The notes under the pieces are model-generated. The model had not been told where the DNA came from and did no database searches. It worked only from the letters and a program-made list of their open reading frames with translations. Both the position numbers and the translations under genes were made by a program. From Nitratireductor aquimarinus (GTDB lineage Bacteria > Pseudomonadota > Alphaproteobacteria > Rhizobiales > Rhizobiaceae), in assembly GCF_017255295.1 (NCBI RefSeq), contig NZ_JAFKDE010000010.1:1-64000 (forward strand): DNA of 64,000 bases. Reading direction: 5' to 3'. Shown piece by piece: positions 1 to 64,000 of this stretch. Numbering within the stretch: the stretch's first letter is position 1; each line of letters begins with the position of its first letter.

Positions 1-865
1 ACTCCAGGAGGAAAGCCGTGAGTTGGGCAATCGAGATGAAGGACTATTCTCAGCGGCGGGCCTGTGCCCTGGTTGGCATTGCGCCGCGCGTCTTCCGTTA
101 CCAGTCGAGCCGGCCGGACGATGCCGGCCTTCGACAGCGATTGCGTGAGCTATCGTCGGAACGACGGCGGTTCGGTTATCGTCGCCTGCACCTGCTTTTG
201 AAGCGGGAGGGCATCGCGGTGAACTGGAAGAAGCTCTATCGAATCTACAAGGAAGAGCGGCTGACAGTGCGCAAACGCGGCGGCCGCAAGCGAGCTTTGG
301 GCACGCGAGCGCCGATGGCGATCCCGCGGGATCCGAACCAGAGATGGAGCCTCGACTTCGTATCGGACACGCTGGTCGACGGCCGCCGCTTCCGCATCCT
401 GTGTGTCATCGATGACTTCAGCCGGGAATCCCTGGCAACGGTGGTCGATAACTCACTCTCGGGTGAACGTGTGGCCCGCGAACTGGATGCGATCGCCGAA
501 CGGCGCGGCTACCCCTGCATGGTTGTCAGCGACAACGGCACGGAGCTGACGTCCAACGCCATGCTCGCCTGGCAGCAGGATCGCAGCGTCGAATGGCACT
601 ACATCGCGCCGGGCAAACCCATGCAAAACGGTTTTGTGGAGAGCTTCAACGGCAGGCTGAGGGACGAGTGCCTCAACGAGCACCTGTTCCGCAGCTACCG
701 GCATGCCCGCGAGATCATCGAAGAATGGAGGATCGACTACAACCTGAACCGACCCCACACCAGCCTCGACGGGCTCACCCCGAACGAGTTTGCAACCCGG
801 TCACGAATGGACCACAACGTGAACAGCGCTAGCCTGTGAACGGGTACATTCAGGGGAGCAGGTCA
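1..865 (+). mobile_element. IS3-family insertion sequence, right-hand part
   Basis: The window opens inside an insertion sequence. It contains the orfB transposase frame. 13 bases after that gene's stop begins GGGGAGCAGGTCA (853-865), the reverse complement of the TGACCTGCTCCCC-type terminus usual for IS3-family ends, so 865 is taken as the right boundary. The left end and orfA lie outside the window, so target duplication cannot be checked. The boundary is inferred from the terminal motif only. Confidence 0.7.
18..839 (+). CDS. IS3-family transposase OrfB (integrase catalytic core)
   Basis: Encodes the DDE catalytic half of an IS3-family transposase. An HTH_21-like region (about residues 40-90, [18 protein letters not shown]) is followed by the rve integrase core. 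The three acidic residues are visible in [17 protein letters not shown] and [17 protein letters not shown], and the C-terminus shows the family motif [18 protein letters not shown]. In this family OrfB is normally made as an OrfA-OrfB fusion by a -1 frameshift, so the GTG at 18 may only be the first in-window start. The core looks intact with no internal stop, so the element could be active if its left half is complete. Confidence 0.92.
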
Positions 866-920
866 CCCCGCCTCTGCTTTTCAGCGAAGGGCAGGTTTCG
901 AGCCGCGCCAATCGCTCCCC

Positions 921-1862
921 TCAATCCCACCCCTTCAACCCCAGGAGCTTCTCCCCCAGCTCCGTAAGCTTCGCCGTTTTCGCGTTCTTCTTCTCCCATT
1001 CGCGTGGGTCGCCGGGGAAGGCGTCGCGTTTGGGGTGGTCGCGTTCGCGCCACAGGCGGATGCGTTCGCGCCGTTCTGCCTCGTTCTCGAACTCGGCCGG
1101 ATGCATCGACACATATTGCGCCATCCGCACCCGGTCCTTCGAATGGTTGGGCCGCACGCCATGCGCCAGAAGCGAGTTGAAGATCAGGAGGTCGCCGGCT
1201 TCCATGTCGATATTGGTGATCGAAAGGCCCGTTATGTCCGGGTGCATCGGGTCGCGGTCGGCGGGCTGGGTCTTCACCCATTCGTCAAAATGCTCGAACA
1301 GTTCGGGAATGCACTGGAACCCGCCCACATCGCCGTCCTGCTTCTTCAGGCTCAGCACGCCCTGAACGCCGATGGGCAGCGGGCGGAGCGAGGTGTCGGC
1401 GTCCCAGTGGATGAAGCCGTCAGGATTGCCGGGGATCTTCTTCGGCACGTTCAGATTGGCGCGGTCGATGGTCACCCACAGATCTTCGCGGTCCCATATG
1501 TCCACGAAGGCGTCATAGATGCGCGGCTCCATGCGGTTGTCCCACAGATACTGGTGATTGTAGATCTCCAGCATGCCGGTGTTGTTGAGCTCCTTCATCT
1601 TGTGCGCGCGGCGCTGCGGGGCATACCAGGTGGAGGGATCGTTCGGGTCTTTCTCGTCGAACGCCCACAGGAGTTCCGTCAGCCGCTCGACATTCTCACG
1701 CGGCACGGCCTGCCGAACGATCACATAGCCTTTGGTGATCCAGTGCTGCCAGTCGTCCTTCGAGAGAACGCGCAGCGGCAGGGTCTTCTCGATGTCCTTT
1801 AGCTGTGATCCGACCTTGGTCGACGAGGGATGCGCATCGCGCTTGATGGCTGCTTCCTGCAT
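921..1862 (-). CDS. Phytanoyl-CoA dioxygenase (PhyH) family protein
   Basis: A 313-residue Fe(II)/2-oxoglutarate-dependent oxygenase of the PhyH family. The facial triad is visible as H152-W-D154 (GFIHWDADTS) with a distal His at H234 (LLAHGVRPNHS), followed by R244/R246, either of which could bind 2-oxoglutarate. Length fits the family. The substrate cannot be read from sequence; bacterial members hydroxylate varied small molecules. It is divergent from an AraC-type regulator across about 100 bases, which suggests the regulator controls it. Confidence 0.88.
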   Translation of the reverse strand: MQEAAIKRDAHPSSTKVGSQLKDIEKTLPLRVLSKDDWQHWITKGYVIVRQAVPRENVERLTELLWAFDEKDPNDPSTWYAPQRRAHKMKELNNTGMLEIYNHQYLWDNRMEPRIYDAFVDIWDREDLWVTIDRANLNVPKKIPGNPDGFIHWDADTSLRPLPIGVQGVLSLKKQDGDVGGFQCIPELFEHFDEWVKTQPADRDPMHPDITGLSITNIDMEAGDLLIFNSLLAHGVRPNHSKDRVRMAQYVSMHPAEFENEAERRERIRLWRERDHPKRDAFPGDPREWEKKNAKTAKLTELGEKLLGLKGWD

Positions 1863-1966
1863 GGCTTCCTCCCAGATATCCTGCCTTGCAAGCCTAGCGC
1901 GCTTGCGCGGGCGGTGTTGTACTCACATGGCCGATATTGATACTATTCTGGCGTCATGGCCTGTGA

Positions 1967-2836
1967 GTGCGCTCTATGAGACCGTTTCTGGAAAAACTGC
2001 CCGCCATTCCCGGCGCGTCGTGGAGCCTGTTGAACCGGCGGCTGGAGGAGGGCATTCCCTTCGAATGGCACCACCATCCCGAATATGAGTTGACGCTGAC
2101 GCTTAATTCTCAGGGGCAGCGTTTTGTCGGCGATCATGTGGGCGAATATGGCGATGGCGATCTGGTTCTGGTGGGCGCGAACCTGCCGCACACCTGGGCC
2201 TCGCGCACCAGACCGGACCCCGCGCACCCGCATGTGGCGCTGGTCATGTGGTTTCGCCATGAATGGGCGCAGGCGCTGGGCGAGGGGTTTGCCGAGTTGC
2301 GGCCCATTGCCGGGCTTCTGGCGCGGGCGGAGGCGGGGCTCGCCTTTTCGCCGCAGGCGGCGGCGCGCGCCCGGCCACTGATCGAGGCGCTGTTCGAGGC
2401 GGAGCTGGCCGAGCGCTTTCTGGCGCTGGTGCGGGTGCTTCTGGTTCTGGCCGGCGATGACGGGGCCGCGCCGCTGGCGGGCACGGTTGCCGCCCGTGAT
2501 CTCGACAGCGCCGACCGCGAGCGCATCGACCGCGTGCTGCTCCACATTCATAGGCATTATGCCGCCGGCATCGCCAATGAGGAACTGGCCGGGATCGCGG
2601 CGCTCAGCCCGTCCGGCCTGCATCGGCTCTTTCGCCGCCACATGCGCACCAGCATTTCAGACTATGTGATGCGGCTACGCATCGGCGAGGCGTGCGCCCG
2701 GCTTTCATCCGGCGATCAGCCCATCGGCCATGTGGCCGAGGCCGTTGGCTATCGCGCTTTGGCCAATTTCAACCGCCAGTTCAAGGCGCTGCGCGGCATG
2801 ACGCCACGCGCCTATCGCGCACTCTTTCGCGGCTGA
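1967..2836 (+). CDS. AraC-family transcriptional regulator
   Basis: A 289-residue regulator. The N-terminal half is a cupin-like sensor (EWHHHPEYELTLTLNSQG, His35-37; later GANLPHTW). The C-terminal ~100 residues carry the AraC double HTH, including NEELAGIAALSPSGLHRLFRRH and IGHVAEAVGYRALANFNRQFK. The effector is unknown. Its position head-to-head with the PhyH dioxygenase gene makes that gene the obvious target. A second Met four codons in is an alternative start; neither has a strong Shine-Dalgarno. Confidence 0.9.
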   Translation: MRSMRPFLEKLPAIPGASWSLLNRRLEEGIPFEWHHHPEYELTLTLNSQGQRFVGDHVGEYGDGDLVLVGANLPHTWASRTRPDPAHPHVALVMWFRHEWAQALGEGFAELRPIAGLLARAEAGLAFSPQAAARARPLIEALFEAELAERFLALVRVLLVLAGDDGAAPLAGTVAARDLDSADRERIDRVLLHIHRHYAAGIANEELAGIAALSPSGLHRLFRRHMRTSISDYVMRLRIGEACARLSSGDQPIGHVAEAVGYRALANFNRQFKALRGMTPRAYRALFRG

Positions 2837-2940
2837 TGGGTGGGGGGGGGCTGTGGGCTTTCGGGGAAGGCGAGCACTGTGAAAGGTCTGATACGCCATC
2901 AGTGATGCACTGTGCATGATGGCGCGTTGCATTAATGTCG

Positions 2941-3052
2941 TGCGTGGTTCGACAAGCTCACCATGAGGGAAGGGTGGGGCTTTGCAGAAGAGTCTGGCTC
3001 CGGGACTGCAGTGATTAACCCAGCCCTCATGGTGAGCTTGTCGAACCACGCA
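2941..3052. repeat. Inverted repeat pair of a dispersed TTCGACAAGCTCA-type element
   Basis: Two perfectly complementary 29-base arms, 2941-2969 and 3024-3052, are separated by 54 bases. Their core GTTCGACAAGCTCACC belongs to the same repeat type as the pair at 39653-39776. Repeats of this type are widespread in intergenic DNA of Alphaproteobacteria. The pair lies between the AraC gene and a convergent BA14K gene and could form a long hairpin in RNA from either side. No coding sequence is seen in 2837-3133. Confidence 0.85.
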
Positions 3053-3133
3053 CAACGCTGCTGCCGCTAATCCAACACGCCTGGAAATCCCCATAGATCC
3101 CAAGTCGTGGCACCCGACCGGGCCAATCGCGCC

Positions 3134-3703
3134 CTAACGCCCATAAGGCGAAACACACGCTCTGCGCGCCCCTTTATAAGGCTGGAACGTGTTGTCGTGC
3201 GCGCGGTAGGAGCGATAGCGGTCGTGACACCAGGCAAGATGCGTCGCGCGGGCGTCGTGGCCGGGATAGGCCCGCCTTGCGGTGCTGCGCTGTTCCGGCT
3301 GCCGTTCATACCGCCAGTGAAAGCTGCGCGCGCCATGGCGCGGGCGCAGGATCGGCCGGCCGGGTCCGTAGACATCGTTGAAGCCGTAGAATTCGCCGGC
3401 GAAGCGGCCATGGGGATCGTGCCAGCGTGACCAGAAGGGCGCCGCGCGGTCGCGCCAGCGGCGTTCGTGGGGGCAGCGCTCGCGCCAGTGCCGGCGGTGT
3501 GCTTCGCCAAGCGTGAGCTGCATGCGGCCCGGAAACAGCCGGCGCATGGCGCGGCGCTCGTTCCAGCCATCGGCCCAGTCATCGACCCAGTCATCGGCGC
3601 AGGCGCGGTCCGCATCCGCCCAGCCGACGAGGCTGCCGGCAGAAGTCGCCTCCACACCGAGCAGGCAAAACAGGGCAATCAGGATAAGTCTCAGATGAAA
3701 CAT
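3134..3703 (-). CDS. BA14K-family secreted protein (copy 1)
   Basis: A ~189-residue protein with an N-terminal hydrophobic signal ([22 protein letters not shown]) and a C-terminal BA14K motif: [16 protein letters not shown] followed by QPYKG and a Cys before SPYGR. BA14K proteins, named from a Brucella antigen with lectin-like activity, are typical of Hyphomicrobiales; their role is unclear. The middle is Trp/Arg-rich. ATG at 3703 is preferred over the upstream TTG (3712) because GGAG sits 9 bases before it. A paralogue follows at 3861-4325 in the same orientation. Confidence 0.78.
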
Positions 3704-3755
3704 GAGGCGCAACTCCAGGGTGACGTCCTGAAGCCTATGCGTGCCGTTTCGATTT

Positions 3756-3781
3756 AAAAGTCTGATTGTATTCAGACTTTT
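3756..3781. terminator. Perfect 10-bp hairpin with T-rich flanks
   Basis: AAAAGTCTGA (3756-3765) pairs perfectly with TCAGACTTTT (3772-3781) around a 6-base loop. It lies between the two BA14K genes, downstream of copy 2 and upstream of copy 1 on the minus strand. The A/T ends would give a U tract on either strand, so it may stop transcription leaving copy 2. It also sits in the leader or promoter area of copy 1. Confidence 0.55.
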
Positions 3782-3810
3782 TGAAAATTCAGATTGCCCG
3801 GGTGAACGAA

Positions 3811-3838
3811 AAATGGCGCAGCTTTCGCCGCGCCATTT
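3811..3838 (-). terminator. Rho-independent terminator of BA14K copy 2
   Basis: AAATGGCGC (3811-3819) and GCGCCATTT (3830-3838) form a perfect 9-bp stem just beyond the stop of the minus-strand BA14K gene. On the minus strand it is followed by TTTTTC, giving the expected U tract. Confidence 0.75.
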
Positions 3839-3860
3839 CGTGTTCCGTCAGACCGGTGCC

Positions 3861-4325
3861 CTAGCGGTAATAGGGCGAGATGCAGCGCTTGCGCGGGCCG
3901 TGATAGGGCTGGAACGTGTTGTCCGACGCGCGATAGGAGCGGTAGCGGTCATAGCACCAGTTCACATGTGCGCGCGAAAGCCTTACCGGCCGGCGATACT
4001 GCGGCGGGCGCACATAGCGCGGACGGTAGTAATACGGGGCAGGGCGGCCGAACTCGAAATAGAAGCCGGCGCTTGGGCCCCGTCTGTGCCAGTCGCGGCG
4101 ATTGTGGCGGTGCCGCCATTTGCGACGGTCATTGTGCCTGCGCCAGTTCCGGCGGTCGCGGCGGTCAACCTGCACGACGGGCGCCTGCGTTGCAGAGCGC
4201 TCGACCGCGTTTGTCGTCGCGCTGCCGGCAATGCCCAGTGCATTGGCGTTGGCCGGTGCGCCGATGACGGCGAAGCCTAACGCAAGCAGCCCTGAACAGG
4301 CGATGTTGACGAGATTGCGTTTCAT
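3861..4325 (-). CDS. BA14K-family secreted protein (copy 2)
   Basis: A 154-residue protein with a clear Sec signal ([20 protein letters not shown], cleavage near ANA), a His/Arg/Trp-rich middle and a C-terminal BA14K domain, [16 protein letters not shown] then [10 protein letters not shown] and SPYYR. The last 35 residues nearly match copy 1 (3134-3703), so the two are paralogues whose central regions have diverged. A dedicated terminator follows. Surface or periplasmic location is predicted; the function of the family is not established. Confidence 0.85.
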
Positions 4326-4491
4326 GATGGTCTCCTGTTTTCAGGCGCCCCCAAGATGCCCTTCAACCCCATTTTTCAAGAATTGTTGCATGTGCTGATG
4401 GTATCATAACCAATCATATCCACCATGAACGCGTGATGAATGAGACGGTTGCGAGACGGGTTCGTAAAAACGCGGGCTTGTATTCATCGCC

Positions 4492-5628
4492 ATGCCGGTT
4501 AAACGTGCTTGCATGTCCCTCCGCCTTGCCACATTCAACGTCGAAAACCTGATGAACCGGTTCGATTTCTCCGGTTTCCGCAATGATCTGCGCAGGGATC
4601 GCGCCCTCGCGCTCTATGAGATTGAGGACGAGGCGCATTACCGTGCGCTTGAACAGGCCCGCGCCATTGCGCTGACGGATGATGCGCGCCAGCTGACGGC
4701 GCTGGCCATTGCCGCAACGCGCGCGGACATTCTGTGCCTTCAGGAGGTCGACAATCTCGCGGCGCTCAAGGCGTTCGAATATGGCTATCTGTTCAAGATG
4801 ATCGGCAATGGCTACCGGGAGAAATATTCCGCTTCCGGCAATGATTCCCGCGGCATTGATGTGGCGGTGATGATGCGGCCGGAAACGGCGCATGGCCAGC
4901 CCATCGAGTTCGTGCGCATGACCAGCCATGCGCATCTGACCTTCGCCGATCTCGATCTGCACAATGAGGAACTGGCCGAACTTGGCATTGAGCCGCATGA
5001 GCGCATTTTCCGGCGCGATTGTCTGGAGCTGGACATCAAGGTCGGTGGCCGGCCGCTCACGCTTTATGTGGTGCATTTCAAGGCGATGAGCCCGCCGCGC
5101 AATGGCATGGACGGGCGCACGGCTTCCATGCCGGTGCGCATGGCCGAAGCGGCGGCGGTGCGGCACATCATCGAGCAGCGTTTTGGCGGTGCTGAACGGG
5201 CGGCGGAAAAGCGCTGGGTCATTTGCGGCGATCTCAACGATTATCGCGAGCGCGTCATCATCACCGGTGAGGCGCATCTGGGCTATCGGTTCGAGCCGGC
5301 GACGGAAGAACAATCGAGCGTCAATGCGCTGACCGCGGGCGATTTCTGCGAAAACCTCGTGGAGCGTCGCCCGGAAATGGACCGCTGGACGCTCTATCAC
5401 ACGCGCGGGCCGGAAGAGCGGCATCTGTGCCAGCTCGACTATCTTCTGGCGTCGCGGGCGCTCGCCCGCCACAACACGCGGGCCGTGCCGGAGATCATCC
5501 GCGCCGGCCAGCCCTGGCGCACCATCTTTCCGCCCGAGCAGGATGTGCCGCGTTTCCCGCGCGTCGGCTGGGACCGCCCCAAGGCATCCGATCATTGCCC
5601 GGTCGTGGTTCAGCTCGACATCGCCTGA
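4492..5628 (+). CDS. Endonuclease/exonuclease/phosphatase (EEP) family protein
   Basis: A 378-residue EEP-superfamily hydrolase (DNase I/exonuclease III fold). The metal and catalytic motifs appear in order: TFNVENL near the N-terminus, LCLQEVDNL (catalytic Glu), VVHFKAM, WVICGDLNDY (Asp/Asn), QLDYLLAS, and SDHCPVVVQLDIA (Asp-His pair) at the C-terminus. The substrate could be DNA, RNA or a phosphoester; no signal peptide is visible. A second Met at 4513 (MSLRLATFNVEN) begins closer to the conserved core and may be the true start. Confidence 0.87.
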   Translation: MPVKRACMSLRLATFNVENLMNRFDFSGFRNDLRRDRALALYEIEDEAHYRALEQARAIALTDDARQLTALAIAATRADILCLQEVDNLAALKAFEYGYLFKMIGNGYREKYSASGNDSRGIDVAVMMRPETAHGQPIEFVRMTSHAHLTFADLDLHNEELAELGIEPHERIFRRDCLELDIKVGGRPLTLYVVHFKAMSPPRNGMDGRTASMPVRMAEAAAVRHIIEQRFGGAERAAEKRWVICGDLNDYRERVIITGEAHLGYRFEPATEEQSSVNALTAGDFCENLVERRPEMDRWTLYHTRGPEERHLCQLDYLLASRALARHNTRAVPEIIRAGQPWRTIFPPEQDVPRFPRVGWDRPKASDHCPVVVQLDIA

Positions 5629-5630
5629 TC

Positions 5631-5691
5631 GAGAGCGTTTTTGCGCAATTCCGGACGGAAATCCGGTGTCCACTTTTCCCAAAATTGCTCT
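5631..5691. repeat. RIME-like intergenic mosaic repeat
   Basis: A ~60-base element with imperfect dyad symmetry: GAGAGCG...TTGCGCAATT...CCGG...CCACTTTTCCCAAAATTGCTCT. The CCACTTTTC core is characteristic of rhizobial intergenic mosaic elements. It fills the gap between the convergent EEP gene and the ABC permease, and its right edge supplies part of the permease stop codon. Confidence 0.65.
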
Positions 5692-6898
5692 ATTCGTGCC
5701 GCAGGGCCTCGATCGGTTCGAGCCGCGCGCCGCGCAGCGCCGGGAAAAAGCCGAAAACGATGCCGATGGCGATGGAGATGGCCGTGATAGCGGCAATGTC
5801 GGCAAGGCCGGGCGCGAAGTGCACCCCCATGAGTGTGGTCACGCCCCATGCGATGGCGAGCCCAAGCGCTATGCCGGTCAGCCCGCCCAGCAGCGACAGC
5901 ACGCAAGCCTCGGTCAGAAACTGCACCAGAATGTCCCGCTGACGCGCGCCTATCGCCATGCGGATGCCAATCTCCCGTGTGCGCTCGGTGACCGAGACCA
6001 GCATGATGTTCATGATGCCGATGCCGCCCACCAGAAGGCTGATGGCGGCGATAGCGCTCAGAAAGGCCGTGATGCCGCCGATGAATTCATTCGTCTGCTG
6101 GATGTATTCCGCCATGTCTTCGACCTGAAAATCGTCATTGCGGCCGGGGCCTATGCGGCGCAGATTGCGCATTTCCTGCGTGATCTGGGCTTTCAGCGGT
6201 TCGATTGCGGCCTGGTTTGGCGCATTGATCAGTATTTCATCGATTTGCGACTTGCCGCTGAGCCGGGTCTGGAACAGGCCGAGCGGGACATAGACCTGCA
6301 TGTCCTGCTGGCCGGAGAAGGAAGAGCCTCTCGCGCTCAACTCGCCGACCACCCTGCAATGCGCCGGGCCGATCCTGATGCGCGCGCTTAGCGCACTCTC
6401 CTGGCCGAACAGCGCTTTTGAAACCTGGCTGCCGATAACGCAGACGCTGGCGCTGCTCTCGGCTTCCACTGGTGAAAAGAGGCGACCACGTCCAAGCTTC
6501 CATTCGCGTTGCAGGAAGTGGTTTTCGCTGGCGCCCGTGACCTGCGCAGAAACGCTTCGCGCACCAAAAGAGGCGCGCATACTGGTCGTGGCGACGGCCG
6601 CGACAATGGCCTGACTGCCAATGGCCTTTTCAAGGCCGTTGAAATGCGCACTGGTGAGTGGTTTGGCCTCGTTTATCACCGGAGCCGAGGGATCTGGCCG
6701 TTCGCCTGCGAACACGAAGATGAGGCGGCTGCCCATATTCGCCATTCCCGCATTTATGTGTTCGCGTGCGCCTCCGCCGATGGTGAGAAGCGCGATCACT
6801 GCGGCAACGCCGATGATCACACCAAGAAGCGTGAGCAGCGAGCGCAGCTTGTTGCGAGCGATGGAGCGCAGCGCAAGCAGAATCGACTGCATCAGCAT
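5690..6898 (-). CDS. MacB-like ABC transporter permease (FtsX family)
   Basis: A 402-residue permease with an N-terminal transmembrane segment (about 17-42, LRSLLTLLGVIIGVAAVIALL), a large periplasmic MacB_PCD-type domain, and three C-terminal helices containing the FtsX motif VGGIGIMNIMLVSVTERTRE. It lacks the fused ATPase of E. coli MacB; the ATPase is the next upstream gene, overlapping by a few bases. With the adaptor at 7617-8855 it forms a tripartite exporter for lipoprotein, peptide or macrolide-like substrates; the substrate is unknown. Confidence 0.9.
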   Translation of the reverse strand: MLMQSILLALRSIARNKLRSLLTLLGVIIGVAAVIALLTIGGGAREHINAGMANMGSRLIFVFAGERPDPSAPVINEAKPLTSAHFNGLEKAIGSQAIVAAVATTSMRASFGARSVSAQVTGASENHFLQREWKLGRGRLFSPVEAESSASVCVIGSQVSKALFGQESALSARIRIGPAHCRVVGELSARGSSFSGQQDMQVYVPLGLFQTRLSGKSQIDEILINAPNQAAIEPLKAQITQEMRNLRRIGPGRNDDFQVEDMAEYIQQTNEFIGGITAFLSAIAAISLLVGGIGIMNIMLVSVTERTREIGIRMAIGARQRDILVQFLTEACVLSLLGGLTGIALGLAIAWGVTTLMGVHFAPGLADIAAITAISIAIGIVFGFFPALRGARLEPIEALRHE

Positions 6899-7614
6899 GA
6901 CGCCGCATCCCCCGTGGCGCTGTCGAAGGCGATGCGCCCGTCGCGAAACCCGATCCGCCGACCGGCGAATGCCGCGATGTCCGGCTCATGCGTCACCATC
7001 ACGATTGTGAGCCCGTGTTCGCGGTTGAGCGCGGTCAGAAGCTCCATGATCTCATGGCTGCGTTCGGTGTCGAGATTGCCGGTCGGCTCGTCCGCCAGAA
7101 GGAGTGTGGGTTCAGAAACCAGTGCGCGCGCAATCGCCACGCGCTGCTGCTGTCCGCCGGAAAGCTCGTTTGGTGTGTGGTGGCCACGGCCTTCAAGCCC
7201 CACTTGCAGGAGCGCTTCTTCCGCGAGTTCCTGCCGGGTGCGCCCTGGCAGGCCCCGATAGATAAGGGGGAGCTCGATGTTTTCCAGCGCCGTGGTGCGG
7301 GGCAGGAGATTGTAGCCCTGGAAGACGAAGCCGATATGCCGGTTGCGCAGGTCGGCGCGGCGGGGCTTGTCGAACGTGCCGGCATCTTCGCCCATGAAGT
7401 GGTACGCGCCACCCGTCGGCACGTCGAGCGCGCCCAGAATGTTCATCGCGGTCGATTTTCCCGAGCCCGAGGGGCCGGTCACCGCCACGAAGGAGCCACG
7501 GGCAATGTCAAAGCTCGCGCCGGCCAGCGCATGCACCTGCGTGTCGCCTGCCCCATAGCTGCGCCAGACGGCCTCGAAGGCGATGAGCGGCGTGCGAGCG
7601 CTTTCGGCGTCCAT
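6892..7614 (-). CDS. MacB/LolD-type ABC transporter ATPase
   Basis: A 240-residue ATP-binding subunit. Visible motifs are Walker A GPSGSGKST (47-55), signature LSGGQQQR (151-158), Walker B LLLADEP (171-177) and the switch His in MVTHEPD (H209). Length and motifs match the MacB/LolD subfamily. It lies between the adaptor (2 bases upstream) and the permease (overlapping), so the three are one operon, read leftwards. Confidence 0.93.
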   Translation of the reverse strand: MDAESARTPLIAFEAVWRSYGAGDTQVHALAGASFDIARGSFVAVTGPSGSGKSTAMNILGALDVPTGGAYHFMGEDAGTFDKPRRADLRNRHIGFVFQGYNLLPRTTALENIELPLIYRGLPGRTRQELAEEALLQVGLEGRGHHTPNELSGGQQQRVAIARALVSEPTLLLADEPTGNLDTERSHEIMELLTALNREHGLTIVMVTHEPDIAAFAGRRIGFRDGRIAFDSATGDAASC

Positions 7615-7616
7615 CG

Positions 7617-8855
7617 CTATTGCGTGTGCAGCGCATCGCCGGTGATGACGCGCTGCCCCTCAGTCAGGCCGGAAAGAACCTCCGCTTTCTCCCAGTTGCG
7701 CACCCCGAGCTCCACGCGCACGGGCTGCGGCTCTCCATCGTCTCCGAGCACATGAACGAGCGCCTTGCCCGGTGCGTCTTCGGCGTTCGTTTCCTCGGAG
7801 CTTTCGGGCTCAACCGTCTGCGGCCGATAGCGCAGCGCGCTGGTGGGGATCAGAAGCGCATTTGTCGTTTCGTCGGTGGTGATCGAAACGGATGCGGTCA
7901 TCCCCGGCCTGAGCTTCAGATCGTCATTGCGCACATCCAGATTGGCTTCATAGGTCACGAGATTGTTTTCGCGCCGGTGTGCGAACGACACGTCGCGGAT
8001 CGTCGCCCTGAAGGTGCGGTCGGGATAGGCGTCCACCAGGAAGGTTGCTTCCTGTCCCTCGGCAATCGATCCGATATCGGCTTCGTTCACCTTGGCGATG
8101 AGTTCCATCCTTTCCAGATCCTCGGCGAGGATGAACAGAACGCTGTCTTCCGAAGATGCATAGACGGTGCGGCCGGGTTCGGCCTTTCTCGCCAGCACGA
8201 TGCCATCAATGGGCGAGCGGATCCTGCTGCGGCTCAGGTCGAAGCGCCGGAGTTTCAGATCCACCTGCTTGACCGCAAGATCGGCCTTGGCTGTCTCGAC
8301 GCGGTTGGCGGCGCGGTTTCGCTCGGCCTGCACGTCTTCCAGCTTCTGCTCGCTGAGCGCATTGCGATGGCGCAGCGCCTTTGCGCGGGTGAGCTTCTGG
8401 TCGGTTTCTTCAAGGGCGATCAGCGCATCGGAAAGGCCCGCCTCGGCGGCTTCGACCAGTGCGGCCGAGCGCTCCAGCTCATACTCGAATATGGTGGAAT
8501 CAAGCTGGATGAGGATATCGCCGCGTTTCACGCGCTGGTTCTGCATCACGGGGACGGACTGCACCGTTCCTTTCAGCTCACTGGAGATCTGGATCTGCGT
8601 GCGCGGCCGCAAGACGGCGGTCGTTGCCACGCGCGCCACCAGATCGCCGCGTTCCACCGGCTGGCTCATATAGCCTGCCATGGTCTGGCCGGATTGCGCG
8701 CCGGCGAAAAACCATGCGCCGGTCGCAACAAGCCCGGCGACTGGCAGCGCTAGCGGCCATCGGCGTTTTTTTCTCTGGGAAGGCTTGGCTTTTTGGCTAG
8801 TGCCTCGAACATGCGTCGATGCGATCCCCTGTGGATCGCTGCCTGTCTTTTTCAT
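7617..8855 (-). CDS. MacA-like periplasmic adaptor subunit
   Basis: A 412-residue membrane-fusion protein. A basic cytosolic leader (SQKAKPSQRKKRRW) precedes a single transmembrane anchor (PLALPVAGLVATGAWFFAG). It is followed by a split biotinyl-lipoyl domain (ISSELKGTVQSVPVMQNQRVKRGD / RIRSPIDGIVLARKAEPG), a coiled-coil hairpin (about 125-205) and a beta-barrel. It would link the MacB-like permease to an outer-membrane channel; no TolC gene is in the window. First gene of the three-gene operon. Confidence 0.9.
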   Translation of the reverse strand: MKKTGSDPQGIASTHVRGTSQKAKPSQRKKRRWPLALPVAGLVATGAWFFAGAQSGQTMAGYMSQPVERGDLVARVATTAVLRPRTQIQISSELKGTVQSVPVMQNQRVKRGDILIQLDSTIFEYELERSAALVEAAEAGLSDALIALEETDQKLTRAKALRHRNALSEQKLEDVQAERNRAANRVETAKADLAVKQVDLKLRRFDLSRSRIRSPIDGIVLARKAEPGRTVYASSEDSVLFILAEDLERMELIAKVNEADIGSIAEGQEATFLVDAYPDRTFRATIRDVSFAHRRENNLVTYEANLDVRNDDLKLRPGMTASVSITTDETTNALLIPTSALRYRPQTVEPESSEETNAEDAPGKALVHVLGDDGEPQPVRVELGVRNWEKAEVLSGLTEGQRVITGDALHTQ

Positions 8856-8984
8856 GGACCCATCGCAGCATTGAGCGCGCGCCTATGACGTTAACGTGGT
8901 AACAGGAAAGTGGACAAAAGATGGCAGGAAACTGGACGAGAGCACTCTTTCGCTCCGGGCAGTGCATTTTTATCTGGAGGCAGG

Positions 8985-9902
8985 ATGAACGGGCGAAACT
9001 ATTATATTTATGACGTTTTTTCCGCCGAGGCCCTCACGGGAAACCCGCTGGCCATCGTTCTTGACAGCGAAGGACTGGACGATGCGGCCATGCAGCGGAT
9101 CGCCGGCGAGTTCAATCTGTCCGAGACCGTGTTCGTCTTTCCGCCTGACGAAAAGAACCACGCCGCCAGACTGCGCATCTTCACGCCGGGGTGTGAACTG
9201 CCCTTCGCCGGCCATCCCACGGTGGGCACGGCCATTGCCCTGGCAGAACGGGCGGGCGAAGGGCAGGAGAGCGCGCAGACTTCGATCCTGATGCTGGAAG
9301 AGACGGTCGGGCCGGTGCGCTGTGCGGTGTCGCTTGGCGCGCAGGCCGCTTATGCCGAGTTCGACCTGCCGAAGCTTCCCGAACCCGTGGCAGGTTCTTT
9401 TGAGCCGGAGGCGGTGGCGGCCGCACTTGGGCTCGGCCATCACGAGATCGGTTTTGAGAACCACGTTGTTGGCGTGTGGAGCGCTGGCGTTCCCTATGTC
9501 TGCGTGCCGGTCGCCAATCTCGATGTGGCCGCGCGCGCCAGGTTCGATCCGGCGCTCTGGTCCTCTATGGTGCCGGAGCTGAACGGGCGCGTGGCCAATC
9601 CCTATGTCTATTGCCGCGAGACGGTGAATCACGATCACGCCTTTCATGCCCGCATGTTCGGCAATGATCTGGGAATCAGTGAAGACCCGGCCACGGGATC
9701 GGCCGCAGCAGCCTTTGCCGGCGCAATAATGCGCCATGACGCGCTTGTGGACGGCGCGCACGGCTTTCTGATCGAGCAGGGGCTGGAAATGGGCCGTCCA
9801 TCGAGCATACGCCTTGAAATTGAAGCGTTTGCGGGCCGTATAGAGGCTGCCCGGATCGGTGGCCAAGCGGTTCGCGTGGCGGAGGGAAGGCTGTTCATTT
9901 GA
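8985..9902 (+). CDS. PhzF-family isomerase/epimerase
   Basis: A 305-residue PhzF-fold protein. The conserved start YYIYDVFSAEALTGNPLAIV, the catalytic-Glu motif NLSETVFVF (E47), the motif FTPGCELPFAGHPTVGTA and the distal SEDPATGSAAAAFAG are all present. Members act as isomerases or epimerases; PhzF itself works in phenazine synthesis, but no phenazine genes are here, so the substrate is unknown. The start at 8985 is chosen for the GGAGG at 8976-8980; an upstream ATG at 8910 would add 25 unconserved residues. Divergent from the MacA-like gene. Confidence 0.88.
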   Translation: MNGRNYYIYDVFSAEALTGNPLAIVLDSEGLDDAAMQRIAGEFNLSETVFVFPPDEKNHAARLRIFTPGCELPFAGHPTVGTAIALAERAGEGQESAQTSILMLEETVGPVRCAVSLGAQAAYAEFDLPKLPEPVAGSFEPEAVAAALGLGHHEIGFENHVVGVWSAGVPYVCVPVANLDVAARARFDPALWSSMVPELNGRVANPYVYCRETVNHDHAFHARMFGNDLGISEDPATGSAAAAFAGAIMRHDALVDGAHGFLIEQGLEMGRPSSIRLEIEAFAGRIEAARIGGQAVRVAEGRLFI

Positions 9903-10006
9903 GAAAAGTGACAAACCCGTGTCAGAGTGTCTTGCCAGCTTGAGAAAAACCCTTTAAGGAGCCGGTCATTCGGTTGACAGCAACTTCTTCGCCGCACGGA
10001 TCGGTC

Positions 10007-10082
<76 letters not shown>

Positions 10083-10233
10083 TATTTTCCTTCGAAGTTG
10101 AAAAAGCACCGCTTTTTGGGTCTTCGCCGCATGTTTGTGGCCAAGCTCCGATCACATCCAACTATGGACGTTGCAGCCCCTTTGGCGACATTATAGAGAT
10201 TGTGGAACCAATCCTTGATCGAGCCGGGCAGGC

Positions 10234-10902
10234 GTGAGCAGAGACGACGACACAGACATGCAGACAGTGCGCCGCGCAGAGATGCTGGCGGTGCTCAGGC
10301 GGCGCGGTATTGCCTCCGAAGCGGTTCTGGACGCCATGGCGCAGGTGCCGCGCGAACGCTTCGTTCCCGATCATCTCGCCGAACTCGCCTATGAAGACGG
10401 GGCCCTGCCCATTGGCGACGGGCAGACCATTTCCCAACCCTATATCGTTGCCCTGATGACGGAAGCGGCGGAGCTCGGGCCTGAAAGCCGGGTTCTCGAA
10501 GTGGGCACGGGGTCTGGCTACTCCACCGCAATCCTCTCTCTGCTCGCCGGCCACGTCTTTTCGGTCGAGCGACATGACACGCTTGCCACAGCCGCCCGCG
10601 AGCGGCTGGAGACGGGCGGTTATCTCGACAATGTCACGCTTTCCGTGGGCGATGGAACGCTCGGGCTTCCCGAGAAAGCGCCGTTTGATGCGATCATCAT
10701 CGCTGCGGCCGGGCCACGTGTGCCGGAGGCGCTGCGCGCGCAGCTTGCCAGGGGCGGGCGGCTGATCATGCCCGTCGGCTCCGCCTCCGGTCCCCAGAAG
10801 CTGACATGCGTTACGCGGGACGGGGAGGAGAACTTCCGCACCGAGGATCTCGCGCCGGTGTCCTTCGTGCCGCTCATCGGCGCACAGGGCTGGCAGCGCT
10901 GA
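10234..10902 (+). CDS. pcm: Protein-L-isoaspartate O-methyltransferase
   Basis: A 222-residue PCMT-family enzyme that methylates isoaspartyl residues in damaged proteins using SAM. Visible features are the PCMT signature region (YEDGALPIGDGQTISQPYIVALM), SAM motif I VLEVGTGSGYS (87-97), and the post-II region PFDAIIIAAAGPRVPEAL. The GTG at 10234 is used; ATG 10258 (MQTVRRAEML) is a plausible shorter start. A strong terminator lies about 130 bases downstream. Confidence 0.92.
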   Translation: MSRDDDTDMQTVRRAEMLAVLRRRGIASEAVLDAMAQVPRERFVPDHLAELAYEDGALPIGDGQTISQPYIVALMTEAAELGPESRVLEVGTGSGYSTAILSLLAGHVFSVERHDTLATAARERLETGGYLDNVTLSVGDGTLGLPEKAPFDAIIIAAAGPRVPEALRAQLARGGRLIMPVGSASGPQKLTCVTRDGEENFRTEDLAPVSFVPLIGAQGWQR

Positions 10903-11035
10903 GGCGGTCTCACGCGCGTGTATTCGTACGCGTTCGATAAAATTGAAACGGTGTGGAACCTTTGCGGGGCGTGTGTGTTCTTGCTCCAGGCGCGCGCCCC
11001 ACCATCCCCCCCGACCCGAACCATGCGCGCCGATT

Positions 11036-11066
11036 GCCGGCCAGTTTTCTGGCCGGCTTTCTTTTT
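11036..11066 (+). terminator. Rho-independent terminator downstream of pcm
   Basis: GCCGGCCAG (11036-11044) pairs perfectly with CTGGCCGGC (11049-11057) around a TTTT loop and is followed by TTTCTTTTT on the plus strand. It separates pcm from the convergent tamB. The 130 bases between pcm and this hairpin hold no recognisable gene. Confidence 0.88.
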
Positions 11067-11094
11067 GCTCTGTCGACGACTTGGCGTCCTGACC

Positions 11095-14000
11095 CTAGTA
11101 GTCCTTCTCGAAGAAGATGCCGACGCTTGAATCGCCATCGGAGCCGAGCGAACCGCGCGCTTTCAGGTCTTCGGTGATGTCCAGATTGACCGTACCGCGC
11201 GTCGTGCCCTTCGCACCGGCCTCCACGCCCAGATAGATGTTGTCCTGGATGTAGCGCCCGGCGCGCACCGCCGCGTTGCCTTCGCTGTCGGTGATCACAT
11301 CCAGATCATCAAGCCCGGTGGCGTTGCGCAGCGAGCCGAGAAGCGACGTGTTGGCGCCGCCGGCAAGCTCCGCCGCCGCTGCGGCCAGCTGTGCGATCTG
11401 CACAGCCGAAAGCTCGTTCACGCCGCGATTGAAGATCAATCGGGCGAGCACTTCGTCTTCCGGCAGCTCCGGCTGTGAGGAGAACGAGATGTTGAGATCC
11501 GAAACACGGCCACGAACATTGATGAAGACGATGATGTCATTGCCGCGCGAGCGGGCGACGAAGTTGAGCTGCGGGTCGAGATCGCCAACCAGCGTGACTT
11601 CGCCTTCATCGAAGGTGATACGCTGGCCGATGATGGAGAGACGGCCGCGAATGAGCTTGAAGCCGCCGACCGGCTGGATGTTGGTGACCGGGCCGGTGAG
11701 GCGGACCGAACCGCCAAGCTCGGCGTCGAGGCCGCGGCCGCGCACGAAGATGCGGGCAGGGGCCGTGACATTGACGTTCAGCCGCATGACGCTCGGTCGC
11801 GCGGTCGGCATCGGCGTGCCGTCATCGGCGCGGGCGCGTTCAAGCGTGAGCGCCACCTCGCGGGGCGGATCGACATGGCGCACATTGATGGCGGCAGCGC
11901 CGCCGCCCAGATTTTCCGGGACGATGATCTCGGCGCGCTCGATATTGACCTCGCCGGCCAGAAGCGGGTCGCGGGTGAGGGCGCCGGTCAGCGACAGCGC
12001 GCCATCCACCGTGGCGGTAACCATCTCGCCATCCGTGTGGCGGGCATTGTCGAGGCTGATCCGCAGATCGGCGGGGAAGCCGGCCTGGGCATTGGTCGAG
12101 ACCGATCCCGAGACGGAAACCCGGCCGCCGGCGGCAAGTGCTGCCGAGCCTTCGGTGATCGACACGCGGTCGCCCGTCAGCGTGGCGGCAAGCCGCACAT
12201 CATTGACGCGCAGATTGGTGAGCGGATCGACGGCTGCTGCATTGGCGGTGGAGATCGTGCCGTTGATCACCGGATTGGAGAGAGCGCCCGAAACACGCAC
12301 ATCTGCCGTCGCTGTACCGGAAAGCTGCGTCCCGCGCGTCGCAAGCATGCGGTTGGCGATGGACAGCGGCGCGGTGCCCGACACATTGATGCCGAGGCCC
12401 GAGCCGGAAAGGGGCACGCTGCCGCTGGCCTGAATGGCGAGGCCATTGGGGTCATTGGCGGTGAGGCTTGCAAGCCGCACCGTGTTGCGGGCGAAGCTGC
12501 CATTGGCGGCAAGCTGCAGCGGGCCGAGGCCGGCGCTTGCCAGCGGCGCTGCATTCAGGCCGGAGGCGCGGACATCGAAGCGCGCTTCAGGCGCATTGAG
12601 CCTGCCGGTCACGCGGGCATTGCCCGTCACCTGGCCGGCCAGGTTCTGTCCCTTCACAACGCGGTTGAGCGCGGCCAGCGGGAAGGCGTTCAACGCCACA
12701 TCCATGGCAAGCTGGCTGTCATCGAAGGGCACGACGCCCCTGGCGGAAGCGTTGAGACCTTCGGGACTGGTGATGCTGGTGTTCACATTGAGGCGGTTGC
12801 CGTCCGTCGTGCCGGAGGCGTCCACGGTCAGCATGCTCAGGCCGGCCTGCTGAAGCATGGAGGAGGTGATGCTGCGGCCAGCAACATCGAATGTGACCAT
12901 CGGCTTCGCGCGTGTGCCCTTGATGTCGGCTTTGCCGTTCAGCGTACCGCCGAGACCGAGATCCGGCTGGATCGTGTTCGCGATGGAGAGCGGCACATTG
13001 GCGAGGTCGACGGCCAGGTCGAGGCTATTGGCAACCTTGCCGCTGGCCCTGATGCGACCGCCCGCAACGTCTATTTCCAGCGGGTCGAGCGTGTAGCTTG
13101 AGCCCTGAACCAGCAGGGAGGTGGCGTTGACGAGACGCGCGCTAATAGCTCCCTGATTGAGTGTGAGACGGTCGAGGCTCACCCGAAAACCTTCGCCCTC
13201 GGGCGCGAGCGCTCCCTTTGTGGCGAGCTTCGTGCCCTGATCGAGAAGGGCGGAGCCTTCAAACTGCGTGGCGTCGCCTTCCTGCCGTGCACTGGCGTCC
13301 AGCCGCGTGATGCCGATGCCACCGGCGGTGATGTCGTCGGCAGAGATCTCGCCCACCGCTGCGGGCACGCCGAACAGATCTTCGATCGTGGCGGCGATCT
13401 CCGCGTTCGAGACGCGCGTCTGATCGATCTCAAGATTGCGGACCGTCGCATTGATGTCGGCCGTCTGGCTGTCATTCACCGGTGAGAGCGAAATTTCGGC
13501 GTTCACGCTGCCGCTCGCCTCGCGCAGCAGCAGTGCTGCGGCGGTGGAGATGTCAGCGGCGTCAATGTTCAGCCGACCGTCGATCAGGTTCTTCTGAACA
13601 TCCTGAATGACATTGCCCGTTGCGCTTGCGCCGCCGGCGCGGAAGCTCAGTTCCGTCAGCTGGCGCTGCGTGTCGTCAATCACGATGTGGCTCGCCAGTT
13701 CAACGCGTTCGCCGGCGAGGAAGGCCGTGCCGTCCACCTGACCGGTGAGCACCTGCTTTTCCAGCTGCCCGGTGAAGCCAAGCGCGGCTTCGGTCAGTGC
13801 GCGGCCCGCGAGGCTGCCGCTCGGGGCGTCGGCCTTGAAGGTCAGGTTGATGCGTCCTTCCGCGCCCTGGGCGCGGCCGGTGGCCGTCAGGCGTCCCGAA
13901 GCCTCCTTCGAGAGGAGCGCCATGTCTTCCAGAGCGGCGTCGAAGGTGAAATTGGCCTTGCCGGTGGCGAAATTGCCGTCGGCGTTCAGCGTCAGCTGGT

Positions 14001-15717
14001 CGTTGGCCAGGCGCAGCTTGCGCGCCGTCAGCCCGTCGGCGCCGCGCGCCACGCCGCCATCAATGCGGGTCGTGCCGGCCAGAAGATTGCCCGCCATCTC
14101 GTTTTCGATGCGCAGATCGGTCGCCGTGCCATCAAGGTCGAGATCGAATGCGCCGCTGATCGGGCGCACCGTGCCGCTTGCCTTGAGGTCGACCGCGCCT
14201 GCAAGTTCCTGATCGGCAAGGCCGGAGAAGGGCGCGATGTCCTCGGCGCTGAGCAGGATGTCGCCGGTAAAGGCGAACTCATCGATCTGTCCGCGCAGGG
14301 CGGTTTCCAGCCCGTTGCCCGAAATGCTGGCATTCTCCAGCATGACCGGATTGCCGGCCCGCCAGTCCCCCTTGACCGCGATATCCAGCGCATCGCCCAG
14401 CGCTTTGGCGATCTTGGCCTGCTTTGCGGTGATGCCGGAAAGGCCGCCATCGACGTCAAAGCTGATGCGGCGGTTTTCTGCATTGTTCAGGTTCTGGGCA
14501 AGCCCGCCCATGGTGAGCTCCGTGCGGCCGGCAGCGAATTCCGAGGTCTGAAGACCGTCAATCGCCAGATTGCCGCGCCAGCGCTCGGAGCCGGCTTCGC
14601 CAAAGGTCACATTGAGGTTTGCCGTCTGCAACGAGGTTTCGCCGCCCGAAACGGGCAGGAGGACGCGCTTGCCATTGGGGTCGGCCACGCTGGCGCTCAG
14701 CGAAAGAGCGGTCAGGAAGTGGTCGCTGCCGGTTTCGGCTGCTGCCTCGATGCGCATGGAGGCGCTGGAGATCTGAAGGTTCTCAAGCAGAACGCCGCCG
14801 CCCGTCTTGGACACGCCGCTCACATTGATATGTGTGCCTGCGCCGAAGAAGTCACGGAACTGGGCCGGAACCAGCCGGCCGATGGCGCCGGCGAGCCTGG
14901 CCGAGAAGCCAAGGCCCTCGTCACGCTCGCGGAGACGCGCCGTGCCGCCAAAGGCGGGCACGCCATCGGCTTCCAGCGCCAGCTTGATGTCCAGATCGCT
15001 GAGCGGGCCGTTGCCGGCAATGGTCAGTTTCAGCGGCGGGCGTCCCTGCACGTTAAGCAGGTTGGCGACAACGCCGTCTGCGGGCTCGTCGAGCACGAGG
15101 TCGAGGTCGAGAACTTCCGTTTCGTTTGAGAAAGCCGCCTTCAGGGCGAACTGCCCGCCGGGGCCATCTAGGCGCTTGACGTCGAAATTCGTGTCCAGCG
15201 TTCCGCTGGCAATTCTGAGCGCACCGGTGAGCGACAGTTCGGCGGCGAGGCCGAACACATCGTGGCCGAAGGTTGCCTTCGGGATTTCCAGCTGTTCCAG
15301 ATTGATCGCCAGCGGCAGTTCGGGAACCTGGAACGAGCGCGATTCAGGGGAGGGCAGGGCCGTTTCATCCGGCAGTGGCCGGCGCGTCACCTCGATGCTC
15401 TCTGCGGCGAGCCTCTGTACCTCAAGGCGCTGCCGCAGAATCAGGGTCGAGCGGCTCCAGTTGATCGACGCATTCTGAAGGCGAAGCCAGACGCCTTCGC
15501 GGTCGGCGATGGTGATCTCGCCAATGGTCGCCTGCGAGGAGAGCGCCCCGCGAATGCCCGAAATGCGGATCTGCCGGTTCGGTGTTGAGAGCTGGTTTTC
15601 AAGCAGCCGCGTCAGGAAAGAGCGCTCCTCTTCGGGCGTGCTTTCGCTCGGCGTGTCCTGCGCCATGGCCGGCAGCAGGAGGAGAAGGAGGCTGAGGGCG
15701 GCGAGGAGGCGGATCAA
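11095..15717 (-). CDS. tamB: TamB-type translocation and assembly module inner-membrane protein
   Basis: A 1540-residue AsmA-like/DUF490 protein. It starts with a signal-anchor (MIRLLAALSLLLLLLPAMA), continues as a long repetitive beta-taco region of alternating beta strands, and ends with the conserved TamB C-terminal domain (QPELPEDEVLARLIFNRGVNELS ... GSDGDSSVGIFFEKDY). It spans the periplasm and works with TamA in outer-membrane protein assembly and/or phospholipid transport to the outer membrane. Its ATG overlaps the TGA of tamA (ATGA), indicating translational coupling. Confidence 0.93.
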   Translation of the reverse strand: MIRLLAALSLLLLLLPAMAQDTPSESTPEEERSFLTRLLENQLSTPNRQIRISGIRGALSSQATIGEITIADREGVWLRLQNASINWSRSTLILRQRLEVQRLAAESIEVTRRPLPDETALPSPESRSFQVPELPLAINLEQLEIPKATFGHDVFGLAAELSLTGALRIASGTLDTNFDVKRLDGPGGQFALKAAFSNETEVLDLDLVLDEPADGVVANLLNVQGRPPLKLTIAGNGPLSDLDIKLALEADGVPAFGGTARLRERDEGLGFSARLAGAIGRLVPAQFRDFFGAGTHINVSGVSKTGGGVLLENLQISSASMRIEAAAETGSDHFLTALSLSASVADPNGKRVLLPVSGGETSLQTANLNVTFGEAGSERWRGNLAIDGLQTSEFAAGRTELTMGGLAQNLNNAENRRISFDVDGGLSGITAKQAKIAKALGDALDIAVKGDWRAGNPVMLENASISGNGLETALRGQIDEFAFTGDILLSAEDIAPFSGLADQELAGAVDLKASGTVRPISGAFDLDLDGTATDLRIENEMAGNLLAGTTRIDGGVARGADGLTARKLRLANDQLTLNADGNFATGKANFTFDAALEDMALLSKEASGRLTATGRAQGAEGRINLTFKADAPSGSLAGRALTEAALGFTGQLEKQVLTGQVDGTAFLAGERVELASHIVIDDTQRQLTELSFRAGGASATGNVIQDVQKNLIDGRLNIDAADISTAAALLLREASGSVNAEISLSPVNDSQTADINATVRNLEIDQTRVSNAEIAATIEDLFGVPAAVGEISADDITAGGIGITRLDASARQEGDATQFEGSALLDQGTKLATKGALAPEGEGFRVSLDRLTLNQGAISARLVNATSLLVQGSSYTLDPLEIDVAGGRIRASGKVANSLDLAVDLANVPLSIANTIQPDLGLGGTLNGKADIKGTRAKPMVTFDVAGRSITSSMLQQAGLSMLTVDASGTTDGNRLNVNTSITSPEGLNASARGVVPFDDSQLAMDVALNAFPLAALNRVVKGQNLAGQVTGNARVTGRLNAPEARFDVRASGLNAAPLASAGLGPLQLAANGSFARNTVRLASLTANDPNGLAIQASGSVPLSGSGLGINVSGTAPLSIANRMLATRGTQLSGTATADVRVSGALSNPVINGTISTANAAAVDPLTNLRVNDVRLAATLTGDRVSITEGSAALAAGGRVSVSGSVSTNAQAGFPADLRISLDNARHTDGEMVTATVDGALSLTGALTRDPLLAGEVNIERAEIIVPENLGGGAAAINVRHVDPPREVALTLERARADDGTPMPTARPSVMRLNVNVTAPARIFVRGRGLDAELGGSVRLTGPVTNIQPVGGFKLIRGRLSIIGQRITFDEGEVTLVGDLDPQLNFVARSRGNDIIVFINVRGRVSDLNISFSSQPELPEDEVLARLIFNRGVNELSAVQIAQLAAAAAELAGGANTSLLGSLRNATGLDDLDVITDSEGNAAVRAGRYIQDNIYLGVEAGAKGTTRGTVNLDITEDLKARGSLGSDGDSSVGIFFEKDY

Positions 15718-17645
15718 AATGCTTGTCCTATCCCGACATAGAAGGCGACGCTCGGATCGTCGTTGCGCCGGTCAAGCGGCACGGCGACATCCAGGCGCAC
15801 GGGGCCAAGAGGTGTGAGGTAACGCAGGCCGGCGCCGACGCCGATCCTGACATCCTGATTGAAGTCCGGGAACGATTCAGCGCCGACCAGACCGGCATCG
15901 ACAAAGCCGACAAGGCCGATACTGTCGGTCACGCGGGCGCGCAGTTCGGCCGATGCCTCCATCAGAGAGCGTCCGCCAGCCACGCCATTGGGCGTGTCGA
16001 CACCGATATTGCGATAGGCATAGCCGCGCACCGAACCGCCGCCGCCTGCGAAGAACAGCTTGTCGGGCGGGGTTTCGGAAATGGGGGCGCCCACGAGTGA
16101 ACCGAGCTTGGCGCGGCCGGCCGCCACAAAGCGCCCGTCGCTGCCGAAATCGTAATAGGCCCGGCCTTCCAGCATCATGCGTGCCGCCAGATTGCCGTAT
16201 TCCATCTCGTAGAACGGGTCGAGCGAGGCTTCAGCGAAGAAGCCTTCCGTCGCGTCGGCAGGATTGTCGCGGCTGTCATAGGTGACCGTGCCCGAAAGCC
16301 CCACCGTCAGGAAATCGCGTGTGCCGAAATCGTCGTCGAAGCGCGCCCGGTCCACATTCGCAAAGAGGCTGCCCGAAAGCTCTTCGTTGAATTCATGGTG
16401 GAAACCGGCCTGCGCGGTCACGCTGGTGCGGGTGTAGCGCTCCAGAACCTCGCGGTCGCCGAAGACGGACGCCTGAAAGTCCGTGTCGGGCGTGTAGACG
16501 CCGGGTTTGGTGAACGATGCGCCAACCCGATAGGTCAGGTCTTCCGGCTTGAACGTGTTGCCGATGCCCAGCACCTTGCCTTCGAAGCGCAGGCGCTCGG
16601 CACGGCCGAACAGATTGCGGTGCATCCAGTAGGCTTCCACGCCGAGACCGTCGAGCGTGGAATAGGTGCCGCCCACGCCAAAGCGGCGCGGCAGACGTTC
16701 CTGAACGCTGACCGAAAGAGGCAGGGAACCATCCTGCTTGATCTCTTCTGCTTCCTCGATGCGGGCGGAACGGAACACATCAAGCCTTGCAAGGCGCTTT
16801 TTGGCGCGTTCCAGATCGTTTGGATTGTACTCGCGTCCGGGAACGATGCCTGTCTGGCGCGCCACGAACTCCGGGTCCATGCGCTCGGTCCCGCTGACCG
16901 ATACCTCTCCATAGACGGCGCTGCGGCCGGGCTCCATGGTCAGAACCGCATCCACCGTGCTGGTCCTGTGCTCTGCCGTCACCTGCTGGTTGCCGATTTT
17001 CGCCTTTGGGTGCCCCTGATAGCGCCAGGCTTCGACCGCCAGGCGTCCGGCTTGGAGGATCGTTCCCGAACGGGCAATTTCGCCGGTGAGGAAGCCTTCC
17101 CTGGCCGGGTCTTCGACGCGGTCCCTGCGCCTTTTGGCAGGCGGGGCCTGATTGATGATCTGTGCCTGTCCGAAGCGGAAGACAGGGCCGGGGTCCACCT
17201 CGACCCGCACATTGGCCGGATTGGCAATGTTTGCGTCGATGGGGAGTTCGGAGACTTCCCTGCCGTCGATCGTGATCGTGATCGAACCGCCATAGAGCGC
17301 TGATCCATAGAGCGTGTTCAGGATGCGGCGGTAATCGCCGCGCGCCCTGACGATGAGGCCGGCAGCGCCGGAGGCCGGTCTTTCGCGGTCGGTCCATAGA
17401 GTTGAAGAACCCTTGAGCGACTTTTCGACATCCTCGAAACCATAGGGAACGACGAAGTCGACCGTGTAATTCCACGGTTCGCCAATGGTCTCGCTTTCCT
17501 CGGCGACCTTGTCCTTGCCAAAGAGCTTGATGCCGAACAGCTCGAAAGCGTCGGCGGGAGCGGTCGTGAAGGCGAGCATGAGCGAGAGCGCAAGAGGCCC
17601 CTGCAAACGCCGACCCATCGACGACTTGACGTCGATCCTACTCAA
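15714..17645 (-). CDS. tamA: TamA-type outer-membrane assembly factor (BamA/Omp85 family)
   Basis: A 643-residue Omp85 protein: signal peptide (LALSLMLAFTTAPADA), POTRA domains over about residues 45-330, then a 16-strand-type barrel with the motif FFAGGGGSVRGYAYRNIG and terminal strand PSVAFYVGIGQAF ending in Phe, as expected for BAM substrates. It partners with TamB. The TTG at 17645 is supported by GGGAG six bases upstream; ATG 17618 is the alternative and retains the full signal peptide. It reads into tamB with a 4-base overlap. Confidence 0.93.
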   Translation of the reverse strand: MSRIDVKSSMGRRLQGPLALSLMLAFTTAPADAFELFGIKLFGKDKVAEESETIGEPWNYTVDFVVPYGFEDVEKSLKGSSTLWTDRERPASGAAGLIVRARGDYRRILNTLYGSALYGGSITITIDGREVSELPIDANIANPANVRVEVDPGPVFRFGQAQIINQAPPAKRRRDRVEDPAREGFLTGEIARSGTILQAGRLAVEAWRYQGHPKAKIGNQQVTAEHRTSTVDAVLTMEPGRSAVYGEVSVSGTERMDPEFVARQTGIVPGREYNPNDLERAKKRLARLDVFRSARIEEAEEIKQDGSLPLSVSVQERLPRRFGVGGTYSTLDGLGVEAYWMHRNLFGRAERLRFEGKVLGIGNTFKPEDLTYRVGASFTKPGVYTPDTDFQASVFGDREVLERYTRTSVTAQAGFHHEFNEELSGSLFANVDRARFDDDFGTRDFLTVGLSGTVTYDSRDNPADATEGFFAEASLDPFYEMEYGNLAARMMLEGRAYYDFGSDGRFVAAGRAKLGSLVGAPISETPPDKLFFAGGGGSVRGYAYRNIGVDTPNGVAGGRSLMEASAELRARVTDSIGLVGFVDAGLVGAESFPDFNQDVRIGVGAGLRYLTPLGPVRLDVAVPLDRRNDDPSVAFYVGIGQAF

Positions 17646-17937
17646 ACCCGTCTCCCATTCTCGAGCCGAGTGTCGGCCATCGGTCTTGCCGTGACGTTAA
17701 CGTCTCACGCTCTCACTGTGCAGAATATCGAGGTTAAATCACAAACAACGATCACGGCCAATGCAGCTAGTCGGCTGTCTCGAGAAAATGTGGCTTAAAG
17801 CCGGCGTTATTTGAAGTGAAGCCGAATTGAGACCTACGAAATGAGAAGGTGGTTGTCTGTCCGTGGCCAATTCAGGGTTGCCGGGGGCGGTTCAGGCAAT
17901 CGCAATACGTTTGTTTTCAAGGAGAGGCACGTGTCGA

Positions 17938-19569
17938 ATGGCACAAAAACCACGCAGGCCGGAACCCCGGAATACCCAGGGCGAATCGTTGTCGCCGGAA
18001 GAAGCAGAAGCGCTCGGAAGCCCTGCTGCGCTGATGGAGCCAGACATCAGAGAGCCTGATCTGACGCGAGCCATCCCCCGAAACAGAAAGCCCCGGCGCG
18101 CCATTCCCGCCAAATCCTCCCCGCCGAAAGCCGCCCCCTTTCACAGTGCTTCCGAGACCTCTGCTTCCGCAGAGCCCGCTTCAAGGAGTGCCCGGCCCGT
18201 GAAATCCGCTGCAGCATCACGCTCGGGTTCCCGCAAAAAGGTGACGGCATCACGCAAAGGCTCGGCTTCGCGAAGCAGTTCGGCTTCGAGGGAGGCGGTC
18301 TACATTGTGGATGGCGCGCGCACGCCTTTTTTGAAGGCGCGCGGCAAGCCCGGCCCCTTCTCCCCCGTGGACCTGGCGGTTCAGTGCGGACGTGCGCTTC
18401 TTGCGCGCCAGCCCTTTGCTGCGGACAGTCTCGAACGGGTGATCCTGGGTTGTGTCAACGTGCCGGTCGACGAAATGAATCCTGCGCGTGTCGCAGCGCT
18501 GCGGCTTGGCATGGGCGACGCCATGCCCGCCTTTACCGTACAGGTCAATTGCGGGTCGGGCATGCAGTCCATCGACACCGCTTTCCGCACCATACAGTCC
18601 GGCAGCGCGAATCTTGTTCTGGCTGGCGGGGCGGAAGCAATGTCGCACGCGCCTCTGGTCTGGTCTCGGGAAGGGGCTGCGTGGTTCAGCCGATACTCCC
18701 GCGCGACCTCTTTTCTGGGGAAGCTAAGGGCTCTGAAGGCTTTCGAAATGCGCCTGCTGAAGCCGGTTGTCGGGCTGGAGCGTGGGCTGACAGATCCCGT
18801 CACTCTGCTCACCATGGGGCAGACAGCCGAGAAGGTCGGACATTTGTTCAACATCTCCCGAGAGGCAGCGGATGCCTATGCGGCTGAAAGCCATCAGCGG
18901 CTGGCCAAGGCGCAGACAGGCGGGGCGCTGGCGCGTGAGATCGTGCCGCTGGTTGCCGGCGATGGCGAGATGTTTACCGCGGATGATGGTGTCCGGCCCG
19001 AAACCTCCGTCGAGGATCTGGCCCGGCTTGGTCCGGCGTTTGAAAAGCCCCATGGGCGGGTCACAGCCGGCAACGCATCCCAGATTACCGATGGCGCATC
19101 CTGGCTGATCCTCGCATCGGAGGCCGCCGTCAAAAAGCACGGTCTGACGCCGCTCGCGCGCATCGTCGACAGCGAATGGTCGGGGCTCGATCCCTCCATC
19201 ATGGGGCTTGGGCCGACGCTGAGCACAACCGCACTCCTGCAGCGTCAGAAGCTGACGCGCAGCGATATCCATTTGTGGGAGTTGAACGAGGCCTTTGCCG
19301 CGCAGGTGCTTGCCTGCCAGGCCGCCTGGGAGGATGTGGACTACTGCCGCAACGTTCTGGGGCTTGAACGGGCATTCGGACGCATCGACCGCAACCGGCT
19401 GAATGTGGATGGCGGGGCCATCAGCCTCGGTCACCCCGTCGGCGCCAGCGGCAACCGGATCGTTCTCCATCTTGTCAACGCCATGCGGAAGAAGGGGCAG
19501 AAGCGGGGCATCGCGACAGAGTGCATCGGCGGCGGACTTTCCGGGGCCATGCTTGTGGAGGTCGGATAA
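17938..19569 (+). CDS. Acetyl-CoA acyltransferase (thiolase) with N-terminal basic extension
   Basis: A 543-residue thiolase II-type enzyme that would cleave 3-ketoacyl-CoA in fatty-acid beta-oxidation. The catalytic domain begins near residue 118 (AVYIVDGARTPF); nucleophile C205 is in VNCGSGMQS, the other motifs are NEAFAAQ, GHPVGASG and the second Cys at about C529 in ECIGGG. Typical thiolases are 390-440 residues, so about 117 N-terminal residues are extra, rich in Ser, Ala, Arg, Lys and Pro. The start at 17938 has AAGGAG upstream but with long (13-base) spacing; a GTG at 17863 would lengthen it further. It abuts the FadB-like gene (TAATG). Confidence 0.9.
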   Translation: MAQKPRRPEPRNTQGESLSPEEAEALGSPAALMEPDIREPDLTRAIPRNRKPRRAIPAKSSPPKAAPFHSASETSASAEPASRSARPVKSAAASRSGSRKKVTASRKGSASRSSSASREAVYIVDGARTPFLKARGKPGPFSPVDLAVQCGRALLARQPFAADSLERVILGCVNVPVDEMNPARVAALRLGMGDAMPAFTVQVNCGSGMQSIDTAFRTIQSGSANLVLAGGAEAMSHAPLVWSREGAAWFSRYSRATSFLGKLRALKAFEMRLLKPVVGLERGLTDPVTLLTMGQTAEKVGHLFNISREAADAYAAESHQRLAKAQTGGALAREIVPLVAGDGEMFTADDGVRPETSVEDLARLGPAFEKPHGRVTAGNASQITDGASWLILASEAAVKKHGLTPLARIVDSEWSGLDPSIMGLGPTLSTTALLQRQKLTRSDIHLWELNEAFAAQVLACQAAWEDVDYCRNVLGLERAFGRIDRNRLNVDGGAISLGHPVGASGNRIVLHLVNAMRKKGQKRGIATECIGGGLSGAMLVEVG

Positions 19570-21692
19570 TGGCTGAAAAGAACATGCCCGCGAGCGAAAA
19601 CATGATCCGTCGTCAGTTGACGCTCGGACATGGTCTGAAGAAAATCCAGAAGAAGAAACACTGGTCCTTGTCGAAGGATGCCGGTGACATCGCGTGGCTG
19701 GTCCTTGATCGGGAGGACGAAAACACCAACACGCTCTGCGAAGATGTGCTGGTGGAGCTCGACGCGCTTCTGGAGAAGATCGAAGCCACTGCGCTCGCTG
19801 CGCTTGTCATCCGGTCAGCGAAGACCGGTGGCTTCATTGCCGGGACCGACATCCGCGAGTTGCAGGGGATGACGGAGGCGGTTGAAGCGGAAGCGCGCAT
19901 GAAGCGTGCGCATGCGATCATCGACCGTCTGGCCGCTTTGCGGATCCCGACCATCGCCGTGGTTCATGGCCACTGTCTTGGCGGCGGGCTGGAGCTCGCG
20001 CTTGCCTGCAAACACCGCATCGCCATTGAGGGAGCGACGTTCGGCTTTCCCGAAATATCTCTGGGGCTTCATCCGGGGCTCGGCGGCAGCTTCCGTCTTC
20101 CCGCGCTGATTGCGCCGGGCGAAGCCATGAAGATGATGCTGGATGGCAAGCCGGTCGATGCAGGGAAGGCCCGTGAACTGGGTCTTGTCGATACCGTGGT
20201 TGAAGAGCGCCACGTGGCCAGTTCCATAGAGGCGCTTGTCTCGCGCAGGCTGAAGCCGGCCAGGCCGGGGTCCGGCCTCTCGCGCCTCAGCGCCGTTTCG
20301 CCCTTCCGGCATCTGGCGGTCCGCAAGATGCGGTCTTCTGTGGCGCGGCAGGTGCGGGAGAAGGACTATCCGGCGCCCTATCGCCTGATCGATCTATGGT
20401 TGCGAAATGGCGGTCGCAAATCAGCCATGCAAGCCGGCGAGATACGGTCTTTCGCCAGGCTTCTTTCCGGAGCCACGGCGCAAAATCTGATCCATGTGTC
20501 CTTTTTGCGCGAGCATTTGAAGGCGAGTGGCGGGGGAGAAAGCGGTATCGCGCATGTTCACGTCATCGGCGCGGGAGCGATGGGGGCAAACATTGCCGCG
20601 TGGTGCGCGTCGCGGGGGCTGCGTGTCACGCTGTCGGACACTGACGAGAAGGCGCTGACAGCGGCCATTGAACGCGCGGCCAGACAGTTTGGGGAATGGC
20701 TCCACTCAGGCACGGAGCAGCGTGCGGCATTCGACCGGCTGATCCCGGATTTCGCTGACGACGGCCTGCGTCACGCGGATCTGGTCATCGAGGCGGCCGC
20801 AGAGAAACTGGACGTCAAACGCAAGCTTCTAAAAGCGGTCTCTTCCGGCATGAAGAAAGACGCGGTTCTGGTTTCCAGCACGACGAGCCTCTCGCTCGAT
20901 ACACTGCTTGGCGTCGTTTCCTCTCCCGAGCGTGTCGCCGGGCTGCATTTCTTCAATCCGGTATCTCAAGTGGAACTGGTGGAGGTTGTCTCGCACAGCC
21001 GGGTGTCACGCACGGTGAAGGAACGGCTCATGGCCTTCTGCGGCTCAATCGATCGTCTGCCGGCGCCCGTCCGCAGTTCGCCGGGCTTTCTCGTCAACCG
21101 GGCACTTTCCGCCTATCTTGGTGAAGCCTTTGTGATGCTGGAGGAAGGGGTTCGCAAGGAGAGCCTCGACGAGGCGGCAGAGGATTTCGGCATGGCCGTC
21201 GGTCCCGTAGAACTTGCTGACCGGATAGGGCTGGACATCTGTCTTGAGGTTGCGCGGGCGCTCAATCCCAAGCGCGGCAAAGCGCAGCAGACAGGCCCAA
21301 AATGGCTGGAAACCCTGGTTGCCGAAGGGCGTACCGGCATAAAAACGGGAAGCGGCCTCTACGAATATGACAAGTCGGGTCGCCCGAAGAAGAAGAGCAA
21401 TCGTCTCACGCCACATCCGATGATTACGGACCGGCTGATCCTGCCAATGCTCAACAGCTGTGCGGCCTGTCTGCGCGAAGGTGTCGTGGCCGATGAGGAA
21501 ACGCTTGAAGCCGCGATGGTGTTCGCGGCGGGCTTCGCTCCGTTCCGGGGCGGCCCGCTGACCTATGCCCGTCGGCGGGGGTGTGCAGAGATCGTCTCGA
21601 CACTCGAACGCCTGCAGGAAAAATATGGTGAGCGTTTCACCCCCGATCCTTACTGGCTGAAAATTGCAGCGTCACCCCGCGCCATGTCGTGA
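19569..21692 (+). CDS. FadB/FadJ-type multifunctional fatty-acid oxidation enzyme
   Basis: A 707-residue fusion of enoyl-CoA hydratase and 3-hydroxyacyl-CoA dehydrogenase. The N-terminal crotonase part has FIAGTDIRELQGM and HGHCLGGGLELALACKHRIA. The dehydrogenase part has the NAD fold HVIGAGAMGANIAAWCASRG, LHFFNPVSQVELVEVV and SSPGFLVNRALSAYLGEAF. It performs the two steps before the thiolase. Its ATG overlaps the stop of the thiolase gene by one base, so the pair is translationally coupled. Confidence 0.93.
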   Translation: MAEKNMPASENMIRRQLTLGHGLKKIQKKKHWSLSKDAGDIAWLVLDREDENTNTLCEDVLVELDALLEKIEATALAALVIRSAKTGGFIAGTDIRELQGMTEAVEAEARMKRAHAIIDRLAALRIPTIAVVHGHCLGGGLELALACKHRIAIEGATFGFPEISLGLHPGLGGSFRLPALIAPGEAMKMMLDGKPVDAGKARELGLVDTVVEERHVASSIEALVSRRLKPARPGSGLSRLSAVSPFRHLAVRKMRSSVARQVREKDYPAPYRLIDLWLRNGGRKSAMQAGEIRSFARLLSGATAQNLIHVSFLREHLKASGGGESGIAHVHVIGAGAMGANIAAWCASRGLRVTLSDTDEKALTAAIERAARQFGEWLHSGTEQRAAFDRLIPDFADDGLRHADLVIEAAAEKLDVKRKLLKAVSSGMKKDAVLVSSTTSLSLDTLLGVVSSPERVAGLHFFNPVSQVELVEVVSHSRVSRTVKERLMAFCGSIDRLPAPVRSSPGFLVNRALSAYLGEAFVMLEEGVRKESLDEAAEDFGMAVGPVELADRIGLDICLEVARALNPKRGKAQQTGPKWLETLVAEGRTGIKTGSGLYEYDKSGRPKKKSNRLTPHPMITDRLILPMLNSCAACLREGVVADEETLEAAMVFAAGFAPFRGGPLTYARRRGCAEIVSTLERLQEKYGERFTPDPYWLKIAASPRAMS

Positions 21693-21773
21693 GAGCCGCA
21701 ATCGTGTGATTGTGGGAACCCTGAGCGCATTCGCGGAATTTCCCTTTCGGATCCAAGACGAAAGGAGATGCCG

Positions 21774-21956
21774 ATGCCAGCAAAGTCAAAGGCTCAGCAA
21801 AAAGCCGCCGGGGCTGCCTTGTCTGCGAGGCGTGGTGACACGCCGAAATCGGATCTGAAGGGCGCTTCGCTGGACATGTTCGAGACGATGAGCGAGGCGG
21901 AACTCGAAGAACTGGCGGAAACCAGCCACGACGATCTGCCCGAGAAGAAGGACTGA
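21774..21956 (+). CDS. DUF3008 family small protein
   Basis: A 60-residue protein, MPAKSKAQQKAAGAALSARR then a segment with KGASLDMF, and an acidic C-terminus (SEAELEELAETSHDDLPEKK). This matches the small DUF3008 family, often found near stress genes; function unknown. ATG 21774 is chosen because AAAGGAG ends six bases before it; ATG 21768 is too close to the ribosome-binding site. Confidence 0.85.
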   Translation: MPAKSKAQQKAAGAALSARRGDTPKSDLKGASLDMFETMSEAELEELAETSHDDLPEKKD

Positions 21957-21976
21957 GGCGCGCCAGCGCGCGCCTC
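21955..21976. terminator. GC-rich hairpin between convergent genes
   Basis: GAGGCGCGC (21955-21963) pairs with GCGCGCCTC (21968-21976), overlapping the stop of the DUF3008 gene and ending 12 bases before the stop of the convergent aminotransferase gene. It lacks a U tract, so its role as a terminator is uncertain. Confidence 0.4.
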
Positions 21977-21988
21977 ATGGCCTCAGGG

Positions 21989-23209
21989 TCAGCCTGCGGC
22001 TGTGGCTGACTTGCCCGCATCGAGACGGCCGGAAATGAAACGCTCCAGCCGCTTTGCAGCCTCCCGCAGCGTTTCCTCATCCTGACACATGGAAATGCGG
22101 ATATGGCCTTTTGCGGCGTCACCGAAGCTGGCGCCCGGCAGAACCGCCACATCTTCCGCGTTTAGGAAGTCCCAGGCGAACTTTTCGCAATCCTGCTCGA
22201 TGGCCCGAATGTCGAGCATGACATACATGCCGCCTTCCGAACCGCGAACGACGACACCACTCATGCCGCGCACGGCATCGAGAAACGCCTCGCGCCGTTT
22301 CGTGTAGAGTTCGGCGATCTCAACCACACCGAAACCGTTCTCGGCGGCGGCGGTGGCCGCATGCGAGGTGAAGTCGGGCAGGCCATAAGTGGCGACGAGG
22401 TTGAGATTGGTCATCACCGCAATCATGTCGGCGGGGCCGGTCAGCCAGCCGACGCGCCAGCCGGTCATGCCGTGGCTCTTCGACAGTGAATTGATGACCA
22501 GCGTGCGCTCCTTCATGCCGGGCAGGGCGCGCGGCGAGACATGCTCCTTGTCGGACCGGATGGTCCAGTAGACCTCGTCGGACAGAAGCCAGATATCACG
22601 CTCGCGGCAGATTTCGGCAATGCGCTCAATCGTGGCGCGCGAATAGACCGCGCCCGTCGGATTGTTCGGCGAGTTGATGAGAATGGCGCGCGTGTCGGCC
22701 TCAAGCGCGGCCTCGATTTCCTCAAGGCTCGGCTCGAAATTGTTTTCCGCATGCGTCTCGATCTCGGTGAAACGGCCGCCTGCGGCGCGCACCGTGCCGG
22801 GATAGGTCGCGTAATAGGGCGACACGATCACCGCATGCGCGCCCGGATCGAGCACTGCCTGAAACGCTGCGTAAAGCGCACCCTGACCACCAATGGTGAC
22901 CATGATCTCGTCTGCGCTGGTCTCGATACCGGTGCATTCTTCGGAGAGCTTGGCGAGTGCGGCGCGCAGTCGGGGCTGGCCCGGAAGCTGCGTATAATGG
23001 TGGTGACCACCGCGCACGGCTTCGACGCAGGCCTCGACCGTTTCGGCCGGCGTGTCGAAATCATGGTCTCCGACCGAGAGCATGATGACTTTGTCGCCGG
23101 CCTGTTTGCGGGCCATGGCTGCGAAATGGATTTCCCAACCGTTTTTGCCGGAAGGAACGATGCCGGAAATGCGTGATGAAGGCTTTGGCATGGGTGAGGC
23201 TCTTGGCAT
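21989..23209 (-). CDS. PLP-dependent class I/II aminotransferase
   Basis: A 406-residue fold-type I aminotransferase. PLP residues are visible: N183 in SPNNPTG, D211 and Y214 in LLSDEVYW, Schiff-base K244 in SLSKSHGMTGWRVGW, and the C-terminal Arg in GHIRISM. The FAQ-like start GKNGWEIHFAAMARKQAGDKVIML and HYTQLPGQPRLRAAL are typical of the subfamily that contains arginine:pyruvate transaminases, but substrate cannot be assigned from sequence. No operon partner. Confidence 0.87.
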   Translation of the reverse strand: MPRASPMPKPSSRISGIVPSGKNGWEIHFAAMARKQAGDKVIMLSVGDHDFDTPAETVEACVEAVRGGHHHYTQLPGQPRLRAALAKLSEECTGIETSADEIMVTIGGQGALYAAFQAVLDPGAHAVIVSPYYATYPGTVRAAGGRFTEIETHAENNFEPSLEEIEAALEADTRAILINSPNNPTGAVYSRATIERIAEICRERDIWLLSDEVYWTIRSDKEHVSPRALPGMKERTLVINSLSKSHGMTGWRVGWLTGPADMIAVMTNLNLVATYGLPDFTSHAATAAAENGFGVVEIAELYTKRREAFLDAVRGMSGVVVRGSEGGMYVMLDIRAIEQDCEKFAWDFLNAEDVAVLPGASFGDAAKGHIRISMCQDEETLREAAKRLERFISGRLDAGKSATAAG

Positions 23210-23327
23210 TCGACTTGAAAAAGGAAGGCCCTTCGACTACGAGGACCGCGCACTGGCCGCTCTTTTAACAGAGTGGCAGTCATGAGAACAGCGCAACCAA
23301 ATAGCGCACCCGGGGGCATGTGTTCCC

Positions 23328-23430
23328 AGAGCACCGGATCGAAAAGTGGAAACCGGTTTTCCGTTTATCGCGGCGCTCCATCAATGGTCTGGATCGGTTT
23401 TTGTACGTCCTGATGGACGCCCGGCGATCC
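23328..23430. repeat. RIME-like mosaic repeat (long form)
   Basis: A ~100-base element containing GAAAAGTGGAAACCGGTTTTC, then a degenerate middle, then TACGTCCTGATGGACGCCCGGCGATCC. The same two modules in the same order recur at 44436-44527, and the second module alone at 55226-55271. It lies upstream of the nitroreductase gene. Nothing else is recognisable in 23210-23506. Confidence 0.7.
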
Positions 23431-23506
23431 GATCCTGAACGGGTTGCGGTATGGATGTGAGGGGCATCCGTCGGTTCGCACCGCATTTTTGCAGAAGGAT
23501 GGCGGC

Positions 23507-24214
23507 ATGTTGGCCCCTGAAAAGAAGAACGAACTGTCTGTTTCGGAAATCGTCGACGAGGCGATGCTGTCGCGCCGCTCCGTGCGCGCGTTTTTACCCC
23601 AGCCGGTCGATGACGACACGATCCGGGATATTCTGCGTGTTGCCGCACGCGCGCCTTCGGGCACGAACATGCAGCCCTGGAAGGTCTATGTCGTTTCTGG
23701 CGAGCGCAAGCAGGAACTGTCGGATGCGATCCTCTCTTCGGGCGTCCGCCCCGAGAAGATCGAGTGGGACGAGTACAAATACTACCCCGACAAATTCTTC
23801 GAGCCCTATCTGACCCGCCGCCGCGCCGTTGGCTTTGCGCTCTACAGCCTTCTGGGCATCGGGCGGCGCGAAGTGGACCGTATGCGCGCCCAGCATGACC
23901 GCAACTTTACCTTTTTCGACGCGCCGGTCGGGCTGATCTTCACCATCGACCGCCGCCTCAACAAGGGCTCGTGGATCGATCTTGGCATGTTCGTGCAGTC
24001 GGTGATGATCGCCGCGCGCGGTCGTGACCTGCACACCTGCCCGCAGGCGGCTTTCGCGCCCTATCACAAGCAGATCCGCCCGATCCTCGACATTCCGGAT
24101 GAGGAAATCGTGGTCTGCGGCATGGCGCTTGGCTATGAAGACGCTTCTGCACCGGAAAACGGCCTGCGCAGCGAGCGCGAGCCGCTTGAGGAATTCGTTT
24201 CCTTCGTGCGCTAG
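23507..24214 (+). CDS. Nitroreductase-family FMN oxidoreductase
   Basis: A 235-residue nitroreductase-fold protein. FMN-binding residues lie in LSRRSVRAFLPQPV near the N-terminus, APSGTNMQPWKVYVV, and SVMIAARGRDLHTCPQ; the C-terminal part has VVCGMALGYED. It would reduce nitro compounds or quinones with NAD(P)H. ATG 23507 is preferred (AGAAGG eight bases upstream); an upstream in-frame ATG at 23444 would lie within 15 bases of the repeat element. Confidence 0.87.
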   Translation: MLAPEKKNELSVSEIVDEAMLSRRSVRAFLPQPVDDDTIRDILRVAARAPSGTNMQPWKVYVVSGERKQELSDAILSSGVRPEKIEWDEYKYYPDKFFEPYLTRRRAVGFALYSLLGIGRREVDRMRAQHDRNFTFFDAPVGLIFTIDRRLNKGSWIDLGMFVQSVMIAARGRDLHTCPQAAFAPYHKQIRPILDIPDEEIVVCGMALGYEDASAPENGLRSEREPLEEFVSFVR

Positions 24215-24364
24215 GGGCAGGACACTGGATCATGTTTTTCCACCTACGGCCCTTGCTTACGAATTTGTAATTCCCCGGCAAGGTTGCCGTAATGTGGGAT
24301 CGGTCAATTTCACCTCGTTCCCTGCCGCGCCTCCCAAGCGGCGCCCCTTTACGAGGATGAAGAC

Positions 24365-24970
24365 ATGAAAAACAAGATCCTGTTGTCGGCTCTGGCTCTC
24401 AGCCTGGTTGCCGGTTCCGCCGCCATCGCCCAGGAAGCTGCGCAGAATGGTCAGGGCAACCCCCAGGCTGCCGGGCAGCAGATGAAGGGCGGCAAGCAGA
24501 TGCGCGGTTTCGCCCGCTTCGATGCCGATGGCGATGGTGTCATCACCGCTGAAGAGTTCACCAGCATTCAGCTTGATCGCCTCAAGGCAGCCGATGCCGA
24601 TGGCGACGGCACGCTCTCCGATGCCGAACTGCAGGATCTCGCAACCCAGCGCATGGCAGAACGCCGCGCCAAGCGCGCCGCACAGCATCTCGATGCGGAT
24701 GGCGACGGCAAGGTGACCATCGCCGAGATCGAAAGCCAGCACGCCAAGCGTTTTACGCTGATGGACGCCAACAATGACGGTCAGCTCGACCAGCGCGAGA
24801 TGCGCCGTGGCGGTCGCCAGATGGCGGCGGAGCATGGCAAGCGCGGTGGTGGTGAACGCGGCGAAGGTCGCGGCAAGATGGAGCGCAGGCACGACCACAA
24901 GGGTGGTGAGCACAAGGGCGGCGGCAAGGGCGAAATGCGCCGCGGCGCAGCTCCCTCTGACAATGGCTGA
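24365..24970 (+). CDS. Secreted EF-hand calcium-binding protein
   Basis: A 201-residue protein with a Sec signal (ILLSALALSLVAGSAAIAQ) and four EF-hand loops starting at about D53 (DADGDGVITAEE), D77 (DADGDGTLSDAE), D110 (DADGDGKVTIAE) and D134 (DANNDGQLDQRE). The C-terminal ~50 residues are Gly/Lys/His/Arg-rich low complexity. A periplasmic calcium-binding role is likely. Loop 4 has Asn at two liganding positions but remains canonical. GAGG lies 7 bases upstream of the ATG (ACGAGGATGAAGAC). Confidence 0.85.
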   Translation: MKNKILLSALALSLVAGSAAIAQEAAQNGQGNPQAAGQQMKGGKQMRGFARFDADGDGVITAEEFTSIQLDRLKAADADGDGTLSDAELQDLATQRMAERRAKRAAQHLDADGDGKVTIAEIESQHAKRFTLMDANNDGQLDQREMRRGGRQMAAEHGKRGGGERGEGRGKMERRHDHKGGEHKGGGKGEMRRGAAPSDNG

Positions 24971-25000
24971 CAATACGTAAGTAGCTACAAAGGCATCGGT

Positions 25001-25097
25001 GGGGAAGTGCTGGATCACTTCCCCGGCGGTGGGGCCGGTTCGCTTCGCGTTTCTGCGAACCGGTGAATAGGTCCGGTGTCGCCGCGCCGGACCTATT
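25001..25097. terminator. Three consecutive perfect hairpins between EF-hand and sox genes
   Basis: Three back-to-back perfect stems occupy the convergent intergenic region: GGGGAAGTG/CACTTCCCC (25001-25024), CCGGTTCGC/GCGAACCGG (25035-25063) and AATAGGTCCGG/CCGGACCTATT (25066-25097). The last overlaps the soxG stop codon. None has a strong U tract, but together they would form a stable transcript end for both converging units. Confidence 0.6.
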
Positions 25098-25683
25098 TGA
25101 TTGTGTAACCCACATCTTCTGCGGCCCGGCGCAGCGTGTTTGCGAAGGACCGTGCAAAAGAGCGCGAGACGTAGAGTTCGAAGCGTTTTTCGCCCCGGCG
25201 CTGGATCTGAACGGCGATCTCATGATGCGCCGTCGCGCATCCCGAATGGACGGGGAAGGCCGCACTTGCGAAATCGAGCGCGAACAGCTTGGCCAGAACC
25301 CATTCCGCTTTCGGCCCTTCAATGCCAAGCACCGTTCTCCCATGCGAAAGGTCGGTCACCGTGCCGATCGTGTCCGGCACCGCGCTTTCCAGCTGGCCCG
25401 CAAGCGTCTCGCGCGGGCCGCTCACCAGAAACCGGCCGGGGCCGATATTGAAGGCGCACACGCCTTCGCGATTGGCCGCACCATTGCCCGAACCTGCCGA
25501 GAGCCTGAGATTGCAGGCACCCGCCAGCGCTTCGCAAAGCGCCTTCTCCTGGCCCGGCCAGGCTGTCGCCTCGACAATGCCCGCCCTGTCGAGTTCAAGG
25601 ATCGTGACTTCCGCCCCATTGGCGAAATCACCATAGGAGCCGGGGCGAAAATCGCTGCCCAGCGGTGATGCGCGCTCAACCAT
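25093..25683 (-). CDS. soxG: Sarcosine oxidase gamma subunit
   Basis: A ~196-residue small subunit of heterotetrameric sarcosine oxidase, matching SoxG in size and place as the last gene of soxBDAG. Recognisable segments include ILELDRAGIVEATAWPGQ, GPGRFLVSGP, VTDLSHGRTVLGIEGPKAEWVLAK and the C-terminal FELYVSRSFARSFANTLRRAA. ATG 25683 overlaps the soxA stop by eight bases, so it is translationally coupled. An ATG five codons upstream exists. Confidence 0.88.
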   Translation of the reverse strand: MVERASPLGSDFRPGSYGDFANGAEVTILELDRAGIVEATAWPGQEKALCEALAGACNLRLSAGSGNGAANREGVCAFNIGPGRFLVSGPRETLAGQLESAVPDTIGTVTDLSHGRTVLGIEGPKAEWVLAKLFALDFASAAFPVHSGCATAHHEIAVQIQRRGEKRFELYVSRSFARSFANTLRRAAEDVGYTIK

Positions 25684-28669
25684 GCATGCGCTCCCCATCC
25701 GGATCGAAGAAATGGTGGCTGACGATTTCCACCTGTCCGAAGCGCTTGCGCAGCGGATCGGACAGGAAGGCCCGTGTGCCGTGTCGTGTCTTACCGCCCT
25801 TGACCAGCGCCAGGCCGATGTATTTTTCGAGCGCCGGCGAATAGCAGTATCCGGTCACATGGCCGATGCTATCGCCCGGTTCGTCGCGGTTCCCGCTTTC
25901 CACCAGATGCGCGCCGCCGCCAAGCGGCTGCCCGTCAAGCGAGACGACGCCCACGAGCCGCAGCCTGTTCCTGTCGATCAGGGCAGGGCGGTCCATCAGG
26001 CCCGAACCGATGAAGGACTTCTTCTTCGACAGCATCCCGTCGAGATAAAGATCGCGCGCCGTGGTGCGGCCGTCGATCTCCGCGCCCGTCACATGGCCCT
26101 TCTCGATGCGCAGCGCGCCGAGCGCTTCCATGCCATAGGGCGTGATGCCGAAGGGTTCGCCGGCTTCCAGCAGCGCTTCCCAGACATGAACGCCATGGCC
26201 GGCCCCGCAATAGACCTCATAGGCAAGCTCGCCGGAAAAGGAGAGGCGGCAGATCATGACGGGCGCGCCGTCGATCTCGCCATGCACGATGCCCATGAAG
26301 GGGAGCGCGTCATTGTCGACAGCCGTTCCCGTCACGCAGCGTTCGAGAACCGCGCGGGCCTTCGGACCGGCAATCGCAGCCCCCGCCCACTGGTCGGTGA
26401 CGGAGGTGAGGTGCACCTTCAGGTCCGGCCACAGAATGTCGAGGCAATATTCCAGATGCTGCATCACCGGGCCTGCATTGGCGGTGGTGGTGGTCATCAG
26501 GAAATCGGTTTCGCCAAGCCGCCAGGTGGTGCCGTCATCGAAGACCAGCCCGTCTTCGCGCAGCATCAGCCCATAGCGCGCTTTGCCCACTTTCAGCGTG
26601 GAGAAGGTGTTGGTGTAGACCCGGTCGAGGAATGTGGCGGCATCCGGTCCCTTCACGGCAATCTTGCCGAGCGTCGACACATCGACAAGGCCGACCGAAC
26701 GGCGCACCGCCGACGCCTCGCGGATATAGGCCTGCTCCACCGTCTCGCCCGCACCGGCATAGGCGAGGGGGCGATGCCAAAGGCCCGCCGGCGTCATCTC
26801 TGCGCCATGCTCTTCATGCCAGTCGTGCAGGGGCGTCAGCCGCTCCGGCTTCAGATCGCCATAACGCTCTGCCGCCAGCGCGCCGATGGCGACCGGCGAA
26901 AAGGGCGGGCGGAACCGCGTTGTGCCGGCCTGCGGAATCTCGATGCCGCGCGCGGCGGCCATGATGGCCAGCCCCGGCACATTCGAGGTCTTGCCCTGAT
27001 CGGTCGCCATGCCGAGCGTCGTATAGCGCTTCAGGTGCTCGACGCTGACGAAGCCCTCACGGTGCGCAAGCCGCACATCATCGGCGGTCACATCGTGCTG
27101 GAAGTCGACGAAGGCCTTGCCCTTGCCCCGGATTTCCAGAACCGGGGCGGGGGTGAGATCAAGTGCTGACGGAGCCGTTTCCGGCAGTTTGGCCCGCGAA
27201 GGGCGCTTGTCGGCGCTTTTTAACCCCGCATTGCGGCCACTCGCCAGAGCTTCCACCGACCCCGTTTCGCCGAGAAACGCGCCTGCGCCAATCCAGCGCT
27301 GCGTCGGTTCAGGCGGCAGAAACGCCTGTTTTTCGGCATCCCAGACAGGCTTCCCGCCAGCCTGGCTCGCCAGATGGATGACCGGCTGCCAGCCGCCGGA
27401 AACCGCGAGACTGTCGCAGTCTATCGGCCTTGCCTCGCCGGAGAGCCTGCCCGTATCGGCGTCGAATGCCTGCACCACAGCGCCTGAAAGCGCCTTGCCA
27501 CCCTTGGTTCCGACAATGGCGTGACCGGTCAGCGGCACGACGCCGGCCTCGGTTGCAAGCGCTGTCGCTTCATCGCCGATCTGCTTGCGCACATCCACGA
27601 TGGCCGCCACATGCCCGCCGGCGCGCCTGATGGCGGCTGCTGCCTGATAGGCGCTGTCATTGTTGGTGAAAAGAACCGTCTTTTCGCCCGGCAAGACGCC
27701 GAACTCGCCCGCATAGCGGCGCACCGCGCCCGCCAGCATCACGCCTGGACAGTCATTTCCGGGAAAGACGATGGGGCGCTCAAGCGCACCCGTCGCAAGC
27801 ACGACCGTGCCGGCGCGGATCGTCCAGTGGCGCTGACGGGGATGCCCTTTCGGCGTGCGCGCCACATGATCGTTGACGCGCTCGAGCGCTGCCAGCGTGT
27901 TGCCGTCATAATAGCCCCAGACCGCCGTGCGGGTGAGAAGGCGCACATTGTCGAGCGCGGAGAGCCGCGCGGTGATTTCCGCTGCCCATGCATCGGCCGG
28001 TTTTGCGTCGATGGTTTCGCCCGACCAGCGTGCAAAGCCGCCGGTCTGCTTCTCCTGTTCGGCGAGGATCACGCGCTTGCCGGCCTTTGCGGCTGCCTCC
28101 GCCGCCATCAGGCCCGCAATGCCGCCGCCCACCACGAGCACGTCGCAAAAGGCGTTCATGTGCTCATAGCGCGAGGGATCGGCTTCGTAATCGGCGCGGC
28201 CGAGGCCTGCGGCCCGGCGGATGACATGCTCGCACATCATCCAGAAGCGCGTGCCCTTCAGTGGTCCGGCCACCGGCCCCATGAAGGTCTTGTAGTAGAA
28301 GCCAGCGCCCAAAAGCCGGCCGCCGAGCTGGTTCAGCGCCCCGAAATCCCAGGCGAGTGAAGGGAAGCGGTTCTGGCTTTCCGCCCTGAGCCCGTCATGC
28401 AGTTCGATCTGCGTGGCGGGAATGTTTGGCTCGCGCACGCCTTCGCGCAGAATGGTCACGAGTGCGTTCGGCTCGTCCACCCCGGCGCTGAAGACGCCGC
28501 GCGGACGGTGATATTTGAACGAGCGGCCCACCAGTGAAACGCCGTTGGCGAGAAGCGCGGAGGCCAGCGTGTCGCCGGCATGGCCGGTATGGGCCTCGCC
28601 ATCGAAGGTGAAGCGGATGGTGCGCGTGCGGTCGATCGATCCGCCGGCGGATGTACGGCGCGGGCTCAT
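25676..28669 (-). CDS. soxA: Sarcosine oxidase alpha subunit
   Basis: A 997-residue large subunit. The N-terminal domain has SFKYHRPRGVFSAGVDEPN (50-68). The NAD-binding Rossmann motif DVLVVGGGIAGLMAAEAA starts at about 176. A second pyridine-nucleotide domain has GTVVLATGALERPIVFPGNDCPGVM. The C-terminal ~370 residues are a GcvT-like folate-binding domain (VGLVDVSTLGKIAVKGPDAA). The enzyme oxidises sarcosine to glycine, passing the methyl group to THF as 5,10-methylene-THF and reducing O2 to H2O2. ATGA overlap with soxD. Confidence 0.95.
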   Translation of the reverse strand: MSPRRTSAGGSIDRTRTIRFTFDGEAHTGHAGDTLASALLANGVSLVGRSFKYHRPRGVFSAGVDEPNALVTILREGVREPNIPATQIELHDGLRAESQNRFPSLAWDFGALNQLGGRLLGAGFYYKTFMGPVAGPLKGTRFWMMCEHVIRRAAGLGRADYEADPSRYEHMNAFCDVLVVGGGIAGLMAAEAAAKAGKRVILAEQEKQTGGFARWSGETIDAKPADAWAAEITARLSALDNVRLLTRTAVWGYYDGNTLAALERVNDHVARTPKGHPRQRHWTIRAGTVVLATGALERPIVFPGNDCPGVMLAGAVRRYAGEFGVLPGEKTVLFTNNDSAYQAAAAIRRAGGHVAAIVDVRKQIGDEATALATEAGVVPLTGHAIVGTKGGKALSGAVVQAFDADTGRLSGEARPIDCDSLAVSGGWQPVIHLASQAGGKPVWDAEKQAFLPPEPTQRWIGAGAFLGETGSVEALASGRNAGLKSADKRPSRAKLPETAPSALDLTPAPVLEIRGKGKAFVDFQHDVTADDVRLAHREGFVSVEHLKRYTTLGMATDQGKTSNVPGLAIMAAARGIEIPQAGTTRFRPPFSPVAIGALAAERYGDLKPERLTPLHDWHEEHGAEMTPAGLWHRPLAYAGAGETVEQAYIREASAVRRSVGLVDVSTLGKIAVKGPDAATFLDRVYTNTFSTLKVGKARYGLMLREDGLVFDDGTTWRLGETDFLMTTTTANAGPVMQHLEYCLDILWPDLKVHLTSVTDQWAGAAIAGPKARAVLERCVTGTAVDNDALPFMGIVHGEIDGAPVMICRLSFSGELAYEVYCGAGHGVHVWEALLEAGEPFGITPYGMEALGALRIEKGHVTGAEIDGRTTARDLYLDGMLSKKKSFIGSGLMDRPALIDRNRLRLVGVVSLDGQPLGGGAHLVESGNRDEPGDSIGHVTGYCYSPALEKYIGLALVKGGKTRHGTRAFLSDPLRKRFGQVEIVSHHFFDPDGERMHG

Positions 28670-28944
28670 GCGGCGTCTCCGCTTTTGGCGTTGCCGCGAA
28701 CGGGAGCGACCGCGTGAATTTCATGGGTCAGCGTGTCCCGCTCCACCACCAGATGCGCGCGGCACCCTCCGGTATGCTGCCAGTATTCCCGGTGGCGCCC
28801 CGCCGGATTGGGCCGGTTATAGACATAGTCGAGCCACGCCTGCGTGTCGGTCGAGGCGGGATCGGGCCGGGTGCGCGTCGCGTCGCCCTGATAGGAGAAT
28901 TCGGCGAGGTCGCGGGGGCCGCAATGCGGGCAGTCGATCAGCAT
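28666..28944 (-). CDS. soxD: Sarcosine oxidase delta subunit
   Basis: A 92-residue zinc-binding subunit: LIDCPHCGPRDLAEFSYQGDA at the N-terminus supplies Cys5 and Cys8, and HTGGCRAHLVVERDT supplies the distal His and Cys ligands. It holds the heterotetramer together. It sits between soxB (10 bases upstream) and soxA (4-base overlap). Confidence 0.93.
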   Translation of the reverse strand: MLIDCPHCGPRDLAEFSYQGDATRTRPDPASTDTQAWLDYVYNRPNPAGRHREYWQHTGGCRAHLVVERDTLTHEIHAVAPVRGNAKSGDAA

Positions 28945-28954
28945 GGCGGTTCCC

Positions 28955-30214
28955 TCAATGCAGTTTCGGGGTCGGGCCCTGGCCCGCTTCGTTGATCACC
29001 GCGCCGCGCTCGAAGCGGCTCAGCGTGAACGGCGCGTTGATGGCGTGAGGCTCGTCCTTGGCAATGGTCCAGGCAAAGGAATAGCCCGAAGCCGGCGTCG
29101 CCTTGAAGCCGCCATAGCACCAGCCGCAATTCAGGTAGAGACCGGGCAGGGGCCCTTTCGTGATGATCGGAGAACCGTCCATCGACATGTCCATGATGCC
29201 GCCCCAGGAGCGCAGGAGGCGAAGCCGCGCGACCGATGGGAACATGGCGCAGATCTCGCTCATCACGTCTTCCGCAACGGGCAGGTTTCCGCGCTGGGCA
29301 TAGGAATTGTAGAAATCCAGACTGCCGCCGAACACCAGGCCGCCCTTGTCCGATTGCGAGACATAGAGATGGCCGGCCCCGAAGGTCACGACGCAGTTCA
29401 CGAACGGCTTTATGGCTTCAGACACGAAAGCCTGCAGAACATGGCTTTCGATGGGAAACGTGTCGACGCCGGCGCGCTTCAGCACCTGGCCCGTGCTGCC
29501 GGCCACCGCCATCGCCACCTTCTTCGCGCGGATGTCGCCGCGTGTGGTGGTGACGCCGATGATCCGGTCGCCGTCGCGCAGGAAACCCGTCACTTCGCAA
29601 TTCTCGATCATGTCGACGCCGCGCCGGTCGGCGGCGCGCGCATACCCCCAGGCGACCGCATCATGACGCGCGGTGCCGGCGCGCGGCTGCAACAGGCCAC
29701 CGGCGATGGGAAAGCGCGCCGAACCGGAAACGTCGAGCCCCGGCACCCTGCGCGAAATCTCCTGCGGCGTCAGCCATTCGGCGTCCACGCCGTCATGGCG
29801 CATGGCGTTGCCCCGGCGGATGTAATCATCCGCCTGGCCCGGGCTGTGGGCAAGGTTCAAGACGCCGCGCTGCGAGAACATCACATTGTAGTTGAGTTCG
29901 TGGGAGAGGTTCTCCCAGAGCTTCATCGAATGTTCGTAGAAGCGAATGGATTCGGGCAGCAGATAGTTGGAGCGCACGATGGTCGTGTTGCGGCCAATAT
30001 TGCCCGATCCGAGCCAGCCCTTCTCCAGAACGGCCACATTCGTGATGCCATGCATGGCGGCGAGATAATAGGCCGTCGCCAGACCGTGCCCGCCACCACC
30101 GATGATGATGACATCATAATTCGGTTTGGGATCGGGCTTGCGCCAGGCCGGTTTCCAGTCACGATTGCCTGAAAGGGCATTCTTCAGAAGCGAAAGTGCT
30201 GAATATTCCGCCAT
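28955..30214 (-). CDS. soxB: Sarcosine oxidase beta subunit
   Basis: A 419-residue FAD-dependent amine oxidase of the DAO family and first gene of soxBDAG. The dinucleotide motif is DVIIIGGGGHGLATAYYLA (34-52). H184 in GTARHDAVAWG sits where family members covalently attach FMN. The C-terminal motif is CGWCYGGFKATPASG. It carries out demethylation of sarcosine at the noncovalent FAD. The mechanosensitive channel gene is divergent, separated by about 220 bases. Confidence 0.95.
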   Translation of the reverse strand: MAEYSALSLLKNALSGNRDWKPAWRKPDPKPNYDVIIIGGGGHGLATAYYLAAMHGITNVAVLEKGWLGSGNIGRNTTIVRSNYLLPESIRFYEHSMKLWENLSHELNYNVMFSQRGVLNLAHSPGQADDYIRRGNAMRHDGVDAEWLTPQEISRRVPGLDVSGSARFPIAGGLLQPRAGTARHDAVAWGYARAADRRGVDMIENCEVTGFLRDGDRIIGVTTTRGDIRAKKVAMAVAGSTGQVLKRAGVDTFPIESHVLQAFVSEAIKPFVNCVVTFGAGHLYVSQSDKGGLVFGGSLDFYNSYAQRGNLPVAEDVMSEICAMFPSVARLRLLRSWGGIMDMSMDGSPIITKGPLPGLYLNCGWCYGGFKATPASGYSFAWTIAKDEPHAINAPFTLSRFERGAVINEAGQGPTPKLH

Positions 30215-30434
30215 GCGCCGCCATTCTTTTGCCAGAACGAAGTCTAGGTTCAGGGCTAAACCTATAGGACACCCCGGCCGATGGTGGCAAATAAGGCGTA
30301 TGTCTTTTCACAGGCTTGCCTTTCATTGCCACGCAGACGCCGGCAATGCTTGCTGCTGACGCATGCCTCGGGCAATGTCGGCGCACCAAAATCGCCCCCT
30401 GAACGATCCTGATTCTTTGAGAAGACTGACAGAA

Positions 30435-32906
30435 ATGTTGTTGAAGCTCCGCACCCTGCCAGCTTTCCTGTGCCTTGTTTTCCTGCTCGCTTTCGGTTCG
30501 CTCGCCGCAGCGCAGGACACGGAAAGCTTTCTGGAAGGCCAGCGCGAGATGCTTTCGGGCATCGAAAACAGCGTCGCGGGGCTGGAGACGGAGATCGGCC
30601 ACCAGTCGACGGATGATGCCGAGCTCGTCGACATTCGCGTCGAACTGGAGAGGCTGGGGCGTGAGGTGTTCGACGCCAGCCTGGCGTTCCGCCCCCGGCT
30701 TTCGGAAATCAACACGCGCCTTGAGCAACTGGGCGAGCCGCGCAAGGAAGGCGAGCCGCCCGAACCGGAAGAGGTAACGCGCGAGCGCACGCGCCTTCTT
30801 GATGAAAAGGCGAGCTTCAACGTCCTGATCGGCGATGCGGAGCGCCTTTCCGTGCGCATCAAGACGGTGATCGAAGAGATCGCGGAACTGCGCCGCGATC
30901 TGTTCACCCGCACCCTGTCGCGCCGCTACGACATTTCGGCGGCGGTCAGCACCGATGTCCTGGGTGAATTTACGCAGGAACTGGGCCGTGTCTACACGCG
31001 CGTGTCCGCCTGGCTCAGCTTCACGGTCAAATACCGCCTGAAGCCGCTGCTTCTGGCGACGGCGCTTGCCTCCATTGCTGCACTTGCCCTCTTGTTCGGT
31101 GGACGCCGCCTCTTTGATGACTTTGTCGAGCCGGACCGCAGTGAGCAGAACCCCACCTATCTCAGCCGTCTGGCGACAGCGCTCTTCTCGACGCTGATCC
31201 CGTCGGTTTCCTATGGCACGTTCCTCGTGCTCAGCTATCTCTTTCTGGATTATTTCAACCTGCTGCGCAGTGACATCGCGCCGCTTCTCTGGTCGCTCTT
31301 CTCGGTCATCATACTGGTCTATTTCGTCTACCGGCTGGCGCGCGCAATCCTTGCGCCACGGCGTCCCAACTGGCGGCTTTTGCCGGTGCGGTCCCAGGCG
31401 GCGCAGTGGCTTCTCGTTCTTGCGGTTGTCACGGCGGTTGCGACCGGCTTCGACCATTTCATGGACCAGGTCTATTCGGTGCTCAGCTCGCAGCTTTCGC
31501 TGACCGTCGCCACAAGTCTGGTTGCCACGGTTGTCGTCGGGCTTCTCATCATGGCCATTGGCGCAGTCCGGCCGCTTGAAGACGAAGAGGGCAAGCCCCG
31601 GCAGTGGCCGCTCAAATTCCGCTACCTTCTGTTCTTCATCGGCGCTGCGATCATCATCGCCGCACTGCTTGGCTATATCGGTTTCGCCCGCTTCCTGTCG
31701 CAACAGGTGGTCGTGACCGGCGCGATCATTGCGACCATGTATATCGGTTTCCTGACGGCCGGTGCGATCACTTCGGAAGGCGCGTTCGCGCATTCGTGGT
31801 TCGCCCGGCGTCTGGAGCGTCACACGGCCTTTGACGAAACCGCGCTCGATCAGCTCGGCCTGATCTCGGGCATGATCATCAATGTCATCGTCGTTCTGAT
31901 CGGTGTGCCGCTCATTCTTCTGCAATGGGGCTTCCGCTGGGCCGACCTAACGGCCTGGAGCTACCGGATTGCCGGCAACATTCAGATCGGCTCGCTCTCC
32001 TTCTCAATCATGGGCATTGTAACGGGCATTGTCGTTTTCGTTGTCGGCTACTTTGTCACCCGATGGTTCCAGGGCTGGCTCGACGGCAAGGTGATGGCGC
32101 GCAGCCGCATGGATTCAGGCGTGCGCAACTCCATTCGCACCGGTGTTGGCTATGTGGGCCTCGTGATCGCCGGCCTGATCGGCGTTTCGGCAGCGGGCAT
32201 CAATCTTTCCAATCTGGCGCTCGTTGCCGGTGCGCTTTCCCTGGGCATTGGTTTTGGCCTGCAGAACATCGTGTCGAACTTCGTTTCGGGTCTCATCCTT
32301 CTGGCCGAGCGGCCCTTCAAGGCCGGCGACTGGATCGTGGCTGGCGCAGTGTCCGGCACGGTGAAGAAGATTTCCGTGCGCGCCACCGAGATCGAGACGT
32401 TCCAGCGTCAGTCTGTGATCCTGCCGAACTCCGAGCTGATCAACGCGGCGGTCGGCAACTGGACGCATCGCAACAAGCTGGGCCGGATGGAAATCGCCGT
32501 GGGCGTGGCCTATGGATCGGATGTGCGGCGTGTGCACGAGATCCTTCTGGAAATCGCCAAATCGCATCCGATGGTTCTGAAAAACCCGGAACCTTTCGTG
32601 CTCTTCGCCGGGTTCGGTGACTCATCGCTCGATTTCGAAATCCGCGTCTATCTCTCCGACATCCTGACGCAGCTCGAAGTGCAGAACGGCATCCGCTTCG
32701 CCATCGTCGATGCGTTCGAGGCCGAGGGCATCGAGATTCCGTTCCCGCAGCGCGACATTCATGTGCGCTCCGGTTTCCTGAAACCGGAAGAGCCGGAGCT
32801 GCCTGAAGACGGGGAAACGGACGATCTTGAAGAGGAAACGCCTGCAGAGCCCGGCGCGGAGAAGGTGGTGCGTCGCCGTCGCCGCCGCAAAACTGATCCG
32901 GAGTAA
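30435..32906 (+). CDS. Large mechanosensitive ion channel of the MscS family (DUF3772-type)
   Basis: About 823 residues: signal peptide (LRTLPAFLCLVFLLAFGSLAAA), a periplasmic coiled-coil DUF3772-like domain (about 25-190), roughly ten or eleven transmembrane helices, and a C-terminal MscS core. The pore helix and beta domain are visible in AGALSLGIGFGLQNIVSNFVSG, LLAERPFKAGDWI and ATEIETFQRQSVILPNSELIN. The tail is acidic, then ends in basic RRRRRKT. It releases solutes on hypo-osmotic shock. ATG 30435 is chosen because it opens the signal peptide; an ATG at 30363 would add 24 polar residues. Confidence 0.9.
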   Translation: MLLKLRTLPAFLCLVFLLAFGSLAAAQDTESFLEGQREMLSGIENSVAGLETEIGHQSTDDAELVDIRVELERLGREVFDASLAFRPRLSEINTRLEQLGEPRKEGEPPEPEEVTRERTRLLDEKASFNVLIGDAERLSVRIKTVIEEIAELRRDLFTRTLSRRYDISAAVSTDVLGEFTQELGRVYTRVSAWLSFTVKYRLKPLLLATALASIAALALLFGGRRLFDDFVEPDRSEQNPTYLSRLATALFSTLIPSVSYGTFLVLSYLFLDYFNLLRSDIAPLLWSLFSVIILVYFVYRLARAILAPRRPNWRLLPVRSQAAQWLLVLAVVTAVATGFDHFMDQVYSVLSSQLSLTVATSLVATVVVGLLIMAIGAVRPLEDEEGKPRQWPLKFRYLLFFIGAAIIIAALLGYIGFARFLSQQVVVTGAIIATMYIGFLTAGAITSEGAFAHSWFARRLERHTAFDETALDQLGLISGMIINVIVVLIGVPLILLQWGFRWADLTAWSYRIAGNIQIGSLSFSIMGIVTGIVVFVVGYFVTRWFQGWLDGKVMARSRMDSGVRNSIRTGVGYVGLVIAGLIGVSAAGINLSNLALVAGALSLGIGFGLQNIVSNFVSGLILLAERPFKAGDWIVAGAVSGTVKKISVRATEIETFQRQSVILPNSELINAAVGNWTHRNKLGRMEIAVGVAYGSDVRRVHEILLEIAKSHPMVLKNPEPFVLFAGFGDSSLDFEIRVYLSDILTQLEVQNGIRFAIVDAFEAEGIEIPFPQRDIHVRSGFLKPEEPELPEDGETDDLEEETPAEPGAEKVVRRRRRRKTDPE

Positions 32907-33014
32907 TGTGCGGCATGAATATGGCGTTCAGTTGCCGTTCACGTTGGAAGCTATATAACCGAACACAAGAACGCAGCTGGAAGGCTCTGACATTCAAGGG
33001 GCAGAGACACACTG

Positions 33015-33287
33015 ATGAAGACAATGAAGAAATTCGTTTATGCAGCCGCAGCGCTGCTCGTCACCGGTGGCGCGGCTTTCGCGGCGAGCGCCGTCAATCT
33101 CGACAGTGAGGCCCACACGCTTGTCGTGACCGAAGGCGGCTCCCAGACGGAGCTGGTTGTCGGCGCGGGCGAAACCATCGAGTTTTGCGCTGCCGGGTGC
33201 TTCGTGACCATGCCGAATGGCGACCGCGAGGTTCTGAGCGGCTCGGAAACCATCGAGATTTCCGGCGGCAAGGGCCGCGTGCGCTAG
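33015..33287 (+). CDS. Small secreted protein of unknown function
   Basis: A 90-residue protein with a Sec signal (KKFVYAAAALLVTGGAAFA) and a short beta-rich mature part containing TLVVTEGGSQTELVVGAGET, a CAAGC pair that could form a disulfide, and a C-terminal GSETIEISGG. I do not recognise a named family. It is preceded by a purine-rich leader (GGGGCAGAGA) about 110 bases after the MscS gene and is followed by a terminator. The second Met (33024) is an alternative start. Confidence 0.7.
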   Translation: MKTMKKFVYAAAALLVTGGAAFAASAVNLDSEAHTLVVTEGGSQTELVVGAGETIEFCAAGCFVTMPNGDREVLSGSETIEISGGKGRVR

Positions 33288-33345
33288 GGCCAGGACCCAA
33301 GAATAGATCTCGAAATCTGTTCCGCATTTCACGGGAAAGCAAAGA

Positions 33346-33380
33346 AAGGCTGCGCCATTGCGCGGCCTTTTGTTTGTTTT
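33346..33380 (+). terminator. Rho-independent terminator after the small secreted protein gene
   Basis: AAGGCTGCGC (33346-33355) pairs with GCGCGGCCTT (33360-33369) with one G-U wobble, followed by TTGTTTGTTTT on the plus strand. Confidence 0.72.
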
Positions 33381-33508
33381 GTTATGAGCCTGTTAAGCCT
33401 GAACGGCATTTTCCATCGCTTGACTTGCCCCTGCGTTAGCAAGTTCAGAATTCAGAAGTTCCTTTCACGTAAGGCCGTCTCCAGTACGGGTTTTGTCTGG
33501 GGGCTTTT

Positions 33509-34942
33509 ATGGACGCGCGATCTGAACGCAATGCGGTGCCGCTGGCCGTCGATCTCGACGGCACACTGATTGCGACCGATCTTTTATGGGAGAGTCTTTT
33601 TCTTCTCCTGCGTCGCAAGCCCCTGTGCGTCTTTCTTCTGCCGTTCTGGCTTCTGGGAGGGAAGGCGCGGCTGAAATGCGAAATCGCCTCGCGCGTCGAA
33701 CTCGATGCAGGCGGTCTTCCGTATCGGCAGGATCTTCTCGCCCGGCTTCGCGAAGACAGGGCCGCTGGCCGCCACATCGTTCTTGCCACGGCTTCGCCCA
33801 AGAAGTTCGCCGATGCGATTGCCGGGCATCTGGGCGTTTTCGATGAGGTGATCTCCACCGAACCCGGACGCAACATGGCCTCGGGAATGAAGCGCGATGC
33901 GCTGGTTGCGGCATTTGGCGATGGCGGTTTCGATTATGCCGGCAACAGCCGCGCCGATGTCGCTGTCTTTGATGCCGCGCGCAATGGCATCGTCGTTGCG
34001 CCGGATCGCGCCGCAGCGCGCTGGCAGGCGGCAAATGACGCCGAGCTTCTGGAAGCGCCCAGGCCGACCATCAAGACCTATGTGAAGATGCTCAGGGTGC
34101 ACCAATGGCTGAAGAATAGCCTGATTTTCGTGCCGCTCATCCTGAGCCATGAATATCTGAACATGCCCCTGCTGACGCTGTGCGTTCTGGCCTTCATCTC
34201 GTTCAGCACCGCCGCATCGGCCATCTACATCCTGAACGACTTCTTCGACCTCGGTCTGGACAGGCGTCATCCCACCAAGCGCAACAGGCCCTTTGCGAGC
34301 GGCATGCTCTCGATTCCGTTCGGGTTTGCGGCGATGATCGGTCTTCTGGCGATTAGCGGTTTCACGGCGCTGTTCCTGCCGCCGCTCTTCGGCATTGTGC
34401 TTGTCGGCTATCTGATCGCCACCACCGCTTATTCCCTGTCGCTCAAGCGAATGCTTCTGATCGATGTGCTGACCCTTGCCGGTCTCTATACGATGCGCAT
34501 TCTTGCCGGCAGCGCGGCCACGACCATCGGCGTTTCCTTCTGGCTTCTGGCGTTCTCGGTCTTCTTCTTCCTCTCGCTGGCGCTGGTGAAGCGCTATGTG
34601 GAGCTGCGCTCAACCGTTCTGCCCGCAGGAGAGCGGATTGCCGGGCGTGGCTATCGCACCGAGGATCAGGAAGTGATCGCCCAGGCAGGCATGGCCTCGG
34701 CCTTCTCCTCCGCCATGGTTCTGGCGCTCTACATCGAGAGCAGCGCCGTACGTGAGCTCTACGAGATGCCCTGGCTGATCTGGCCGCTTTGCCCGATCGT
34801 GCTCTACATCACCATTCGCATGTGGATCCTGGCGCGGCGCGACGAGATGCATGACGATCCCATCGTCTTCATCATTGGCGACTGGCGCAGCCAGCTTTTC
34901 GGTCTGCTCGGCGCTGTCCTTCTCTTCACGGCGGGGCTCTGA
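33509..34942 (+). CDS. HAD phosphatase-UbiA prenyltransferase fusion
   Basis: A 477-residue two-domain protein. Residues ~10-190 are a HAD phosphatase (nucleophile motif AVDLDGTL, D15/D17; ATASPKK; YAGNSRADVAVF). Residues ~195-477 are an integral-membrane UbiA prenyltransferase with IYILNDFFDLGLDRRHPTK (the NDxxDxxxD metal site) and about eight helices. This order resembles UbiA proteins that transfer phosphoribosyl from PRPP to polyprenyl phosphate; the HAD domain could then remove the 5-phosphate. It lies four bases from the DprE1-like gene, supporting that reading. The sugar is inferred. Confidence 0.88.
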   Translation: MDARSERNAVPLAVDLDGTLIATDLLWESLFLLLRRKPLCVFLLPFWLLGGKARLKCEIASRVELDAGGLPYRQDLLARLREDRAAGRHIVLATASPKKFADAIAGHLGVFDEVISTEPGRNMASGMKRDALVAAFGDGGFDYAGNSRADVAVFDAARNGIVVAPDRAAARWQAANDAELLEAPRPTIKTYVKMLRVHQWLKNSLIFVPLILSHEYLNMPLLTLCVLAFISFSTAASAIYILNDFFDLGLDRRHPTKRNRPFASGMLSIPFGFAAMIGLLAISGFTALFLPPLFGIVLVGYLIATTAYSLSLKRMLLIDVLTLAGLYTMRILAGSAATTIGVSFWLLAFSVFFFLSLALVKRYVELRSTVLPAGERIAGRGYRTEDQEVIAQAGMASAFSSAMVLALYIESSAVRELYEMPWLIWPLCPIVLYITIRMWILARRDEMHDDPIVFIIGDWRSQLFGLLGAVLLFTAGL

Positions 34943-34945
34943 GGC

Positions 34946-36295
34946 ATGGCCGATTACTCCGCTTTCGGGCTGGTGCGCCGTCGAGCGCCTGTGGCGATTG
35001 GCGCTGAAGACGCCATTGAGCGCCTGCGCGCGGGCAGGGGGCTTCCGTCCTCCGTCCTGCCCTATGGCAATGGCCGTTCCTATGGCGATACCTGTCTGAA
35101 CGATGCCGGCGCGCTGATCGACATGCGCCCCATGAACCGCATCGTCGCTTTCGATGAACAGAGCGGGCTTTTGACGGCGCAGGCCGGTCTCATGCTCTCG
35201 GATGTGATCGCCCATGTGGGGCCGAAGGGCTGGTTTCCGGCCGTCGTGCCGGGCACCCGGTTTGTCACGCTGGGCGGGGCCATCGCCAATGACGTGCATG
35301 GCAAGAACCACCACCGGCGCGGCACGTTTGGCTGCCACGTGGTGTCCTTCACGCTTCTGCGGTCCGATGGAGAGGTCCGCCGTTGCAGCGCCGATGAGAA
35401 TGCAGAGCTTTTCCGCGCCACCATCGGCGGCATGGGGCTGACGGGCCTCATCCTGGACGCCACCATTCGCCTGATGAAGGTCGCCTCCGTCGATGTGAAC
35501 GAATGCGTGCGCGGCTTCTCCGGTCTGGATGAATATTTCGATCTGGCCGAAGACGCCGACGCCCGGAACGAATATGCCGTTGCCTGGCTCGACCAGCTTG
35601 CGTCTGGCCCAAAGGCGGGCAGGGGCTTTCTGCTCACCGCCAATCACGCCGAAGATGGCGCGGTGTTTCGCGCCGCGTCCCCGCGCCGTCTCACCGTTCC
35701 CTTCCGGCCGCCGCTCAATCTTTTGAACCGCTGGTCGCTGACCCTGTTCAACCGGGCCTTTGCCTGGAGCAAGGCGCGCGCCGAAGGCGTTCGGCGCTCC
35801 TCTTACGAAAGCTATTTCTTTCCGCTCGACGCCGTGCGCCACTGGAACCGGCTCTATGGCCCGCGCGGTCTCCTGCAACATCAAAGCGTGGTGCCGTTCG
35901 AGGCCGCACGCGAAACCATCCCGGCAATGCTGGCGGCTGCGCGCGAGGCCGGTCAGGCGTCGTTCCTCACCGTTTTGAAGCGGTTTGGCGATGTCGCCTC
36001 GCCGGGCATGCTTTCCTTTCCGCGGCCGGGCTACACGCTGACGCTCGATTTCTCCAATGCGGGCGCTGCCACGGATGCGCTTTTCGAACGGCTTGACCGG
36101 ATGACGGTCGAGGCCGGTGGCGCGGTCAATCCCTACAAGGATGCGCGCATGGGACCGGCACTTTTCGAAGCCTCGTTCCCGCACTGGCGCGATCTGGAGG
36201 CGCTGCGCGACCCGGCTTTCCTTTCCGATTTCTGGCGGCGCACGGCGCAGAAGCTGCCGGCCAGCGAGGCGGGAGGCCGGCATGCCGCCGAATGA
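34946..36295 (+). CDS. DprE1-like FAD-binding oxidoreductase
   Basis: A 449-residue VAO/ALO-type flavoprotein. FAD-binding segments are LPYGNGRSYGDTCLND (near residue 38) and FVTLGGAIANDVHGKNHHRRGTFG (about 107-130). The C-terminal domain has GYTLTLDFSN and NPYKDARMGPALFEASFP, resembling the lysine-containing end of DprE1. DprE1 oxidises decaprenyl-phosphoryl-ribose at C2 as half of an epimerisation to arabinose. Here it follows a UbiA protein that could make such a substrate. L-gulonolactone oxidase-like activity is the alternative. Confidence 0.82.
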   Translation: MADYSAFGLVRRRAPVAIGAEDAIERLRAGRGLPSSVLPYGNGRSYGDTCLNDAGALIDMRPMNRIVAFDEQSGLLTAQAGLMLSDVIAHVGPKGWFPAVVPGTRFVTLGGAIANDVHGKNHHRRGTFGCHVVSFTLLRSDGEVRRCSADENAELFRATIGGMGLTGLILDATIRLMKVASVDVNECVRGFSGLDEYFDLAEDADARNEYAVAWLDQLASGPKAGRGFLLTANHAEDGAVFRAASPRRLTVPFRPPLNLLNRWSLTLFNRAFAWSKARAEGVRRSSYESYFFPLDAVRHWNRLYGPRGLLQHQSVVPFEAARETIPAMLAAAREAGQASFLTVLKRFGDVASPGMLSFPRPGYTLTLDFSNAGAATDALFERLDRMTVEAGGAVNPYKDARMGPALFEASFPHWRDLEALRDPAFLSDFWRRTAQKLPASEAGGRHAAE

Positions 36296-36406
36296 CTTCT
36301 TTCAACCCGGCCAGACACCGGAAACTCACGCAAAAGATGCAATTTATATCCAGCGCTTCACGCTTTGTTTGCAAGAAGGCGCTATGACAGGGACGGGCGG
36401 GACAAG

Positions 36407-36844
36407 ATGAAATACATACCCTTCATACTCTTCACGGTGATGACCAACGCGGCTGCGCAGCTCATGCTGAAACACGGCATGATGACGCTGGGCGATCTGA
36501 GCTTTGCGGGTGCGAACCCGATCCTGAAAATTCTTCAGATTGTCTTCAGCCCGTGGATTTTTGCCGGCCTGTGCGTCTTCGTCATCTCCATGGCGTCGCA
36601 TCTCTACGTGCTTTCCAAGGTCGAGCTGTCCTTCGCCTATCCGTTTCTGAGCCTTGCCTATGTGGCGGTGGCGGTGTTCGCCTACTTCCTCTTCAAGGAA
36701 GACCTGAACGCCTACCGCATTGCCGGCATCGCGCTGATCTGCGTCGGCACCGTGCTGATCGCGCAGAGCGGCCGCGAAATGCCTGAAGAACAGGCGGCGC
36801 TCGCAAAAGACAAACTTCAGTCCGAAAGGTCGATGATCCAATGA
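36407..36844 (+). CDS. EamA/SMR-type four-helix membrane protein
   Basis: A 145-residue protein with four predicted helices (IPFILFTVMTNAAAQLMLKHG; PWIFAGLCVFVISMASHLYV; YPFLSLAYVAVAVFAYFLF; YRIAGIALICVGTVLIA), like ArnE/ArnF subunits and SMR transporters. In this cluster it may flip a polyprenyl-phosphate sugar, as ArnE/F do for undecaprenyl-phosphate aminoarabinose. ATG 36407 follows GGGCGGGACAAG. Its end overlaps the SDR start (ATGA). Confidence 0.8.
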   Translation: MKYIPFILFTVMTNAAAQLMLKHGMMTLGDLSFAGANPILKILQIVFSPWIFAGLCVFVISMASHLYVLSKVELSFAYPFLSLAYVAVAVFAYFLFKEDLNAYRIAGIALICVGTVLIAQSGREMPEEQAALAKDKLQSERSMIQ

Positions 36845-37848
36845 GACATATCATTTTTGGCGGTGACGGCTTCGTCGGCCGGCACCTGGCCCCCAAGCTC
36901 GTGGCCGATGGCGAAGAGGTCATCGTTGCCGACATCGTGAAGAGCGACCTGCCACACTACCGCCAGGTGGAGTTCGTCCATTGCGACGTGACCGATCCGG
37001 CCGCTGTCGAGGCGCTGGGCATGAAGGCCGACGACATGGTCTACAACCTGTCGGCCAAGATGCTGTCGCCGATCCAGGTGCGCGCCAAGCGGCACGACTT
37101 CTTCTACCCGGTGAACTATCACGGCACGGTCAACATCATCGAGGCGATGGATAAGGCGGGGGCAAAAAACCTCGTTCACTTCACCACCGACATGATCTAC
37201 GGCCACACCGTCACCTATCCGATGACGGAGGATCATCCCGTTTCGCCGCTTGGCGAATACGGCCAGTCCAAGCTCGACACGGAAGTGCTGGCAGCCGAGT
37301 GGCGCAAGCGCGGCATGAACATTTCGCTGTTCCGCCCGCGTCTCATCATCGGGCCGGGACGTCTGGGCATTCTCGAAAAGCTGTTCAAGCTGATCGACAT
37401 GAACCTGCCGGTGCCGATGATTGGCGCAGGCAAGAACCCCTATCAGTTCATCTCCGTGTTCGACTGCGCGGAAGCCGCGCGTCTTGCGTGGAAGGCCGGC
37501 GTGCCGAACGAGGCCTACAATCTCGGCTCGATCAATCCGCCGCCGGTGCGCAAGCTGCTTGGCGATCTGGTGAAGCATGCGGGCTCGAAATCCCTGCTTC
37601 TGCCCACGCCGGGCTGGGCCGTGAAGCGCACGCTCGACATGCTCGACTGGATGAACATGCCGCTCATGGACCCGGAGCAGTATCTGATCGCCGACGAGAT
37701 GTGCGTGCTCGACGTCTCCAAGGGCGAGCGCGACCTGAACTGGGTGCCGCAATACAATGACGGCGACATGCTGATCGCCGCCTATGACGAATATCGCGCC
37801 AAGAAATCTGGCCAGGCCGTTGGCGCCAGCCAGGTTCCGGCCGAATAG
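36841..37848 (+). CDS. NAD-dependent epimerase/dehydratase (extended SDR)
   Basis: A 335-residue extended short-chain dehydrogenase. The Rossmann motif is IIFGGDGFVGRHL at the very N-terminus, catalytic Tyr-Lys is in YGQSKLDTE, and HFTTDMIYGHTV supplies the Thr/Ser position. It probably reshapes a nucleotide or lipid-linked sugar. It is coupled to the SMR-like gene (4-base overlap) and lies 11 bases before the aminotransferase gene. It could serve as the reductase partner to the DprE1-like oxidase, but extended SDRs more often act on NDP-sugars. Confidence 0.87.
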   Translation: MRHIIFGGDGFVGRHLAPKLVADGEEVIVADIVKSDLPHYRQVEFVHCDVTDPAAVEALGMKADDMVYNLSAKMLSPIQVRAKRHDFFYPVNYHGTVNIIEAMDKAGAKNLVHFTTDMIYGHTVTYPMTEDHPVSPLGEYGQSKLDTEVLAAEWRKRGMNISLFRPRLIIGPGRLGILEKLFKLIDMNLPVPMIGAGKNPYQFISVFDCAEAARLAWKAGVPNEAYNLGSINPPPVRKLLGDLVKHAGSKSLLLPTPGWAVKRTLDMLDWMNMPLMDPEQYLIADEMCVLDVSKGERDLNWVPQYNDGDMLIAAYDEYRAKKSGQAVGASQVPAE

Positions 37849-37859
37849 GGGAGGTCGCC

Positions 37860-39332
37860 ATGACCGTCGTGACAAAGACCGATACGAAAGGGGCGAGGCC
37901 CGTGATGGACGCACCTGACCTTGCACCCAGGGCAATCGTGAAGCCCGATCTTCTCACCGTGGAAGACGCCAAGGCTCTGAGCGTCGAGCGGATGACCGAT
38001 CTGTTCAAGGCGCATCTGAACCCCGGCCAGCTTCACTTCATGAAGCTTCTGGGCTTCCACAAGATCAAGATCGAGAGTGCGGAGGGGATGTATTACATCG
38101 ACCAGAACGGTCGAAAAATCCTCGATTTCTTCGGCGGCTTCGGCTCGCTGGCCTTCGGCCACAACCATCCGCGCATTCTCGAAGCCCGCAAAAAGTTCCA
38201 GGACGAGAAGCGCCACGAGATCGCCATCGCCTTCATGTCGCAATATTCGACGGCGCTGGCTGCCAATCTCGCAGCCTGTTCGCCGGGCGACCTCGACATG
38301 GTGTTCCTCGGCTCCTCGGGTTCCGAGGCCATGGAATCGGCCGTGAAGCTTGCCGAGCGCGCCGCCGGTCCCAAGCGTCCGAAGGTCGTCTATGCGGAGA
38401 ACTCCTTCCACGGCAAGACCAAGGGCGTTCTCACCATCACCGATGGCAATCTCTACCGAGCAGAGTTCCGCCTGACGGACAACACGGTGCGCGTTCCCTT
38501 TGGCGATATCGACGCCATCGAACACGCCTTCCGCACCGATCCCGAGATTGGAGCAATCGTGCTTGAAACCGTTCAGGGCGGCGGCGGCATCAACGAGGCC
38601 CCGCGCGAATTCTGGCAGAAGCTGCGCCAGCTCTGCGATCAGTACGGCGTCATCTGGGTGGCGGACGAGGTTCAGTGCGGCTACGGGCGCACCGGCCGTT
38701 TCTATGCCTTCGAGCATTACGACGTGGTGCCGGACATCACCGCGCTCGCCAAGTCGCTGGGTGCGGGCAAGGCCGCCATGGCCGCGATGATCGCCAAGCG
38801 CGACATCTACATGAAGGCCTATGGCTCTCCGAAGAACGCGATGATCCACGCCATGGCCACCTTTGGCGGCATCGGCGAGGCCTGCGCCACGGCCATCGAG
38901 GGCACCAATGTGCTTTATGACGAAGCGCTGATGGAGAACGCCGAAAGCACCGGCGCCTATCTGGTCGAGCGCCTCAACGCGCTGAAGGACAAATATCCGC
39001 GCATCATCAAGGACATTCGCGGCCGTGGCTGCATGGTCGGGCTCGAGTTCCACGATTTCTCGCAGACCCTGCCGGCGGTTCTGCGCCCGGTGGTCGGCGT
39101 TTTGGACGAGAAGCTCAAGGGCTCGCTGTCGGGCTTTGTGGGCGCGCTTCTTCTGCGCGATTACGATGTTCTGGTCGCCTTCACCGAATACAACCGCAAT
39201 GTCATCCGTCTCCTGCCGCCGCTCATCATGCAGAAGGAGCACGTGGACAAGCTGGTGGATTCGCTCGACGCGCTGCTCGGGCGCGGTGTCGTTTCCATCG
39301 TGAAGGATTTCGTCAAAAGCCAGGTGAAGTAA
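37860..39332 (+). CDS. Class-III PLP-dependent aminotransferase
   Basis: A 490-residue fold-type I aminotransferase with the class-III pattern: FLGSSGSEAMESAVKLAER (PLP phosphate site), NSFHGKTKGVLT, VIWVADEVQCGYGRTG (Asp), and the candidate Schiff-base Lys in ALAKSLGAGKAAMAAM. GGGGAGG precedes the start by five bases. It is the last gene of the 33.5-39.3 kb run and is followed by a strong terminator. The substrate is unknown; an amino-sugar or amino-acid role in cell-envelope synthesis fits the context. Confidence 0.87.
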   Translation: MTVVTKTDTKGARPVMDAPDLAPRAIVKPDLLTVEDAKALSVERMTDLFKAHLNPGQLHFMKLLGFHKIKIESAEGMYYIDQNGRKILDFFGGFGSLAFGHNHPRILEARKKFQDEKRHEIAIAFMSQYSTALAANLAACSPGDLDMVFLGSSGSEAMESAVKLAERAAGPKRPKVVYAENSFHGKTKGVLTITDGNLYRAEFRLTDNTVRVPFGDIDAIEHAFRTDPEIGAIVLETVQGGGGINEAPREFWQKLRQLCDQYGVIWVADEVQCGYGRTGRFYAFEHYDVVPDITALAKSLGAGKAAMAAMIAKRDIYMKAYGSPKNAMIHAMATFGGIGEACATAIEGTNVLYDEALMENAESTGAYLVERLNALKDKYPRIIKDIRGRGCMVGLEFHDFSQTLPAVLRPVVGVLDEKLKGSLSGFVGALLLRDYDVLVAFTEYNRNVIRLLPPLIMQKEHVDKLVDSLDALLGRGVVSIVKDFVKSQVK

Positions 39333-39415
39333 GGTCCGGCTTCTGACAGGATGATTCAGGGCTGCCTCTCAAGGCTCTGAAAGATTCAGGAAAAAGCGCC
39401 TCTCGCGCGACAACT

Positions 39416-39443
39416 GGCCGGGCTTGTCCCGGCCTTCTTTTTG
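39416..39443 (+). terminator. Rho-independent terminator of the 33.5-39.3 kb operon
   Basis: GGCCGGG (39416-39422) pairs with CCCGGCC (39428-39434), followed by TTCTTTTTG. It lies 83 bases after the class-III aminotransferase stop. Confidence 0.85.
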
Positions 39444-39459
39444 TTTGCAATGCCGCTGG

Positions 39460-39852
39460 CCCCTCATCCGCCTGCCGGCACCTTCTCCCCGCCTGCGGGG
39501 AGAAGGACGATGTCCGCAACGCTGATGAAAGCCTCCTTCTCCCCGTGCACGGGGAGAAGGTGCCGGCAGGCGGATGAGGGGCGTGCGCCAGCGCTCAAAC
39601 CCGGCAGTGAGACGTTGCAGAAGCGCGGCGGTTGGGAGGGCAGCGCCAGGCGCCCCGTCCTTCGACAAGTTCAGGATGAGGACTACTGGGCTTGCGGTGT
39701 GGTTCATTCCGAACCGTTGTATTTACGGGCGTCATCAACTCAACAGCCCTCATCCTGAGCTTGTCGAAGGACGGGGGCGCTTGGCGCTGAACAACAGCAA
39801 CGCTTCCTTCTCCCCGCGAGCGGGGAGAAGGTGCCGGCAGGCGGATGAGGGG
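39460..39852. repeat. Three copies of a GC-rich dispersed hairpin repeat enclosing a second inverted repeat
   Basis: Copies at 39460-39506, 39534-39582 and 39807-39852 each contain a CTTCTCCCC/GGGGAGAAG hairpin next to TGCCGGCAGGCGGATGAGG or its complement. Copy 1 is inverted relative to copies 2 and 3. Between copies 2 and 3 lies a 29-base inverted pair (39653-39681, 39748-39776; one mismatch) of the TCGACAAG-type element also seen at 2941-3052. Confidence 0.82.
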
Positions 39853-39884
39853 CGTGCACCCAGCCTCGAAGAAAACTGCCGAGC

Positions 39885-41612
39885 CTATTCGATCCGGTCC
39901 GCCATAAGCGGGCTCAGATAGGCGTCGAAACACTCATTGAGCGTGATCTGCTCATGGTCCTCGATGGCGGGCGCGTAGAGCGCCAGAAGGTCTGCATTCG
40001 CGGTCGTCAGCGGGCAGGTGGGGTGCAGAATGAGATCGGCCTCACGCACCGCCTCCAGCGCCTCGGCGTCCGGCGGGGGCACGGTTCGGGTCGGGTCCGC
40101 GCCGATGGAGACGTGCCGTGGCGCTTCCCTGTCCATCAGCCAGGGGAAGGGGTTCACGAAATTGAGGTTCATCACCGTGTCGAAGGTGACGCCCTGTTCC
40201 GCCTCCAGTTCGCGGATCGCGGTGATGGCCTCGTCGATGGCCATCAGATGCGCGATCTGGAAATCGAATTCCGAGTAGAACACATAGGAGGGCAGTTCCT
40301 GAATGCGGATGAAGTCCGCATAGGTCTCGCGATGCTTCGCGTAAAAGCCCATCATCTTCTCCGCCCGTGCGAGGATTTCCGGACGCATGTTGAGGCGGCC
40401 AAGCGTCTTCAGGTTTTCGCTTGGCATCGTCACGTTCTTGATCGCGCCGACATATGTGCGTGCGGCCCGCTCGGCGGTGTTCACCAGCGGCGGAAGTGCT
40501 GCAGCGGCGGCAAGCAGGCCGGCGGCGATGAAGGCGCTGCGCGGTGCATCGCTCTGCCAGAGCCGCATCAGGACCGGCAGAAGCACCGGCCAAATGAAGA
40601 TCAGCGCCTGGCTGCCGGTGTTCTGCGTCTCGAAGAAGATGCCAGCAAAAAGCACCACCATGATCCAGAAAGCGTCATGATCGAGGAAGCGCGCGATGGC
40701 CCGAAGACGTGGCTTGCTGCGCAGGGTTTCTGTGAGTGTCGCGCGGTCCCGGTAGAGCATGAACAGCGCCAGAAGCCCCGCCGGCACCACGATGCCGAAT
40801 GTGTGCGATGCCGCTTGCAGGAAGCGGGGCAGGAGGCTGCCCTCGTTCATCACCACGAGCGCCAGAATATCGTTGATATAGGCGAGGGTGATCCCGTTCC
40901 ACAGTTGCAGAACGCCCAGAATGGCGAAGAAGATCAGCGCCGAGGCGATGGCCGTGCGCAGCTGCACGCGCCCTGCCGCAAAGGCGAAGGCGCACAGAAT
41001 GCCGCCTGAGGCAAAGCCGGTGATCTTGGTCAGGAACAGCGCCGTCATGCCTGCCACGATGGAGATGAGCAGCAGGCGCTGGTCGCGCAGATAAACGAGC
41101 GCCACCGTCAGTACATAGAGAAGCTGACAGATCTGCCGGTTGTAGACGGCGAACCCGTCCGAACCCGGAAACGGATAGAACTCGCGTGTGTTGAAGGGCA
41201 GAACGGCAAAGGCGAGGAAGGGCAGGAGCAGCGCCAGAGAAACACCGCGTGACGTCCTGTCGACCTGCCACAGCGCCAGCGCCATCAGCGGCGCGGTCAC
41301 AACGAAGAGCGACCAGTGCACCAGAAGCAGCGGCTGGGCGTTCGAGAAGAGTTTCACGCCGCCGGCGAACAGATAATAGCCAAGCGGTCCCACGGGCGCG
41401 AAGAAATCGGTTGCCGGAACCTGCCCGGAAAAGATCCGGTTTGCCGCATCGAAATAGATGAAGAGATCCCAGTACATCGGCCCGATGGGCACGTTGAGCG
41501 GCAGCATCAAAACGACTGCCATGGCGATGGCCGTCATGCCGAGGATGGCGATCGGGCTTGTAAGGCGCATGCGCCGCCCTGCCGCCGTGCCGCGTTCCAC
41601 TGCCGTTGCCAT
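39885..41612 (-). CDS. GT-C-like polytopic membrane protein, probable glycosyltransferase
   Basis: A 575-residue protein with about ten to twelve helices in residues 20-400 and a soluble C-terminal ~170 residues. The first periplasmic loop has YWDLFIYFDAANRIFSG and TDFFAPVGPLGYYLFAGG, the acidic first-loop pattern of GT-C/GT39-like enzymes that use polyprenyl-phosphate sugars. It reads towards the repeat nest, convergent with the DprE1/UbiA run. It could use the lipid-linked sugar made there; this is inference. Family assignment rests on topology and the loop motif. Confidence 0.68.
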   Translation of the reverse strand: MATAVERGTAAGRRMRLTSPIAILGMTAIAMAVVLMLPLNVPIGPMYWDLFIYFDAANRIFSGQVPATDFFAPVGPLGYYLFAGGVKLFSNAQPLLLVHWSLFVVTAPLMALALWQVDRTSRGVSLALLLPFLAFAVLPFNTREFYPFPGSDGFAVYNRQICQLLYVLTVALVYLRDQRLLLISIVAGMTALFLTKITGFASGGILCAFAFAAGRVQLRTAIASALIFFAILGVLQLWNGITLAYINDILALVVMNEGSLLPRFLQAASHTFGIVVPAGLLALFMLYRDRATLTETLRSKPRLRAIARFLDHDAFWIMVVLFAGIFFETQNTGSQALIFIWPVLLPVLMRLWQSDAPRSAFIAAGLLAAAAALPPLVNTAERAARTYVGAIKNVTMPSENLKTLGRLNMRPEILARAEKMMGFYAKHRETYADFIRIQELPSYVFYSEFDFQIAHLMAIDEAITAIRELEAEQGVTFDTVMNLNFVNPFPWLMDREAPRHVSIGADPTRTVPPPDAEALEAVREADLILHPTCPLTTANADLLALYAPAIEDHEQITLNECFDAYLSPLMADRIE

Positions 41613-41851
41613 GTCGTGCCCCCGGGGTGCCTTCTGCCTGTCGTCGCATTCGTTTCTACAGAAGAGGTGGTCAGAAGAAGTTAATCAGGCAGTCTGATTG
41701 GCGCTTTTGCTTAATGGCGCGCGCCGTTTCGGCAATGTCGCATTCAGGCAAAGAGGCAAAGACTTTGGCGGACTAGGATCGTTTCGGATCATGGGTGTCA
41801 TCCAGCCTGCCTGCGCGGTTGGCCGGAGTGCGATCGAGGGAGTGAGAGACC

Positions 41852-44371
41852 ATGAAGACGAAGGCGCGGGCGGTTGTCATCGGCGGTGGCGTGGTGGGCG
41901 TGTCCACGCTCTATCATCTTGCCAAAAAGGGCTGGTCGGATGTCGTTCTGGTCGAGCGCAAGGAGCTCACTTCCGGTTCCACCTGGCATGCCGCCGGTCT
42001 GCTGCCGCTGTTCAACATGAGCTATTCGGTTGGCCAGATCCACAAATACTCGGTGAAATTCTATCAGGAGCTTCAGGAGGAAACCGGCATGAATGTCGGT
42101 TTCACCCAATGCTCCAACATTCGTCTGGCGCGCACGAAGGATCGCTGGGACGAGTACATGTATTATGCCGGCATTGCCGAGACCATCGGCATTCCGGTCA
42201 ACATTCTGACGCCCGAACAGGTGAAGGAGATCTGGCCGCTTTGCGAGACCGACGGGCTCCTTGGCGCGATCCAGCATCCTGACGATGGCTATATCCAGCC
42301 TGCCGATCTGACGCAGGCGCTCGCCAAGGGCGCGCGGGATCTCGGCGCAACCATCTATCGCAACACCGCCGTCACGGCGATTGCGCAGGGCGATGACGGG
42401 ACATGGACCGTGACCACCGACAAGGGCGAGATTGCCTGCGAACACGTTATCTCCTGCACCGGCAATTTTGCCCGCAGGACCGGGGCCATGGTCGGGCTAG
42501 ACGTGCCGGTGATCCCGGTCGAGCACCAATACATCGTCACCGAACCGCATCCGGCCATTGTCGCGCGCAAAAAGGAAGGCCTGCCGGAAATGGGCGTCCT
42601 GCGCGAGAGCGATTCCTCCTGGTACATGCGCGAGGAGAATGGCGGCCTCCTGCTTGGGCCTTACGAAGTCGGTGCGCCCTGCTGCTATGTGGACGGCCCG
42701 ACCGACGACAGCGAATACGAGCTGTTTCAGGAAGATCTCGAACGCCTCATGCCCTATGTGGAAACGGCGATCGAGCGTGTTCCGGCCTTCGGCGAGGTGG
42801 GCATCAAGAAGATCTACAATGGCGCCATCGCCTATACGCCCGACGGCTCCCCCATCATCGGCCCCGCGCCGGGGCTCAAGAATTTCTGGCTGAATGAGGG
42901 CCATTCCTTCGGCGTCACGGCGGCTGGCGGTGCAGGCTGGCAGCTTGCCGAATGGATCGTCGAGGGCGAACCCTCCATCGACATGATGGGCGTCGACCCG
43001 CGCCGTTTCGGCCCCTATGCCACCGAGGGCTATCTGCGCGAGAAAAACGAGGAGGCCTATGCCAATGTCTTCACCGTTCACTATCCCGACGAGGAGCGTT
43101 CGGCGGCGCGTCCGCTCAAGACCACGCCGAGCTATGACCGGATGAAGGCGCTGGGAGCCGTGTTCGGTTCCGTCTATGGCTGGGAGCGGCCCAACTGGTT
43201 CGCGCCCGAGGGCTATGAAGTGCCCGAAAACGACCTTGGCGTCGGTGCGGATGTGCTTCTCAAACACAATCATGCGCCGGCGCTTGAAGATGGCCGCGTG
43301 GTGGAGAAATGGTCCTTCCGCCGCTCCAACTATTTCGAGCATGTCGGCAGTGAAGTGAAAAACGTTCACGAGAATGTCGGCCTGCTCGATATGTCGGCCT
43401 TCGCCAAGATCGAGGTTTCGGGATCGGGCGCAAGGGCCTGGCTCGACAGTATTTTTGCCAACCGTATTCCAAAGAAGCGTGGCCGTGTGGCGCTCTGCCA
43501 TCTCTTGACGAAGAATGGCGGCGTGCGGTCCGAGTTCACCGTTTATGAGTGGAAGCCCGGCCGTTTCTATCTGGTCTCCGCCGGTGCTTACGAGGCGCAT
43601 GACCACGACGTGCTGTTCAGGCTTCTGCCTGACGATGGCTCGGTCGTCCTGCAACCCATCACGCAGCAATATGGCGTCTTCGTTCTTGCCGGCCCGAGAA
43701 GCCGCGATGTTCTGGCAAAGCTCACCCGCACCGGGCTTTCCAATGCGGACTTCCCGTGGCTTTCGGGAAAGCCGGTCTCCATTGGCCGGGCGAGCGCCCA
43801 TGCGCTGCGCGTGAATTTCGTCGGCGAGCTCGGCTGGGAACTGCACCATCCCATCGAGCAGCAGAACCTTATCTTCGATCTCATCATGGAGGCCGGTGCG
43901 GAGTTCGGCATTCGCCCCTTCGGCATCCGCGCCATGACCTCCATGGCCATCGAGAAGAGTTATCGCCTGATCCCGCGCGAACTCTCCATCGAATACACGG
44001 CGTGGGAAAGCGGGCTCGACCGTTTCGTCCACCCGGACAAGGGCGAATTCATTGGCCGTGAGGCTCTGCTCAAGCAGCGCGATGCGGGGCTTGGCTGGAA
44101 CTATGTCACGCTGGAAATCGGCGGCGTGCGCGATGCCGATGCGCGCGGCAATGAGGCGATCTACAGGGCCGGTGAACTGGTGGGCCGCGCCACCCATGGC
44201 GGCTATGGCTGGCGTGTGGGAAAAAGCCTGGCGCTCGCCATGGTGCGCCCCGAGCATGCGGCCGAGGGCACGGAACTGGAGATCAAAATCCTCGGTGATC
44301 TGCATCCCGCCCGGGTGATCAGCGAAAGTCCGTTCGACCCGGAGAATGCAGCCTTGCGAACCGATGGTTGA
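41852..44371 (+). CDS. Dimethylglycine dehydrogenase-like FAD/GcvT fusion enzyme
   Basis: An 839-residue protein: N-terminal DAO-type FAD domain (AVVIGGGVVGVSTLYHLAKKG; GSTWHAAGL with H46 at the covalent-FAD position of DMGDH/SARDH), an intermediate FAO_M-like domain (about 370-430), then a GcvT folate-binding domain (VGLLDMSAFAKIEVSGSGA ... GELGWELHHP ... TSMAIEKSYRLIPRELS). This architecture matches dimethylglycine and sarcosine dehydrogenases, which oxidise N-methyl groups and hand formaldehyde to THF. The exact substrate is not decided by sequence. A perfect terminator follows. Confidence 0.88.
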   Translation: MKTKARAVVIGGGVVGVSTLYHLAKKGWSDVVLVERKELTSGSTWHAAGLLPLFNMSYSVGQIHKYSVKFYQELQEETGMNVGFTQCSNIRLARTKDRWDEYMYYAGIAETIGIPVNILTPEQVKEIWPLCETDGLLGAIQHPDDGYIQPADLTQALAKGARDLGATIYRNTAVTAIAQGDDGTWTVTTDKGEIACEHVISCTGNFARRTGAMVGLDVPVIPVEHQYIVTEPHPAIVARKKEGLPEMGVLRESDSSWYMREENGGLLLGPYEVGAPCCYVDGPTDDSEYELFQEDLERLMPYVETAIERVPAFGEVGIKKIYNGAIAYTPDGSPIIGPAPGLKNFWLNEGHSFGVTAAGGAGWQLAEWIVEGEPSIDMMGVDPRRFGPYATEGYLREKNEEAYANVFTVHYPDEERSAARPLKTTPSYDRMKALGAVFGSVYGWERPNWFAPEGYEVPENDLGVGADVLLKHNHAPALEDGRVVEKWSFRRSNYFEHVGSEVKNVHENVGLLDMSAFAKIEVSGSGARAWLDSIFANRIPKKRGRVALCHLLTKNGGVRSEFTVYEWKPGRFYLVSAGAYEAHDHDVLFRLLPDDGSVVLQPITQQYGVFVLAGPRSRDVLAKLTRTGLSNADFPWLSGKPVSIGRASAHALRVNFVGELGWELHHPIEQQNLIFDLIMEAGAEFGIRPFGIRAMTSMAIEKSYRLIPRELSIEYTAWESGLDRFVHPDKGEFIGREALLKQRDAGLGWNYVTLEIGGVRDADARGNEAIYRAGELVGRATHGGYGWRVGKSLALAMVRPEHAAEGTELEIKILGDLHPARVISESPFDPENAALRTDG

Positions 44372-44380
44372 ATAAATCTG

Positions 44381-44411
44381 GAAGAAAGCGCGTCATCAGC
44401 GCGCTTTCTTC
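44381..44411 (+). terminator. Rho-independent terminator of the DMGDH-like gene
   Basis: GAAGAAAGCGCG (44381-44392) pairs perfectly over 12 bases with CGCGCTTTCTTC (44400-44411), 10 bases after the stop codon. Confidence 0.82.
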
Positions 44412-44435
44412 TACGCGCCGGTTTCGGGCCGTCAG

Positions 44436-44527
44436 ACCGAAAAGTGGAATCCGGTTTTCGGTTACACGGATGCTCCTTCAATGATGTAGATCATTCCTTG
44501 TGCGTCCAAATGGACGCACGGCGATCC
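44436..44527. repeat. RIME-like mosaic repeat (long form)
   Basis: Contains CCGAAAAGTGGAATCCGGTTTTCGG, a middle segment, and GTGCGTCCAAATGGACGCACGGCGATCC. The two outer modules match those at 23328-23430 in the same order. It lies between the terminator of the DMGDH-like gene and the DUF1194 gene. Confidence 0.75.
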
Positions 44528-44597
44528 AGCCGAGTTGTTAGGCGACTACGCCCAATTGCCTGATTTTTGATGCCCTGTGCATGGTTTAAACTGGGGC

Positions 44598-45440
44598 ATG
44601 TCCATTTCGTCAAAGCCCCGGCGCTTCACGAATGGCGGTTTTCTGGCCGCTCTCCTGGCGCTCTCTTGTGCTCTTCTTGCGGGCAACCGGCCCGCAGATG
44701 CGCAGGAGGCCGTCGATGTCCAGCTCGTCCTCGCCGTGGATGTCTCCCTTTCCATGTCGGCGGGCGAGCTGGAGATCCAGCGGCGCGGCTATGCCGAGGC
44801 CATGACCCATGAAGACGTCATCAAGGCCATTTTGAGCGGTCTGCACGGCAAGATCGCCGTCACCTATTTCGAATGGGCGGGCAACTACTCGCAGCGGGTT
44901 GTCGTGCCCTGGACCCGCATCGCTTCCGTCGAAGACGCGGCCGGCTTCGCTGCCCGTCTCTCGTCCAATCCGCCCGGCAGCGCGCGGCGCACCTCGATTT
45001 CAGGTGCGCTCGATTTCGCCGGCGATCTTCTGGCCGAAAGCGGTTTTCGCAGCCTGCGGCGCGTGGTCGACATTTCCGGCGACGGCCCCAACAATCAGGG
45101 CGGCCCGGTCGTTCCGGCCCGCGACCGGCTGGTGGCGCTCGGCATAACCATCAATGGCCTGCCGCTCATGACAAATGGCGGGCTCACCACCCGTTTCGAT
45201 GTCGAGGATCTGGACACCTATTACCGCGAATGCGTGATTGGCGGGCCGGGTGCTTTTGTGGTGCCGGTCAATGAATGGGCGCAGTTTCCAGAGGCGATCA
45301 GGCGAAAGCTGGTTCTGGAGCTGGCCGGTGCGCCCGGCGAGCGCCCACCGGTGATCCGCGCCCGCTATCACGACATCTATGATTGCCTGATCGGCGAAAA
45401 GATGTGGCAGGACCGCTCCTGGATGTGGACCGATCCGTGA
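44598..45440 (+). CDS. DUF1194 secreted VWA-like protein
   Basis: A 280-residue protein with a signal peptide (GFLAALLALSCALLAGNRPADA) and a von Willebrand A-like fold. The MIDAS-like motif DVSLSMS follows QLVLAV near residue 47, with ISGALDFAGDLL, VVDISGDGPNNQGG and a C-terminal HDIYDCLIGEKMWQDRSW. DUF1194 members are periplasmic and of unknown function. The Met at 44598 is preferred to 44577 because it directly precedes the signal peptide. Confidence 0.83.
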   Translation: MSISSKPRRFTNGGFLAALLALSCALLAGNRPADAQEAVDVQLVLAVDVSLSMSAGELEIQRRGYAEAMTHEDVIKAILSGLHGKIAVTYFEWAGNYSQRVVVPWTRIASVEDAAGFAARLSSNPPGSARRTSISGALDFAGDLLAESGFRSLRRVVDISGDGPNNQGGPVVPARDRLVALGITINGLPLMTNGGLTTRFDVEDLDTYYRECVIGGPGAFVVPVNEWAQFPEAIRRKLVLELAGAPGERPPVIRARYHDIYDCLIGEKMWQDRSWMWTDP

Positions 45441-45446
45441 GTCGAT

Positions 45447-45932
45447 TCAGAGTCTTGCGGCGACCTCTTCCAGCTGTTCTGCACATTGGCCCCAGCCTTC
45501 GTGAAACCCCATCTTCTCATGCGCTGCGACGTCTTCGGCAGACCAGTGGAGGGCGCGGGCAATGTAGCGGGTCTTTCCTTCGCCCGCATCTTCAAGCGTC
45601 AGGATCATGGTCATGAAGGGTTTGGCCGCAGGCATCCACGCATCGGTGTAGGCGTCGGTGGTTACGATCTTCTCGCTCTCCACCACCTCAAGAAAGACGC
45701 CGGGATTGGGATATTCGTTTCCCTCCGGATCGCGCATCACGATCAGCGATTTGCCGCCGGGGCGCACATCGAGCTCGGCCCTGGCAATGGTCCATGGTTT
45801 CGGCACGAACCATTGTTTCAGGATTTCCGGATCGGTCCAGGCGCGGAAAATCTTTTCGCGCGGCGCTGCGATGATGCGCGCCAGCACCAGTTCATGTTCG
45901 GTTTCGGGCTTTACGTCGATTGTCTCGGTCAT
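45447..45932 (-). CDS. SRPBCC / AHSA1-family protein
   Basis: A 161-residue START-like protein of the activator-of-Hsp90-ATPase-1 family: LVLARIIAAPREKIFRAWTD, LKQWFVPKPWTIARAELDVRPGG and the C-terminal MGFHEGWGQCAEQLEEVAARL are diagnostic. Such proteins bind hydrophobic ligands; many sit with ArsR regulators, but none is here. ATG 45932 is chosen because GGAG lies eight bases upstream; the frame is open further upstream without conserved sequence. It converges with DUF1194 with only a 6-base gap. Confidence 0.87.
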   Translation of the reverse strand: MTETIDVKPETEHELVLARIIAAPREKIFRAWTDPEILKQWFVPKPWTIARAELDVRPGGKSLIVMRDPEGNEYPNPGVFLEVVESEKIVTTDAYTDAWMPAAKPFMTMILTLEDAGEGKTRYIARALHWSAEDVAAHEKMGFHEGWGQCAEQLEEVAARL

Positions 45933-46009
45933 CGCTGTGTCTCCTGCTTCTGATGTTCGAGAAACGAATGAGAGCGGCCCGATCCGACACGCCCGGCGGA
46001 TTTTTTCGC

Positions 46010-47008
46010 TCAGGCGACCAGAAGCTGCTTTCGGTCGGCGCGCTCCTGCTGCGGCGAGCGCGCGTAGAGTTCGCGGTAGCATTTGGAGAAATGCGATGCC
46101 GAGACGAAGCCGCAGGCGACCGCCACCTCCACCACCGGCAGGGAAGACTGGATGAGGAGATGCCGCGCGCGGTCGAGCCGGATTTCGAGATAATAGCGCG
46201 CCGGGGAGCGTCCCATCTCCTGCCGGAAAAGCCGCTCGATCTGGCGGCGGGAAAGCCCGACAGTCTCCGCCACCTGCACCAGCGAAAGCGGCTCGGAGAG
46301 ATTGGCCTCCATCAGTTCGATAATGGTCAGAACCTTCGAGTTCTGAACGCCGAGCCGGGCTCTCAGCGGCAGGCGCTGGCGGTCGGAGGGGCTGCGCACC
46401 CGGTCGGTAAGTAACTGCTCGCAGACGCGGTTGATCAGGTTTTCGTCAAAATCCTCGCCGATCAGCTTGAGCATCATGTCCATGGCGGCGGTGCCGCCGG
46501 CGCAGGTGTAGATGTTCGCTTCGGTCTCGAACAGATCCGCATAGACATTGGCGCGCGGGAACTTTTCTGCAAAGCCCGGCAGGTTTTCCCAATGGATCGC
46601 GCAGCGCCTGTCGGTCAGAAGGCCGGCGCTGGCGAGCACATGGGCGGCCGTGCAAAGCCCGCCTAGGGTCACACCGCGATTGTATTCCTCGCGCAGCCAG
46701 GCAAACACGGTCTTGTCGCTGTAATCCTCGACATTGAGGCCGCTGCACACGATCACCATCGAGGGGCGTTCATGGCCGGTCATCATCCGCCGTTCATCGG
46801 CCAATGATGAGCTGACGGCCACTTCAACACCGTTCGATGCGCGCACCGGCAGGCCATCTGCACTCGCCAGCCGCCATTGATAGGCCTCATAGCCGGCCAT
46901 GCGGTTGGCGGCGCGCAACGGCTCAAGCGCCGCGGCAAACGCCATCATGGTGAAGTCGGGGATCAGAAAGAAAACGATGGACCGCTTGCAGCTATGCTCT
47001 TCCGCCAT
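46010..47008 (-). CDS. GlxA-family AraC-type transcriptional regulator
   Basis: A 332-residue regulator with an N-terminal DJ-1/PfpI amidotransferase-like domain (IVFFLIPDFTMMAFAAALEPLRAAN; GVTLGGLCTAAHVLASAGLL, Cys in the nucleophile-elbow region) and a C-terminal AraC HTH (EPLSLVQVAETVGLSRRQIE ... VVEVAVACGFVSASHFSKCY). This architecture includes GbdR, CdhR and SouR, which sense glycine betaine, carnitine and sarcosine catabolism in pseudomonads. Here it lies between DMGDH-like and corrinoid methyltransferase genes. GGGAGG five bases upstream fixes the start at 47008. Confidence 0.9.
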   Translation of the reverse strand: MAEEHSCKRSIVFFLIPDFTMMAFAAALEPLRAANRMAGYEAYQWRLASADGLPVRASNGVEVAVSSSLADERRMMTGHERPSMVIVCSGLNVEDYSDKTVFAWLREEYNRGVTLGGLCTAAHVLASAGLLTDRRCAIHWENLPGFAEKFPRANVYADLFETEANIYTCAGGTAAMDMMLKLIGEDFDENLINRVCEQLLTDRVRSPSDRQRLPLRARLGVQNSKVLTIIELMEANLSEPLSLVQVAETVGLSRRQIERLFRQEMGRSPARYYLEIRLDRARHLLIQSSLPVVEVAVACGFVSASHFSKCYRELYARSPQQERADRKQLLVA

Positions 47009-47169
47009 ATTGCCTCCCGATCGCGCATGATGCTCTCTCCTCATCATGCTGCTGTCGTCAAAGCGTCATCAGGAAAAGGGTTTTCTGTCAATGCGGCAGG
47101 CGCGGGCAGTCCCAGCTTTATGTACGCCCAACCCAACTGTTTCGTGGCGAATTCTTAAACGGTAGAACG

Positions 47170-47202
47170 AAAAAGCCACCGTTCCGCGTGTCGGACGGTG
47201 GC
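47170..47202 (-). terminator. Rho-independent terminator of the small Arg-rich gene
   Basis: GCCACCGT (47175-47182) pairs with ACGGTGGC (47195-47202); on the minus strand it is followed by TTTTTCG. It lies 34 bases beyond the stop of the small minus-strand frame at 47236-47376. Confidence 0.7.
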
Positions 47203-47235
47203 TCTGAGACGGATGGGGTAACCGGGCCGGAGAAC

Positions 47236-47376
47236 TCAGTTCACCAGAAATCCGAAACGCGCGCCGGCCAGCGCGCCGGTTTCGCCGGGCATGGTCCTGC
47301 CAAGCCGCTGGCGTGCGAAAACCGTGTTCGGATTGGAAACCCGCCTGCGGCGGAAAATGCGTGCGAAAAGCTTCAT
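47236..47376 (-). CDS. Possible small basic protein (46 residues)
   Basis: A 46-residue frame starting MKLFARIFRRRRVSNPNTVF and ending GARFGFLVN, with a very basic N-terminal third. It is supported by GGAG six bases before the ATG and by a good minus-strand terminator 34 bases after the stop. I do not recognise a family. The same frame is open further upstream, but the ribosome-binding site favours this start. Confidence 0.5.
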   Translation of the reverse strand: MKLFARIFRRRRVSNPNTVFARQRLGRTMPGETGALAGARFGFLVN

Positions 47377-47577
47377 CCTGCGCTCCATGGAAACAGCAAT
47401 ATCGAAAGGACAGTCGGCTCTCACCGGGCGCCTTCCATGCGTGATGGAATGGGGTCGCTCGTTGGATGGCGGAAAACTAACCGCTGCGCGGGCGCTGTTG
47501 CATGGGAAATGCGAAGCGCTCCGCCGGGAAAACGACATTTCCGGCGAAATCGTGGTGTTTTCAGCGCCACCGGAGAC

Positions 47578-47610
47578 AAAAAAGACCCCGGTGGTTTGGC
47601 CGGGGTCTTT
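47578..47610 (-). terminator. Rho-independent terminator of the DUF1127 unit
   Basis: AAAGACCCCGG (47581-47591) pairs perfectly over 11 bases with CCGGGGTCTTT (47600-47610); the minus strand then reads TTTTTTG. It lies about 58 bases past the stop of the 44-residue gene at 47668-47802. Confidence 0.85.
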
Positions 47611-47667
47611 CAATGCAGGGATGGTCTGGCTGCGGGTGCAACTAAGCGCGTGGCGGATTTGGCCATC

Positions 47668-47802
47668 TCAGTCCGCGTGTCTGGTCGACGACGCGTTCTT
47701 CTTCTCCGTTGGACGGAGGCCGTATTTTGCATGATGCGTCATTGCGTCGAATTCAATCGCGAAATCACGCACCGCTTTGAGGGCTTTTCCCAGCGATATC
47801 AT
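47668..47802 (-). CDS. Small protein (44 residues) downstream of DUF1127
   Basis: Translated directly: MISLGKALKAVRDFAIEFDA, then MTHHAKYGLRPTEKKN and a Ser/Thr/His tail ending HAD. AGGAG lies eight bases before the ATG and a perfect terminator follows, so it behaves as a real gene. It lies 30 bases after the DUF1127 stop on the same strand. The N-terminal half could form an amphipathic helix. I do not recognise a named family; DUF1127-linked small proteins are common in Hyphomicrobiales. Confidence 0.65.
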   Translation of the reverse strand: MISLGKALKAVRDFAIEFDAMTHHAKYGLRPTEKKNASSTRHAD

Positions 47803-47832
47803 TGAACGCACTCCTGTTTGATGCCCCGTTGT

Positions 47833-48015
47833 TCAGAGCCGCGAGATGCCGCGGTTGTCCTGACCATCCGATTGAAGGCCCGTATACTGGCTGGGCCAGC
47901 CGATATCCTTGCGGATCTCTGCCGGCAATGTGCCGATCAGACGCTCGGTGCGGCGGCGGTTGAGGGCTGTGCGGTAGTGACGGACAAAATGATTGACGCG
48001 TGTGAAAACAGACAT
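47833..48015 (-). CDS. DUF1127 small protein
   Basis: A 60-residue protein, MSVFTRVNHFVRHYRTALNR then RRTERLIGTLPAEIRKDIGWP, matching the Arg-rich YjiS-like DUF1127 motif. Small DUF1127 proteins in Agrobacterium and Brucella affect RNA turnover, phosphate uptake or stress response. AAAGGAG (six-base spacing) precedes ATG 48015. It is divergent from a LysR regulator and heads a two-gene unit with the 44-residue protein. Confidence 0.87.
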   Translation of the reverse strand: MSVFTRVNHFVRHYRTALNRRRTERLIGTLPAEIRKDIGWPSQYTGLQSDGQDNRGISRL

Positions 48016-48143
48016 CGTCTTCTCCTTTGGTTGGCTTTCGCCTCTCGTCGTTGCCTGACGCTGTTGACTATGCCGCAAGGTTGATGTTCAATCAAACACA
48101 ATCGAATGATGCTTTCGTTCAAAGTTATTGAATGGAGAACGCC

Positions 48144-49043
48144 ATGAACGCTCCCGTCAATCATCCCGTTCCCTTATTGGAGCTGGACGTTCTGCGAACC
48201 TTCGTCGCGATTGCGGAAACGGGCAGTTTCACTGCGGCGTCCAACGCCGTCTTCCGCACGCCATCGGCGGTTTCGATGCAGATCAAGAAGCTTGAGGAGA
48301 TGCTCGGGCGCTCGGTCTTCGTGCGTGACGCGCGTTCGGTATCGCTCACCTCCGACGGCGAGTTATTATTAAGCTACGCCAGAAGGCTCCTGGCGTTAAA
48401 CCGTGAAGCCGTCTCGAAATTCGTCATGCCCGACATCAGCGGCATCGTACGATTAGGATCGCCGGACGATTACGGCGAACGCATCCTGCCAAACGTTCTG
48501 AAACGTTTTGCAGAAACCCATCCTGCCATTGCCGTCGACGTGGTCATCGACCAGAGCTTCAATCTGCGCAAGCGCATGGCCAACCGGCAACTTGATCTCA
48601 CCCTTCTCACATGCACGGACGACTCCGCTGAAAACGGCGTGCAGATCGTCTACACCGAGCCCATCGTCTGGGCCGGCGCAAAGGGCGGAAGCGCCCATCT
48701 GCGCGAACCCTTGCCGCTCTCCATCTGGGAAGAGGGTTGCGCCTGGCGCGCCGGCGCGCTGAAGGCCATGGAAAAAGACGGCCGCGATTATCGCATCGCC
48801 TATATGAGCGCCCATACGGCAGGCCAGCGCGCCGCCATCCTTTCCGATCTCGCCATCGCGCCGCTTCCCAAATCCTTCCTGCACGGAGATCTGGTGGAAC
48901 TGGGCGTCAAGGACGGGCTGCCGAAACTTGGCAATTATCACATCGGCATGGTCGTCGCGCCCGACGCTTCCGCGCCGGTAAAGGCCGCAGCCGACCACAT
49001 CCGCTCCACCTTCGATGCCTTCGTGGAGGACAATCGGGCCTGA
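48144..49043 (+). CDS. LysR-family transcriptional regulator (VtlR-like)
   Basis: A 299-residue LysR protein with N-terminal winged HTH (LDVLRTFVAIAETGSFTAAS ... RTPSAVSMQIKKLEEMLGRSVF) and a substrate-binding domain. The pattern PSAVSMQIKKLEEMLGRSVFVRD and the divergent DUF1127 gene recall VtlR-type regulators of Brucella and Agrobacterium, which activate small DUF1127 genes and AbcR-type sRNAs. That equivalence is inference. GGAG with six-base spacing supports ATG 48144 rather than 48132. Confidence 0.87.
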   Translation: MNAPVNHPVPLLELDVLRTFVAIAETGSFTAASNAVFRTPSAVSMQIKKLEEMLGRSVFVRDARSVSLTSDGELLLSYARRLLALNREAVSKFVMPDISGIVRLGSPDDYGERILPNVLKRFAETHPAIAVDVVIDQSFNLRKRMANRQLDLTLLTCTDDSAENGVQIVYTEPIVWAGAKGGSAHLREPLPLSIWEEGCAWRAGALKAMEKDGRDYRIAYMSAHTAGQRAAILSDLAIAPLPKSFLHGDLVELGVKDGLPKLGNYHIGMVVAPDASAPVKAAADHIRSTFDAFVEDNRA

Positions 49044-49063
49044 ACACGGGGAGGCCATATACG

Positions 49064-49969
49064 ATGCGTTCGGATGATCGGCCGCAGCTTGCCGGCATTG
49101 CGCTCTCCAGCCCCGACAAGGCGCTGTTTGGTGAGGCCGGCATCAGCAAGCTGGATCTGGCGCGCCATTATGAACGTGTCGCAGGACGCATGCTCCCGCA
49201 TGTTGAAAAGCGCCTCGTCAGCCTCGTGCGCTGCCCGGACGGGCAGGGCAGCCCCTGTTTTTTCCAGCGCCATGGCGGCAAGGGCTTTCCCGAAGCGGTC
49301 GGGCGCATGGAGATCACCGAGAAGAGCGGCGAGCGCGACGACTATCTCCACATTGACGATCTCGCCGGAATCATCGCCGCCGTGCAGATGAACACGCTGG
49401 AGTTCCATATCTGGGGATCGCGCATCGACCGTCTCGACGCGCCGGACCGGCTGGTTTTCGATCTCGACCCGGATGAGGAACTGGATTTCGCTGCCGTTCG
49501 CAGCGCCGCCTTCGCCGTGCGCACGCGGCTTTCCGATCTCGGCCTTGAAAGTCAGCCGCTCCTGACCGGCGGCAAGGGCATTCACGTGGTCGCGCCGCTG
49601 GAGCGCCGGCGCGAATGGCCCGATGTGAAGGCCTTTGCACGTGGCGTCGCGCGCAAACTGTCAAAGGACGAGCCGGATCGCTTTCTGGCGGAAGCCTCCA
49701 AAGAGAAACGGACAGGGCGGGTCTTTGTCGACTGGCTGCGCAATGAGCGCGCCGCAACCGCCATCGCACCCTATTCGACAAGGGCCAGACCCGGCGCGCC
49801 GGTGGCGACGCCCGTTTCATGGGCGGAACTGAAAAGCATCGAAGCCGCAAACGCCTTTACGCTTGCCGACATGGCAGAACGCCTCTCCGGGCCTGATCCC
49901 TGGGCTGAAAGCGCCCGCTGGCGTCAGTCCATCACTGCGGACATGCTCAGCGCGGTTGACGCCGGCTGA
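49064..49969 (+). CDS. Stand-alone LigD-type DNA polymerase/primase domain protein
   Basis: A 301-residue archaeo-eukaryotic primase-like polymerase domain as in bacterial LigD. Visible motifs are RLVSLVRCPDGQGSPCFFQRH, DRLVFDLDPDEELDF (catalytic Asp pair), LLTGGKGIHVVAPL and GRVFVDWLRNERAATAIAPYS. It would fill gaps and add nucleotides in non-homologous end joining. No ligase, nuclease domain or Ku gene is in the window. GGGGAGG 9 bases upstream fixes the start. The frame stays open into the LysR gene upstream, which is a shadow. Confidence 0.9.
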   Translation: MRSDDRPQLAGIALSSPDKALFGEAGISKLDLARHYERVAGRMLPHVEKRLVSLVRCPDGQGSPCFFQRHGGKGFPEAVGRMEITEKSGERDDYLHIDDLAGIIAAVQMNTLEFHIWGSRIDRLDAPDRLVFDLDPDEELDFAAVRSAAFAVRTRLSDLGLESQPLLTGGKGIHVVAPLERRREWPDVKAFARGVARKLSKDEPDRFLAEASKEKRTGRVFVDWLRNERAATAIAPYSTRARPGAPVATPVSWAELKSIEAANAFTLADMAERLSGPDPWAESARWRQSITADMLSAVDAG

Positions 49970-49972
49970 TAC

Positions 49973-52027
49973 TCAGTCGCGCCGCCGCCGCGCCGCGCGT
50001 TCTTCGCGTGAGCGTCTGCGCGGGCGCGCTTCGCCATCGCCGTTTTGCGCATCCGCCAGCTGTCGTGGCGGCAGAGTCACCCGTTCGGCCAGCCTGGGAA
50101 AGGCGTCGATCTTGTTGGGCAGCGCCATGGCGTGCACGAAATGCTCCTGGAACTTCGGCTCCAGCGCCGTCTCGATCTTTTCGATGCGCTGCACCGTCTC
50201 CTCGATTTCGCGCCGGTGGTCGCGGTTCAAAAGCGCCATGCGCGCGCCGGTGCCCGCAGCATTGCCCACCGCTGAAACCCGGTCGGGATCGCAATCGGGA
50301 ATGAGCCCCAGCACCATGGCGTAAAGCGGATCGATGAAGGAGCCGAATGCGCCGGCGAAACGGATCGTGTCCACCGTCGCCACCGCCTGCTTTTCCATCA
50401 AAAGCCTGATGCCTGCATAGAGTGCGGCCTTGGCGAGCTGGATCGCCCGCACATCGTTCTGGGTCACGGTCAGGCGCGGGCCGCTCTCCTTCAGAACGTA
50501 GGAGAAGGTGCGTCCCTCGGCGATGATGCGCGGGTTCGTCTCTGCCAGTGCTCCGTTCACCACGCCATCTTCCGAGATGATGCCGCTCAGATACATCTCC
50601 GCAATCACCTCGATGATGCCCGAACCGCAAATGCCGGTCACGCCGGTTTCGCCCAGCGCTTCGGCAAAGCCGGGCTCGTCCGACCAGAGATCGCAGCCGA
50701 TCACGCGATAGCGCGGAGCGAGTGTTTCGCGGTCGATGCGCACCCGCTCGATGGCGCCGGGGGCGGCGCGCTGGCCGGCGGAAATCTCGGCGCCCTCGAA
50801 GGCAGGGCCTGTCGGCGAGGAGGCAGCCACCACGCGCGCCCGGTTGCCAAGCACGATCTCCGCATTGGTGCCCACATCGACAATCAGCATCATCTCGTCC
50901 TGCCGGTGCGGACCTTCTGCCAGCGTCACGGCAGAAGCGTCCGCGCCCACATGGCCGGCGATGCAGGGCAGGAGATAGGTTCGCGCACCGGGGTTGAGCT
51001 TCAGCCTGAGATCGTCGGCCTTGAGCTTCACCGCGCCCGACACGGCCAGCGCGAAGGGCGCGCCGCCCAGCTCCGTCGGGTCGATCCCCAGAAACAGGTG
51101 GTGCATGATGGGGTTGGCGACGAACACCGCATCGAGAATGTCATGCCGTTCGATGCCGCCATCGTCCGCCACTTTCTGCACCAGTTTCGAGATTTCCTGC
51201 CGCACGGCGCGCGTCATGGCCTCGCGCCCGTCCGGGTTCATCATCACATAGGAAACCCGGCTCATCAGGTCTTCGCCAAACCGGATCTGCGGGTTCGACG
51301 CTCCGGCAGACGCCACCACGCGGCCCGACAGAAGCGAGACGAGATGCATGGCGATGGTCGTGGAGCCGATGTCGCAGGCAAGCCCATAGGCTTCGTTCTT
51401 CAGTCCCGGCCACAGAGCCACCAGCCTTGGAATGTCGTCTTCGGCATCCTGATGCACGGCTGCGGTGACCGCCCACTGGCCGGCGCGCAGTATGCCCTGA
51501 ACCTGCGCCAGCAGGTGTGCATCCACTTCCATGCGCCCAAAGCCCCAGTCCTTCTGGAGCGCTGCCTTCAGCCGGTCGAGGTCTCCGAGCGGTCGGTGCA
51601 TGTCGGGTTCTTCCACCTCGACATAACAAAGGTGCATCGCCGGGCGACGCTCGATGATGCGGGTGTCGGCGTCCTTGCGCACCACCTGCGCATTGATGAC
51701 GGCATCCTGCGGCACGTCGATGACGAGATCGCCCTCGACTGTTGCCGAACAGGAGAGGCGGCGTCCCGCCGGCATGGCGCGTTTCTCCGCATAGCGCGCC
51801 TCGCGCGGGCCAACCTTCGAGATGTGCTCCTCGGAGGACGTGATCCTGTGCTTTGCGAATTGGCCTTCCTGAACCTCGATCTGGCATCGCCCGCAGGTCG
51901 CCCGCCCGCCGCACACGCTCTCCACATAGACGCCAAGCTGTCGCGCCGCGTCCAGAATTGTCGTGCCTTTGGGAAAGCGCCCGCGCTTGCCCGACGGCAT
52001 GAAGAGCACGAGCGGGTCGTCGCTCAT
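49973..52027 (-). CDS. RACo-type reductive activator of corrinoid protein (ferredoxin-ASKHA fusion)
   Basis: About 684 residues. The N-terminal 2Fe-2S ferredoxin domain has Cys39, Cys45, Cys48 (VCGGRATCGRC) and Cys93 (RRLSCSA). The remainder is a RACo middle and ASKHA-fold ATPase (LACDIGSTTIAMHLVSLLSG; MMLIVDVGTNAEIVLGNRA; GICGSGIIEVIAEMYLSG). It uses ATP and a low-potential electron to return inactive Co(II) corrinoid to Co(I). The last ~25 residues are an Arg-rich tail ending RPRRRSREERAARRRRD, not needed in known homologues. ATG 52027 has GGGGA six bases upstream. Last gene of the corrinoid gene group. Confidence 0.92.
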   Translation of the reverse strand: MSDDPLVLFMPSGKRGRFPKGTTILDAARQLGVYVESVCGGRATCGRCQIEVQEGQFAKHRITSSEEHISKVGPREARYAEKRAMPAGRRLSCSATVEGDLVIDVPQDAVINAQVVRKDADTRIIERRPAMHLCYVEVEEPDMHRPLGDLDRLKAALQKDWGFGRMEVDAHLLAQVQGILRAGQWAVTAAVHQDAEDDIPRLVALWPGLKNEAYGLACDIGSTTIAMHLVSLLSGRVVASAGASNPQIRFGEDLMSRVSYVMMNPDGREAMTRAVRQEISKLVQKVADDGGIERHDILDAVFVANPIMHHLFLGIDPTELGGAPFALAVSGAVKLKADDLRLKLNPGARTYLLPCIAGHVGADASAVTLAEGPHRQDEMMLIVDVGTNAEIVLGNRARVVAASSPTGPAFEGAEISAGQRAAPGAIERVRIDRETLAPRYRVIGCDLWSDEPGFAEALGETGVTGICGSGIIEVIAEMYLSGIISEDGVVNGALAETNPRIIAEGRTFSYVLKESGPRLTVTQNDVRAIQLAKAALYAGIRLLMEKQAVATVDTIRFAGAFGSFIDPLYAMVLGLIPDCDPDRVSAVGNAAGTGARMALLNRDHRREIEETVQRIEKIETALEPKFQEHFVHAMALPNKIDAFPRLAERVTLPPRQLADAQNGDGEARPRRRSREERAARRRRD

Positions 52028-52099
52028 GGCCATCCCCGCATGCCGGGAGCCTGTATCATGTCCGATGCCCTTATGCATGTCGGTATGTCCAAGGTTATC

Positions 52100-53053
52100 T
52101 TACTCCCGCGCGCGGCGCGCATCGCGTCCGCCGCGCCGCCGCCCGCTGCCCGAGGCAGGTGCTGCAGCGGGGGGCGCTGCTCCAGCCGCGGCTGGCTGAT
52201 GGTCGCGATAGGTCATGATCCAGCGGGAGCAGTTGGGGTCCGTGCCGTTCAGCACATTGGCCGCGCGCACCATCTCCATTTCCTGCGGGCGGCAGGGGTT
52301 CATGATGGCGCTCGTCATGCCGGCCCCGATCACCATCGGAATGAAACCGGCATTGATGCCGTGCCTGTGCGGCAGTCCGAACGAGATGTTGGAAAGCCCG
52401 CAGGTGGTGTTCACCTTCAATTCCTCGCGCAGCCGCCTGAGCAGCCGGAACACCTGCTGGCCGGCCGTGCCCATGGCGCCGATCGGCATCACCAGCGGAT
52501 CGACCACGATGTCATGCGCGGGAATGCCGAAATCGGCGGCGCGCTGGACGATCTTCTTCGCCACTTCGAAGCGCACATCGGGATCTTCCGAAATGCCGGT
52601 TTCGTCATTGGAAATGGCGACCACCGGCACATCGTACTTCTTGATCAGCGGCAGGATGGCTTCCAGCTTCTCTTCTTCGCCGGTCACCGAATTCACCAGC
52701 GGACGCCCCCTGGCAGCCTTCAACCCGGCCTCGATGGCGGCGGAAACGGAAGAGTCGATGGAGAGCGGCACGTCCACCAGCTCCTGCACGATCTCCAGGG
52801 TTTGCACCAGAAGGCCGGGTTCGGTGGCGTTGGGATCGACCGCCGTCACACCGGCATTCACGTCCAGCATGGTTGCACCGGCCGCAACTTGCGCCAGCGC
52901 ATCATTCTTCACCGTCTCGAAATTGCCTGCGACCATCTCTGCGGCGAGCTTCTTGCGCCCGGTCGGGTTGATGCGCTCGCCGATCACGCAAAAGGGCTGG
53001 TCGAAGCCGATCACGACTTCCTTTGTGGCAGAGGCGACGATGGTTCGGGTCAT
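52100..53053 (-). CDS. Methyl-THF:corrinoid methyltransferase-like protein (pterin-binding)
   Basis: A 317-residue TIM-barrel protein of the dihydropteroate synthase/MeTr family: CVIGERINPTGRKKLAAEM, GATMLDVNAGVTAVDP, PLSIDSSVSAAIEAGL, VAISNDETG, NTTCGLSNISFGLP. It would transfer a methyl group between corrinoid and THF. It has no DHPS-type context. The last ~38 residues are a low-complexity Ala/Pro then Arg tail ending SGRRRGGRDARRARE, beyond the usual barrel. It lies between RACo and MetF on the same strand. Confidence 0.9.
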   Translation of the reverse strand: MTRTIVASATKEVVIGFDQPFCVIGERINPTGRKKLAAEMVAGNFETVKNDALAQVAAGATMLDVNAGVTAVDPNATEPGLLVQTLEIVQELVDVPLSIDSSVSAAIEAGLKAARGRPLVNSVTGEEEKLEAILPLIKKYDVPVVAISNDETGISEDPDVRFEVAKKIVQRAADFGIPAHDIVVDPLVMPIGAMGTAGQQVFRLLRRLREELKVNTTCGLSNISFGLPHRHGINAGFIPMVIGAGMTSAIMNPCRPQEMEMVRAANVLNGTDPNCSRWIMTYRDHQPAAAGAAPPAAAPASGSGRRRGGRDARRARE

Positions 53054-53106
53054 TCACTGTCCTCCTGGGAGACATGAAACGCGCTTCATGTCGCTGATCG
53101 ATGATC

Positions 53107-54225
53107 TCAATTCGTATCGACACTCGTTTCGCTGGCGTCTTTCACCATCTCCACGGGTCGTTCGCTTGGGTTGTCATGCAGAATATGGTCGAGCCTTTCG
53201 GCGACCAGCGCATCGTCCAGACCGGGTTCGCGCTTCCATGGCCTGCGGCCCTTCAGAACGCCTGAATCATGCACGATCTCGGCCACGAACTCCTCCTGCC
53301 GGTAGGCCATGACATGAACGCCGGAAACGCCTTCGATCTCCTTCACCTCATTGATGATGTCGATGCACAGGCGCTTGCCTTCCTCTTTTTGGTTTTCGGC
53401 CCCTTCAAGCCGCGCGATCACGGCGTCGGGAATGTGCACGCCCGGCACATTGGTGCGGATCCAGCGTGCCGTCTTTGCCGATGCGAGCGGGCCGACACCC
53501 ACAAGGATGAAGCATTTTTCATCAAGCCCCATGTCGCGCACGCGCTTCATGTATTCCCTCAGCATCGGCACATCGTAGCAATACTGGCTCTGCACAAACT
53601 GCGCGCCGGCGGCGATCTTCTTGGCGAGCCGCTGGGGGCGAAAGTCACAGGGCGGGGCGAACGGATTGATCGCCGCGCCGAGAAACACCGCCGGCGGCGT
53701 GGTGAGCCTGCGGCCCGACAGGAATTTCTCCTCGTCGCGCATGGTCCGAACGGTCTCCAGAAGCGACATGCAGTCGAGGTCGAACACGGGTTTTGCGCCC
53801 GGCTGATCGCCGGCCTGCACGCCATCGCCCGTAAGGCACATGATGTTGCTCACGCCCATGGCCGCGGCCCCCAGCACGTCGCCCTGAATGGCGATGCGGT
53901 TCCGGTCGCGGCAGGCGATCTGCATGATGGTGGCGTAGCCCATGCGCGTCAGCAGCGCGCAGATGCCCATGGACGACATGTGGCAGTTCGCGCCCGATGC
54001 ATCCACTGCGTTGATGCCGTCCACCCAGCCGTCGAAGATCGCCGCCCGCTCATAGACATCCTGCGCATTGGCGCTGTCGGGCGGGTTCAGCTCTGCTGTC
54101 ACCGCAAATTCGCCGCGCCGCAGAACGCGTTCCAGCCGCCCGCGCGAGGCGTGGCCGGGCAGGGGCTCCAGCGGCAGGTCGACGCCTTCGGGGTTCTCAT
54201 CGATCTGCGGCGGGCGCGGGCTCAT
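53107..54225 (-). CDS. metF: Methylenetetrahydrofolate reductase
   Basis: A 372-residue flavoprotein TIM barrel: FAVTAELNPPDSAN near the N-terminus (catalytic Glu), QIACRDRNRIAIQGDVLGAA, IMCLTGDG, FVQSQYCYDV and FILVGVGPLASAKTA. In this context it probably runs in the oxidative direction, converting 5-methyl-THF from the corrinoid pathway to methylene-THF; in methionine synthesis it runs the other way. The ATG at 54225 overlaps the metV stop by four bases; the open frame upstream is a shadow of metV. Confidence 0.9.
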   Translation of the reverse strand: MSPRPPQIDENPEGVDLPLEPLPGHASRGRLERVLRRGEFAVTAELNPPDSANAQDVYERAAIFDGWVDGINAVDASGANCHMSSMGICALLTRMGYATIMQIACRDRNRIAIQGDVLGAAAMGVSNIMCLTGDGVQAGDQPGAKPVFDLDCMSLLETVRTMRDEEKFLSGRRLTTPPAVFLGAAINPFAPPCDFRPQRLAKKIAAGAQFVQSQYCYDVPMLREYMKRVRDMGLDEKCFILVGVGPLASAKTARWIRTNVPGVHIPDAVIARLEGAENQKEEGKRLCIDIINEVKEIEGVSGVHVMAYRQEEFVAEIVHDSGVLKGRRPWKREPGLDDALVAERLDHILHDNPSERPVEMVKDASETSVDTN

Positions 54226-54821
54226 GCGGCACTGCTCCCGGCTGCATTTTCGCGTTCCTGTGCGGCCCGCGCCGTCACCCGCAGCCAGGCCGAGCTCTCC
54301 CGCAGTGACTGATCCACAGGCTTCTGTACGTCGAGGATCGCATCGCCATTCCGCATTGCCTGCGCGCCTTCCCAGGCCTTCACCCACACGCAGGGCATGT
54401 CCGGCTCCACCTCGCAGTGCCCATTGGCCCGCACGCCCCCGCAGGGGCCGTTGCGCAACTGTTTCGGGCAGTTCATCGGGCACGACATGCCGGTGGAGGA
54501 AAGGATGCACTGGCCGCACATGCGGCAGTCGAACATCAGGCCCTTCACCTGCCGTTCAACAAATTTCACCGGCTTTTCAGCCCGTGCATAGCCGACGGCG
54601 TTCCAGAACGGATGCAGCGCCAGAAACAGGCTGGAGAAGCGCGCATAGACCCATTCGAGAAACCGCGCATGCCGAACCGACCAGCGCCGCATCGTGTAGC
54701 GTCGTTGCACGCGCCGCAGCGGCGACACGTCAGCCGGCCGGTAGGCAAGCCGCTCGCGGGTTTTCTTCACCAGCGTCGCCTGGGTTACCGTGGTCGTTTT
54801 TGTGCTGTCATTTCCCGTCAT
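54222..54821 (-). CDS. metV: MetV-type methylenetetrahydrofolate reductase C-terminal/zinc-finger protein
   Basis: About 199 residues. The core is Cys-rich: C99, C102, C105, C114, C118, C127, C136, C144 (FDCRMCGQCILSSTGMSC; NCPKQLRNGPCGG; HCEV; MPCVW), matching the MetV family that partners MetF in anaerobic one-carbon pathways and likely carries Fe-S clusters. ATG 54821 overlaps the preceding gene by 14 bases; a Met 16 codons upstream is less likely. With metF it forms a translationally coupled pair. Confidence 0.88.
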   Translation of the reverse strand: MTGNDSTKTTTVTQATLVKKTRERLAYRPADVSPLRRVQRRYTMRRWSVRHARFLEWVYARFSSLFLALHPFWNAVGYARAEKPVKFVERQVKGLMFDCRMCGQCILSSTGMSCPMNCPKQLRNGPCGGVRANGHCEVEPDMPCVWVKAWEGAQAMRNGDAILDVQKPVDQSLRESSAWLRVTARAAQERENAAGSSAA

Positions 54822-55110
54822 GACCGCCTGCCTTGACGAGCGCCACGAGGCGCGCCCTGTCATAATCACGCTCGATGGTTTCGAGTGCTCTGTCGGCTTC
54901 CGCCTCCAGATCGTCGCTGACGGAAACCGGATCGCCGCGCCGCCACTCGGCCAGATAGGCGTCGCTGTCGCGCGCGCCCACCCGCATGGCGCACATGTCT
55001 ATCGCCTCGGTAAAACGCAGCGGCAGTTCGCGCCTGGCGTTCTGCCGTCCTTTCCGGACGATCACCTGCGCGGGGATATCACGCCAGTATACCACGATCA
55101 GATTGGCCAT
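54808..55110 (-). CDS. Small protein of the so-called virulence factor family (PF13769-type)
   Basis: A 100-residue protein: NLIVVYWRDIPAQVIVRKGR, then LRFTEAIDMCAMRVGARDSDAYLAEWRRG and an acidic C-terminal helix ending DYDRARLVALVKAGG. It matches a small family whose database name, virulence factor, has little functional support. Its overlap with metV places it in the methyl-corrinoid unit, so a role as an accessory protein is more likely. Conserved Cys and Trp could bind a cofactor or partner. Confidence 0.75.
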   Translation of the reverse strand: MANLIVVYWRDIPAQVIVRKGRQNARRELPLRFTEAIDMCAMRVGARDSDAYLAEWRRGDPVSVSDDLEAEADRALETIERDYDRARLVALVKAGGHDGK

Positions 55111-55225
55111 AAGCGCTTGTTCCTTCCTCCGTTTTCAGCATTGCCGAATGCATTGCGCGCCCGCTTGCTGGCGGGCGACGCGCGCGCATTCAAATGCGAC
55201 GTGGAAGAAGGTGGAACGGCAATAG

Positions 55226-55271
55226 TCCGGATCGTCCCTTGTGCGTCCTGTGGGACGCACAAGGGCGATCT
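55226..55271. repeat. RIME-like repeat, short form
   Basis: Contains GTCCCTTGTGCGTCCTGTGGGACGCACAAGGGCGATC, a near-perfect hairpin. It corresponds to the second module of the elements at 23328-23430 and 44436-44527. It lies between ExoD and the methyl-corrinoid unit. Confidence 0.7.
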
Positions 55272-55917
55272 AGTGCATCACGGCGCCGGCCATCATGCTG
55301 GCGCCGACCACGACGCCGGCAATCACCAGAAGCGAAAGCACGCCGCATGTGATGGCGATGCTGAGAAGGATGCCGTCACGCTCCGAAAGCGCGAGGCCCA
55401 CCAGCACGCAGGAAAAGGCCGGGAACCAGTTGCCGAGCGGGATCGGCAGCGTCACCGCAATCGAGAGAACCAGCGCAATGAGGCCTATGACCCGGTCTGC
55501 ATGGTCCCGTGCAAACGGCCAGTAACGCGGCTTGATCAGCCGTTCGACGAGGATCAGCCGGGGAATGAAGCGCTCGCTCATATGGCGAAACTTGTCGGCC
55601 CCGATGGATTTGTTGAGCAGGAAGTTGGGCAGCCAGACGGTACGGTTGCCCATCACCATCTGGATCGCAATCAGCACCAGCGGCGGTCCCAGGATCACCG
55701 TGCTGCCGGGCGGAAAGGGCAGGAGATTGAGGCAGGCGAAGAACACGAAAAGCGTCGCAAAGCTGCGATCGCCGAGCGCCTGGCGGATTTCGCCGATGGA
55801 AACCTTGTCTTCTGCACGTTTTGCCAGGTCGCGGAAAATGCGCGACAGCCGGCGCGGCGGCAGCTCAGCGGGCGGTGCGCCCAACACCGTGTCCAAGTCC
55901 GTTCCCTCAGCTTTCAT
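55270..55917 (-). CDS. exoD: ExoD-family membrane protein
   Basis: A 215-residue membrane protein of the ExoD family: LSRIFRDLAKRAEDKVSIGEI, DRSFATLFVFFACLNLLPFPPGSTVILGPPLVLIAIQMVMG, and four or five predicted helices. In Sinorhizobium exoD mutants are affected in exopolysaccharide production and alkaline tolerance. It has no direct link to the corrinoid genes although it lies between two groups of them. Confidence 0.87.
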   Translation of the reverse strand: MKAEGTDLDTVLGAPPAELPPRRLSRIFRDLAKRAEDKVSIGEIRQALGDRSFATLFVFFACLNLLPFPPGSTVILGPPLVLIAIQMVMGNRTVWLPNFLLNKSIGADKFRHMSERFIPRLILVERLIKPRYWPFARDHADRVIGLIALVLSIAVTLPIPLGNWFPAFSCVLVGLALSERDGILLSIAITCGVLSLLVIAGVVVGASMMAGAVMH

Positions 55918-56029
55918 CGTACTCGTCTTGCCCGCCCTGCGAATCCCAAAGGGGACGTCAAACAGTCTTGTTCGAATGCCGTTAAGCCTTCATGACAATG
56001 GCTGCAAGCTTCCGCCCCCATCCGATATG

Positions 56030-56659
56030 TTATTGCGCCCGTCGAATTTCCATGATGTCGAGGATGGATTCTCGCTCCGGCGCTGGAAATTCAATGCGCC
56101 ATTGCGCTTCGCCGTCGCGGAAAACATAGCCCACCTGATCGGTGTCGCGCCCTGCGCCATAGGCGGGCGGTTGGTCGCCACTCACCGAAAAGACGCCGAG
56201 ATAGATCATGCGCGAATCGCCATCGTCGAAAAAATGTCCGTCCGTCAGCTGTGATCCGGTCAGCTTCTCAAAGAACCAGCCCGATCCGTCATCGCTGACC
56301 TCGCACCCGAACCAGCCATAGACGATGAGTGGCGCAAGCCCCCCGGTCTTGATGGTGCGGCATTGCCACGCGCCGGAGAGGTCGAGCCCCTGAAAGGAGC
56401 GCTTCTGCCGCCCGTCGATCTCGTCGAGTAGCGCGATGTCTTCTGCCGCGCCGCCGGCTCTGGCCTGTTTGAAAGCCTCGCCGCGCATCCGCTCGTAGGC
56501 ATCAAGCCGCGCCGCATCACGATAGGTGATCTTCTGTACGACCGAGTCTTTCTCAAAACCGGCCCGCTCCATGTCGAGTTTCTCCTGAACCAGCGACTGG
56601 GCATTGGCCGCGCCGGCCATGAGGCCGAGCGCCAGTGAAATGGTGATGAGACGGTGCAT
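56030..56659 (-). CDS. DUF4893 secreted protein
   Basis: A 209-residue protein with a signal peptide (MHRLITISLALGLMAGAANA) and the DUF4893 pattern: TYRDAARLDAYERMRGEAFKQAR, LSGAWQCRTIKTGGLAPLIVYGWF, GSQLTDGHFFDDGDSRMIYLG and QVGYVFRDGEAQWRIEFPAPE. Function unknown. The ATG at 56659 has GGAG seven bases upstream; a Met nine codons upstream is less likely. Confidence 0.82.
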   Translation of the reverse strand: MHRLITISLALGLMAGAANAQSLVQEKLDMERAGFEKDSVVQKITYRDAARLDAYERMRGEAFKQARAGGAAEDIALLDEIDGRQKRSFQGLDLSGAWQCRTIKTGGLAPLIVYGWFGCEVSDDGSGWFFEKLTGSQLTDGHFFDDGDSRMIYLGVFSVSGDQPPAYGAGRDTDQVGYVFRDGEAQWRIEFPAPERESILDIMEIRRAQ

Positions 56660-56727
56660 GAGTTTCTCCGGAACGCAGGTCAGCAAAGCACCGCCAATGT
56701 AACCATTTCATGGCGGTTTCCGAAGCG

Positions 56728-57378
56728 TCAGTGGTTTTTCAGCGCTCCTGCCAGGGCTGCCGGCAGGTCGCCATACCCGGTTTGCCGCTTTTCATAGGCG
56801 AGGCCAAGCAGGCGCGCCGCCTTCTGCGCCACGGCCTCAAGCGCAGGATCTTCCGTTTGCGCCAGGTAGACAAGCTTTTGATAATTGCCGAAAAAGTCCT
56901 GAATGAGCTCCGGGTGCCGGTCGAGCCCCATCGGCTTCATGAAGAACGCGTCGAACTGGCGGCAGAGAAAATCCGTCATGTAGAAGGAGAGCATGTCCGC
57001 CTCGGCAACCGCTTCAAAGCGGGAAAGCCCCTGGTAGAAGGCGAAGCAGTGCGGGCCTTCTATGCGTTCCACCCCATGCTTTTCGCAAACCCGGTCGAGC
57101 CCGCCGCCCGTGCCGCAATCGGCATAGCCCGCGAAAATGTGGCGATAGCCCTGCGCACGCGCCTCCCGGATGGCTTTGTCCATGGCAGGCGCGATGCGCT
57201 CGGGACGGTAGTGAAATTCCGCCGGCAGGCAGGTGAGTTCCAGATGGTCGAAGCCGTAGCGGTCGCGCACCGCAAGGATTTCGCGCGCAATCATTCCGCA
57301 GGCGATGACAAGAACGCGCTCCGGGACGGGAACTTTCGCGGGGCTGAGAACTTTTTCCGGTTTTGCGCGTTCATTCAT
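56728..57378 (-). CDS. DUF1638 protein of the corrinoid methyltransferase group
   Basis: A 216-residue protein: VLVIACGMIAREILAVRDRYG, LTCLPAEFHYRPERIAPAMD, IFAGYADCGTGGGLDRVCEKHG, RIEGPHCFAFYQGLSRFEAV and SFYMTDFLCRQFDAFF. Cys27, Cys88, His110 and Cys111 are candidate metal ligands. DUF1638 genes often accompany MttB/MtbC-type genes in methanogens and Proteobacteria, but their biochemical role is not established. It lies about 240 bases downstream of the corrinoid protein gene on the same strand, so it probably belongs to the same unit. Confidence 0.85.
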   Translation of the reverse strand: MNERAKPEKVLSPAKVPVPERVLVIACGMIAREILAVRDRYGFDHLELTCLPAEFHYRPERIAPAMDKAIREARAQGYRHIFAGYADCGTGGGLDRVCEKHGVERIEGPHCFAFYQGLSRFEAVAEADMLSFYMTDFLCRQFDAFFMKPMGLDRHPELIQDFFGNYQKLVYLAQTEDPALEAVAQKAARLLGLAYEKRQTGYGDLPAALAGALKNH

Positions 57379-57427
57379 CGTGGCGGCCCAGTCTGTTCGG
57401 GCGGTCTATCCGTGAGGGAGATAAACC

Positions 57428-57586
57428 ATGAAACTTTCCACTCTTTCCCGTCTGGCGATCCTCGTTCTGGTCGCAGGCTCTGCAGCCGGCTGCGCCAACA
57501 CGATCCGCGGCGTCGGTCAGGATACGGCGAATGCGGTCGATGCGACCCAGAATGCCGGTCGCAATGTCGTGCGCGCCGCCAACTGA
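57428..57586 (+). CDS. Entericidin-like small lipoprotein
   Basis: Translated directly, 52 residues: MKLSTLSRLAILVLVAGSAA, then GCANTIRGVGQDTANAVDAT and QNAGRNVVRAAN. The lipobox AAGC and the Gly/Asn/Asp-rich mature part match entericidin A/B family lipoproteins. GAGGGAG lies six bases before the ATG. Its plus-strand placement between DUF1638 and the corrinoid protein gene breaks that unit on the other strand but does not interrupt it. Confidence 0.83.
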   Translation: MKLSTLSRLAILVLVAGSAAGCANTIRGVGQDTANAVDATQNAGRNVVRAAN

Positions 57587-57617
57587 CATTTCGGGCACCG
57601 CCCGGCCCTGAAGAAGG

Positions 57618-58316
57618 TCAGGCGCCGGCCGTCAGATTGTGCTTGCGCCTGATCAGTTCCTTGGCGGTTTCCACCGTCACCGCCGCATCGCGGCAATAGG
57701 CGTCCGCGCCCACGGCCTGGCCAAATTCCTCGTTGAGCGGCGCTCCGCCCACCAGAACGATGTAATTGTCGCGGATGCCCTTTTCCTTCATCGTGTCGAT
57801 CACGACCTTCATATAGGGCATGGTCGTCGTCAGCAGCGCCGACATGCCGACAATGTCGGGCTGGTGCTCTTCGATTGCCGCCAGATAGTTCTCGACCGGG
57901 TTGTTGATGCCGATGTCGATCACGTCGAAGCCCGCGCCCTCCATCATCATGCTGACGAGGTTCTTGCCGATGTCGTGAATGTCGCCCTTCACGGTGCCGA
58001 TCACCATCTTGCCCTGTTTGGGTGCGCCGGTTTCGGCCAGAAGGGGCCTCAGGATCGCCATGCCAGCTTTCATGGCATTGGCTGACAAAAGCACTTCGGG
58101 AACGAACAGAATGCCGTCGCGGAAATCCTCGCCGACGATCCGCATGCCTTCGACCAGCGCCTCGGTCAGAACCTCATAGGGCTTCCAGCCCCGGTCCAGA
58201 AGAATGCGCGTGCCTTCTTCGATCTCCTCCCTGAGCCCGTCATAGAGGTCGTCATGCATCTGCTGCACGAGTTCGTCGTCCGCAAGCTCGGACAGGATGA
58301 TCTCGTCGTCGGACAT
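57618..58316 (-). CDS. Corrinoid protein (MtbC/MtaC-type B12-binding)
   Basis: A 232-residue methyl-carrier protein. The N-terminal helical cap covers about 1-95. The B12 domain has the base-off motif GDIHDIGKNLV with D112, H114 and G117, then GAGFDVIDIGINNPVE, MSALLTTTMPYM and VLVGGAPL. The lower axial His is H114. It takes a methyl group from an MttB-type enzyme and passes it to the MeTr-type protein. ATG 58316 has GGGAG upstream. Likely first gene of the leftward corrinoid group, with DUF1638 next. Confidence 0.93.
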   Translation of the reverse strand: MSDDEIILSELADDELVQQMHDDLYDGLREEIEEGTRILLDRGWKPYEVLTEALVEGMRIVGEDFRDGILFVPEVLLSANAMKAGMAILRPLLAETGAPKQGKMVIGTVKGDIHDIGKNLVSMMMEGAGFDVIDIGINNPVENYLAAIEEHQPDIVGMSALLTTTMPYMKVVIDTMKEKGIRDNYIVLVGGAPLNEEFGQAVGADAYCRDAAVTVETAKELIRRKHNLTAGA

Positions 58317-58651
58317 TCTCTGGCTCCCGCTGCTCACATTGCGCGGGCAGGGCTTCCCGTTCCGCGCTCCGGATTGCTCGCAAACATGCGTCTCAAAGGA
58401 GAATAGGGCGCGATCTGCCGGTTCCCATGGCTGATTTGCGACCTGCAGCGCAGGGAAAGCGACGGGGGAGGGGCGGCTGGTATCTTTCCCCCGCTTCGGA
58501 TGGCGCGCGTTCGCGGGTTCGGAAGGCGATAAAACTGTTAACCATGATCAGGAATAAATGCAACTTTAGATTACATTCTTCTTTTCTAAAATGCTTCCCA
58601 TGGTAGTGTTTCTTCAAGGGGCGGCCCACGCGTATCAAGTAGGAGTCGCAT
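58317..58651. other. Divergent intergenic region between corrinoid protein and SCPU-like cassette
   Basis: No coding sequence is convincing in these 335 bases. The right 100 bases (about 58540-58620) are AT-rich compared with their surroundings (for example ATTACATTCTTCTTTTCTAA) and are the likely promoter area of the rightward cassette; GTAGGAG at 58639-58645 is its ribosome-binding site. No riboswitch-like structure is recognised. Confidence 0.6.
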
Positions 58652-59125
58652 ATGCGTATGTCCCTTGTGGCGGGTGCCGTTCTCACGGTGCTTGCTTCAC
58701 CATCCATCGCCTTTGCCGCCAGTGGCATTATCCCGTTCCGTGGAGAGGTTAATTCCACCTGTGTCATTACGGTGGATTCTCCGGGAACCCTGGGTATCAG
58801 CGGTGATTTTACCGTCTTGAGTTCCGATTTGAGCGGCGGCATAGCCGGTCGCGCATCCGTTCTGGCGACGGGCGCGGGATACTCCTTGTCGACCACGGCG
58901 CCGACCGCATTTTCCTCGGCGCCGCCGACCGGCAATGCTCATGTAACTTTTGCATCCAAGTATACGACGACGGGCGCGACCAGCGTGACGGATATTCCTG
59001 GTCCAACTTTGACCCCACTTTCAACGGGCCTCACGATGGCTAGCGTCGACCTCACGGCGACGAAGTCCACGGGGATCTTTGCCGTCGGCACCTACATCGC
59101 CGACGTCACGATCACCTGCGAGTAG
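58652..59125 (+). CDS. SCPU/pilin-like secreted protein, cassette copy 1 (gene A1)
   Basis: A 157-residue protein with a signal peptide (LVAGAVLTVLASPSIAFAA) and a beta-rich mature part. A Cys near the start (STCVITV, C37) and one at the end (VTITCE, C156) could form the disulfide of an incomplete-Ig pilin-like fold, as in spore coat U (SCPU) or Csu-type subunits. Repeated Thr/Ser/Gly and alternating hydrophobic strands fit. Assignment is by pattern, not a clear family motif. Followed 9 bases later by B1. Confidence 0.7.
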   Translation: MRMSLVAGAVLTVLASPSIAFAASGIIPFRGEVNSTCVITVDSPGTLGISGDFTVLSSDLSGGIAGRASVLATGAGYSLSTTAPTAFSSAPPTGNAHVTFASKYTTTGATSVTDIPGPTLTPLSTGLTMASVDLTATKSTGIFAVGTYIADVTITCE

Positions 59126-59134
59126 GAGGCAGCC

Positions 59135-59521
59135 ATGATGGCGAAGTTTGTCGCGGCGATCGTCGTTCTGGCGACGGTCACGCCTGCCGCAGCACAATCC
59201 ATGACACCGATGCGCGGGGAGATCAGAAGCTTCTCCGACAGCTTCGCCGTGCGGGTTCGCCCGCACAATCCGTACCGCCATCGCATTGAGGTGGCGGTGC
59301 GGGTCTATGACGAGGATTTCCGACCGATTGCGGCGAAGGTCGTACCCTCGAAAATGATGCTGGGGAGCGATGTGTCGCGTCCTGTTCTGGTCTCCGTCGA
59401 TTTCGGCGAGAGCAGAACCAGACGCGTGCGGATTTGCACGGAGAGCATTCCCTTTCCCGATCAGAAAACGAGGATTAGAGCCCAGATATGTGGACGCTTC
59501 ATCGCTTACCGCGCCAATTGA
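59135..59521 (+). CDS. Chaperone-like single-domain secreted protein, cassette copy 1 (gene B1)
   Basis: A 128-residue protein with a signal peptide ending at AAAQ. The mature part has SFAVRVRPHNPYRHRIEVAV, then VPSKMMLGSDVSRPVLVSVDF and RRVRICTESIPFP, resembling the N-terminal Ig domain of PapD-type periplasmic chaperones but without the second domain. Two cysteines (C101, C119) may pair. AGGAGG precedes the ATG. Paired with A1, it may help fold or cap the pilin-like protein; this is inference. Confidence 0.65.
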   Translation: MMAKFVAAIVVLATVTPAAAQSMTPMRGEIRSFSDSFAVRVRPHNPYRHRIEVAVRVYDEDFRPIAAKVVPSKMMLGSDVSRPVLVSVDFGESRTRRVRICTESIPFPDQKTRIRAQICGRFIAYRAN

Positions 59522-59940
59522 GCGTGGCCCTGTGTTTCCTGCTGGCTGGTGCGGCCGCCAGCCATGCAGAGGATCAGTACATCATCAATCAGAACCAGAC
59601 AGGCGTGACCCTGCCGGGCGTCACGATGCCAAACGGGTTTGACGAAGTGCGTGCCGCAGATGGCACCACCTGTCGCGCTTCCATGTCCGGTTCCGGTGCG
59701 TATCTCGATTCCGGCGTCATTGGCGGCGCGAATGACAACGTATCGGCCTATGGCCGTCTCGTTGTGCCCTTGGGAGAAAGGCCGACGCGCCTTAACTGCG
59801 ACCGGCTTTATCAGCTGGAGATTGAGCGGCTGGAGCTTGAGGTTCAGCTCATGCGGCAGGGGCTGGACCCGCGCATGAGTTCCCGGTCATCGGGCAGTTG
59901 GGCGAGCGACGCCTCCTGGACCAACAAGGGCAGGCGCTGA
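59488..59940 (+). CDS. Secreted protein of unknown family, cassette copy 1 (gene C1)
   Basis: A 150-residue protein with a signal peptide (LSVALCFLLAGAAASHA). The mature part has QYIINQNQTGVTLPGVTMP, NGFDEVRAADGTTCRAS, YGRLVVPLGERPTRLNCD and a C-terminal helix RLYQLEIERLELEVQLMRQ. Two cysteines may pair. I recognise no family. It starts inside B1 in another frame (34-base overlap), so translation is probably coupled. Its paralogue is at 60869-61342. Confidence 0.7.
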   Translation: MWTLHRLPRQLSVALCFLLAGAAASHAEDQYIINQNQTGVTLPGVTMPNGFDEVRAADGTTCRASMSGSGAYLDSGVIGGANDNVSAYGRLVVPLGERPTRLNCDRLYQLEIERLELEVQLMRQGLDPRMSSRSSGSWASDASWTNKGRR

Positions 59941-59952
59941 AAAGCGCCTGCC
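59929..59952 (+). terminator. GAAA-loop hairpin over the C1 stop codon
   Basis: GGCAGGCGCT (59929-59938) pairs perfectly with AGCGCCTGCC (59943-59952) around a GAAA tetraloop. The stem begins in the last codons of C1 and contains its stop. A short TACTTTAAA follows, so it could be a weak terminator or attenuator between the two cassettes. Confidence 0.5.
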
Positions 59953-60045
59953 TACTTTAAAGCAGATATGCAATGTTCCTTTATTTCATTTGACGATCTC
60001 TTTTGTTTGAGTAATTCTATATTTATTTTTCAAATGAGGTTTAAA

Positions 60046-60504
60046 GTGAAGTATTTATTTTCATTATTGTTATTATTATCCTATTCAACATCTGCCTCTG
60101 CATTGGAGGCCAATATTCCGTTCAAAGCAGTGATCGATGATACATGCAGCGTGGAGTTTCAGACCCCAGGCAAACTGGCGCGCGATGGCTTCTATGCGCT
60201 CGATTCTGCAGCGTCTGGCGGTCGCGCCGGTGTTGCCGCCATTTACACCACCTCGTCTGGTTTCAAGGTCAATCTGCGCAACCCGAAGAACTTCACCACC
60301 GCGCCCGCTGGTGATGCGTCTGCGACATTCACTTCCAGCTATAAAACCAGCGGTGGAACAACGACTTCCAGTGTTTCAGGGGCGACGAAGACCCCGCTGG
60401 AAATGGGCGTGACAAATGTCGTTGTAAACCTGCGCGCAGTCTCTCAGAAGTCGATCTTTCACAAGGGAAAATACGAAACCTTTGTCACGGTCGTTTGCGA
60501 GTAG
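60046..60504 (+). CDS. SCPU/pilin-like secreted protein, cassette copy 2 (gene A2)
   Basis: A ~152-residue paralogue of A1. The signal peptide is MKYLFSLLLLLSYSTSASA; mature part ANIPFKAVIDDTCSVEFQT (C34) with a terminal VVCE (C151). GTG 60046 is preferred because GAGG lies six bases upstream; ATG 60034 is in frame but has no ribosome-binding site. Its signal sequence and leader are strikingly AT-rich (59960-60110) compared with the rest of the window. Next gene begins 8 bases after the stop. Confidence 0.68.
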   Translation: MKYLFSLLLLLSYSTSASALEANIPFKAVIDDTCSVEFQTPGKLARDGFYALDSAASGGRAGVAAIYTTSSGFKVNLRNPKNFTTAPAGDASATFTSSYKTSGGTTTSSVSGATKTPLEMGVTNVVVNLRAVSQKSIFHKGKYETFVTVVCE

Positions 60505-60512
60505 GCACGGCC

Positions 60513-60899
60513 ATGCTCCGGTTTGTCATGATGTTCGGTGCCGCTCTCGCCGCATCGACGCCACCTGCATTTTCGCAGTCAATGTCTCCCATGCGCGGTG
60601 TGGTCCGTAGCTATACGGACAGCTTTGCCGTCCGCGTTTATCCGCAAAACCCTTACAGCCACCGGATCGACGTCGCCGTGCGCGTTTACGATGCCGAATT
60701 CCGGCCCGTGAAAGCACGCGTGACGCCTCAGACTTTTACGCTCGGAGCAAAACAGTCGCGTCCGGTTGTTGTTGTGGTCAATTTCGAAGGCGAGCGCGAA
60801 CGTCGCGTGCGGATATGCACGGAAAGCATCCCGTTTCCCGAAGCTCATCTTGGTATGAAGGCACAGATATGCGGAAAGTTCATTGCACACCGGCTGTGA
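60513..60899 (+). CDS. Chaperone-like single-domain secreted protein, cassette copy 2 (gene B2)
   Basis: A 128-residue paralogue of B1 with exactly the same length. Shared blocks include SFAVRV.P.NPY.HRI.VAV, SRPV and RRVRICTESIPFP, with C102 and C120 matching C101 and C119 of B1. The signal peptide is MLRFVMMFGAALAASTPPAF. The ATG at 60513 mirrors the B1 start (stop of A, a short spacer, then ATG). A TTG at 60495 would overlap A2 and is less likely. Confidence 0.68.
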   Translation: MLRFVMMFGAALAASTPPAFSQSMSPMRGVVRSYTDSFAVRVYPQNPYSHRIDVAVRVYDAEFRPVKARVTPQTFTLGAKQSRPVVVVVNFEGERERRVRICTESIPFPEAHLGMKAQICGKFIAHRL

Positions 60900-61342
60900 T
60901 CGGTTTGGCCGTCTGCATGGCCTCTCTAGCGGGTGGAGCCAGAGCAAGCGAGCAGGTCTATGCCGTCAGGCAGAACCACAGTGGTTTCGCCCTGCCGGGG
61001 GTCGTCTCACCCAATGGATATGACGAAGTTCGCGCGGCCGACGGCACGACGTGTCACTCATCGATATCCAGTGGCGGAAGCTATTTCGATACGGGCGTCA
61101 TCAGCGATTCCCTGAACTCGCCCGACAAATCGCTGTCGGCTTATGGCCGGTTGGTCATTCCCCTGGGCGAACGGCCGAAGCGTCTCAATTGCGACCGGCT
61201 CTATCAACTCGAACTGCGGCGATTGCAGCTTGAGGTCAAGCTTCTGGAACAGGGGCTTGATCCGCGGATGATCGGTCACCAGCCCGCAGACCGGGCAGAC
61301 TGGTCGGAAAGCGGGGGCTGGACCGATGCCGGGCAAAGATGA
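60869..61342 (+). CDS. Secreted protein of unknown family, cassette copy 2 (gene C2)
   Basis: A 157-residue paralogue of C1. Shared segments include GFALPGVVSPNGYDEVRAAD, GTTCHSS, SAYGRLVIPLGERPKRLNCD and RLYQLELRRLQLEVKLLEQG. The signal peptide is VIGLAVCMASLAGGARA. As in copy 1 its ATG lies inside the B gene (31-base overlap in another frame). It lies 146 bases before mttB on the same strand. Family not recognised. Confidence 0.7.
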   Translation: MRKVHCTPAVIGLAVCMASLAGGARASEQVYAVRQNHSGFALPGVVSPNGYDEVRAADGTTCHSSISSGGSYFDTGVISDSLNSPDKSLSAYGRLVIPLGERPKRLNCDRLYQLELRRLQLEVKLLEQGLDPRMIGHQPADRADWSESGGWTDAGQR

Positions 61343-61488
61343 TGCGCCCTGACGTCCACAAGCCATGCCCTGCGACCGGCAGACCAGTTGCGACACCGCG
61401 TGCCGCTTGCGGAATGGAAGTCCATGCTGCAAACGCTAGGCTTGTGTTAGCACGATTGCTTGAGGACCCCTGACAGGGAGCTTGTGGG

Positions 61489-63072
61489 ATGACGGTGATG
61501 GCTGGAGACGACGAAGCACAGGATCGGCCACGTCGTGGACGGGCAGGGCGTGGCGAGCGCGGTGGTGCGGCGGCCCGCAGGGCGGCGAGAGCCGGTGCAG
61601 GGCCCGGGCCGCAGCTGACCTATATTCGCCGCACGCTCAGGCCCTTCGAGGTTCTGGACGAAGAAGCGCTGGCCTTGATCGAGGCCAATGCCGATACGGT
61701 TCTCGAAGAGATTGGCATCGAGTTTCGCGACGATCCCGAGGCGCTCTCCATGTGGAAGGAGGCAGGTGCGGATGTGCGTGGCGACCGGGTGCATTTCCCC
61801 AAAGGGCTCTGCCGCGCGCTCCTGAAAACCGCGCCTTCCACCTTCACCCAGCATGCACGCAATCCCGAGCGCTCGGTCGAGATTGGCGGCAACACCACCG
61901 TATTCGCGCCGGTCTATGGCCCGCCTTTCGTGCGCGATCTCGATGGCGCGCGCCGTTATGCGACGATTGAGGATTTCCGCAATTTCGTGAAGCTCGCCTA
62001 TATGGCGCCGTCCATTCATCATTCGGGCGGCACTGTCTGCGAACCGGTCGATGTGCCGGTCAACAAGCGGCATCTCGACATGGTGTTTGCGCATATGCGC
62101 TACTCCGACAAGCCCTTCATGGGCTCGGTAACAGCGCCGGATCGCGCCGAGGACACGGTGTCCATGGCCCGCATCCTGTTCGGCGAGAAGTTCGTCGATG
62201 AGAATGCGGTGGTGATCAACCTGATCAACGCCAATTCGCCCATGGTGTTTGACGAGACCATGCTGGGCGCGGCCAAGGTTTATGCGCGGGCCAATCAGGC
62301 CTGCATCGTCACGCCCTTCATTCTGGCCGGCGCCATGAGCCCGGTAACCGTGATCGGCACGCTGACGCAGGTTCTGGCCGAGGTCATGGCCGGCGCAGCC
62401 TTCACGCAGCTGGTGCGCCCCGGCGCGCCGGTTCTGTTCGGCACCTTCGCCTCGTCCATTTCCATGCAGTCGGGCGCGCCGACCTTTGGCACGCCGGAAC
62501 CCTCACTTGTTTCCTATGGCGCAGCACAGCTCGCCCGCCGGCTGGGATTGCCGTTCCGTACGGGTGGTTCGCTGACGGGGTCCAAGATCCCCGACGCGCA
62601 GGCTGCCTATGAGAGCGCGAATACGCTGAACTCGACCGTTATGTCGGGCACCAATTTCGTGCTCCACGCCGCTGGCTGGCTGGAGGGCGGGCTGGTGTCG
62701 TCCTATGAGAAATTCATGATGGACATCGACCAGCTGGGCATGCAGCAACGCTTTTGCGAACCGCTGGATGTTTCGGAAAACGGGCAGGCCATGGACGCCA
62801 TTCGCGAAGTGGGGCCGGGCAGCCATTATCTTGGATGCGCCCACACCCAGGCCAATTTCCAGACCGCTTTCTACCGCTCTTCCATCGCCGACAACAATTC
62901 CTATGAACAGTGGGCGGCGGAAGGCGAGAAAGCAGCGCATCAGCGGGCGAACCAGCTCGCCCGCAGCTGGCTGGAAGCCTATGAAGCGCCCCCGCTCGAT
63001 GCGGGCATCGAGGAGGGGCTTCTGGACTTCATCGCCCGGCGCAAGGAATCGATGCCCGACGCCTTCACCTGA
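61489..63072 (+). CDS. mttB: MttB-family methyltransferase (non-pyrrolysine)
   Basis: A 527-residue TIM-barrel methyltransferase of the trimethylamine/glycine betaine family. Visible segments include LTYIRRTLRPFEVLDEEALALI, FAPVYGPPFVRDLDGARRY, AYMAPSIHHSGGTVCEP, GSVTAPDRAEDTVSMARILF, ILAGAMSPVTVIGTLTQVLAEVMAG, SVSYGAAQLARRLG-like LVSYGAAQLARRLGLPFRTG and GPGSHYLGCAHTQANFQTAFYRS. No in-frame stop interrupts it, so it lacks pyrrolysine and belongs to the MtgB-like group, many of which use quaternary amines. Residues 13-40 form an extra Arg/Gly/Ala-rich tail. GGGAG precedes the ATG. It would methylate the corrinoid protein encoded at 57618-58316. Confidence 0.92.
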   Translation: MTVMAGDDEAQDRPRRGRAGRGERGGAAARRAARAGAGPGPQLTYIRRTLRPFEVLDEEALALIEANADTVLEEIGIEFRDDPEALSMWKEAGADVRGDRVHFPKGLCRALLKTAPSTFTQHARNPERSVEIGGNTTVFAPVYGPPFVRDLDGARRYATIEDFRNFVKLAYMAPSIHHSGGTVCEPVDVPVNKRHLDMVFAHMRYSDKPFMGSVTAPDRAEDTVSMARILFGEKFVDENAVVINLINANSPMVFDETMLGAAKVYARANQACIVTPFILAGAMSPVTVIGTLTQVLAEVMAGAAFTQLVRPGAPVLFGTFASSISMQSGAPTFGTPEPSLVSYGAAQLARRLGLPFRTGGSLTGSKIPDAQAAYESANTLNSTVMSGTNFVLHAAGWLEGGLVSSYEKFMMDIDQLGMQQRFCEPLDVSENGQAMDAIREVGPGSHYLGCAHTQANFQTAFYRSSIADNNSYEQWAAEGEKAAHQRANQLARSWLEAYEAPPLDAGIEEGLLDFIARRKESMPDAFT

Positions 63073-63091
63073 GCGCACCGGGCATCGGAAA

Positions 63092-63871
63092 TCAGCCGGC
63101 CGGGAAGGCCTTGAGCGTGCGCCCGTCGACAGTCTGGAGGACGAGTGCGCCCTCAGGCGTCATGGTGAAGAAGGTGACGTCTGCGAGAATCTCCAGGAAT
63201 TTCTGTTCCTGATTCATCAGCGCTTCCGCGCAGGCCATGCGGGTCGACGCGGCCTGGCTGATGGTCAGCCTGCCATTGTCTTCTTCCCATCCGGCCGTGT
63301 AGCGATTGCACGAGGCGTTGCCGGCGACCCGGCCATCTTCGCCGAAGGTCACCGTGACATTTGAACTGTCGATGATGCCGCCGCCATCAATGTCTTCGAC
63401 CACCCATTCGGTGCCCGTGATCTTGTCCATGCCGATAACGCCGAACGGGGCCGGGGCCTCGTAGGGCTTCATGATCAGCGTGCCCAGATCGATCTCGGTC
63501 TGGGCAATGTCGATGGTGACGGGCTCGGAGATCCAGCCGGGCTGGAGGCCATCAAGAATGCCGCCGCGCAGCTGATAGGTTCCGTCCTTGTCGAGCGTTT
63601 CCCGGTCGACCGAAAGCGCGAAGGGGATCGGCACCTGCCGGCCTTCCGTTGCAATGCGCGTCTCCGCTGCGACCGACTGCGAAGCGTCTGCATCAGCCTC
63701 GCGCAGCTCGACGATAGCGAGGGCGTCTTCCGGCAGCGCGATCCGCGCGAAATAGGTCAGCTCACCGGTGATTTTCAGCATGCTCTCCTCCTGTGCGAAG
63801 GACGGTGCGCTCCAGATCGTGGTGGACAGAAGAGCAAGGCCAAGAAGAACCGAACGGCGTTGAAAGGACAT
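63092..63871 (-). CDS. YbaY-like plus META domain secreted protein
   Basis: A 259-residue protein with a signal peptide (RRSVLLGLALLSTTIWSAPSF). An N-terminal YbaY-like beta domain (KITGELTYFARIALPEDALAIVEL ... IPFALSVDR) precedes a C-terminal META/HslJ domain (TGTEWVVEDIDGGGIIDSSNVTVTFGEDGRVAG, NASCNRYTAGWEEDNGRLTI, TRMACAEALMNQEQKFLEIL). META proteins are periplasmic or outer-membrane stress-related proteins. Convergent with mttB; not obviously part of the methyl pathway. Confidence 0.85.
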   Translation of the reverse strand: MSFQRRSVLLGLALLSTTIWSAPSFAQEESMLKITGELTYFARIALPEDALAIVELREADADASQSVAAETRIATEGRQVPIPFALSVDRETLDKDGTYQLRGGILDGLQPGWISEPVTIDIAQTEIDLGTLIMKPYEAPAPFGVIGMDKITGTEWVVEDIDGGGIIDSSNVTVTFGEDGRVAGNASCNRYTAGWEEDNGRLTISQAASTRMACAEALMNQEQKFLEILADVTFFTMTPEGALVLQTVDGRTLKAFPAG

Positions 63872-64000
63872 GGAAACCTCGAATTTGAACGTGTTGTCGA
63901 CGGGGTACTCTAGCCGACATTCCGGATGAGCAATTGTTTTGCACTGTATTGTGACGTGATTGCGTTGATAGCGGCGCGAATGCGTCCTGCTTTGCGCGCG

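What the first reader, a model, noticed from the sequence alone, without database searches (positions are those of the whole stretch)
49973..63072. Near-complete corrinoid methyltransferase pathway in an apparently aerobic alphaproteobacterium
MttB-type methyltransferase (61489), corrinoid protein (58316), DUF1638 (57378), a PF13769-type small protein, MetV, MetF, a MeTr-like protein and a RACo reductive activator lie together. These parts are best known from anaerobic methylotrophs. The rest of the window (O2-using sarcosine oxidase, PhyH dioxygenase, beta-oxidation genes) points to an aerobe. RACo must generate oxygen-sensitive Co(I), so this host would need a way to protect or repeatedly reactivate it. 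The proposed flow is quaternary amine to corrinoid to THF to methylene-THF.
Basis: partly seen in the sequence, partly recalled or inferred. Interest (0 to 1): 0.75.

Follow-up and report, generated by a model that had tools for sequence, protein, structure and literature searches.

The report
B12-dependent betaine demethylation gene cluster
This stretch of an oxygen-breathing bacterium's genome holds the parts of a vitamin-B12 machine that most likely strips methyl groups from betaine-type compounds; such machines are already described in aerobic bacteria, but here the last, methyl-oxidising enzyme is of a two-part type known from anaerobes, and that part is worth a new test.

Summary
In detail: all eight gene families are at the stated places in one conserved cluster. 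The host is an aerobe near Nitratireductor. The surprise is mostly gone. Aerobic cobalamin-dependent glycine betaine demethylation was described in Ruegeria in 2025 (PMC12478193: MtgC and MtgD by knockout; MttB, RamA, DUF1638 and MetF2 by proteomics) and the gene set noted in Sinorhizobium. What remains new here: in the slot next to MtgD most rhizobial clusters carry the two-subunit MetVF reductase of acetogens, while other alphaproteobacteria and some rhizobial ones carry another MetF2; of 80 named loci 24 have MetVF, 49 MetF2, none both, 7 neither. A small protein misnamed 'virulence factor' (PF13769) is in 76 of the 80. MetVF should here oxidise methyl-THF and pass electrons to something better than NAD+. 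That is inferred, not shown.

The parts
49973..52078 (-). RACo/RamA-like reductive activator of corrinoid proteins ([2Fe-2S] domain plus ASKHA domain)
   Evidence: Cys pattern C-x5-C-x2-C...C in 57 of 57 homologues over 100 bits among L140-L219; PDB 3zyy 317 bits
52100..53053 (-). MtgD: methyl-THF:corrinoid methyltransferase (pterin-binding)
   Evidence: 402 bits to NF005719 (cut-off 259)
53107..54225 (-). MetF subunit of a MetVF-type methylene-THF reductase; the listed ORF runs to 54519, start at 54225 inferred
   Evidence: 197 bits to the PRK08645-type model, 53 to TIGR00676 MetF; one of two MTHFR matches in the genome
54222..54869 (-). MetV: Cys-rich subunit (PF12225); true start perhaps 54821; stop overlaps the inferred MetF start (ATGA)
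   Evidence: cysteines conserved at 90% or more of 25 aligned sequences
54808..55110 (-). PF13769 small protein, 100 aa, function unknown
55270..55917 (-). ExoD-family protein, recurs in the cluster of relatives; role unknown
56030..56686 (-). DUF4893 protein, role unknown
56728..57378 (-). DUF1638 protein; a homologue is needed with the RamA-like protein for methionine synthesis in Phaeobacter (literature)
   Evidence: four Cys invariant in 23 aligned sequences; PMC5764234
57618..58337 (-). MtgC: corrinoid protein with DxHxxG...SxL...GG cobalamin motif
   Evidence: motif in 36 of 36 homologues over 100 bits among L140-L219
61489..63072 (+). MtgB (MttB superfamily, no pyrrolysine): probable quaternary amine:corrinoid methyltransferase; only MTTB match in the genome
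41852..44371 (+). dimethylglycine/sarcosine dehydrogenase-like protein, candidate next demethylation step
   Evidence: DAO, FAO_M, GCV_T domains
46010..47047 (-). GbdR-like AraC-type regulator (choline/betaine catabolism regulator family)
   Evidence: 365 bits, under the curated cut-off of 480
25093..30214 (-). sarcosine oxidase genes soxG (25093-25698), soxA (25676-28669), soxB (28955-30214)
   Evidence: soxA 1424 and soxB 730 bits, over cut-off; soxG 123.5 bits, under its cut-off of 143.95

Best explanation
It is the alphaproteobacterial MtgBCD system for demethylating a quaternary amine, most likely glycine betaine, in an aerobe. MtgB moves a methyl group from the amine to Co(I) of MtgC. 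MtgD moves it on to THF. A dedicated methyl-THF oxidising enzyme, here MetVF, makes methylene-THF for C1 oxidation or biosynthesis. RACo, with DUF1638, brings MtgC that has slipped to Co(II) back to Co(I) at the cost of ATP. Dimethylglycine is then taken to glycine by the dehydrogenase-like protein and sarcosine oxidase. MtgC and MtgD can also run the other way and, with MtgE encoded elsewhere in the genome, make methionine. Shown here: genes, motifs, synteny and genome context. Shown elsewhere: MtgC and MtgD needed for betaine growth and methionine (Ruegeria); MtgC, MtgD, MtgE, RamA-like protein and DUF1638 homologues needed for methionine (Phaeobacter). Inferred: the substrate, the activator step in this host, the direction and electron acceptor of MetVF, and use of MtgE in this host, which also has MetH.
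For: Families and motifs. MtgB scores 413 bits against PDB 2qne (recalled to be the Desulfitobacterium MtgB) and 411 against 9yce, named glycine betaine methyltransferase, but 132 against TMA methyltransferase. Among 60 genomes RACo is in 36; all 33 with PF13769, 32 of 33 with DUF1638 and 33 of 34 with MTTB are in that set. Of 17 genomes without the MetH activation domain 14 have RACo, and all 14 have a stand-alone PF02574 protein. The own genome has MetH, an MtgE-like protein (552 bits, cut-off 338), CobN and COX1-family genes. MtgE lies in one locus with MtgC in 13 of 56 loci of relatives, many of which are fragments. Published work: PMC12478193, PMC5764234.
Against: No experiment in this organism. 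In the parts of the 2025 paper that I read, mtgC and mtgD were deleted but mtgB was not, so the substrate of this MttB branch is not proven. All nine congeners have a second MTTB gene 6 to 8 kb from mtgE, and in the one such locus that I read (L103) a dimethylglycine dehydrogenase-like gene follows it; this could instead be their betaine enzyme, and this genome lacks it. The closest solved chain, 4yyc, is labelled putative trimethylamine methyltransferase. The GbdR-like regulator is under its curated cut-off. MtgE is not in the cluster here and MetH is present, so the methionine role may be idle.
Confidence: 0.85

Rival explanations
1. The cluster is mainly a split methionine synthase (MtgC, MtgD, MtgE with RACo and DUF1638); MttB is a side branch.
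For: G057 and G042 have RACo, DUF1638, MtgC, MtgD and a stand-alone PF02574 protein but no MTTB match and no MetH activation domain; same-genus G003 lacks that domain too.
Against: The window genome has full MetH with its own activation domain, and mtgE is not in the cluster; a second methylene-THF reductase sits in the cluster, which methionine making should not need.
Confidence: 0.2
2. The substrate is another quaternary amine, such as proline betaine, carnitine, gamma-butyrobetaine or choline, not glycine betaine.
For: MttB-like proteins of Eubacterium have different substrates (stated in PMC12478193; PMC8604678 and PMC12155760, search listing only); congeners hold two different MttB proteins.
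Against: Of the named enzymes among solved structures the glycine betaine methyltransferase is closer than the TMA enzyme; GbdR-like regulator, dimethylglycine dehydrogenase-like and sarcosine oxidase genes lie in the same window; the second MttB of a congener is farther from 2qne and 9yce (305 bits each).
Confidence: 0.3
3. The genes are unused anaerobic relics or recent imports.
For: MetV, RACo and MttB are best known from anaerobes.
Against: Intact frames, strict motif conservation, conserved order in relatives and CobN in the genome; G+C like the rest of the window.
Confidence: 0.02

Closest known systems
MtgBCD(E) of Ruegeria pomeroyi DSS-3 (PMC12478193; parts 1-4 of 6 and search passages read)
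   Same: Same set of MttB, corrinoid protein, pterin-binding MtgD, RamA-like activator, DUF1638 and a dedicated methylene-THF reductase, in an aerobic alphaproteobacterium; the paper notes the colocated set in S. meliloti, and that genomes with both MetH and MtgBCD are typically Hyphomicrobiales, SAR324 and certain alphaproteobacterial genera.
   Different: Here the reductase is MetVF instead of MetF2; MetH is kept; only one MTTB. The main text names neither MetV nor PF13769; its figures and supplements were not seen.
Split methionine synthase of Phaeobacter inhibens with RamA-like and DUF1638 proteins (PMC5764234; four passages read, one of them references)
   Same: Homologous MtgC, MtgD, RamA-like protein and DUF1638.
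   Different: There the role shown is methionine; here MttB and MetVF are in the cluster and MtgE is not.
Type II MetVF methylene-THF reductase of acetogens (PMC8760232; passages read)
   Same: MetF with an adjacent Cys-rich MetV; no RnfC2- or Hdr-like gene among the identified cluster genes. Acetogens also oxidise methyl-THF when grown on methanol (same paper), so the oxidising direction as such is not new.
   Different: In an aerobe, in a betaine cluster, where the reaction has to run towards oxidation and a respiratory acceptor is at hand.

Membership tests
Aerobic MtgBCD system | MttB-superfamily methyltransferase, stand-alone corrinoid protein and pterin-binding methyltransferase together | tested here: met
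Aerobic MtgBCD system | RamA/RACo activator and DUF1638 present | tested here: met
Aerobic MtgBCD system | mtgC and mtgD needed for growth on glycine betaine | not testable with these tools
   shown for Ruegeria in PMC12478193
Split methionine synthase (MtgCDE) | stand-alone homocysteine methyltransferase MtgE in the genome | tested here: met
   C3:490951; 552 bits to NF005718, cut-off 338
Split methionine synthase (MtgCDE) | replaces MetH in the host | tested here: not met
   full MetH with PF02965 at C2
MetVF-type methylene-THF reductase | MetF beside MetV with conserved cysteines | tested here: met
MetVF-type methylene-THF reductase | Fe-S clusters and methylene-THF/methyl-THF activity | not testable with these tools
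   no biochemistry; known for acetogens
Pyrrolysine TMA methyltransferase (MttB proper) | in-frame pyrrolysine codon and score over the TIGR02369 cut-off | tested here: not met
   open frame without a stop; 272 bits, cut-off 525
AcsV (CO dehydrogenase/acetyl-CoA synthase activator) | score over the NF040756 cut-off | tested here: not met
   388 bits, cut-off 800

The most novel reading that the evidence does not exclude
In most rhizobial clusters the anaerobe-type MetVF stands where relatives have MetF2, and works in the oxidising direction in air: electrons from methyl-THF (about -200 mV) go not to NAD+ but to a respiratory acceptor, perhaps a quinone reached through a membrane-near MetV N-terminus, with the PF13769 protein as an accessory of the MtgD-reductase step. 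Betaine methyl groups would then feed the respiratory chain directly.
Probability: 0.3. Interest if true: 0.65.

Novelty: new member of a known kind. Interest (0 to 1): 0.35.

Why it matters
The system itself is known, so the aerobe paradox of the finding is answered. It does bear on the puzzle stated in PMC5764234, why bacteria such as S. meliloti have the RamA-like protein and DUF1638 although they have MetH: the activator probably also serves betaine demethylation. If MetVF oxidises methyl-THF in air, it would help to settle in a genetically easy host which electron partner a type II MetVF can use, which is open in acetogens (PMC8760232), and could give PF13769, a family named as a virulence factor, a first role in this pathway.

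Tried and rejected
Whether DUF1638 or PF13769 resembles a solved fold: AlphaFold models were good (pLDDT 89.1 and 94.8), but Foldseek against the PDB gave nothing with E <= 0.001 (best 5.2e-3 and 0.54); no function is claimed from them. Whether PF13769 depends strictly on MttB or on the dedicated reductase: no. G042 and G046 have PF13769 without MTTB; G010, G051 and G055 have MTTB without PF13769; G047 has PF13769 with one PF02219 match and no MetF2 hit beside mtgD. G052 also has one PF02219 match, but the looser panel labels its cluster MetF2. PF13769 is most constant as a companion of MtgD (in 76 of 80 loci found with MtgD; missing in L189, whose contig begins just before mtgD, L206, L211 and L218). 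A betaine oxygenase as alternative route: the only Ring_hydroxyl_A match in the own genome (47 bits) looks by eye like an aromatic-ring dioxygenase with a small second subunit; no family model was run on it, so this is not excluded. My MtgD loop pattern fitted only 29 of 80 homologues and my MetV cysteine pattern none of 24, because I wrote them too narrowly; the invariant residues and the alignment are used instead. Caveat: quick tree with SH-aLRT only, 27 of 110 inner branches starred, one very long row (L113), and named and unnamed loci overlap (L141 equals L111, and L218 equals L129, in the tree). It needs at least 4 changes between MetVF and MetF2 (15 rows with neither not counted); direction cannot be told from it.
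Full report
What is there. Among the named loci L140-L219, homologues over 100 bits keep the cobalamin motif DxHxxG...SxL...GG of the corrinoid protein (36 of 36), the [2Fe-2S] cysteines of RACo (57 of 57) and four cysteines of DUF1638 (35 of 35) (the four are invariant in the 23-row alignment). MetV and MetF overlap by ATGA if MetF starts at 54225, as inferred from the translation.

Host. The window is bases 1-64000 of contig 10 of a 4.57 Mb genome rated 99.99% complete. The closest named MtgD is that of Nitratireductor sp. pb3 (95%); records very near the window's genome may be left out of that list. The genome has three COX1-family matches, CobN, a full MetH of 1264 aa with its activation domain, a stand-alone MtgE-like protein, two MTHFR matches, one of them the MetF here, and a single MTTB match. 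It looks like an aerobe that makes cobalamin; of the cobalamin genes only CobN was looked for.

Known system. PMC12478193 (parts 1-4 of 6 and search passages read) shows in Ruegeria pomeroyi that MtgC and MtgD are essential both for methionine synthesis and for growth on glycine betaine; MttB-type proteins, a RamA-like protein, DUF1638 and MetF2 rise in its proteome on N-osmolytes. It notes the colocated set in S. meliloti, and that genomes with both MetH and MtgBCD are typically restricted to Hyphomicrobiales, SAR324 and certain alphaproteobacterial genera. PMC5764234 (four passages) shows that a RamA-like protein and a DUF1638 protein are needed for methionine synthesis in Phaeobacter and calls their presence beside MetH in S. 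meliloti unexplained. The finding is thus a member of a described system, and the presumed paradox of anaerobic parts in an aerobe had been answered in print.

Conservation. In 60 relatives, window genome included, RACo is in 36, PF13769 in 33, all within those 36, DUF1638 in 33, 32 of them within, MTTB in 34, 33 of them within, MetV in 21, 19 of them within (not G018 and G051). The MetH activation domain is missing in 17 of 60. Of these 17, 14 have RACo, and all 14 have a stand-alone PF02574 protein; the other three are G014 and G015, small genomes, and G051, 88% complete. Of the 43 with the domain, 22 have RACo. These genomes are kin, so the counts are not independent. The usual order in relatives is mtgE, mttB (divergent), mtgC, DUF1638, PF13769, the reductase, mtgD, RACo (mtgE with mtgC in 13 of 56 loci, many of them fragments). 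In the window's genus mtgE lies elsewhere and a cassette of small genes stands between mttB and mtgC.

Second MttB. All nine congeners have a second MTTB gene, 6 to 8 kb from their mtgE; the window genome does not. I fetched two of these nine places (L103, L106) and read the frames of one. In L103 the gene is followed by a dimethylglycine dehydrogenase-like gene; the matching place in the window genome (L101) lacks both. The second protein scores 305 bits against 2qne and 157 against the TMA enzyme, the window protein 413 and 132; the closest chain to both is 4yyc (383 and 950 bits), labelled putative trimethylamine methyltransferase. That 2qne is the Desulfitobacterium betaine enzyme is recalled. 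This favours, without proving, glycine betaine as substrate of the window protein.

The reductase slot. In five clusters without MetVF that I read (L115, L118, L120, L124, L126) another MTHFR-like frame lies in the same place (two of them checked by Pfam). In 80 named loci MetVF is found in 24, the MetF2 type in 49, both in 0, neither in 7. Of the seven, one (L196) holds what looks by eye like an ordinary MetF, and three (L172, L173, L177) a CoA-transferase-like gene. PF13769 is in 76 of 80. On a quick MtgD tree of 115 rows (42 MetVF, 58 MetF2, 15 neither) at least four changes between the two types are needed; 39 of the 42 MetVF rows lie in one clade of 40 rows with support 96. The types do not follow family lines strictly: five genomes of the window's own family (G013, G019, G021, G028, G033) have MetF2, and MetVF also occurs in an Afifellaceae MAG (L168) and in G044 of another family. 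So one type has probably replaced the other in place, mostly once.

Why it matters. PMC8760232 (passages) gives -200 mV for methylene-/methyl-THF and -320 mV for NAD+, and says that MetF and MetV have no conserved NADH site and that no purified type II enzyme used NADH. It also treats methyl-THF oxidation by acetogens on methanol, so the oxidising direction alone is not new. In betaine demethylation the reaction must run towards methylene-THF. An acceptor better than NAD+ is therefore expected, and in an aerobe the respiratory chain is the natural candidate. The MetV N-terminal part holds conserved aromatic and hydrophobic residues that could sit near a membrane; this is a guess. Of the papers listed in three searches with MetV (2 of 2, 7 of 7, 8 of 47) none bears by title or abstract start on MetV in aerobic betaine demethylation, and a search for PF13769 found no paper; only an open-licence library was searched.

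Verdict. Observation confirmed; interpretation right in outline, its surprise mostly explained by published work. The MetVF exchange and the PF13769 link are the residue worth testing.

Noticed in passing
window 58652-61342: Two tandem copies of a three-gene cassette of small proteins without any Pfam match (by eye with signal-like N-termini; copies 37-39%, 62% and 50% identical), inserted between mtgC and mttB; relatives of these genes found in the 9 congener loci and in none of the other loci among L084-L139.
   Followed up: partly
window 54808-55110 and L140-L219: PF13769 ('Virulence factor') is a constant companion of MtgD in alphaproteobacteria (76 of 80 loci); the family name is misleading here. 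Its AlphaFold model (pLDDT 94.8) has no PDB match with E <= 0.001.
   Followed up: partly
window 56728-57378: DUF1638 has four invariant cysteines and two invariant histidines in 23 aligned sequences and no PDB fold match with E <= 0.001; a metal or Fe-S site is possible.
   Followed up: partly
L105/L106 (G003, same genus): A congener, 99% complete, without a MetH activation domain but with RACo, MtgC, MtgD and an MtgE-like gene: methionine presumably depends on the split enzyme there. MetE was not searched for.
   Followed up: partly
L117 (G018): MetVF kept in a genome without RACo, MTTB or DUF1638 matches, near genes that look by eye like a choline/betaine ABC transporter.
   Followed up: no
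L115:15309-16490 (G013): A Rieske oxygenase resembling betaine monooxygenase GbcA (117 bits, cut-off 670) sits between mtgD and RACo in this relative.
   Followed up: no
L107 (G004): The cluster's mttB lies in two frames in this congener, while its second MTTB gene has an open frame.
   Followed up: no
window 55270-55917: An ExoD-family gene recurs inside the cluster in several genera, for no known reason.
   Followed up: no
L089, L090, L099 (G057): RACo, MtgC, MtgD, DUF1638 and an MtgE-like gene without matches for MTTB, PF13769, MetV or the MetH activation domain, with an ordinary MetF close to mtgD: looks like a pure split methionine synthase.
   Followed up: partly
L172, L173, L177: PF13769, MtgD and RACo next to a CoA-transferase-like gene with no MttB or MtgC within the fetched flanks: perhaps another use of the same module.
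   Followed up: no
window 3-839: IS3 family transposase at the very edge of the window.
   Followed up: no
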